Shown: positions 1-35,237, counted from the first letter of the stretch. The stretch: DNA of 35,237 nt from Candidatus Cloacimonadota bacterium (GCA_019429305.1 JAHYIR010000022.1:1-35237), one strand, 5' to 3'. Notes: generated by a model not told the origin, from the letters alone. Program-made: numbers and translations.

Positions 1-2374
1 AGGAAGCAGAACCGATTGACTTGGGCCAGCCATCTATGTCGGTTCCCGTTACTGTTGATATAGCATGCAGTGAACCACCACTCGTATTGAAGATGATCTC
101 TTTATGCCCATCTCCATTCAGATCTGCTGATGCCGGGGACGATAAAACAGCTGCACTAATAGTTACAGGAAAACCGGGAAAATCTGTGCCGTCATGATTG
201 AGTATGATCAAGCGGGGATTGCTAAACGTCAAGGCAACGATCTCCAGGTTGCCGTTATTATTGACATCAACCAACATTGGATTAGAACGTAGCTGACCAC
301 CAGCATTATATTGAAAGAGAATATCACCGCTCGGGTTTACACAGTTGATCAGTCCTGTCTGACTGTTGGCAATGATCTCTGTAGTGCCGTTGTTATTCAG
401 ATCGGCAGCGGCAACTGCTGCACTGATGTTAGAACCTAAATTAACCGGAAAGCCCGGTAAAGGTGTCTTGTTATGTTTTAAAGCCCATAAGTCACCTTGC
501 GAATCACCAAAGATGATCTCTCTTCTTACATCACCATCCAGATCGAGCAGCAGAGCCGAAGAGTTGGAGGTTCCGGATAGAGCAAATGGCCAATTGGCTT
601 GCTGCAGAGAAAGTTTAACTTCATAATCAAAAGATGCTTCATAAGGGAATGGATTGCTCTGATTAGCAGTGATCGTAAGTATGAAAGGTATTGTTAAATT
701 TGATAAAGTTGCCTCTGTTGTGAAACGGAAGGGATTGGTAGTATTCAGAACGACAGAGCCACCGTCTATATTTGGAAAACTTACCGTATCGATCAAGATC
801 TCGACACCGGGTGCTTCAGTAGAAAGAGTAGCAGTTACACTTGTAGCTGTTAGCCAATATAGGTCATTGTATAGAGCAAAAATAAGGTTTATTTCTTCTC
901 CCGGATTGGGAACACCATCACCGTCACCACTATATTCAAGTAAAGTATGTTGATAGATAGAAAGGTGTGGGATCTTATCATACATGGTAGCTCGGTAAGC
1001 ATTTACCCTACCAGCTCCCAATAAGCCTGCATAATCAGGATTAAGATCATCTATATAATCAGAGGTAAACATAATTCTATCTCTAAGATCTAACGGCAGA
1101 ATCTCAGGATGAAGTGATTTAACTAAGGCAGCAACTCCAGCTACAATAGGAGATGACATTGATGTCCCACTTGTTGAGTAGTAGGTATTGTTTCCCCAAG
1201 TAGAACGAATATTGACTCCTGGTGCGGATATATCGATTGGTACACCATAGTCAGAAAAATTTACCTTGATATCATTTGGATCGGTAGCTGCAACACAAAA
1301 AGCGTTCACGGCATCGGCCGGATAATCTTGATACGATGCATTATGTTCCATATTACTATTGCCTGCGGCTGCAACAACCAGCGAACCTAAATTAGTAGCA
1401 TAATTCACTACAGAGTTGGCATAGGTTCCACTCCCGGGACCACCCCAACTACAATTGATAATATGAGCACCGGATTGTGCTGCATACTGTACTTGCTGAT
1501 AAGCATACTGAACTCCGCCACTTGGTGCATTTGAAGGTGCTCCCTTACATGACATTAATGAGACATTCATGGCAGTACCTGTTACACCAATGTTGTTATT
1601 ACCTACTGCTCCAGCACAACCGGCAACATGGGTCCCATGTTCATTGCCTGGAAAATTCTGATAGGGGTTATTGTTGTTCTCAACAAAATCCCAACCAATA
1701 ACATCATCAATAAAACCATTACCATCATTATCGATCCCGTCTCCACCATAGATCATACCGTTTACCCAGTCAATGGTTATCCCGGGTAGTTCTGCCTCAT
1801 TGATCCAGATATTATCTGCCAGATCGGGATGATTCCACTTAACTCCTGTATCTGTTATGGCAACAATAACCTCACTGCTTCCTTGTACATAGTTCCATGT
1901 TTGAGGCATACTAATTCTGGGATGATGCCATTGCAGATTATATTCAGGATCGTTAGGTATAAATCTTGTCCTATTGATAGTTTCGTATTCTGCAAACAAG
2001 ATATCTTTCTCATTTACTAAAGCAATCTGAGCACTCTCTATGTTATCATTGGATTCTAAAACTATTCGGTATATGTTTTGGATATGGATCCCATTATCAT
2101 GCCAATCAAGATGGGTGACTGAATGATGCATCTGCACTAGATCAACCACGCGATACTCTTCAGCTATGCGGTTGAAACTCTGCATGTGGGTAACGACAAT
2201 ACCATCATTACGAGTAAATTCGATCTCCCCATATCTATTCCCTATTGCATCCCTCGAAAAGGCAACAATAATAGATCGTGGATAAAAATATTCTTCAATA
2301 AAAGGCAAACCTTCTGCTGAAAGGAGTCCGATCATCAAAGTAAAAATAGTTATCTTTATTAGTATTTTTAACAT
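1..2374 (-). CDS. Secreted subtilisin-family (S8) serine protease with FG-GAP repeats, partial
   Basis: The frame is open from an ATG at 2374 down to the left window edge (791 codons seen), so the C-terminus is missing. A signal peptide starts MLKILIKITIFTLMIGLLSA. The S8 triad is intact and in frame: Asp175 in ITDTGVKWNHPDL, His246 in EHGTHVAGC and Ser405 in TSGTSMSSP, with the oxyanion-type AAAGNS between them. A beta-rich region follows (about residues 470-600), then at least four calcium-binding FG-GAP/VCBS-type units: DLDGDVRREIIFGD (nt about 508-544), DLNNNGTTEII (365-403), DVNNNGNLEIV (228-268) and DLNGDGHKEII (83-123), about 140 nt apart. The product is presumably exported and degrades protein outside the cell. 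A purine-rich AAGGGG lies about 9 nt before the ATG. A C-terminal sorting domain like that of the next gene is likely beyond the edge, but this is not seen. Confidence 0.93.
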   Translation of the reverse strand, partial: MLKILIKITIFTLMIGLLSAEGLPFIEEYFYPRSIIVAFSRDAIGNRYGEIEFTRNDGIVVTHMQSFNRIAEEYRVVDLVQMHHSVTHLDWHDNGIHIQNIYRIVLESNDNIESAQIALVNEKDILFAEYETINRTRFIPNDPEYNLQWHHPRISMPQTWNYVQGSSEVIVAITDTGVKWNHPDLADNIWINEAELPGITIDWVNGMIYGGDGIDNDGNGFIDDVIGWDFVENNNNPYQNFPGNEHGTHVAGCAGAVGNNNIGVTGTAMNVSLMSCKGAPSNAPSGGVQYAYQQVQYAAQSGAHIINCSWGGPGSGTYANSVVNYATNLGSLVVAAAGNSNMEHNASYQDYPADAVNAFCVAATDPNDIKVNFSDYGVPIDISAPGVNIRSTWGNNTYYSTSGTSMSSPIVAGVAALVKSLHPEILPLDLRDRIMFTSDYIDDLNPDYAGLLGAGRVNAYRATMYDKIPHLSIYQHTLLEYSGDGDGVPNPGEEINLIFALYNDLYWLTATSVTATLSTEAPGVEILIDTVSFPNIDGGSVVLNTTNPFRFTTEATLSNLTIPFILTITANQSNPFPYEASFDYEVKLSLQQANWPFALSGTSNSSALLLDLDGDVRREIIFGDSQGDLWALKHNKTPLPGFPVNLGSNISAAVAAADLNNNGTTEIIANSQTGLINCVNPSGDILFQYNAGGQLRSNPMLVDVNNNGNLEIVALTFSNPRLIILNHDGTDFPGFPVTISAAVLSSPASADLNGDGHKEIIFNTSGGSLHAISTVTGTDIDGWPKSIGSAS

Positions 2375-2400
2375 GTTGTTAATTCCCCTTAAAATTATAA

Positions 2401-2433
2401 CCAGCACCTACTTAGAAAACAAGTAGGTGCTGG
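2401..2433 (-). terminator. 13-bp perfect hairpin between the two secreted-protein genes
   Basis: CCAGCACCTACTT (2401-2413) and AAGTAGGTGCTGG (2421-2433) form a perfect 13-bp stem with a 7-nt loop. Read on the minus strand, it follows the stop codon of the 960-residue gene and is followed by TTATAATTTT. It fits an intrinsic terminator for that gene, although the T-tract is interrupted. It also sits about 27 nt before the protease start, so it could lie in that gene's leader. Confidence 0.65.
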
Positions 2434-2448
2434 CATTGATTAACACTA

Positions 2449-5331
2449 TTATTTCAAAAGCATCATTCTTCTGTTGATGATCTGTCCATCACTCTCCAGA
2501 CTATAGAAATAAAGACCACTGGAGACATTAATGCCTCTGTTGTCAGTTCCATTCCAGACTGTCTGATGGGTACCAGCATTTAAATAGTCATCTACAAGAA
2601 CCTTTACTAACTGACCTTTAACATTATAAACACTCAATTTTACATGAGATGCATGCGGAAGGTTCATTTTGATGATAGTCTCAGGATTGAATGGATTTGG
2701 ATAGTTGGTTACAGTAAGTACGTCATTACTCGGGATCAATATCTCATCAACATCGGAATATCCTGCTAGTATTGCTCTGATCATGAAGTTTCCGTTCTGG
2801 AATTGTGACCACGGATTCGTAGTGATCTTTATATAGCTATTTCCAACACTATCCTCATCAACACCAATAGCTGAAGAATTAGCAGATTCTAGAATACCGA
2901 CAAAGAAATATCCATCTTCTAAATAAATAGGTGTTCCTTCCGGTATCGGGATAATATTCCAACCTAACTGTATCTGATTAGCTGGGAAAACAAACTGTGC
3001 AATAGCAAATTCACCGGGGAAGCCATCTTCATCTTCCCACACTTTTATAACCATAGGCGCAGTTCTAACAGTTTCAACATATATCTTTAAGTGAGTTAGT
3101 TGTACTTCATTGATTATATTCGGCATAAACTTAACTGCTAAATGGCTATTATTGCCTACATTATATCCTGATTCAGCTGTACCGTCATCATAAGCTAATT
3201 CCTCTGATGTTGCCGGAATGACAAATGCTGATGCTACGTTTGAGTACCCAGATTCACTTGTACCATAAAGAGCTGTAACAACATAGTAGTTAACTGCTCC
3301 CTCTTCAGGATTTTGATGTACAAAGTTTGTCTCAGTTGCATCTGTTGTTCCAATACTTGTGTATCCTGCTCCAGAGGAAAGAGAGTGATAAACATTGTAA
3401 CCGGTAATCTCTTCTCTTTGCAGATGCTTAACTACAGGTTCGCCAGTTCTTATGTCCAGGATCTCGACTAATGCCTGAATATTCCAATTAGCATCTATAG
3501 CACCACCAGAAGCAGTGTATAAGCTTTGCCATCCACCAGCTCCCATTCTAATCATATCACCTTTGCCAGGAACATGAGGACCTGAGTCGCAGCCAGCAGG
3601 AAACTCTCCTGCTACATGCTCTACATTATACCCCACCCAATAATCTTGTCCAAACTCAAGATAAACAGGTTCAGTAAGAGTTAATTCATTCCATTGATTG
3701 AAAGTGAGTCCTGTCAAAGCTTGATTATAAACTACTTCATTACCACTTACCCCCTTCCAAATATATAATTCGTATGAAGTTGTAGCCACAGAAGATCTGG
3801 GAAATATTTTAACTGTAGTTATATAACCACCAACATATGGCTCCATATCCTGTCGGGAGAAGAAAGCAGCAACATCAAAAGTTCCATCTGCAGTCAAACC
3901 TATACCATCAAAATTAATACCATCATCCCAATGAATCCAACCTTCTGAACCGCCAGCTCCGGGAGGTGACCAAGATAAGTTAACCTCTTGCCCTTCAGCT
4001 TCGGCTGTTAGATTAATTGGAACAGGAAGATACTCTGAATGATAGATAGTATAGTTATCGATCATCAAACCTTCACCAACTGGGGTGTGGTCTATCGATC
4101 TCAAGAATATTCTGAACTGAACCGTCTGTCCGGCATACTCAGAAATATAACCGTCTAATGAATAGGCAGATATCATAGAAGTCCACATATCTGGTACGTC
4201 AATATAGACATAGTTTGGATCTCCAGGAATATTATACGGATTACTCATTGCATACCATGAGAAGCCGGCATCAGGAGATATTTCCCAACCCCAATAGTCA
4301 CAATTTGGGAAAAGATTTGTATCTCCATCTACAGCCCCTCTGACCATAAAGTCGACCCTAATATCGCCACTTGAAGGTAGAGTTATTGGTTCTGAAACCA
4401 GATAATTCATCATTAAGCCATCGTAAGATCCTTGATCATTTTGACATACTGCTGCATGCGGTGGTGATGGTGGTAAAGGAGTTGGAGTTCCGATATGCCA
4501 TAAATCTCCACCGACAGGAACGACACTGGAAGCTACCATACCGTGTGTTTGATTGTCATTAAAATCATGATCAAATGCTCCTAACGCTATATTGTCAACC
4601 ATGATACCGAACCAGGAAGGATTTTCTGTTGTGTCAGCGGCAGGATCTGATGCAAAAGCAAATCTTATTCTTACATTTTGTCCAACATAGCTGCTCAGAT
4701 CAAAAGAGGCATCAACCCAACCATCAGAACTGCCACCCCAACCGGGTACACCAACACCTTCTCCATGAGAAACACCGAAACTGTACATTGATGTACAATT
4801 ATAAGCCGGAGTACCATTGATAACTGTCCATGTATTCCCACCATCAGTAGAAATACGAATATTTGCTCCATCCCAACCGTCATATTGTTGATATGTTTCG
4901 GGGGGTTCCATATTATAATTCAACTTAAAAGTTAACGTGCTATTACCTGCTGTAACAGCAATCTCAGGGGTATCTAAAGCTAGATACTGCAGATTTCTAT
5001 ATCCACCGATCTCAGGATCACCCATCCACCAAGAATAACCTACTCCACCATAAGCATTCCAATCTGTTAAATGCCACATTGCAGCGGGTAGTGTTCCATC
5101 AACGGAATACCAACCATTCCAACCACTTTCAAAATCTTGCATATAGAATACTGTCTCTTCCCTTAAAACATTTTGCTCATTTCTTAATGATCCTCGTAAA
5201 TTTGCTGTTTGCCCTGTGAGACTAGCAACCTCAAATGCGTTTACTCCCGAATGAGGTGTCATAATTGAGTCAGCATAGACAACACCAAGAACGAAAACCA
5301 TCAGAATAGCCAAAATCAAGTGTTTTTTCAT
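2449..5331 (-). CDS. Secreted multidomain protein with FlgD-like C-terminal sorting domain
   Basis: 960 residues. The signal peptide is MKKHLILAILMVFVLGVVYA. Two MAM/choice-of-anchor-J-like beta-sandwich regions follow (about 60-252 and 265-432), both with aromatic/Asp-rich FESGWNGW or DNYTIY type motifs. A fibronectin-III-like domain begins at 436 (INLTAEAEGQEVNLSWSPP), is interrupted by an inserted domain (about 463-625) and resumes at 641 (ITGYNVYHS to SGYSNVASAF). A second domain resembling the insert spans about 708-855. Residues 872-960 form the FlgD/T9SS-like C-terminal module with NYPNPFNPET and the closing SSGLYFYSLESDG. No peptidase or hydrolase motif was recognised, so the function is probably adhesion or cell-surface binding (inference). 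GGAGGA lies 8 nt before the ATG and a sigma70-like promoter is seen upstream. The protein is typical of Cloacimonadota-like secretomes. Confidence 0.9.
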   Translation of the reverse strand: MKKHLILAILMVFVLGVVYADSIMTPHSGVNAFEVASLTGQTANLRGSLRNEQNVLREETVFYMQDFESGWNGWYSVDGTLPAAMWHLTDWNAYGGVGYSWWMGDPEIGGYRNLQYLALDTPEIAVTAGNSTLTFKLNYNMEPPETYQQYDGWDGANIRISTDGGNTWTVINGTPAYNCTSMYSFGVSHGEGVGVPGWGGSSDGWVDASFDLSSYVGQNVRIRFAFASDPAADTTENPSWFGIMVDNIALGAFDHDFNDNQTHGMVASSVVPVGGDLWHIGTPTPLPPSPPHAAVCQNDQGSYDGLMMNYLVSEPITLPSSGDIRVDFMVRGAVDGDTNLFPNCDYWGWEISPDAGFSWYAMSNPYNIPGDPNYVYIDVPDMWTSMISAYSLDGYISEYAGQTVQFRIFLRSIDHTPVGEGLMIDNYTIYHSEYLPVPINLTAEAEGQEVNLSWSPPGAGGSEGWIHWDDGINFDGIGLTADGTFDVAAFFSRQDMEPYVGGYITTVKIFPRSSVATTSYELYIWKGVSGNEVVYNQALTGLTFNQWNELTLTEPVYLEFGQDYWVGYNVEHVAGEFPAGCDSGPHVPGKGDMIRMGAGGWQSLYTASGGAIDANWNIQALVEILDIRTGEPVVKHLQREEITGYNVYHSLSSGAGYTSIGTTDATETNFVHQNPEEGAVNYYVVTALYGTSESGYSNVASAFVIPATSEELAYDDGTAESGYNVGNNSHLAVKFMPNIINEVQLTHLKIYVETVRTAPMVIKVWEDEDGFPGEFAIAQFVFPANQIQLGWNIIPIPEGTPIYLEDGYFFVGILESANSSAIGVDEDSVGNSYIKITTNPWSQFQNGNFMIRAILAGYSDVDEILIPSNDVLTVTNYPNPFNPETIIKMNLPHASHVKLSVYNVKGQLVKVLVDDYLNAGTHQTVWNGTDNRGINVSSGLYFYSLESDGQIINRRMMLLK

Positions 5332-5377
5332 TTCACTTATCCTCCATATTGTTTATAGTATGAACCATAGATAATTA

Positions 5378-5406
5378 TTTAAAATAGACAAAGGTTTTCT
5401 TGTCAA
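5378..5406 (-). promoter_or_regulatory. Putative sigma70-type promoter of the 960-residue secreted protein gene
   Basis: On the minus strand TTGACA (5406-5401) is separated by exactly 17 nt from TTTAAA (5383-5378). The expected start of transcription is near 5371, giving a 5' leader of about 40 nt with GGAGGA before the ATG at 5331. An inverted repeat AAAGGTTT/AAACCTTT (5390-5412) overlaps the -35 element and could be an operator. The -35 is perfect and the -10 is weak. Confidence 0.5.
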
Positions 5407-5549
5407 ACCTTTTTTTATCAAGGAAATGAGCCAACATCAGTACTCATAAAAACTTTCTTAAAATTACATATCTTTTCGTTAATAGATACTCAACATTTAA
5501 TCCCCTGAACTTATACGATTGATTTGGAATATAAAAATCAGAGACTTCA

Positions 5550-6809
5550 TTAAGTTTTAAGTTTCTTCTTTTCAGCAGCAGGGAAGAGTATGTTGTTAAG
5601 AATCAATCTGTACCCTGGAGAATTCTTATGTAATGATAGATTTGTTTCAGGGTCACCAATACGATGTGCATAATCTTCCGGGTCATGCCCTCCATAGAAA
5701 GTGAAAGTACCATTTCCTAAATTACCGTGGATATATTTTGCTTCATCTTCACCTGGTGATTCTCCTAAAATAATTACACTGCTCTTTATGTATTCCATAT
5801 GATAGGAAGTAGTCTGACCTAAAAAACCATTTACTGTATTAGTATGATTTTGGGTGAGCATAGTAGGTACAGGATCAAACTTGGCAGAGAAGTCAAAGAG
5901 GACAAAATAGTCCTGTTCAGGACCTCTCAATCTAGCATAATTACTGGCATCGACACTTGAGTGTTCATAAATATAAGGATTAGTTGTAAGCGTGAAATTC
6001 TCAAAGGCAAAAGTACGTGAAAAATCTAATTTGCTTTTGTAATTGGGATCAACTCCATCACCATCAAAGGAAGCTTCAACTATATCAATCCCATATGCAG
6101 CTAAGGCAATTTCAAGAGTTTCTGTTGCGGCACACATAGCAAACAGAAAACCACCATTCTTGGCATATTGTCTAATCTTATCAGCAACATCATGTTTCAA
6201 TTGCCAAACCTTTTGATATCCTAATCGTGCAGCCATGGCTTCATTGATTCTTACATCTTCCTGATACCATGCAGCAGTACGGTAACTACCATAAAACTTG
6301 CCGTATTGACCAGTAAAATCTTCATGGTGAAGATGTAACCAATCATAGTCGTCAAGCATACCTAGTAAGACCTCTTCGTCCCATAGAGTATCATAGTCAA
6401 TTTCGGCATAAGTCAATGCCAAAGTAACTGCATCGTCCCAAGGGAGAGAATTTGGCGGAGTATAGATAGCTATTTGGGGTTCTTTTTCTAAAACCACTAT
6501 GTCCATATTTGCTTCGTTGATAATAGAATAGATATTTGTAACTTCTGATGAAGAGACTCTTTCAAATCTAACTCCTCGTATATTACAAATGCCTTCAATT
6601 TCTCTCGAGTCAGGAATCAGAAAAGAACCACCTCGATAGTTTAATAACCATTGGACATTTATATCCTTTGTTAACGCATAAAAAGCTATTCCATATGCCT
6701 TTAGATGATCTGTTTGAGCTCCGTCCATTGGGATTAGTAACTCAGAAAATAAAGGATTAACTGCTAGAAAAACGATTACTATCAGTATGATTACCTTGAA
6801 TAAAATCAT
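5550..6809 (-). CDS. Exported conserved protein of the family labelled 'asparagine synthetase B' in Bacteroidetes
   Basis: 419 residues with an N-terminal signal/anchor segment (VIILIVIVFLAVNPLFS). Recognisable family stretches are LLIPMDGAQTDHLKAYGIAFY, VQWLLNYRGGSFLIPD, IAIYTPPNSLPWDDAVTLAL, WLHLHHEDFTGQYGKFY, GGFLFAMCAATETL and YGGHDPEDYAHRIGDP. I recall near-identical blocks in Bacteroidetes proteins annotated as asparagine synthetase B. This one has neither an N-terminal Cys glutaminase nor the SGGxDS ATP-pyrophosphatase motif of real asparagine synthetases, so that name looks unsupported. The GGFLFAMCAA segment resembles the nucleophile turn of class-I amidotransferase-like or ThuA-like folds (a suggestion only). 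It is the third gene of a lepB-hemW operon, 13 nt after hemW, with AGAGGT as ribosome binding site. Confidence 0.8.
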   Translation of the reverse strand: MILFKVIILIVIVFLAVNPLFSELLIPMDGAQTDHLKAYGIAFYALTKDINVQWLLNYRGGSFLIPDSREIEGICNIRGVRFERVSSSEVTNIYSIINEANMDIVVLEKEPQIAIYTPPNSLPWDDAVTLALTYAEIDYDTLWDEEVLLGMLDDYDWLHLHHEDFTGQYGKFYGSYRTAAWYQEDVRINEAMAARLGYQKVWQLKHDVADKIRQYAKNGGFLFAMCAATETLEIALAAYGIDIVEASFDGDGVDPNYKSKLDFSRTFAFENFTLTTNPYIYEHSSVDASNYARLRGPEQDYFVLFDFSAKFDPVPTMLTQNHTNTVNGFLGQTTSYHMEYIKSSVIILGESPGEDEAKYIHGNLGNGTFTFYGGHDPEDYAHRIGDPETNLSLHKNSPGYRLILNNILFPAAEKKKLKT

Positions 6810-6822
6810 TTGTAACCTCTTA

Positions 6823-7920
6823 TCAGTCTATTAAATCGATAATTATCTCATTGGAAACAAAAAAACCTTCTGTTGTTAACTTTAAATAGCCATTATTAAT
6901 TTTAAGAAATTTTTTGTGTTTGTCTATACCTTTGTGATATCGAGTTAAGAAATCTTCCCTAAAAGATCTCTTATAGCTCTCTAAATCAAGACCTTTAGTC
7001 ATCCTTAAACCCTGGATAACAAAGTCTTTCTTCTTAATTGCTTCGTCCTGCTTCTCTTTATTAGGAAAAATTGTTTTAGATAGCACTTCTGAATAATAAG
7101 ATTTTAGATCAGATGAATTGTGATAACGGTAATTATCTACGTAACTATGGGCACTACACCCAAAGCCGATGTATTCTCCATTCTTCCAGTAATTTAGATT
7201 ATGCTGTGACATAAAATCCTGCTTCGAAAAATTGGATATCTCATAATGCTTATAACCTGCTTTTACCAATGTTTCTACTATACAACGATAGAACTTTGCT
7301 GTAATTTCATCGTTGGGCAATTTAGTCCCATTTCTGGCTAATGGTGCATCATCTTCGAGACTTAGACAATACATTGAGACATGTTCGGGTTTCAGTTCTA
7401 TAACCTTAACCAGATTAAATCGAAGGTCTTTATATTCTTGATTGGGTAAACCATATATTAGATCACAAGATATATTATTAAAACCACTGTCCCGGGCTAA
7501 CGAGAATGATTGATAATTATCTTGTCTGTTATGCAACCTGCCTAATAATTTTAACTCTTTATCGATAAAAGACTGCATCCCAAAACTTATTCTGTTAATA
7601 CCACATTTTCTATATGCTGTTAACTTTGCGAAATTTACTGTTGCAGGATTGACTTCTATAGTAAACTCATGCAAACAAGATAAATCAAACAACTCAATAA
7701 CATTCTGAATATCTTCTATATCCATTAAGCTCGGAGTTCCACCCCCTAAGTATATTGTCCGGGGTTTGATCTTAACTATTTGATGATATTTTTTGATTTC
7801 TTGTTTTATAAATTTGAGATACTCTTTGCTTATTTCTCTATTATACTCTACCGAATAGAAGCTGCAGTATCCACATTTACGAAGACAAAAGGGGTAATGC
7901 AGATATACTGAATTAATCAT
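6823..7920 (-). CDS. hemW: HemW-like radical SAM protein (heme chaperone family)
   Basis: 365 residues. The radical SAM cysteine motif is CLRKCGYCSF (C-x3-C-x2-C-x-F near residues 12-20). HemN oxidases have a further Cys, C-x3-C-x2-C-x-C, and its absence favours HemW. Other family marks are IYLGGGTPS, the EVNP block, RISFGMQSF, DLIYGLPNQ and the later NYWKNGEYIGFGCSAHSY. It probably binds a 4Fe-4S cluster and SAM and has a role in heme handling rather than coproporphyrinogen oxidation (family knowledge). Its ATG overlaps the lepB stop as ATGA, which suggests translational coupling. The length is normal for the family. Confidence 0.9.
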   Translation of the reverse strand: MINSVYLHYPFCLRKCGYCSFYSVEYNREISKEYLKFIKQEIKKYHQIVKIKPRTIYLGGGTPSLMDIEDIQNVIELFDLSCLHEFTIEVNPATVNFAKLTAYRKCGINRISFGMQSFIDKELKLLGRLHNRQDNYQSFSLARDSGFNNISCDLIYGLPNQEYKDLRFNLVKVIELKPEHVSMYCLSLEDDAPLARNGTKLPNDEITAKFYRCIVETLVKAGYKHYEISNFSKQDFMSQHNLNYWKNGEYIGFGCSAHSYVDNYRYHNSSDLKSYYSEVLSKTIFPNKEKQDEAIKKKDFVIQGLRMTKGLDLESYKRSFREDFLTRYHKGIDKHKKFLKINNGYLKLTTEGFFVSNEIIIDLID

Positions 7921-8576
7921 CTAATACTGGTAAAGATTCTCTCCCAACGGATACCATCTCTGCCTACGGACCAAAAGATGAATAACGGAGTTCCTGTGAT
8001 ATCCTTTCGGTCTAAATAACCCCAATGACGACTATCGGCACTATAATCTCGATTATCACCCAAGACAAAATACCTTCCCTCTGGGACTTCTACAGGACCA
8101 TAAGTTGGCCTCAGATATGCTCTTGGAGCTGTAAATTGTTCATAACCACCATAATGAGGCTCCCCGTTAATATAGACAGTTTTATCAACAATATGAATCG
8201 TGTCTCCCGGCAAACCAATAACTCTTTTAACTACATTTTTTTTCTCATAGTAGGTAAAAAATGTTTTATCTTTACTCCAATATATTGGTGGAATCAGACG
8301 AACATATCTATCTCGTGGTTCAGGTTCCTCGGGATCAGCTGGATAACGAAAAGTTACAATATCTTCTCTTTGTGGCTCAGTAAAATAATATTTCAATTTG
8401 TTGGCTACAAGATAATCTCCAATTAACAGCGTGGATTCCATCGATGCTGTTGGTATCTTAAAATTCTGGAAGGTGTAGTTGCGAATGATCATCGCTACAA
8501 CAAAGGCAAAGAGAATAGCTTCTAACCAATCCTGAACCCAATGCTTCTTACGAACTACTTTTTTCTTTTTTTTCAT
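7917..8576 (-). CDS. lepB: Signal peptidase I
   Basis: Membrane-bound serine/lysine protease that cleaves signal peptides of exported proteins. I place the start at the internal ATG at 8576 (MKKKKKVVRKKHW): AAGGAA lies 7 nt before it, whereas the upstream ATG at 8621 has no ribosome binding site. This gives 219 residues. One transmembrane helix (AILFAFVVAMIIRNY) is followed by IPTASMESTLLIGD with the catalytic Ser (residue 45), then the NVVKRVIGLPGD block with the general-base Lys, and the GDNRDYSADSRHWG box. It heads an operon with hemW (ATGA overlap) and an exported protein. A signal peptidase suits a genome with many large secreted proteins, as seen here. Confidence 0.95.
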   Translation of the reverse strand: MKKKKKVVRKKHWVQDWLEAILFAFVVAMIIRNYTFQNFKIPTASMESTLLIGDYLVANKLKYYFTEPQREDIVTFRYPADPEEPEPRDRYVRLIPPIYWSKDKTFFTYYEKKNVVKRVIGLPGDTIHIVDKTVYINGEPHYGGYEQFTAPRAYLRPTYGPVEVPEGRYFVLGDNRDYSADSRHWGYLDRKDITGTPLFIFWSVGRDGIRWERIFTSIR

Positions 8577-8992
8577 AATTCTATTCCTTAATTCTGTCAA
8601 CTCACTAACTATGATTCTCATGTCAAGAAAATTGAATGCTTCTCTCCTACTGACCCAGGTTTTATATCAATGGTTTATAAAACTTTCTTCGAGAACTTCA
8701 AGCAAACTATAAGGAAAAGACATTAAAGAGTTAGTCCTGTTGTTAGTAATAAATCAAGCAAACCTCACAAATTGAAACCAAACTATCAAACTTATTGAAC
8801 ATGATCGCTGATCAGGATTGTTGTGTCTTCATTTTCAGCACTGTAATTTGATTTTTCATTAGCTCACATTCTTCATAAAAATACTCTCAGGGAAAAATAT
8901 ATTGCCTGTTTTCTTAAGCTTTTTATATTTGTCATTTGCTTCACAGCTATAGCACATGTTACGAATAAACGGAGGTCAACTAAGGAATTAGT
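8577..8992. other. Intergenic region between divergent lepB operon and hybrid kinase
   Basis: About 415 nt of AT-rich sequence without a convincing reading frame. It must hold promoters for both sides, but I cannot name a good -35/-10 pair. The only small symmetry noted is TGATC-GCT-GATCA near 8800-8815. Just before the kinase start are GGAGG (8971-8975) and, closer, AAGGAAT. Confidence 0.5.
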
Positions 8993-11902
8993 ATGAGCGA
9001 AAAAAGAGCATCTAATTTAAAAAGAAGAAGAGGAACAAGTTTAAAAAAACAAAATAGCTTTATTGCTTACAAAATCGCTGTTTTTCTTTTAGTCCCTCTT
9101 TTTGTTACTTATATCATTTTTTTGAGAGCAGAGGGAAGTATTACAGTACTACCGTTCATAATCGGTTTGTCGTTCATAGCTATTATCAGTGGATTCACTT
9201 TGAAACTAATTCAAACTATAATTGAACTCAGACAAAGAGAGAAAATACTACAGGAAAAAGAAAAAGAATATTGCTCTTTGTTAGAGAATTATCCAGATAT
9301 CATTATCAGATTTGATAAACATCTTCGACATACTTTTGTCAGTCCAGCTCTGTCTCGATATACTAATCTCGACCCAGCCGATCTTATAGGTAAGACAATA
9401 AAAGATATTACTTCCCAATTCCCGGGATTTGAATCAGAATTGGATAGCTGGGAAAGAGCCATAAAAGAAGTTATGGATACAGGAGAGAGTAAGGATGGAG
9501 TTTACTTCTTTAAAGGGGAAACTGGTTCGTATTATTTACAAGCTAACTTAATTAGAGAACTAGATGAAGAGGGTAGAAAATATTCTGTTTTAGCAGTAAT
9601 TAGAGATGTGACAGCACAAAAAGAAATTGAAAATAAGCTTACCGAAAGTGAACATAGAGCTCGCAGTTTATTGGAGAGAATTCCTAATATTGCTATTATG
9701 GGTTGGGACAGAAATCGAAGGATCGTCTTTTGTAATGACGCATGTGAAGATATCTACGGATACAAAAAAGAAAAGATAATCAGCTCTAAAATAGATGACA
9801 TACTACTATTACCCGAGCAAAGAGAGAAGTTTATCGAAGCATTTGATAGATGGCTGAAAAATGGGAAAACGATCCCTCCACAAGAAACTATTCACAAAGG
9901 TAAAAAGGATACCAGTATAAGAGTATTCTCTTATTATACTAAGATCCAGAATACTCATGACGAGTCAGAATTTTTCTCTATTGACATTGATCTGTCAAAG
10001 ATTGATGAGTTTTCAGATAAGCATGGAGTTAACAACAAACTATTAATAGAGCTATCTAACAATATTGATGAGATAATCTATGTTTCAGATATCAAGTCAC
10101 ATCAAATTCTATTTACCAATAAGTTTACACAGCAACTTATAGCTGATAAAGCTATCAACAATAAATGTTATCAGGCATTAAGAGAAAGCAGAGATCCATT
10201 TGTTATAGATTATAGCAAAAACTTTCTTCATGACGGTACCACAAACAGATGGGAACATTATGATCCTGACTTAGATTGTTACTATTTGGTAACTGAGAAG
10301 ATTATCTCTTGGCAAAATAACCAAAAAGCAAAATTCAGCATGATTTTAGATATAACCCCTTTTAAGAAGATTGAGTTGGATCAAAAATTAGAAACCGATA
10401 AACTTCAATCAATCTTTGAAGGGTTTGGAGAAGGTGTTATTGCCATGGATACGGAAGGCAAGATTACATTAATGAATAAAGCGGCTGAAGAACTTACTGG
10501 TTGGAAATCACAAGATGTACAAGGTGATCATATAGATAAGGTGATAGTCTTATTTGATGAACAGTCTAACAAGCCATCAGATAATTCTATTTTACAAGTT
10601 ATTGAACCAGATAAGATAAGTGGTGTTACTGATAATCCAATTATACTAACTAAAGATGGTAGAAAGAGAAATATTTATGTAAACAGCAGCCCTATACTTA
10701 ACCAAAAAGACATTATTATTGGTGATATTATTGTCTTCCATGATATCACTGCCAAAAAACGTAAAGAACAAGAGTTAATAAAATCACAAAAGTTAGAGTC
10801 ACTGGGAACATTAGCAGCAGGTATTGCTTATGATTTTAATAATCTTTTGAGTACTCTTTTTGGTTATATCGAGATGGCAATGGTATTCCACAACTCTAAG
10901 GAAAAAGTTGCTCAATACCTATCTAGAGCATTAGGTATTTATGAAAGAGCTACAAGTTTAACTGATAAGTTAATAACATTCTCACGTCGTGGTGTTCCGG
11001 ATAAAAAGCCTCATTATATAAAAGATATTTTGGATGAAACAGCTAAGTTCGTACTGAGTGGCTCGAAAATTCGTTATAATATAGAAATCCCTGAAGATTT
11101 ATGGCTATGTGATATAGATAAAACACAAATCCAGCAAGTCTTTAATAACATATTGATCAATTCTATGCAAGCCATGCCCGATGGTGGAGTAATAAACATT
11201 AAGGGAGAGAATATTCCCGGTTCTAATGCTCCTGAATGGACTAGTAAAACAGCTAATTATGTTAAAATTACAGTAATAGATGAAGGAACCGGAATACCTG
11301 AAAGTTATTTAGATAGGATATTTGATCCCTTCTTTACAACCAAACAACAAGGTAGTGGTTTGGGTTTAGCAACTGCTTATTCAATAATCGACAAGCATCA
11401 TGGTAGCATAGATGTTTCTTCGGTTCCTGGTGAAGGAACAACCGTTAATGTTTTCTTACCAGCATCTAAATCAGCAATCCACGATCTTGATTCTGAAGAA
11501 GAAGTAGCAGAGAAATATGAAAGTAAAATATTGATTATGGACGATGATCCTATAATCATTGATACTGTGAAAGATGCTCTGGAAGAATTAGGATATACTG
11601 TAGTGAATTGTGCTAACGGATCGAAAGCCCTTCTAATATTTGAAGAAGAATATCTTAAAGGTGAACCTTTTGATCTGGTTATCTTTGATCTTACTGTCCC
11701 GGGTGAATTAGGTGGTTTAGAAACATTAAAAATTTTGAGTGAAAAATATCCGGATATCGTTGCCATTGCCACAAGCGGTTATTTAGACAATCCTGTTATG
11801 GCAGACCCGCAAAAATTCGGCTTTATCAGTAAAGTTGAAAAACCTTATAATATTGAAGATTTTATTGAATCAGTTCACTCGACTCTGAAAGATAAAAAAT
11901 AA
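8993..11902 (+). CDS. Membrane PAS hybrid histidine kinase lacking the phosphoacceptor His
   Basis: 969 residues. There are two transmembrane helices near residues 24-44 and 50-70, then four PAS-like sensor domains (about 87-210, 220-340, 350-460 and 468-590). The dimerisation helix (597-660) reads KLESLGTLAAGIAYDFNNLL. In this subfamily the motif is GIAHDFNN, and here the phosphorylated His is Tyr613 (codon TAT at 10829). The ATP-binding domain looks complete: N box NNILINSMQAMPDGG, G1 DEGTGIPE, F box FDPFFTTK, G2 GSGLGLATAY. The C-terminal receiver (845-965) has the acidic triad (MDDD), phospho-Asp899 in VIFDL and Lys950 (KVEKPY). The kinase either cannot autophosphorylate at the usual site or this is a recent mutation. 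The ROK kinase gene starts 5 nt downstream. Confidence 0.93.
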   Translation: MSEKRASNLKRRRGTSLKKQNSFIAYKIAVFLLVPLFVTYIIFLRAEGSITVLPFIIGLSFIAIISGFTLKLIQTIIELRQREKILQEKEKEYCSLLENYPDIIIRFDKHLRHTFVSPALSRYTNLDPADLIGKTIKDITSQFPGFESELDSWERAIKEVMDTGESKDGVYFFKGETGSYYLQANLIRELDEEGRKYSVLAVIRDVTAQKEIENKLTESEHRARSLLERIPNIAIMGWDRNRRIVFCNDACEDIYGYKKEKIISSKIDDILLLPEQREKFIEAFDRWLKNGKTIPPQETIHKGKKDTSIRVFSYYTKIQNTHDESEFFSIDIDLSKIDEFSDKHGVNNKLLIELSNNIDEIIYVSDIKSHQILFTNKFTQQLIADKAINNKCYQALRESRDPFVIDYSKNFLHDGTTNRWEHYDPDLDCYYLVTEKIISWQNNQKAKFSMILDITPFKKIELDQKLETDKLQSIFEGFGEGVIAMDTEGKITLMNKAAEELTGWKSQDVQGDHIDKVIVLFDEQSNKPSDNSILQVIEPDKISGVTDNPIILTKDGRKRNIYVNSSPILNQKDIIIGDIIVFHDITAKKRKEQELIKSQKLESLGTLAAGIAYDFNNLLSTLFGYIEMAMVFHNSKEKVAQYLSRALGIYERATSLTDKLITFSRRGVPDKKPHYIKDILDETAKFVLSGSKIRYNIEIPEDLWLCDIDKTQIQQVFNNILINSMQAMPDGGVINIKGENIPGSNAPEWTSKTANYVKITVIDEGTGIPESYLDRIFDPFFTTKQQGSGLGLATAYSIIDKHHGSIDVSSVPGEGTTVNVFLPASKSAIHDLDSEEEVAEKYESKILIMDDDPIIIDTVKDALEELGYTVVNCANGSKALLIFEEEYLKGEPFDLVIFDLTVPGELGGLETLKILSEKYPDIVAIATSGYLDNPVMADPQKFGFISKVEKPYNIEDFIESVHSTLKDKK

Positions 11903-11907
11903 CTTAT

Positions 11908-12816
11908 ATGGATATCTTTGCCGGTTTGGATTTAGGAGGTTCATCTCTTAAATACGGATATGGCAATAGCGTAGATGGATTAAAAGCATCCTATCACAAA
12001 AGCCATTATAATAGAGGACGTGAAGAGTTGTATAGTCTTCTAAGTTCTGCTATTCATCATATAAAAGGGAAAATCCAAGAATCTAATTCTTTAAAGGGGA
12101 TTGCTTTAGGTACTCCAGGTTTTATTGACCATTTAACAGGTGATGTCGTTGGCAATTGTCCAAACCTGAACAACTGGGTTGGAGCTAATCCAAAAACATT
12201 TCTTGAAGACAAATTTAACATACCTGTTATAGTTGAGAACGATGCCGATCTAATGGCTTTTGGAGAGTCAGATAGAGAGAACGGTACTCAATCGCTATTA
12301 GGAATAACTGTTGGAACAGGTATAGGAAGTGGCTTTGTTGTTAATCAACAAATATATCACGGAGCACATAATTCTGCTAACGAAGTAGGTCATACAATCA
12401 TTGAACAAAATGGGATTCAATGTCTTTGTGGGAAAAGAGGATGTCTTGAAGCTTATGGATCAATTCCCGCTATTGAAGCGAAAGCTAAATCAATGTTTAG
12501 TAAAATACAAAGTATTGAGCTAATTCTCCAAACAAGTAAAGAGAATCGCGAGTACTCTTCATTTATAAAAAGCATATATGACAAGCTCGGTATAGCTATT
12601 GCAAATGCTGTCACTATTATAGATCCTCAGGAGATTATAATTGGTGGCGGTTTGACTGAATGTCCTAGTTTTTCTATCAGTCCGCTTAAAGAATCAATTA
12701 GGTCATTTCTTAATGAATATCAAAGAAATCGTGTAGTTATCAAAGAAGCAAAATTAAAGAATAAAGCAGGTGTTTGGGGAGGTATAGTTCTTGTCGAAGA
12801 GTTTATAAAACAATAG
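11908..12816 (+). CDS. ROK-family sugar kinase (glucokinase-like)
   Basis: 302 residues, a normal length for ROK kinases. The N-terminal ATP loop is FAGLDLGGSSLKYG. The substrate-side block is VENDADLMAFGE, with the general-base Asp in the ND-A-D motif. GITVGTGIGSGFV follows, then EVGHTII and the ROK zinc motif CLCGKRGCLEAYGS (C-x-C-x4-C with the upstream His). The enzyme probably phosphorylates glucose or another hexose in the cytoplasm. Exact sugar specificity cannot be read from the sequence, and some ROK proteins are regulators, but no helix-turn-helix is present here. The start lies 5 nt after the hybrid kinase stop with no clear ribosome binding site, so it is probably translationally coupled. 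Confidence 0.9.
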   Translation: MDIFAGLDLGGSSLKYGYGNSVDGLKASYHKSHYNRGREELYSLLSSAIHHIKGKIQESNSLKGIALGTPGFIDHLTGDVVGNCPNLNNWVGANPKTFLEDKFNIPVIVENDADLMAFGESDRENGTQSLLGITVGTGIGSGFVVNQQIYHGAHNSANEVGHTIIEQNGIQCLCGKRGCLEAYGSIPAIEAKAKSMFSKIQSIELILQTSKENREYSSFIKSIYDKLGIAIANAVTIIDPQEIIIGGGLTECPSFSISPLKESIRSFLNEYQRNRVVIKEAKLKNKAGVWGGIVLVEEFIKQ

Positions 12817-12908
12817 TTAGAGTTACTTTAATCTGTTATTATATTTTGATATATCACAAATTCTTCAATATCCTCTCCCTCATAAAAATGCACTGATACT
12901 ATAGATAA

Positions 12909-14204
12909 TCACCTAAGTTTATTTATGAATTCTATTATACTCATTATAAATCCATCTGATAATGGCAAATCAGGATCACCATAAGTACTTATGTTCTCCT
13001 GCATATTCATTGAAGATGATCTAAATACATGATTCATGTTATCGATTATCATCAAATCAGCTTTAGGGTTGCTACTTGCAAGAATTTGGGCATCTTCTAC
13101 TCCTACCTGTAGATCGGTTGTTCCTTGAATTATTAAGATGGGAATATCCAATTCCGATAACTCTGAAGAAGGATTAATTTGCATCTGGGATATTAAATAT
13201 GGTTGAATCTGAGGTCGAAAGACTGGATATAATTCTTTACTAACTTCAGGCACTTCTTGACCTCTACGTAATGATGAAATAATATCTTCTCCTTCTGATT
13301 TGTAGGGTTCTGGCTGTCGGGCAAATTGTTCTAATAATACATCAGCCATATCTCTACCTGCACCTGCTGCTGATATTAATCCTGAAACTTCCTCTCTTTG
13401 TGCTGCTAAAATGCTTAACAACGATCCCTCACTGTGACCAAATAAAATGATCGAAGAAAAACGCAAATCTTCTTTTAATAGTTCTAACCAATTGATAATA
13501 TCCAATACATAATTATCTATTTTTAAATCAATTTCATCTATATGTGCTTCTCGGCTCTTGCCCACACCTCTTTTATCATATCTAAGAGTTGCGATCCCGG
13601 TATTTCTTAATTCCTCAGCAATCTGACGATAGAAGTAACCTTTACCGGATATGAGTGGATTGTTACCATCTCTGTCAGTCGGTCCCGAACCTGCAACAAT
13701 AATGACCAAAGGAAATTCTGCTTCTCTATCTGGTATTACTAAACTACCATATAAGATTCCTTTATTGGTATCAACAGATATTTCAGTTTCTCCTTCTAAT
13801 GGTCCGAATTCAATACTGGAATCTCTAATAACACTCTTCTCTCCTCTAATCAAATGGAACAGACCATTTACTCCTGCTTGAGAAAAGGTTCCGCTGATAT
13901 ATCCCTTCTGCATAATCCCGGAAAAAGCAGCAATTGTCCCAACATCGAGTTTAAACTCTATTTCAGGAAAGCTTATATCTAAATCATATACTTCCAAATC
14001 TTTTTGCAATTGTTGTGGTATTGACAATAAGCCAATAAATTGATCATCTTTTTCACTAATCTCTAAATGAATCTCTAATTCAGTATCCATAACTCTTATT
14101 GCACCAATCCAAAAGCCAATATACTGACTATTGCTTGAATATAGCCCAGATATTGATAACAACACTAAACAGAACAGTAAGACCAAGGTTTTAATTTTTT
14201 TCAT
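12909..14204 (-). CDS. Exported alpha/beta hydrolase
   Basis: 431 residues with a signal peptide (LVLLFCLVLLSISGLYS). Residues 25-130 form a beta-rich N-terminal domain. The alpha/beta hydrolase fold then has the oxyanion region VIIVAGSGPTDRDG, nucleophile Ser258 in LFGHSEGS, acid Asp364 in IQGTTDLQV and His392 in NMNHVF. It resembles periplasmic acyl-peptidase or esterase-like hydrolases; the substrate is unknown. The start codon overlaps the sdpI-like stop as ATGA, with GGAGGGG ahead of it, so it is cotranscribed with the SdpR/SdpI pair. The position suggests a role in envelope defence or repair (inference). Confidence 0.87.
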   Translation of the reverse strand: MKKIKTLVLLFCLVLLSISGLYSSNSQYIGFWIGAIRVMDTELEIHLEISEKDDQFIGLLSIPQQLQKDLEVYDLDISFPEIEFKLDVGTIAAFSGIMQKGYISGTFSQAGVNGLFHLIRGEKSVIRDSSIEFGPLEGETEISVDTNKGILYGSLVIPDREAEFPLVIIVAGSGPTDRDGNNPLISGKGYFYRQIAEELRNTGIATLRYDKRGVGKSREAHIDEIDLKIDNYVLDIINWLELLKEDLRFSSIILFGHSEGSLLSILAAQREEVSGLISAAGAGRDMADVLLEQFARQPEPYKSEGEDIISSLRRGQEVPEVSKELYPVFRPQIQPYLISQMQINPSSELSELDIPILIIQGTTDLQVGVEDAQILASSNPKADLMIIDNMNHVFRSSSMNMQENISTYGDPDLPLSDGFIMSIIEFINKLR

Positions 14205-14881
14205 TTTTCCCCTCCTCTCTTTTCTTTCTTTTCTTGCAAAAAAACAGTATAGGAATAGATGATCGGGTAGAATAATAGAAATCCTAAAACCCCGAAAGTA
14301 TGTATCAATGATAAAGTAGATGTGAAGTGAATAAAACCGCGTATGATCATTAAAATACCCCCGATGACAAAGGCAAAACCACTGACCCGATGAGTTTTAT
14401 GCCAATTCTTTTCAGATGTTAAAGTCCAAGGTGTTCTGACACCGGCAAAGAAATTTGAAGGTATCTTGGGTAAGATATTACCCAAGAATATAAACAACAA
14501 ACCAATCAAGACGAAGATCACATTTTCACCCTTCAAATATTGAAAGTCAATTGCCCATAAAAGCATATACAAATGAATGATCATCAGGAAAAAACTCACA
14601 ATAAATGTTAGATTGGGTAGTATAGAATCAAATCTCCCCGGATTTCTTCGATATCGTGGTGAATAAAGAGGAAACAAGACAAAAGCTAAGACCAAAAAAG
14701 CATTCAAGTTCAATAAGAACCACAATCCAAAGCCTTTTCCTGAATAGGCTATATCCCCTTTATAATCCCACTGACGCGGTATCAAAACATCAGAGCTCAA
14801 TATAACATTGAAATATAAAACTATAATAAGATGAATTATTATTATCAATATAGACCACTTAAAACGTTTGATTCTCTCCAT
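14201..14881 (-). CDS. SdpI-family integral membrane protein (immunity/signalling)
   Basis: 226 residues. It begins with a DUF1648-like part (residues 1-60 with a first helix and IPRQWDYKGDIAY), then several transmembrane helices, and carries the SdpI signature NFFAGVRTPWTLTSEKNWHKTHR followed by a glycine-rich helix. In Bacillus subtilis SdpI protects against the SdpC toxin and sequesters the autorepressor SdpR at the membrane (established knowledge). The preceding gene encodes an SdpR-like repressor ending 1 nt upstream, so the pair matches the sdpRI arrangement. GAAAGGAGA lies before the ATG, inside the end of the repressor gene. No SdpABC toxin genes are in the window. Confidence 0.9.
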   Translation of the reverse strand: MERIKRFKWSILIIIIHLIIVLYFNVILSSDVLIPRQWDYKGDIAYSGKGFGLWFLLNLNAFLVLAFVLFPLYSPRYRRNPGRFDSILPNLTFIVSFFLMIIHLYMLLWAIDFQYLKGENVIFVLIGLLFIFLGNILPKIPSNFFAGVRTPWTLTSEKNWHKTHRVSGFAFVIGGILMIIRGFIHFTSTLSLIHTFGVLGFLLFYPIIYSYTVFLQEKKEKRGGEK

Positions 14882-14882
14882 A

Positions 14883-15167
14883 TCAATTCTCCTTTCTTTT
14901 TGAATCTTTTAAAAAAGCTAAGAAAAACTCTAATATCTCCTCAAAAACACTGGTGTTTAAGGAATACTCAACATATTGTCCCTTCTTGATTGAACAAACC
15001 AATCCAGCATTCTTCAATATCTTCAGATGTTCACTAATAGCCGGTTTAGATATAGCAAATTTATCAGCAATATCCCCCGCTGTCATCTCTTCATTTTTTC
15101 GTAGAAGCTTGATTATCTTTCTGCGATTTTCATCAGATAATGCCTTAAATACGCTATCATTATTCAT
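14883..15167 (-). CDS. ArsR-family autorepressor, SdpR-like
   Basis: About 94 residues, winged helix. Key stretches are VFKALSDENRRKIIKLL, MTAGDIADKF, the recognition helix ISKPAISEHLKILKNAGLV and the wing KKGQYVEYSLNTSVF. As I remember it, B. subtilis SdpR has the same sequence pattern. No metal-binding Cys pair is present, as expected for SdpR. I prefer the ATG at 15167: GGTGG is 6 nt upstream, while the ATG at 15173 abuts it, and the resulting N-terminus (MNNDSVFKA) matches the family. It is the first gene of the sdpR-sdpI-hydrolase operon and probably represses its own promoter through the palindrome at 15194-15215. Confidence 0.9.
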   Translation of the reverse strand: MNNDSVFKALSDENRRKIIKLLRKNEEMTAGDIADKFAISKPAISEHLKILKNAGLVCSIKKGQYVEYSLNTSVFEEILEFFLAFLKDSKRKEN

Positions 15168-15193
15168 ATCCATCCACCATAATTATTTAACTA

Positions 15194-15227
15194 ATTACCT
15201 AAATATTTAAGTAATCCACCATGTCAA
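15194..15227 (-). promoter_or_regulatory. Promoter and palindromic operator of the SdpR-like operon
   Basis: On the minus strand TTGACA (15227-15222) is followed after 16 nt by TATTTA (15205-15200), with transcription expected near 15193. A 22-bp near-perfect palindrome covers the -10 and spacer: arms ATTACTTAAAT and ATTTAGGTAAT (15215-15194) with one mismatched pair. A second, weaker dyad (ATTAGTT/AAATAAT) lies just downstream. A site of this size over the -10 is what an ArsR-type autorepressor would use. Confidence 0.7.
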
Positions 15228-15370
15228 GAAGAAATGTATTTTTGGTTTGAGGTATGAAATTCTAAAGCTATTATAGGGCTTTTCTCTTTGCCATATTACT
15301 TTTCAGCTTTACATTATTATGAAGATAGAGAAAGTAGTATGTTTCCAGATAATGTAACAGGAGGTTTCAT

Positions 15371-15790
15371 ATGATAATGGAATACTGGATAAGTCCCAAA
15401 GGGATAGTAATTGATATTGAGAAGCATCCTGTTATAACAATAGTTAGAGACCCTCTATTTTTCGGTTATACTATAGATGAAATGCAAATAATATATGCCA
15501 AGTATAGTGATACAAATGAAATGGAAGGTGAAGCAACTAAGACAATAATCTCAGATCTTATAGAAAAGGGTTGGATATATTGCCATAGGCGTAATACTGA
15601 TGGAGATTGGTTAGCAGATGTTAACAAGCTTGATAAGACAACTCGTTTTAATTTACAATTATGGACGCAATTCCTCAGGAAAGAGAAATTAATAACAGAT
15701 GATCAGAACTTACGCATTTATAGGAGATTACGGGATTTAAAAACTAAACGTACATTTGAGCAGATCTTAGAGGGCAATTTTTTCGACTAA
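15371..15790 (+). CDS. Hypothetical protein, no family recognised
   Basis: 139 residues, mixed charge, no signal peptide or membrane segment. AGGAGGT (15359-15365) lies 5 nt before the ATG, so it is very likely translated. The sequence is Trp/Tyr-rich (MEYWISPKG, EKGWIYCHRR, DGDWLADV) with a basic C-terminal half (LRIYRRLRDLKTKRTFEQ). A small single-domain cytoplasmic or nucleic-acid-associated protein is possible, but I cannot name a fold. Its stop lies 2 nt from the convergent stop of the ClC gene, and it is transcribed alone. Confidence 0.75.
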   Translation: MIMEYWISPKGIVIDIEKHPVITIVRDPLFFGYTIDEMQIIYAKYSDTNEMEGEATKTIISDLIEKGWIYCHRRNTDGDWLADVNKLDKTTRFNLQLWTQFLRKEKLITDDQNLRIYRRLRDLKTKRTFEQILEGNFFD

Positions 15791-15792
15791 CT

Positions 15793-17178
15793 TCAGTTTT
15801 TCTTCTCATTTGACGAATCTCCATTGCCATTGAAACGACTTTTCTGGAATCTATGTAAAATTTTTAGCAGAATTCCTATAAAACTTCGATCTCTTGTTTG
15901 TATAGTTGTTTTGATTTTCTCCATATCCATTCCGATATCAACACTAAGAGACATAGATTTCCGTATTCCCAACACTTGAGATGGATAAACAGATCTATGA
16001 CCCGTCATCAAAAAGCTTATTATACAAGCGAGTGCTGCATAAGGAGCTATAGTAGGTCCAAATAACTCTACTGCCATAATACTTGAGGCGATAGGTGTAT
16101 TTGTTGCACCTGATAGTAAAGCAACCAGACCAATAGCAGCAAAAGTGGGAACATCGAGACCAAACAACTGAGCAAAAAAAGCACCGGCAGCAGTTCCTAT
16201 GAAGAAAATCGGAGTTATAACGCCACCACTACCTCCAAAACTTAAAGTTATGGCAGTAAACAAACCTTTTACCAGAAAAGCATACCAGATAATCCTTTCA
16301 CCATGGAGAGTACTTTCAATAGTACTTGTACCTAATCCCAGAAACATTTTTGAAGAAAACAGATATACCAATCCTATTAATATAAGGCCACCGATTAGAC
16401 CTTTAAACGGTTCCCAGATCCTTATTTTATCAGCTAGTTTTTTTACAAGATGAATTATCTCGATAAAATACAATGAACATAGACCAAAGAAAATACCGGC
16501 TCCGACAACTATAAAGAACAGATAATGGTTAAAGATGGGAGAAATTTGAATGTGGTTATAATAATAATGAATCCCCAGAATATTTGCTACTTGAAATGAT
16601 ATTACTCCGGCTACAAAAGAGGGAAACAGATCTTCGTGAACTATCATTCCTGCAACCAGTACTTCTAATCCAAAAATTGCACCAGCTATTGGGGTGCCAA
16701 AAACAGCTGAAAAGCCGGCGCTAATACCACAAACGACTAACTTTCTTCTCTCTCTGTCATTGAATCTATATACATCTGCAAGAAGCGAGGATAGGGCTGA
16801 TCCTATCTGGGCAGCTGGTCCTTCTTTCCCGGCTGAACCACCGCTAGCTATAGTGATAACCGTTGTTAACAGTTTAATTGGTACAACTGCTACATTTATT
16901 CGCCCTGACCTCTTATGAATTGCTTCCAGAATTTTCTCAGTTCCATGTCCACCTGCTTCCGGAGCAAAGATTTTTATGATAAGAGTACTAAGAAATAAAG
17001 ATACGGGGAGTAGGATAAAATATCTTGCTTGCTGTTGCCCAATACCTATTCCCCATTCGAGACTTTTTAAAAATATTGCAGTTGATATACCAACTATTAT
17101 ACCAATAATTGCTGCCAAAAAAAACCACTTTACCAAACTCATGAAAAGAACTGTCTCTTCGGCGAATAACTTCTTCAT
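15793..17178 (-). CDS. ClC-family chloride channel or H+/Cl- antiporter
   Basis: 461 residues, about ten or more hydrophobic helices. Selectivity-filter segments are present: GGHGTEK (about 76-82, the GSGIP position), ASGGSAGKEGPAAQIGS (about 111-127) with gating Glu119, and GSGGVITPIFFIGTAAGA (GxFxP-like). The Ser of classical GSGIP is replaced by a Gly/His version, common in a bacterial subgroup. No C-terminal CBS domains are present; the C-terminus is short, basic and polar. It moves chloride or a related anion across the inner membrane, and channel versus exchanger cannot be decided here. AGGATAA precedes the ATG. It is divergent from ddl. Confidence 0.92.
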   Translation of the reverse strand: MKKLFAEETVLFMSLVKWFFLAAIIGIIVGISTAIFLKSLEWGIGIGQQQARYFILLPVSLFLSTLIIKIFAPEAGGHGTEKILEAIHKRSGRINVAVVPIKLLTTVITIASGGSAGKEGPAAQIGSALSSLLADVYRFNDRERRKLVVCGISAGFSAVFGTPIAGAIFGLEVLVAGMIVHEDLFPSFVAGVISFQVANILGIHYYYNHIQISPIFNHYLFFIVVGAGIFFGLCSLYFIEIIHLVKKLADKIRIWEPFKGLIGGLILIGLVYLFSSKMFLGLGTSTIESTLHGERIIWYAFLVKGLFTAITLSFGGSGGVITPIFFIGTAAGAFFAQLFGLDVPTFAAIGLVALLSGATNTPIASSIMAVELFGPTIAPYAALACIISFLMTGHRSVYPSQVLGIRKSMSLSVDIGMDMEKIKTTIQTRDRSFIGILLKILHRFQKSRFNGNGDSSNEKKN

Positions 17179-17323
17179 TGATTATCCTGCTCAATTAATA
17201 AGGTGAAGGAAAACAATCAACATTATCTCAGTCAAGGATAATTTAATTAAGATTTACTATCTTACTTAAATTATTTACTTGACTCATCGGATGAAAGTGA
17301 AAATACTTTGTCAGAGGTTTTAG
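17179..17323. promoter_or_regulatory. Divergent intergenic region between clc and ddl
   Basis: 145 nt AT-rich. On the plus strand TTGACT (17279-17284) is followed by a 17-nt spacer and AATACT (17302-17307). That would put the start very close to the ddl ribosome binding site, so it is only a weak candidate. No clear element was found for the minus side. Confidence 0.3.
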
Positions 17324-18241
17324 ATGGTAAAAAAAGTAGTTTTATTACAAGGTGGTTTTTCTGAAGAACGTGAAATATCACTGAAATCCTCTGCTGAAAT
17401 ACATAAAGCATTAAATGAATTGGGTTATGAGACTATACCCCTTGATCCAGCTAATTTTACCAATTATCTTCAATTAGGAGAACGAATCCTCTCCATCAAA
17501 CCTGATATAGTTTTTATTGGTTTGCATGGTGGAGTAGGAGAAGAAGGCACATTACAAGCATTTTTGTCCTTGCTTGATATTCCTTACACCGGTTCAAATA
17601 TGAATGCCAGCTCACTCTGCATGGATAAACATCTTAGTTTTGTCTTAGCATATTCAATTGGTATAAAAGTTCCTGAGTATCTTGTTATTGATGAATGCAT
17701 TCCAAAGAATTGGAAATTCGTCGATAATTTAGTTTTACCTTTGGTTGTAAAACCCAACAATTCCGGTTCTTCAGTAGGAATTACTATATTAAGAGATCCA
17801 AACAATCTGATTGAAGCTATTCAAGAAGCTTTCCAATATAGTACAAAGGTAATTATTCAAAAGTATATTGAGGGCTCGGAATTGACAGTCTCTATCCTCG
17901 GTAAGAAAGCTCTCCCTGTTGTTGAGATCAAAGTTAAAGACGGCTGGTATGATTATCAAAATAAATACACTGCTGGCAAAACGATCTATGAAACACCTGC
18001 TGACCTATCTAACGAACAAACTAACAAAATACAAGATATGAGTATAAAGTTATTCAAGACATTTGGCTGTCGTGCCTATGCTCGTATCGATTTTCGCTAT
18101 GATGGGAAAGATTTTTATTTTTTAGAGATCAATACTCTGCCAGGCATGACCTCACTCAGTCTTACACCAATGGCAGCTAAACAGGTAGGAATATCATTTC
18201 CTGAACTTGTTGAGGAGATCATTGAATATTCACTTCTATGA
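17324..18241 (+). CDS. ddl: D-alanine--D-alanine ligase
   Basis: 305 residues, ATP-grasp enzyme that joins two D-Ala for peptidoglycan precursors. Seen in order: VVLLQGGFSEEREISLKS (N-terminal substrate part), FIGLHGGVGEEGTLQAFL, DIPYTGSNMNASSLCMDK, the ATP-grasp VVKPNNSGSSVGITI, the omega-loop WYDYQNKYTAGKT with the Tyr typical of D-Ala-D-Ala rather than D-Ala-D-Lac ligases, and the metal-binding ARIDFRYDG to FLEINTLPGMTSLSL. Length and motifs are complete. AGAGG lies 8 nt before the ATG. It appears to be transcribed alone, not in a mur operon. Confidence 0.95.
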   Translation: MVKKVVLLQGGFSEEREISLKSSAEIHKALNELGYETIPLDPANFTNYLQLGERILSIKPDIVFIGLHGGVGEEGTLQAFLSLLDIPYTGSNMNASSLCMDKHLSFVLAYSIGIKVPEYLVIDECIPKNWKFVDNLVLPLVVKPNNSGSSVGITILRDPNNLIEAIQEAFQYSTKVIIQKYIEGSELTVSILGKKALPVVEIKVKDGWYDYQNKYTAGKTIYETPADLSNEQTNKIQDMSIKLFKTFGCRAYARIDFRYDGKDFYFLEINTLPGMTSLSLTPMAAKQVGISFPELVEEIIEYSLL

Positions 18242-18305
18242 GAGAATTTGCTACTGGTAATTGTAATCTCAAAAACCCTTCATCTATATCCTGCAAAACA
18301 AGTAT

Positions 18306-18325
18306 AAAGCATTTTGGCTTTTTTT
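18306..18325 (+). terminator. Weak possible terminator after ddl
   Basis: A short stem AAAGC/GCTTT with a 6-nt loop is followed by a run of T. The stem is only 5 bp, so the call rests on the T-run and the position 65 nt after the ddl stop. Confidence 0.3.
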
Positions 18326-18401
18326 ATTTACAAAATGACGAGACTTGATTTCAGTATATCAATAATGTAATTTTATTACCCATAAGATGGAGATCTGGCA
18401 T

Positions 18402-21368
18402 ATGAAGATGCAGGAACTGAACTACTATTACAATAAATTTAAATTTGGTGAAGATATCTTTCATAACTTGATGCATAAGCAAATCAAGGAAATTTTACTT
18501 GTCTCTACCTTTTATGATGCCTTTATTTTTGAGCAAGACGGTCGTCTCTCAGAACAGATTTTTGGTGAATACAGGCAACTCAATCTCAGTACAGCTCCCC
18601 GCGTAACAAGTGTTCCTTCAGGCAAAGATGCCTTGCATAAATTAGAGGAGAATGATTATGATTTAGTCATTCTTATGATGAGAATAGGAGAAATAGGGCC
18701 TTTTGAATTGAGTAAACTGATTAAGAAGCATAATCCAGAATTACCGATACTACTCTTATTGAATGTACAATCAGATCTGGCAATTATTGAAAGTCATAAA
18801 CAAGACATGGATTGCATTGATGACGTCTTCATTTGGAATGGTGACACAAAACTGTTCTTAGCGATGGTTAAGAATGTTGAGGATAAACAGAATGTAGCTT
18901 ATGATACTGAGATCGGCTTGGTGAGAGTTATACTGCTTGTTGAGGATTCTGTTCATTACTATTCAATCTTTTTACCCTTATTATATTCTGTCATAATGCG
19001 TCAGACACAACGTTTGATTCAAGAAGAGTTAACCGATATCAATAAAAGACTTCGTATGCGAGCCCGTCCGAAAGTCCTTCTTGTACACAATTATGAAGAT
19101 GCAATTGAGCTTTATGAAAAATACAAGGAATATATGGTGTGTGTTATCTCTGATATCAAATATTCCCATCAAGGAAAGATTGATGATGAAGCAGGCATAA
19201 AGTTAATTAAGACAATAACAGAAGATCAACAAGATATCCCGATCATCTTACAATCTTCTGAAACAGAAAATGCCCTAAAAGCAAAAGAGTTAGGGGTATA
19301 TTTTATTGATAAAAATTCAAAAAAGCTGCTCCACAGTCTCCGCGAATTTATTATCAAGAATCTCGGTTTTGGAGATCTAATCTTTAGAGACACTAGTAAT
19401 CGGGAGATCGCTCGAGTTACTACTTTGAATGAGATAGAACAAATACTTAAAACACTGCCAGACGAATCTTTACTCTATCATAGTAATAGTAATCACTTTT
19501 CCAACTGGCTTGTAGCTCATGGAGAGGTTGTTTTAGCAAAAAAGATACGACCAATGAAAGTTACCGATTTTTCCTCTGTAGATGATTTGAGATCTTTTCT
19601 ATCACAGATATTCGAGGAAGTTAGACGTGATAAGTGCCGAGGAAAGATAATTAATTTTGATATCGCCAGTCTAACTGAAATCGATCAGATTATCCGTTTA
19701 ACTGAAGGTTCTTTGGGTGGTAAAGGGCGAGGTTTGGCTTTTCTTAATGCATTGTTAGTTACCATGGAATTCGACAAGAAATTTCCCGAAGTCAGGATTT
19801 CACTACCGAGTACTGCTATCATTGGTACTAATGAATTTGATACTTTTCTGGAAAACCTGAATTTTGACGAATCAATAGCAAACTTATCAGACAGAGAAAT
19901 TGATGAATTTTTTCTCAAAGGCGAATTAAGTTCCGAACTAATTGCTCGTTTAGAAGTATATTTAGATAAGATATACTATCCGATAGCTGTTCGTTCTTCC
20001 GGACTTTTAGAAGACTCACAATCTCAACCTTTTGCTGGTGTGTATCGAACCTATATGCTCCCTAATAACAATCCAGACAAGAAAGTAAGACTTAGGCAAC
20101 TTACAGATGCCATCAAATTGGTATTTTCTTCGGTATATCTCAAAAATGCCCGTGGTTACATTGAGGGATTAAACTATAAAACCGAAGAAGAAAAGATGGC
20201 TGTTATCATACAGGAAATTGTAGGAAGTAATTTTAATAATACCCACTACTATCCGCATATCTCTGGAGCAGCTCAATCATACAACTTCTACCCTACTTCT
20301 TATATGGAAAATTCCGATGGGATAGCTGCAATTGCTTTGGGGTTAGGCAAGTCAATCGTCGAAGGTAAAGAGAACTATCGTTTTTGTCCAAAATACCCTA
20401 AACTGGAACCATTGCAACCGGATGATCGTATAAAAAGTTCTCAGAAAGATTTTTATGCTTTGAGTCTGCAAAAGAACAATTTCGATCTTAAAGAGGGTGA
20501 TGATGCAACTCTGGTCAAGTTGGATCTAAAAACAGCAGAAAAAGAGGGTGCCTTAACAAATCTTGCTACTGTATGGGACTATCAAAATAACCGTTTTGTA
20601 GATTCGTTAACAACTCCCGGCATCAGAGTCTTAACTTTCCCGGGTATACTTAAATATAATCATTTCCCGTTAGCGGAGATCTTACAACAGATTCTGGAAA
20701 TCGGAGAAATTGCACTCGGTACCCCGGTTGAAATCGAATTTGCCGTTAATCTGGACAATAACCCCTCCAAGGGGATCTTCCCAACTTTTTACATCTTGCA
20801 GATAAGGCCCTTATCAATTGCTATAGAGAGCTACAATATCGATACTTCAAAGATCGATAAATCAAAGTTATTCTTGTATACTGAAAAAGGGATGGGTAAT
20901 GGTATCATAGATAATATATATGATGTAGTTTTCCTTGATCATTCAAAATTCGATAAGACACAAACCGTCAAAATGCAGGAAGAAATTGAGCAGTTGAATA
21001 ATGAAATGAGGAAGGAAGATCGTGAGTATGTTCTCATAGGTCCAGGCAGATGGGGTTCAAGAGACCGGTTTTTAGGTATTCCTGTCCGATGGGCTCAGAT
21101 AAACAAAGCAAAAGTTATTGTTGAAACAGGTCTGGAAGATTTTTTGATAGAAGCTTCTCAAGGTACTCACTTCTTTCATAATATAGTTGCCATGCAAGTT
21201 GGATACTTCACAATACCTTTTGTCTCATCCACCGATTTCATCGATTGGGAATGGCTAAAAGATCAGAAAGAGATAACCAGAACAGATTTCTTCATACATG
21301 TAAGAACCAATCGCCCTTTAATCATCAAAATGGATGGCAAGAAAGGAATTGCCCTGATCGAAAAATAG
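18402..21368 (+). CDS. Receiver-like / PPDK-type ATP-binding fusion protein, copy 1
   Basis: 988 residues from the ATG at 18402 (GGAG 9 nt upstream; matches the N-terminus of copy 2). An ATG at 18387 is the alternative. Residues about 25-130 form a degenerate receiver-like domain (KEILLVSTFYDAF, DLVILMMRIG). Residues about 220-320 form a second receiver-like domain that keeps Asp251 (VISDIKY) and Lys304 (FIDKNS). From about 437 the PEP-synthase/PPDK nucleotide-binding domain runs: GGKGRGLAFLNAL, AVRSSGLLEDSQSQPFAG, ending near IEFAVN and FYILQIRPL (about 800). A C-terminal domain holds GPGRWGSRDRFLGIPV. The phosphohistidine (TSHAA-type) and PEP/pyruvate TIM-barrel domains of real PEP synthase are absent. 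I recall proteins of this architecture throughout Bacteroidetes; their role is not known to me. It probably uses ATP in a regulated phosphotransfer. Confidence 0.85.
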   Translation: MKMQELNYYYNKFKFGEDIFHNLMHKQIKEILLVSTFYDAFIFEQDGRLSEQIFGEYRQLNLSTAPRVTSVPSGKDALHKLEENDYDLVILMMRIGEIGPFELSKLIKKHNPELPILLLLNVQSDLAIIESHKQDMDCIDDVFIWNGDTKLFLAMVKNVEDKQNVAYDTEIGLVRVILLVEDSVHYYSIFLPLLYSVIMRQTQRLIQEELTDINKRLRMRARPKVLLVHNYEDAIELYEKYKEYMVCVISDIKYSHQGKIDDEAGIKLIKTITEDQQDIPIILQSSETENALKAKELGVYFIDKNSKKLLHSLREFIIKNLGFGDLIFRDTSNREIARVTTLNEIEQILKTLPDESLLYHSNSNHFSNWLVAHGEVVLAKKIRPMKVTDFSSVDDLRSFLSQIFEEVRRDKCRGKIINFDIASLTEIDQIIRLTEGSLGGKGRGLAFLNALLVTMEFDKKFPEVRISLPSTAIIGTNEFDTFLENLNFDESIANLSDREIDEFFLKGELSSELIARLEVYLDKIYYPIAVRSSGLLEDSQSQPFAGVYRTYMLPNNNPDKKVRLRQLTDAIKLVFSSVYLKNARGYIEGLNYKTEEEKMAVIIQEIVGSNFNNTHYYPHISGAAQSYNFYPTSYMENSDGIAAIALGLGKSIVEGKENYRFCPKYPKLEPLQPDDRIKSSQKDFYALSLQKNNFDLKEGDDATLVKLDLKTAEKEGALTNLATVWDYQNNRFVDSLTTPGIRVLTFPGILKYNHFPLAEILQQILEIGEIALGTPVEIEFAVNLDNNPSKGIFPTFYILQIRPLSIAIESYNIDTSKIDKSKLFLYTEKGMGNGIIDNIYDVVFLDHSKFDKTQTVKMQEEIEQLNNEMRKEDREYVLIGPGRWGSRDRFLGIPVRWAQINKAKVIVETGLEDFLIEASQGTHFFHNIVAMQVGYFTIPFVSSTDFIDWEWLKDQKEITRTDFFIHVRTNRPLIIKMDGKKGIALIEK

Positions 21369-21384
21369 TAGGTTTGCTTAGATT

Positions 21385-24300
21385 ATGAAAAAGTTTGAAA
21401 CCAAGGACCTTATCCATTACTATAACAAACTCAAATATGGTGAAGATACTTTTCATAATCTGATGCAGTATAGAATCAGAGACATCCTCTTAGTGTCTAC
21501 TTTCTATGATGCTTTCATTCTCGAACAGGACGGACACCTTTCCGATAAACTCTTCGGTGAATATCAACAACTTGATCTATCATTGTATCCCAAAATAGTA
21601 ACCACCCCTTCGGCGGAAGAAGCTATAAAATTAGTTCAAGAGCAAAAATTCGACCTTGTGATCACACTGGAAAATGTCGGAAGGATTTCATCAGTTGATC
21701 TAGCAAGAGAGATAAAAGCTCTCGATAAGGAATTGCCCATTCTTCTCTTGCTCAACCAAACAGTCAATCCTCTCTACTTTGAACAAAATTCAGAATACGG
21801 AGAACTATTTGATGGCATCTTTTGCTGGGAAGGAGATGCAAAAATTTTCCTTACTATGGTTAAGCTTACAGAAGATAAAAGAAACTTAAAACATGATACG
21901 GAAGTCGGTTTAACTCGAGTCATTCTTCTCTATGAAAAATCTATTAAGTACTATTCTAAATTTCTTCCCTTAATCTATTACGAACTTGTTCGACAGACAC
22001 AACGACTTATCAAAGAAGAGCTAAATGATATAAACAAACGGCTCAGAATGAGAGCACGGCCAAAAGTTATCCTTGTTCACTCTTTGGAAGAAGCACTAAA
22101 AATATATGATGAATTTAAGAATTACATAACCTGTGTTATCTCGGCAGAAAACTCTATTGTTGAGAAAAAACCGCATCTCTGTTATAAAATAAATGGTCTA
22201 AAACTCTTTAAGAAGATCAGGGAAAATGACCAAAGAACCTCTTTAATGCTTCATTCTTCAGATCAGAGCATCATAAGAGATGCTTTAGACGATAGTATTT
22301 ATTATCTTTATGAAGGTTCTTCAGCTTTCTGGCGCGATTTTAGAAACTTCCTACACACGAGCCAAGGGTTCGGAGACTTTGTCTTTCGTGATCAAACAGG
22401 CAAAATCATTGATACGGCAGCATCAATGCGTGAGTTTGAGCAGAAACTCAAGACTATTAGTGACGATTCTCTCAAGTTTCATTCAGATTTGAATCATTTC
22501 TCAGCTTGGTTGATAGCTCATGGTGAATTTCAGGTAGCCAGAGTGATCGCACCAAAGAAGATCGAAGATTTTCCCGATATTAAAAACCTGCGAGATTATT
22601 TAATAGCTGTTTTCCAGTATGTCAATAGACAGAAGAACCGTGGTAAGATTGTCAGTTTTAACGAAGACAGTTTGACAGATGAAAAGCAGATAGTTCGTCT
22701 TTCTGAGGGCTCATTGGGTGGTAAAGGAAGAGGTTTGGCATTTCTAAATGCGTTAATGGAAACAATGGAATTTGATGACTATTTTCCGGATATTCATATC
22801 AAATTACCATGTACAGCAATTATCTGCACAGATGAATTTGACTCTTTTATCGAACGGAATAAACTCAATCTCGATTTTACAAAATACAGCGACTATGAAA
22901 TTGACCGAATGTTTGTCGAAGCTCAGCTTTCTGATGAATTAATGTCCAGATTAAGGATATATCTAAATATCATTAGAAAACCAATAGCTGTTCGTTCTTC
23001 CGGTCTCTTGGAAGATTCACAATCCCAACCATTTGCCGGTGTGTATCGTACTTTTATGTTACCCAATAACCATCCTGATGATGAAATCCGCTTACTACGG
23101 CTTTGTAATGCCATTAAGCTCATTTTTGCATCGATATATCTCAAGAATACTCGCAACTATATAGAAGGGATTAATTTTAAGATAGAAGAAGAGAAAATGG
23201 CTGTCATTCTCCAGACTGTTGTCGGGAAACAATATAACTCTTACTATTATCCACATTTCTCGGGTGTAGCTCAATCATATAATTATTATCCGACTTCTTA
23301 CATGAAGCATAATGACGGTATTGTTTCCTTAGCTGTCGGTTTGGGTAAATCTGTAGTAGATAGAGAGAAGAGCTATTCTTTCTGTCCTCGTTACCCTCGT
23401 ATTGAGTTTATGCCACCTTTCCGGGTTGTCGAATATAGTCAGAGTCATTTTTACGCTATCAACTTGCAGTCAAACGAACTCGATCTGGTGAAGGGAGAAG
23501 AAGAATCTTTGGTTAAAAAGAAAATCGAAAATAATGAAAAAGAGGGACCTCTGATCAATGTTACTTCCATTTGGGATTATGAGAATAACGCCTTCCTTGA
23601 AGGAACCTTTGTCAAAGGTCCCCGAGTAATAACCTTCCGATCTATTACTCATTTTAATCTTATCCCCCTTTCTGATATTCTAAATTTGATCCTGCAAATT
23701 GGTGAGAAAGCTATGGGTATCCCGGTAGAAATCGAGTTCGCGGTTAATCTGGAAGAAGATCCATCAGACGAAGATGAAAAACAACTACCTGCATTCTATC
23801 TCCTGCAAATCAGACCTCTCAACGTCAGTAAAGAGAGATTAAGTATTGATCTGAATTCTATTGACAAAAAGGAATCACTGTTATTTTCATCCTGTGCATT
23901 AGGAAACGGAGTTATTGACGGGATCCATGACTTGATTTATTTAGTCCCCGATCTTTTTGATAACAGTAAAACGTTACAAATGAGAGATGAGATTGAGTTT
24001 CTAAATGAAACATTACGGAAAGAGAATCGCTATTATATCCTCATTGGACCCGGTAGGTGGGGTTCCAGTGATCGTTTTCTCGGTATTCCGGTAAAATGGG
24101 CTCAGATCAATCGAGCTAAGGTAATTGTGGAAGTCGGGTTAAAGAATTTTATTGTTGAAGCTTCACAGGGTAGCCATTTCTTTCAAAACGTGTTTGCTAT
24201 GAATGTAGGTTATTTTACTATCCCTTACAGTGAAAACAGTATCAACTGGATATGGCTGAATAAACAAAAAATACATCAAAAAACAGATCATTTTATCCAT

Positions 24301-24390
24301 CTGCGAAGTAATAATCCTTTTCTGACCAAAATAGACGGCAGAAAAGGAGCTGCTATAATTTTTAAACCTCAAGGAGGTGGTAAGAAATAA
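21385..24390 (+). CDS. Receiver-like / PPDK-type ATP-binding fusion protein, copy 2
   Basis: 1001 residues, starting 16 nt after copy 1 and co-linear with it over the whole length; by eye more than half the positions match in the ATP domain. Shared blocks are IHYYNKLKYGEDTFHNLM, DILLVSTFYDAFI, RLRMRARPK, SLGGKGRGLAFLNAL, PIAVRSSGLLEDSQSQPFAG, IEFAVN, LLQIRPL and GPGRWGSSDRFLGIPV. The second receiver-like domain has decayed: the Asp is Ala254 (VISAEN) and the FIDKNS lysine motif is replaced by YLYEGSS. The ATP-binding part looks intact. No phosphohistidine domain is present. This is a tandem duplication with divergence of the regulatory half, so the two products may form a heteromer or respond to different signals (inference). 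gdhA follows. Confidence 0.85.
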   Translation: MKKFETKDLIHYYNKLKYGEDTFHNLMQYRIRDILLVSTFYDAFILEQDGHLSDKLFGEYQQLDLSLYPKIVTTPSAEEAIKLVQEQKFDLVITLENVGRISSVDLAREIKALDKELPILLLLNQTVNPLYFEQNSEYGELFDGIFCWEGDAKIFLTMVKLTEDKRNLKHDTEVGLTRVILLYEKSIKYYSKFLPLIYYELVRQTQRLIKEELNDINKRLRMRARPKVILVHSLEEALKIYDEFKNYITCVISAENSIVEKKPHLCYKINGLKLFKKIRENDQRTSLMLHSSDQSIIRDALDDSIYYLYEGSSAFWRDFRNFLHTSQGFGDFVFRDQTGKIIDTAASMREFEQKLKTISDDSLKFHSDLNHFSAWLIAHGEFQVARVIAPKKIEDFPDIKNLRDYLIAVFQYVNRQKNRGKIVSFNEDSLTDEKQIVRLSEGSLGGKGRGLAFLNALMETMEFDDYFPDIHIKLPCTAIICTDEFDSFIERNKLNLDFTKYSDYEIDRMFVEAQLSDELMSRLRIYLNIIRKPIAVRSSGLLEDSQSQPFAGVYRTFMLPNNHPDDEIRLLRLCNAIKLIFASIYLKNTRNYIEGINFKIEEEKMAVILQTVVGKQYNSYYYPHFSGVAQSYNYYPTSYMKHNDGIVSLAVGLGKSVVDREKSYSFCPRYPRIEFMPPFRVVEYSQSHFYAINLQSNELDLVKGEEESLVKKKIENNEKEGPLINVTSIWDYENNAFLEGTFVKGPRVITFRSITHFNLIPLSDILNLILQIGEKAMGIPVEIEFAVNLEEDPSDEDEKQLPAFYLLQIRPLNVSKERLSIDLNSIDKKESLLFSSCALGNGVIDGIHDLIYLVPDLFDNSKTLQMRDEIEFLNETLRKENRYYILIGPGRWGSSDRFLGIPVKWAQINRAKVIVEVGLKNFIVEASQGSHFFQNVFAMNVGYFTIPYSENSINWIWLNKQKIHQKTDHFIHLRSNNPFLTKIDGRKGAAIIFKPQGGGKK

Positions 24391-24425
24391 AAATTTTAAC
24401 GGTCATTTGCCTGGTAAACAAGTGA

Positions 24426-24453
24426 TTGAGCATACTAAGTACATTAGTATAGA
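24426..24453 (+). promoter_or_regulatory. Putative gdhA promoter with internal dyad
   Basis: TTGAGC (24426-24431) and TATAGA (24448-24453) are 16 nt apart, about 35 nt before the gdhA ATG. The spacer and -10 carry a perfect inverted repeat ATACTAA-N5-TTAGTAT (24432-24450), a likely operator. GGAGG follows at 24475-24479. Confidence 0.5.
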
Positions 24454-24485
24454 TCGTAAGCAAAAAAAACGTTGGAGGTATTTGA

Positions 24486-25817
<1,332 letters not shown>

Positions 25818-25827
25818 TCTTAAAATA

Positions 25828-25858
25828 TGGTGCCGTTCAAATGAACGGCACCACTTTT
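25828..25858 (+). terminator. Strong rho-independent terminator after gdhA
   Basis: An 11-bp GC-rich stem (GGTGCCGTTC / GAACGGCACC plus a T-A pair) with loop AAAT is followed by CTTTTTG. It ends only 13 nt before the next gene's start, so it may also control read-through into the kinase gene. Confidence 0.9.
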
Positions 25859-25871
25859 TGAAAGACTACTT

Positions 25872-27566
25872 ATGCTAAAAAGAATATGTGAAATTTCCAA
25901 CAGGATTTTACGCTGTGCCAGTGGTGATTTTAAGAAACTTGAGTTTATCAAAGGTATAGCTGCTATTTTTGATGAATTTTCTAAAGCTAATTCAGTTGTT
26001 ATCTATTTGGGTGATCAAGAAAAACTAAATGTGTTCGAATATTTACCAGTTGATGTTATCTCGGTAAAAAAACAAAGAAAAACCGATTTCCCTTTTCAAC
26101 ACTATAATCGCAGAGAGTTGTTGGATCTCAACTTCAAAAAAGAATTTTCCTCATGGATTGAAAGCTTTTTTAATCAGGAAATTATCAAAAACAGGAAGAA
26201 ATCTCAACCTATTGCTTTACAGAATATTGTAACCGAGGAAGGGATCTGTTTCTTTATCAATGATATAGATATTAATGGATCACAAAAAACTACCACTGAA
26301 AATTTTCAATCCTACTATATCATCCCCTTCTTGATAGATGCGAAAAACTTCGCTATCCTTGTTATGAGAGCTTTCAAGAGAAATGCCTTTGACCGCCCTA
26401 ACATTAACTTCTTCTCTAAATTAATTCAAGTATTATCTGAAGGTTTCTCTCATCAATACGCTCAAGATGCACTCAAAGAAAGAGTAAAAGAATTACTTTG
26501 TCTTTATCAGATCACACAAATTGCTAATAAACCTAACCTTACCATCAATCAAGTATTGCAACAAATTGCCGATATACTCCCCTCTGCTATGCAATATCCG
26601 GAAATTGCCTTTGCCCGTATCTACGTAGATGATGAATATTATAAGAGTAAAAACTTCCGGGAGAGCAAAATTAAATTATCAGCCCGGATTGCCTATAAAT
26701 ATGAACAGCGTGGATTTTTAGAAGTCTTTTATCGTGAAAGAGACATTCCGAAATACGGTCAGGTCTTTCTCCAAGAGGAAGAAAACTTGTTAGAGACTGT
26801 TTCCAAACAGATCGCTCTCATTATTGAACGAAAACAGGTTGAAGAACTAAATACGAAGTTACAGGAACAACTCCGTCATGCAGATAGATTAGCAACCATT
26901 GGACAACTCTCTGCCGGTATAGCTCATGAGATCAATGAACCCTTGGCTACTATCCTCGGTTTTGCTCAACTTATCGAAAAGGGTGAAAACATTCCTTCTG
27001 AAGCGATCGAAGATGCAAAAAAGATAATCAATGCGACTCTTCATAGTCGTGAAATAGTACGCAAACTAATGCTATTTTCCAGACAGATGCCACCAAAAAA
27101 GGGTAAAGTTAATCTCAATCAGGTTATTGATGAGGGTCTTTATTTTTTGGAGAGCCGATGCCAGAAATCGGGTATCGAGATTATTAGAAATTTGGAAAAA
27201 GATCTGCCGGAAATAGATGCCGACCCCAATCAGATCCATCAGGTATTGGTAAATCTAATCGTTAATTCTATTCATGCTATGCCCAAAGGCGGTAAACTAA
27301 TTCTGGCAACGAAAAACAATCCTGATAATTCCATCTCATTTTCCGTTGAAGATACCGGAACAGGAATCAATGAAGAGATCCAGCAAAAGATATTCATTCC
27401 CTTCTTTACGACTAAAGACATTGATCAGGGAACCGGCTTGGGGCTTTCTGTTGTTCACGGGATCATCTCTGCCCACAATGGTCAGATCAACGTTAATAGT
27501 AAGCTCGGAAAAGGTAGTATCTTTGAAATTAAGCTTCCTATATACGGCAACTTAAAGAACAAATAA
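25872..27566 (+). CDS. NtrB-like sensor histidine kinase with GAF-like N-terminus
   Basis: 564 residues, cytoplasmic (no membrane segment seen). Residues 1-200 and 200-330 look like two GAF-type sensor domains, the second ending in the linker LIIERKQVEELNTKLQEQLRHADRLA. The dimerisation/phosphotransfer helix carries His352 in SAGIAHEINEPLATILGF. The ATPase domain has N box VLVNLIVNSIHAMPKGG, G1 EDTGTGINEE, F box PFFTTKD and G2 GTGLGLSVVHGI. The output partner is almost surely the sigma54 activator 56 nt downstream. No good ribosome binding site precedes the ATG, and the gdhA terminator ends 13 nt upstream, so either read-through or a promoter hidden at the gdhA end is needed. Confidence 0.92.
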   Translation: MLKRICEISNRILRCASGDFKKLEFIKGIAAIFDEFSKANSVVIYLGDQEKLNVFEYLPVDVISVKKQRKTDFPFQHYNRRELLDLNFKKEFSSWIESFFNQEIIKNRKKSQPIALQNIVTEEGICFFINDIDINGSQKTTTENFQSYYIIPFLIDAKNFAILVMRAFKRNAFDRPNINFFSKLIQVLSEGFSHQYAQDALKERVKELLCLYQITQIANKPNLTINQVLQQIADILPSAMQYPEIAFARIYVDDEYYKSKNFRESKIKLSARIAYKYEQRGFLEVFYRERDIPKYGQVFLQEEENLLETVSKQIALIIERKQVEELNTKLQEQLRHADRLATIGQLSAGIAHEINEPLATILGFAQLIEKGENIPSEAIEDAKKIINATLHSREIVRKLMLFSRQMPPKKGKVNLNQVIDEGLYFLESRCQKSGIEIIRNLEKDLPEIDADPNQIHQVLVNLIVNSIHAMPKGGKLILATKNNPDNSISFSVEDTGTGINEEIQQKIFIPFFTTKDIDQGTGLGLSVVHGIISAHNGQINVNSKLGKGSIFEIKLPIYGNLKNK

Positions 27567-27622
27567 CCGGTGAGGAAAGATTGCTTATTACGGACTCCCA
27601 ATTATAAAAGGATTCATAGATT

Positions 27623-28963
27623 ATGACTGATAATAGGTTAACCATTCTCGTTGTTGATGATTCTATTGATTCATTGGAGATGATCAGTAGAAAATTAAAG
27701 AAACGTGATTTCTCTGTTTTTACTGCTACTAATGTTGCCGACGCTTTATCAGTCTTGGAAAAGACCGATATTGATCTGGTGATCACCGACTTCAAAATGC
27801 CTAAAGTTAGTGGTTTGGAACTTATCAGACACATCAATGAGAATTATAAGCAATTGAAAGTTGTAATGATTACAGGATACCCTACCATTGACGGTGCTGT
27901 AGAAGCTGTAAAGTCTGGTGCTGAGGAATATTTGATAAAACCTTTCACTGATGAAGAACTCTACAAAGCTATAGACGAAGTAGTCGAAAAGATCAGAACC
28001 GAAAGTTTAACTGAGGTAACTCAAATCCCCGACACTTACCAGAGTTATGGATTAATCGGTAACTCACAATCAATGAACACGGTATTTCATGCTATTGAAC
28101 GGTCTACTGCCATCTACGCTACTGTCCTAATAACTGGCGAGAGTGGCACCGGTAAAGAACTCGTGGCACGGGCAATCCATTATCATAGCCCCCGTTCCGC
28201 GGCCCCATTTGTTGCCGTCAATTGTGGTGCTATTCCTGAAAATCTCTTGGAAAGCGAACTATTTGGTTTTATGAAGGGTGCCTTCACTGGTGCTCACGAA
28301 ACAAGAGCTGGATTCTTTATCATTGCTGATGGCGGCACTATCTTCCTCGATGAGATCAGTGAAACATCACTCTCTATGCAAGTCAAGCTCCTCAGAGTTT
28401 TACAGGATAAACAGGTATCTATGATCGGAGCTAAGCAATCTCGTAAAGTTGATGTCCGCATCATTGCTGCTACTAATAAAAATCTGGCTAAACTGGTAGA
28501 TCAAGGTCACTTTCGGGAAGACCTGTTTTATCGACTCAATGTGATCACTATTGATTTACCACCTCTCCGTGAAAGAAATGACGATGTGATAATACTTACT
28601 AAATACTTTTTAGAGAAATATGCTAAAGAGATCGGGAAAAAAACACCTACATTGACTGAAAACGCCTTCCTTGCCTTAAAGAATTACTCATGGCCCGGAA
28701 ATGTTAGAGAATTGGAAAATTTTGCCCATCGTTTGGTTATTATGATCGATCATCCGACTATTGATGTCCCCGATCTACCCGAAGCGATGAGATATTGCAT
28801 TCAAGTTGATAAAGATTATACAAAATCTCTCAAAGATATGGAAGCGGAATATATCCGTAATGTCCTTGCCTCTGTTGAAGGCAATAAAAGTAAAGCAGCC
28901 CAAATACTCGGCATAGACCGAAAAACGCTCCGTTCAAAACTACCGGATAAAGACGAAGAATAA
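27623..28963 (+). CDS. NtrC-family sigma54-dependent response regulator
   Basis: 446 residues in three modules. The receiver (1-120) has Asp12/Asp13, phospho-Asp56 in LVITDFKMP, Thr84 and Lys106. The AAA+ domain has Walker A GESGTGKE (172-179), the sigma54-contacting GAFTGA loop (219-224) and a typical DEISETSLSMQ / AATNKN arrangement. The Fis-type helix-turn-helix (about 410-440) is VEGNKSKAAQILGIDRKTLRSKL. It remodels sigma54 RNA polymerase at -24/-12 promoters. The only convincing sigma54 promoter in the window lies about 490 nt downstream, before the Cys-rich gene, and is an obvious candidate target. Confidence 0.95.
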   Translation: MTDNRLTILVVDDSIDSLEMISRKLKKRDFSVFTATNVADALSVLEKTDIDLVITDFKMPKVSGLELIRHINENYKQLKVVMITGYPTIDGAVEAVKSGAEEYLIKPFTDEELYKAIDEVVEKIRTESLTEVTQIPDTYQSYGLIGNSQSMNTVFHAIERSTAIYATVLITGESGTGKELVARAIHYHSPRSAAPFVAVNCGAIPENLLESELFGFMKGAFTGAHETRAGFFIIADGGTIFLDEISETSLSMQVKLLRVLQDKQVSMIGAKQSRKVDVRIIAATNKNLAKLVDQGHFREDLFYRLNVITIDLPPLRERNDDVIILTKYFLEKYAKEIGKKTPTLTENAFLALKNYSWPGNVRELENFAHRLVIMIDHPTIDVPDLPEAMRYCIQVDKDYTKSLKDMEAEYIRNVLASVEGNKSKAAQILGIDRKTLRSKLPDKDEE

Positions 28964-29082
28964 AAATTCATCCTCATCACCATTGCTGATCTTCTATCGA
29001 AGTATATTAATCTGTTTTTTATTATATCCACAAGAATTGACGCATTTCCTACAGAATTTTCAACTTTATTATTCTGATACTA

Positions 29083-29128
29083 ATAGGTAGCACACGAGTC
29101 GGCCCTAGCCGACTCGTGTGCTACCTAG
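29083..29128. repeat. Perfect 20-bp inverted repeat (cruciform-like)
   Basis: Arms TAGGTAGCACACGAGTCGGC (29084-29103) and its exact reverse complement (29108-29127) flank a CCTA loop. It is richer in GC than its surroundings. Neither side is followed by a T-run, so it is not a standard terminator. A REP- or MITE-type dispersed repeat, or a protein-binding cruciform, is more likely. Confidence 0.75.
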
Positions 29129-29174
29129 GGGTATAAGAGAGATAAAAACTATCAAATCAAGAAAACATCTTTAA

Positions 29175-29247
29175 TAGGGCAATTCGTGAACCGAGGAAAT
29201 CACTTCTTCGTGGCTGCTTCCGAGCTCGACGAAGTCAATTGCCCCTA
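29175..29247. repeat. 73-bp MITE/REP-like element with terminal inverted repeats
   Basis: Ends TAGGGCAATT (29175-29184) and AATTGCCCCTA (29237-29247) are inverted repeats with one extra C. The interior can fold further (ACTTC/GAAGT, and the CGAGCTCG palindrome at 29221-29228). It has no coding capacity. The left ends of this element and of the repeat at 29083 both read TAATAGG, which hints at one family or one preferred target. Confidence 0.5.
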
Positions 29248-29294
29248 CACTTCAGATTTATCAGGATATAGAGAGTATGTAAAACATCTAAAAA

Positions 29295-29345
29295 CTGGGG
29301 AATAATTCCCCAGCAGTATAGTTTTTCCCCATTTTTTTATGGTTT
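29295..29345 (+). terminator. Possible terminator-like hairpin
   Basis: CTGGGGAA-TAA-TTCCCCAG (29295-29313), then GTTTTTCCCCATTTTTTT. The T-run is offset from the stem by several bases. It lies 330 nt after the NtrC-like gene and could insulate the sigma54 promoter from upstream transcription. Confidence 0.35.
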
Positions 29346-29453
29346 TTTATGAGAAATTTTCAGGCAGCAAGTTAAGATCAACTATCTCGTATCTCATTTA
29401 ATATCAATAGATAACGCTATTAGAATAACAGATATTACCACCTTTTTTTTCTT

Positions 29454-29470
29454 TGGCACGAAGTATGCAA
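29454..29470 (+). promoter_or_regulatory. Sigma54 (RpoN) -24/-12 promoter
   Basis: TGGCACG (29454-29460) and ATGCAA (29465-29470) place the invariant GG and GC exactly 12 nt apart, one base off the consensus TTGCA. Transcription would start near 29480, giving a leader of about 30 nt with GGAGGT before the ATG at 29511. An NtrC-type activator is encoded just upstream. Confidence 0.85.
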
Positions 29471-29510
29471 TATATGTGGGGTGAGAATAAAAGAAACATG
29501 GGAGGTTAAC

Positions 29511-29863
29511 ATGTCACTCAAACATCAATATAAAGAAGAATTAAAAAAGAGTATTCAAGAAGAAATGAAGGTAGAACTTCATTCTAAGAACAATCAGAGA
29601 ACTGGTTTATGTGCCGATTGTGTTCGCGCTGAGAGTTGTAGCTTAAGTAATAATACTGAAGCAGCCATCTGGAACTGTGAAGATTATGAAAATGAAGAGG
29701 TTGCTCCAATAGCAGCTGAGAGCAAGGTAGAAGCTAAGATGGAAGCTATGGCTGATGCTGCTGTGGAAGCTAATCCCGGATTGTGCCCTTATTGTATTCA
29801 TAATGAGAATTGCAGCTTGAAGAAAGTTGAGGGTGGAATCTGGCATTGCGAAGAATATGCTTA
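29511..29863 (+). CDS. Small protein with two four-cysteine metal-binding-like motifs
   Basis: 117 residues from the ATG at 29511, which has GGAGGT 4 nt upstream. A GTG further up (29481) would sit at the transcription start and is rejected. The N-terminus is helical and charged. Two homologous modules follow: Cys34-x2-Cys37-x5-Cys43-x12-Cys56 and Cys92-x2-Cys95-x5-Cys101-x11-Cys113, each of the form GLCxxC...CSL...IWxCExY, joined by an Ala/Glu-rich linker (60-88). The pattern resembles a duplicated zinc ribbon or iron-sulphur ligand set; which metal is bound cannot be told. I recall similar short Cys modules in anaerobes but no established function. Control by sigma54 and the adjacent NtrB/NtrC pair is strongly suggested. 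Confidence 0.88.
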
Positions 29864-29909
29864 ATAGTTGTTAGAAAGATAATTTTTGCTTACGATACCT
29901 CTAACGTAA

Positions 29910-29945
29910 GAAAGGAGCCGGACACTGTTCGGTTCCTTTCATTTT
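29910..29945. terminator. Shared terminator of convergent genes
   Basis: GAAAGGAGCCGGAC / GTTCGGTTCCTTTC forms a 14-bp stem (two G-U pairs) with an ACT loop, followed on the plus strand by ATTTT. It ends at the stop codon of the convergent gene, so it probably serves mainly the Cys-rich gene; the minus-side T-tract is weaker. Confidence 0.75.
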
Positions 29946-30493
29946 AAGAGTATATCAGTTAAGAATATTTTCCTGATTAATCTATAATGAGGATTATAAT
30001 TCTGCCTAAAAATATCACTATGTCTGGGAGAATAGACCACTGCACTGTCTAAACAACTTTTTAGTATCTTTTCTTGTTCTTCAAAAACCTTCCCAAGAAC
30101 ACCTATTTCTTTAATTAATTTCTCGATTTCATACCAATATTTATTATATCCATCTGTACTTGTCTGGTCTCGAGCACTCTGTAAGAATAGATCAAAATAA
30201 TCTATCTCACTGATCATTTTATCTAAGATCACCTGCAGATTTACCCGGCAGAAGTCATTACCGGAAAGAGAGAGATCTTGAACATATGGTTCTTGATTAC
30301 CTTGAAATTGCAATAATTCTTCATGTAAATAGCTATACGCTTCAGATTCGTTCGTAATTAGATGTCCGGGACCATACAATGCCTGATAGAAGAGCTTATA
30401 ATAATCAATCAATTCTGCAGCGGGATGCAGATTGTATTCAATTTTTATCAGATCAAGAGCTTCATCTCTATCAAAATGAATCACTTGTGCCAT
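29939..30493 (-). CDS. Conserved protein of unknown function
   Basis: 184 residues, no signal peptide or membrane segment. Distinctive stretches are DYYKLFYQALYGPGHLI, LSGNDFCRVNLQVI and YSPRHSDIFRQNYNPHYRLI. I recall proteins with the same GPGH and RVNL signature in Bacteroidetes and Firmicutes, all of unknown function. The conserved His, Asp and Arg residues could form an active site, but none is proven. It follows the amidohydrolase gene by 20 nt, so it is the third gene of the maf operon. The ribosome binding site is weak (GAGAA). Confidence 0.75.
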   Translation of the reverse strand: MAQVIHFDRDEALDLIKIEYNLHPAAELIDYYKLFYQALYGPGHLITNESEAYSYLHEELLQFQGNQEPYVQDLSLSGNDFCRVNLQVILDKMISEIDYFDLFLQSARDQTSTDGYNKYWYEIEKLIKEIGVLGKVFEEQEKILKSCLDSAVVYSPRHSDIFRQNYNPHYRLIRKIFLTDILLK

Positions 30494-30513
30494 TGATAGT
30501 TCTCGTTTTTATC

Positions 30514-31992
30514 TTAATGAATAATCTTGCCGGCTTTGACAACTCTTGTGATTTTTATGGATAGGATATCATCATTTTGTAATAGATCGCGGTCTAAACA
30601 GACTAAATCTGCTTTCCTTCCTGGAGTTAGCATACCTACGTTTTCATCTTCGTTAATTAAGCGGGCTGCATTGATCGTATAAAGAGACAGAGCTGCGAAC
30701 GGATCAATTCTCTCGGTAGTATTATGATGATTGACGGCACCATAGATACCCTTCAAAGCATTCATCTCAGTTACATACCAATCAGAACCCCCAGTAACGA
30801 GAACATTTTTAGCAAGTAACGAACGAAATCTATTACATTGTAATGCTCTATCCTTTCCAATAACATGAGCATACAATTTATCTTCACCACCCCAGAGCAA
30901 ATCAAATACAGGTTGCATTACAGCAGCTACGTGATACTCCTTCATCATATCGATAACTCGATCATCTGTTATCAACTCTGAGTGAATAATCTGATGATGA
31001 ATATTCTTGGGATTTTGCTGCTGTGCTTGGGCATAAAGCGATAGGATCTGCTTTATTGCTGCATCTCCTATACAATGGATCGCTACCTGCAGACCATTTT
31101 CGTGTGCTTCCAGAATAAACTTTTCCCATTCCTGAGAACTCTTATACAATATTCCTCTGTTTTGTGGATCATTGATGTACGGTTCTGATAAAGCTGCCGT
31201 GCCAGAGCCAAAAGAACCGTCAGCCAAGATACAACCACCCACTCTTGGTGCACCGAGTTCTAACGCTTTCTGTATATTAAAGATCTGAGGATAAAGTACA
31301 AACTCAATGGAAAACTTCTTTTTTGATTCTTGAAGTAATTTATAATGTAGTGGATCATCTTTAGCATCTCCAACCATAGTATGAACTGTTGTATGACCTG
31401 CTAAAATTGCTAATTCTGCTGCTCTCTGATAGGCAGATATTATCTCTTCTTGAGAAATATTTCTGTGAAACCAGCGACTGATATGATCGTTCCAATCACC
31501 TCTGTAAACTTCAACTTCAGGCAGGGGAATTTTTCCCCATTGTTCAATTTCCTTTTTTGCTTTACTGTTGATCTGGACTGAATGACCATCTATACGCCGT
31601 ATCAGACAAGGAGCATTAGGAAATATTCTATCCAACTCTTCTGGAGCCGGAAATCTTTTCTCGCTGATAAGATTTTCATCAAAGTTGTAACCGACAAATA
31701 TTCCGTCGATGGGTTCTCTCTCTTGCAACAACTTATATACATCTTCCAGACACCGGCAGTTTCCTAAATCAGCTGCCCTGGAATAGAGCCCCCCTTCAAA
31801 AGAATGGGTATGAGTATCTACAAAACCGGGATAGACAAAAGTGCCGTTTAAGTCAATCTTATTACCTTGAAAGTTGTTTGGTAATTTCTGAAATGTCTCG
31901 ACTATTACACCATTTTCATCAACCAATAACGCACTAAAGGTCTCATGTCTCTCCTTTAGTGAATAAAAGAGTGCATTATAAAAAAGAGTCAT
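30514..31992 (-). CDS. Amidohydrolase family protein (YtcJ/AepA-like)
   Basis: 492 residues. The N-terminal small beta domain leads to the metal-binding GFVDTHTHSFEGG (HxH). Later marks are RRIDGHSVQIN, GHTTVHTMVGD, ILADGSFGSGTAALSEPY, QVAIHCIGDAA, HQIIHSELI, VTGGSDWYV (catalytic Asp) and the closing NAARLINEDENVGMLTPGRKADLVCLD. This is the Amidohydrolase_3 pattern of N-substituted amide or cyclic-amide hydrolases; the substrate is unknown. It is cytoplasmic. It begins 1 nt after the maf stop, with GAGGGG in the maf end, so the two are coupled. Confidence 0.92.
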   Translation of the reverse strand: MTLFYNALFYSLKERHETFSALLVDENGVIVETFQKLPNNFQGNKIDLNGTFVYPGFVDTHTHSFEGGLYSRAADLGNCRCLEDVYKLLQEREPIDGIFVGYNFDENLISEKRFPAPEELDRIFPNAPCLIRRIDGHSVQINSKAKKEIEQWGKIPLPEVEVYRGDWNDHISRWFHRNISQEEIISAYQRAAELAILAGHTTVHTMVGDAKDDPLHYKLLQESKKKFSIEFVLYPQIFNIQKALELGAPRVGGCILADGSFGSGTAALSEPYINDPQNRGILYKSSQEWEKFILEAHENGLQVAIHCIGDAAIKQILSLYAQAQQQNPKNIHHQIIHSELITDDRVIDMMKEYHVAAVMQPVFDLLWGGEDKLYAHVIGKDRALQCNRFRSLLAKNVLVTGGSDWYVTEMNALKGIYGAVNHHNTTERIDPFAALSLYTINAARLINEDENVGMLTPGRKADLVCLDRDLLQNDDILSIKITRVVKAGKIIH

Positions 31993-31993
31993 A

Positions 31994-32587
31994 TTACCCC
32001 TCGTTCCTAAATACTTTATTCTTTAACAGTTCATAAAAGTTGGCTACCGGAAAACCCATCACATTAAAATAGCACCCCACAACACGGGTTATAAACTGGC
32101 TCCCATAACCTTGTATTCCATAAGCTCCCGCTTTATCTGTCGGTTCACCTGTTTCTATATAGTCACTTATCTCTGTAGCAGTTAATTCTTTAAAAGTTAC
32201 CGCTGTGCGGGCATAATCGGTATAGCTCCGACCGTGATAACAGACACATAGTCCGGTATAGACAAAATGGGGCTGTCCGGAGAGGAGAGAGAGAAAATGG
32301 GCTGCTTGAAAATCGTCTTCCGGTTTGTTGAGTATTTCACCGTTCAGATAGACCACTGTGTCAGCAGCAACAACAACACATTCCGGGTCCATTGCTTTTG
32401 CTACATGAGTTGCCTTTTGCTTAGCCAAACTGATCACATATTTTCTTGGATTAGTTGTCTTGATATTTTCATCTATCTCGGCTGGCATATAGAGAACTTT
32501 TAAACCCAATTGCCCAAAAATTTGCTGCCTTCTGGGTGATTTGGAAGCGAGAATTACTCTCCTGTCCTTTAATATGTTATGGATCAT
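31994..32587 (-). CDS. maf: Maf-type nucleoside triphosphate pyrophosphatase
   Basis: 197 residues, the normal length. It hydrolyses non-canonical or dTTP/UTP-type nucleotides to monophosphates. Motifs: VILASKSPRRQQIF at the N-terminus, VVVAADTVVYLNGEILNKP, FLSLLSGQPHFVYTGL, EPTDKAGAYGIQGYGSQFI and GCYFNVMGFPV. The DKAGAYGIQG sequence fits the YhdE-like dTTP/UTP branch. It heads the maf-amidohydrolase-unknown operon. CGGAG precedes the ATG. Confidence 0.95.
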   Translation of the reverse strand: MIHNILKDRRVILASKSPRRQQIFGQLGLKVLYMPAEIDENIKTTNPRKYVISLAKQKATHVAKAMDPECVVVAADTVVYLNGEILNKPEDDFQAAHFLSLLSGQPHFVYTGLCVCYHGRSYTDYARTAVTFKELTATEISDYIETGEPTDKAGAYGIQGYGSQFITRVVGCYFNVMGFPVANFYELLKNKVFRNEG

Positions 32588-32611
32588 AAAAACTCCGTGT
32601 TTGGCTTTTTC

Positions 32612-32639
32612 ATTATAACTTGGATATTTTATGAGTCAC
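32612..32639 (-). promoter_or_regulatory. Putative promoter of the maf operon
   Basis: On the minus strand a perfect TATAAT (32617-32612) has GTGACT (32639-32634) 16 nt upstream. The start would be near 32605, leaving an 18-nt leader. Confidence 0.55.
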
Positions 32640-32824
32640 CGACCAAGAGTCAATAAAAACTTCGAAAACCATTTATTTGAGTAGAAAAATGGTAGTTTAA
32701 CAAGAATAAAATAACTCCCGTATTCTTAATAACTTGCTGGAGACTCTTTCGTGCTATCTTACAAAAGAACTTGATTCTAAATAACTACTTCAAATCATTT
32801 TCTAATTCATAATTAAAATTTATA

Positions 32825-32855
32825 TTGACAATATAACCATAATTTTATATATAAT
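32825..32855 (+). promoter_or_regulatory. Strong sigma70-type promoter upstream of the fibre-like gene
   Basis: A perfect TTGACA (32825-32830) is followed after 17 nt by TATATA (32848-32853), overlapping TATAAT at 19 nt. Transcription would start near 32861, giving about 410 nt before the fibre-like gene. Confidence 0.7.
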
Positions 32856-32970
32856 AAACTTGCATTGAGTAGTTTCTCTATTTCGGGGTTTAATTTTCAG
32901 TCAATTGAGTTGTGAGCTTTTAATTGATTTCTTTTTATAACTCTGCTCACATCTCAAGGGGAGTCTGTAA

Positions 32971-33273
32971 ATGAAGTTTGTTAGAAAAAATCAACAGTGT
33001 GCCATGCGCATTCATCTACTGTAAAAAAATTTTCTTAGCATTGAAAAGAATGCCAGACCTCAAAAAAAAGAGGTTAATACGTCTGATGATGAATCGCAAT
33101 TAGCTTTTTTTTCTGGTTTCAAGTCTCAAAAAAACTACTATTTTACTGCCAGTTCAACGATATTTGAACCGTTATTCACTAGCTATATTCAAAATCACAT
33201 CAATTTAGTTTATAATCTAACAGATCATAATCAATTTACCTTACAACTTCATAAACAGAGGAGGTTATTATGA
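32971..33273 (+). pseudogene. Short ORF with in-frame stop, possible leader peptide or broken gene
   Basis: An ATG at 32971 with GGGGAG upstream starts MKFVRKNQQCAMRIHLL and meets TAA at 33022-33024. The same frame then stays open for 82 codons with no start codon and ends in TGA at 33271-33273, which overlaps the next ATG as ATGA. It could be a 17-residue leader peptide, a decayed 100-codon gene, or chance. The residue composition of the second part is not clearly protein-like. Confidence 0.3.
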
Positions 33274-35237
33274 AGAAGTATATATTTATCACAATCATTC
33301 TATTTAGTGGTTTTATGTTATACAGTCAGTTCTCAGCCCGTGAGGAAAGCAGAACTGGAACAATTCCCGATCTGATCTCGTTCCAAGGGAGATTAACTGA
33401 CAGTATGGGTGAACCGGTAAATGACATTCTATCGATCAGATTTAATGTCTATGATGTTGCTGTAGGTGGCTCTGCGATTTGGACAGAAGATCGAGAAGTC
33501 ACAATCTTTAACGGATTGTTTCAATTGAATCTGGGTGAATTAAACCCCCTTGATGAATCATATTTCGCAGCAGAAGCTCGCTGGTTAGGTGTAAAGATCA
33601 GTGCAGATGCTGAGATGACTCCTCGCATCAGAATTGTAAGTACAGCTTACTCTCTACACTCTGTAGAAGAAGACCCAACGTGGGAAGGAGAAACCAATAT
33701 TAGTGGAGATATTGGTAGAACCGGAAATGTAGGGATAGGGACACCGACACCTGCATATCCTTTGCATATTATTGGTAGTGGTGCTGAAGAGTATCAAAAA
33801 ATATCCAATCAAGAAGATCTACCGGTGAGCATGTCGTTCGAAACTCCTTATCTTAAATGGCTCATCGGTCAGAATAGACCACCTGATATGCCTGTTTTAT
33901 ATGATGGGTTTTTCTTCTATGATGATTATGTAGAACAAACTCGATTACTTATCAACTATGTTGGTAATGTAGGTATAGGAGCCATAAACCCTACTCAGAA
34001 ACTGGATATTGACGGTAATATCAGAATTAGGGGTGGTTTTCCCGGTCTTGGTAAGGTTCTAACTTCTGATGCAACTGGGGTTGCTACCTGGCAAGAACCC
34101 ACAACAATAGCAGAAACTGATCCTACTTGGAGTGGAGATACTGACATAACAGGAGCCATAGGTAGAACAGGTTATGTCGGTATTGGGACTACAACCCCTA
34201 CAGAATTATTACATGTAAGTGGTGGTGATGCTATGATAAATTCACATACAATAGGTAGAGGTGGTGGTGGTTTAGAAAGTAATGTGGTTATCGGTTATCA
34301 AGCACTTCACTCCAATACTACATCGGGTGATAGAAATGTCGCGATCGGTCATCAGGCATTATATTCGCAAACAGTTGGAGGATTAAACACAGCAATTGGC
34401 TATAAATCACTTCACTCCAATACTTCTGGTTATGAGAATACAGCAATTGGACATAGAAGTCTATATTCCAACACGGAAGGTGTTTTCAATACTGCTAATG
34501 GCGTGGACGTGCTTTACTCGAACTCTACAGGTAATTTTAACACAGCGTCCGGATACAGAGCTTTACAAGGAAATACTACGGGTAATAGAAATACGGCATA
34601 CGGTGTAGAGGCATTATCATTAAATTCAACAGCAAATGATAATACTGCCCTGGGTTATTATGCTTTAACATCCAATACAACAGGGTATGAAAATACTGCC
34701 GTCGGAGGCGAAGCATTATATTACAACAATATCGGGTATAGAAATACGGCAGTCGGATTTCAGGCACTATACAGTTCAACAGCTAATGACAATGATGCCT
34801 TCGGATGGAAAGCACTATTTACAAACACTACTGGTAGCAATAATACCGCTTTAGGTAATTATTCATTGCATAATAATACTGAAGGTGACTATAATCTGGC
34901 TGTTGGTGGTGGTGCCCTAAGAACAAATACTACCGGTAATTATAATGTCGGCATTGGACATAGCACAATCTTGGGTAATGAGACGGGATTGGGAAATACT
35001 GCTGTTGGTACTTGGTCTTTAAGTGGCTCTGCTGCAGGAGGTTGTAACGAGAACTCGGTTTTGGGTTATCAAGCTATGGCAATGAATTATACTGGAAGTT
35101 ATAACTCAGCAATGGGAAGCCAATCATTATACTGGAACAGTTCCGGTAATTATAATACTGCCAATGGATTTAAGGCACTATTTTTTAATACTAGTGGGGA
35201 ATTTAATACAGCAATTGGAACTAATGCTCTTTATACT
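33270..35237 (+). CDS. Secreted fibre-like repeat protein, partial
   Basis: The frame is open from the ATG at 33270 to the right window edge (656 codons seen). GAGGAGGT lies 4 nt before the ATG. After a signal peptide (MKKYIFITIILFSGFMLYSQFSA) comes an N-terminal domain common in FCB surface proteins (ISFQGRLTDSMGEPVND to TPRIRIVSTAYSLHS, about 35-130). Three units ending in VGIG then follow, two of them continuing with Thr-Pro-type turns and an LHI/LHV strand, typical of trimeric tail-fibre-like proteins. From residue 338 (nt 34281) to the edge there are 19 tandem repeats of about 17 residues (51 nt), consensus NTAxGxxALxSNTTGxx. It is probably a beta-helical surface fibre, possibly ending in an S74-type chaperone domain outside the window. 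Confidence 0.9.
   Translation, partial: MKKYIFITIILFSGFMLYSQFSAREESRTGTIPDLISFQGRLTDSMGEPVNDILSIRFNVYDVAVGGSAIWTEDREVTIFNGLFQLNLGELNPLDESYFAAEARWLGVKISADAEMTPRIRIVSTAYSLHSVEEDPTWEGETNISGDIGRTGNVGIGTPTPAYPLHIIGSGAEEYQKISNQEDLPVSMSFETPYLKWLIGQNRPPDMPVLYDGFFFYDDYVEQTRLLINYVGNVGIGAINPTQKLDIDGNIRIRGGFPGLGKVLTSDATGVATWQEPTTIAETDPTWSGDTDITGAIGRTGYVGIGTTTPTELLHVSGGDAMINSHTIGRGGGGLESNVVIGYQALHSNTTSGDRNVAIGHQALYSQTVGGLNTAIGYKSLHSNTSGYENTAIGHRSLYSNTEGVFNTANGVDVLYSNSTGNFNTASGYRALQGNTTGNRNTAYGVEALSLNSTANDNTALGYYALTSNTTGYENTAVGGEALYYNNIGYRNTAVGFQALYSSTANDNDAFGWKALFTNTTGSNNTALGNYSLHNNTEGDYNLAVGGGALRTNTTGNYNVGIGHSTILGNETGLGNTAVGTWSLSGSAAGGCNENSVLGYQAMAMNYTGSYNSAMGSQSLYWNSSGNYNTANGFKALFFNTSGEFNTAIGTNALYT
34281..35237 (+). 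repeat. 51-bp coding tandem repeat, 19 units and continuing
   Basis: Units have 17 codons, except the first (18), the tenth (16) and the fifteenth (19). NTAxG and ALxSN-type positions are conserved in the protein while the DNA varies strongly between units. That argues for old repeats kept by selection on structure rather than a young slippage array. Confidence 0.88.

Follow-up and report, generated by a model that had tools for sequence, protein, structure and literature searches.

Organization of the locus

The window analysed here, a 35,237-nucleotide stretch of DNA from a Candidatus Cloacimonadota bacterium, contains two adjacent genes, A and B, followed by a gene for glutamate dehydrogenase (GDH), a sensor histidine kinase gene and a response regulator gene. 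The features are as follows (all on the + strand).

18387..21368, +: gene A (likely true start 18402), 993 aa; pseudo-receiver, receiver, linker, PPDK_N ATP-grasp domain and C-terminal GPGRWG/HFFHN domain
18495..18881, +: receiver-like domain 1 of A, about residues 37-165; pseudo-receiver with M98 at the Asp position and invariant W150 and G152
18924..19361, +: receiver domain 2 of A, about residues 180-325; E186, D187, D256, S290 and K309 intact, with a long helix after the first strand
19152..19154, +: codon for Asp256 of A, predicted phospho-acceptor of receiver 2
19710..20846, +: PPDK_N ATP-grasp domain of A, residues 442-820; K446, R536, E782, E784 and Q805 invariant
20856..21365, +: C-terminal domain of A, residues 824-993; N871, G887, R888, G890, D893, E913, S924, G926 and H928 invariant, W889 nearly so
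21168..21170, +: codon for His928 of A, candidate phospho-acceptor or catalytic residue
21385..24390, +: gene B, 1001 aa; a paralogue that repeats the domain order of A, with a degenerate receiver 2 but intact residues in the ATP-grasp and C-terminal domains
22711..23847, +: PPDK_N ATP-grasp domain of B, residues 443-821, assigned by Pfam
23866..24387, +: C-terminal GPGRWG/HFFQN domain of B
24486..25817, +: gdhA, encoding an NADP-specific glutamate dehydrogenase; begins 95 bp after B and is a conserved neighbour of the family
25872..27566, +: sensor histidine kinase, with a GAF-like domain at residues 204-336
27623..28963, +: NtrC-type sigma-54 response regulator; its linkage to the family is not general

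A and B are open reading frames separated by 16 bp and are 53% identical along their length, which bears out their initial annotation as tandem paralogues. Residue 1 of the homologues aligns with residue 6 (Met6) of the longest A reading frame, and translation of A therefore probably starts at 18402. Both proteins begin with a pseudo-receiver and a receiver, which a linker connects to a PPDK_N ATP-grasp domain; last comes a C-terminal domain of 170 aa with the signature GPGRWG...SxGxHFFxN. The common architecture had been proposed from the window alone, and it is upheld by Pfam matches to PPDK_N and Response_reg in each protein and by conservation of the GPGRWGS motif (residues 885-891 of A). 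An AlphaFold2 model of full-length A, built from a 50-sequence alignment (all structure predictions were of single chains), agrees with it and displays the expected domain order (mean pLDDT 84.7, pTM 0.70). The nearest named match to a window protein is 70% identical.

A widespread family with several architectures

Two scans, the first of genome contigs and the second of relatives, together gave 131 full-length members, with A and B of the window counted in. The titles of their source records include Cloacimonadota, TA06, WOR-3, Neomarinimicrobiota, Bacteroidota and Riflebacteria, and members from Parabacteroides, Prevotella and Phocaeicola were added from plasmid-collection records. The family is thus spread across FCB bacteria, as had been supposed, and occurs in some others as well. 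BT_1971 of Bacteroides thetaiotaomicron was considered as a member and rejected, being a catalase. We found no characterised member, in keeping with the earlier remark that no role has been assigned, and a literature search on the architecture, on DUF5752 and on the GDH linkage turned up no study of the family. A Parabacteroides distasonis protein (WP_041525632.1, "PEP/pyruvate-binding domain-containing protein") shares 39% identity with A across 98% of the query, and its annotation is by domain only.

In a tree of the family, second copies of two kinds form distinct clades, and tandem pairing thus seems to have originated at least twice; several of the support values are modest or low. The common core also occurs in other contexts. 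First copies in Bacteroidales are extended at the N terminus by one or more copies of a GAF-like domain or by a PAS domain, and the same GAF-like domain is present in the histidine kinase of the window (E=1.8e-24). A short form of about 580 aa consists of the ATP-grasp and C-terminal domains only and sits after an archaeal-type gdh gene; it is followed by a 1050-aa protein in which a GAF-like domain and the same core are joined to an NTP_transf_2 nucleotidyltransferase domain. At one locus (L176) the next gene after the 1050-aa protein encodes a Metallophos phosphoesterase, and at two others (L096 and L103) similar nucleotidyltransferase and phosphoesterase genes, the latter assigned from its sequence, lie between the members of the pair.

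Receiver domains

Pfam detects Response_reg in A in two stretches (E=8.5e-13) and in B at a level slightly under the curated cut-off (E=2.2e-6). The model of A has two alternating beta/alpha segments at about residues 35-165 and 180-325, and in a Foldseek search A matches known receivers. The description of both domains as receiver-like holds for the fold, but a full phosphorylation site exists only in receiver 2 of A. Receiver 1 is a conserved pseudo-receiver, in which M98 replaces the acceptor Asp and the invariant W150 lies near the Lys position. Receiver 2 of A has the fold, the acidic pair, the Asp, the Ser/Thr and the Lys that define the receiver superfamily and, judging from these residues, is a genuine receiver; receiver 1 and receiver 2 of B lack the full set.

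In B, the Asp at the position of D256 is absent and Glu replaces Lys309. The receiver 2 site (E186, D187, D256, S290, K309) is intact in 92 of 93 first or single copies and in 19 of 23 members of one clade of second copies, compared with 3 of 15 in the clade to which B itself belongs. Because the site is degenerate in B while the catalytic core (the ATP-grasp and C-terminal residues) is intact in every copy, second copies included, we interpret the changes in B as a selective loss of receiver function.

The proteins resemble response regulators and hybrid sensors in the residues of receiver 2 and in the GAF-like or PAS extensions of their relatives. They differ in that the effector is an ATP-grasp core rather than a DNA-binding, GGDEF or HisKA/HATPase domain, and in that receiver 1 is degenerate. 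Pfam finds neither HisKA nor HATPase_c in A or B, which sets them apart from histidine kinases of the usual kind.

The ATP-grasp domain

The PPDK_N match is strong in both proteins (A, E=1.1e-35; B, E=9e-35). K446, R536, E782, E784 and Q805 are unchanged in all 131 full-length relatives and align with the catalytic residues of PPDK, which lie in its motifs GGKG, VRSG, D-x-E-F and LQ. A and B thus possess the ATP-grasp domain of PEP synthase and PPDK complete with its conserved residues. The nearest solved relative of the domain, by both sequence and fold, is the rifampin phosphotransferase (RPH) of Listeria (PDB 5hv1/5hv6). A and B differ from that enzyme in their linkage to gdh and in that no rifampin-binding or RPH-type His domain was found in them; the NCBIfam model RIF_Ptrans_rph gives 17.1 bits against a cut-off of 999, and matches only the ATP-domain stretch.

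The C-terminal domain and the missing PEP half

In agreement with the initial annotation, Pfam finds no match to PEP-utilisers or to a PEP-binding domain in full-length A or B or in their isolated C-terminal domains. The PEP/pyruvate-binding TIM barrel likewise gives no Pfam match, and in A there is no room for one, because PPDK_N ends at residue 820 and the C-terminal domain fills 824-993. These parts are replaced by a pair of receiver-like domains and by a C-terminal domain of another kind.

Modelled alone, the C-terminal domain is predicted with confidence (pLDDT 91.3, pTM 0.89). Foldseek returned no PDB match for it at E<=0.001 (the best was 0.17, with a TM score of about 0.3) and no match among viral models, and the isolated domains of the window copies and of divergent relatives gave no credible match in Pfam. 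We therefore treat it as an unrecognised fold, confidently predicted and without a PDB counterpart. A match to VAMP7 (E=0.04) is within chance. An hhalign comparison with PEP-utilisers was non-significant, but this negative is weak, since the same method linked the family's ATP domain to PPDK at just 1.3%, though the two are homologous by Pfam; the positive control, PTS EI against PPDK, scored 97.3%. A 92.7% hhalign match for the C-terminal domain was discarded because a family member (L182) had contaminated the reference set. The swivelling phosphohistidine domain of PEP synthase and PPDK, with its GGxTSHAA motif, is thus unsupported by Pfam, by Foldseek and by this insensitive profile comparison.

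R888, D893 and H928 are unchanged in all 131 full-length relatives, and H928 is also kept in two divergent subfamilies that have no receivers. Judging from its invariance and position, His928 is the leading candidate for the phosphoryl acceptor or catalytic residue of the domain. Judging from their domain content, A and B are not PEP-synthesising enzymes. The further claim that their chemistry must differ from that of PEP synthase stands only in part: the PEP-specific parts are undetected, but conservation of the ATP half-site is complete and one invariant His is available in the C-terminal domain, so that both could still have their first half-reaction (ATP to protein-His) in common.

Linkage to glutamate dehydrogenase

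Within the phylum of the window, the family is present in 41 of 59 genomes. In 30 of these 41 genomes, and at 32 of 53 family gene clusters, a gdh gene is no more than 2.5 kb away from the family, as counted by a script over listed coordinates that were entered by hand. None of 30 control genes for PEP-utiliser proteins (PPDK, PTS EI and others), drawn from a subset of the genomes of the same phylum, adjoins gdh. The number of gdh copies is one to three in 40 of the 41 family-positive genomes. No adjacency was seen in the remaining 11 genomes, some of which have the genes at contig edges. The proposed linkage to gdhA is accordingly much more strongly supported than a single window would allow.

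In a set of 50 loci flanked by 1.6 kb or more on each side (the window included), gdh is found within two genes at 27, and KorA/KorB, a 2-oxoacid:ferredoxin oxidoreductase, at 8 others. The orientation of gdh varies, the gene lying downstream in the same direction, upstream in the divergent direction, or in both places, and the adjacent enzymes belong to two different families, NADP-specific and archaeal-type. The linkage extends to Bacteroidales; in P. distasonis, the single family member at the locus (WP_041525632.1, in place of an A/B pair) is divergent from gdhA. The association hence recurs across arrangements, GDH types and subfamilies, with the proviso that loci inside one lineage are not independent.

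The other downstream genes are a different matter. In the closest named relative (L043), the five genes follow the order of the window (A, B, gdh, histidine kinase, NtrC-type regulator), but an NtrC-type regulator cluster occurs at only 4 of 81 loci, and the idea of an NtrB/NtrC-like pair as a general neighbour was not sustained.

Discussion

We suggest, with a confidence that is evenly balanced, that A and B form an ATP-driven cytosolic signalling module that regulates GDH or the glutamate/2-oxoglutarate node. The tie to GDH comes from gene linkage: because relatives in several phyla repeatedly adjoin gdh, a part in regulating the cell's main exchange of glutamate and ammonia is probable. Energy or nitrogen sensing, as the initial annotation proposed, would be a plausible function.

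There are other possible scenarios. The one that fares best is a metabolic enzyme, in which the ATP-grasp core would phosphorylate or ligate a small molecule of glutamate/2-oxoglutarate metabolism, and the receivers would merely regulate the reaction. Rifampin phosphotransferase, the nearest solved relative, and the prodigiosin ligases put the same ATP domain to non-pyruvate substrates, and PigC/RedH models rank among the best NCBIfam matches; moreover, the invariant polar residues N871, R888, D893, E913 and H928 could make up an active site. However, no substrate domain was recognised, the fusions and partners of the core are signalling parts (receivers, GAF-like or PAS domains, nucleotidyltransferase), and non-identical tandem copies that lose the receiver site alone fit regulation better. 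We consider an enzyme of this kind unlikely, while giving it more weight than the remaining alternatives.

A second scenario is a transcriptional output, in which the neighbouring histidine kinase would phosphorylate the receivers, and the ATP-grasp domain would act only as a sensor of the adenylate ratio, tuning gdh expression through the NtrC-type regulator. The order of genes in the window and in L043 is as this would require, and a GAF-like domain is common to the kinase and to family members. Yet the kinase/NtrC pair is missing from most loci while the gdh linkage persists, and Pfam finds no DNA-binding domain in A or B, which makes such a circuit quite improbable. Least probable of all is that a PEP-utilisers swivelling phosphohistidine domain has diverged strongly to give the C-terminal domain, the proteins being PEP-synthase-type enzymes minus the barrel, for although the predicted order of strands and helices, with a His at a helix start after a strand, is similar by eye, and a motif of one relative (L026, SQGSHFFHNISSQGIP) resembles GGxTSHAAxxARxxGIP, the isolated domain has no match in Pfam or, at the threshold used, in the PDB, and the profile comparison, a weak test that left the ATP domains unlinked too, was non-significant.

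If A and B are indeed a GDH-regulating module, its working might be as follows. The two proteins would be subunits of one module that controls GDH and, in some lineages, 2-oxoacid:ferredoxin oxidoreductase as well. The PPDK_N domain would bind ATP and power a cycle of phosphoryl transfer or conformational change together with the C-terminal domain, where His928 would be the likeliest acceptor of the phosphoryl group from ATP. Receiver 2 of copy A, through Asp256, could serve as the input or as a relay point in cis. Since B keeps the catalytic core and has lost the receiver site, A and B would probably form an asymmetric pair in a complex. As its output, the module would modify a target reversibly, GDH being the likeliest one, which is consistent with the fusion of the core, in other lineages, to sensors of the GAF-like or PAS type or to a nucleotidyltransferase that has a phosphoesterase as its neighbour.

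A more specific version, which we put forward as speculative and doubtful, is that the PEP-synthase-type ATP-grasp domain serves as a histidine kinase whose substrate is His928, and that the phosphoryl group then passes to the Asp of a receiver, either within the chain or in the partner, thereby coupling the adenylate state to reversible control of GDH across phyla.

A functional analogy, with no homology claimed, may be drawn to the OdhI-PknG system, which controls 2-oxoglutarate dehydrogenase in Corynebacterium (PMC9769921). The suggested likeness is phosphorylation-dependent control of the glutamate/2-oxoglutarate node. PknG is another type of protein kinase, and OdhI is an unrelated inhibitor protein.

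Finally, we note what the family may mean for the organisms that carry it. GDH is a main point of exchange between ammonia and glutamate in many anaerobes and in gut Bacteroidales. We found no description in the literature of a dedicated GDH regulator of the A/B kind in these organisms. A widespread, gdh-linked family that combines receivers with a dikinase ATP domain is a concrete candidate for such a regulator, including in culturable species. The family also reveals a conserved domain that has no match in Pfam or the PDB and, if the relay is true, it would represent a new route for ATP into receiver signalling.

Other genes and domains

A GAF-like domain with the motif LPxxxQYPExxxARI...GxxEVFY is common to the sensor histidine kinase encoded at 25872-27566 (residues 204-336), to family members (N-termini at loci L044, L050 and L106) and to a nucleotidyltransferase protein. 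In the kinase and at these N-termini the domain has no Pfam match above the cut-off; it appears to be a sensor domain that has not been described before.

At another locus, L004 (G000:C1:9072-10361), an open frame of 1363 codons combines PPDK_N and PEP-utilisers domains with a long N-terminal part whose nature was not recognised; similar frames are present in related genomes.

Further genes lie elsewhere in the window, and for three ORFs (184 to 656 aa) Pfam gave nothing at E<=0.001:

2-5331, -, subtilase-type protein with FG-GAP repeats
2-5331, -, adjoining 960-aa protein with type IX secretion C-terminal signal
5550-6809, -, ORF without Pfam match
29939-30493, -, ORF without Pfam match
33270-35237, +, ORF without Pfam match, continuing past the window end

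Gene clusters around gdh

In several Bacteroidales loci (L055, L056 and L063), NuoE/NuoF-like genes lie downstream of the second gdh, which suggests a cluster for glutamate oxidation and NADH disposal. At L176 (382-7486), L177, L178 and L182, an archaeal-type gdh, the short ATP-grasp protein and a 1050-aa ATP-grasp-nucleotidyltransferase protein are encoded in one operon, which at L176 also includes a metallophosphoesterase. It is possible that this operon constitutes a reversible nucleotidylation system.
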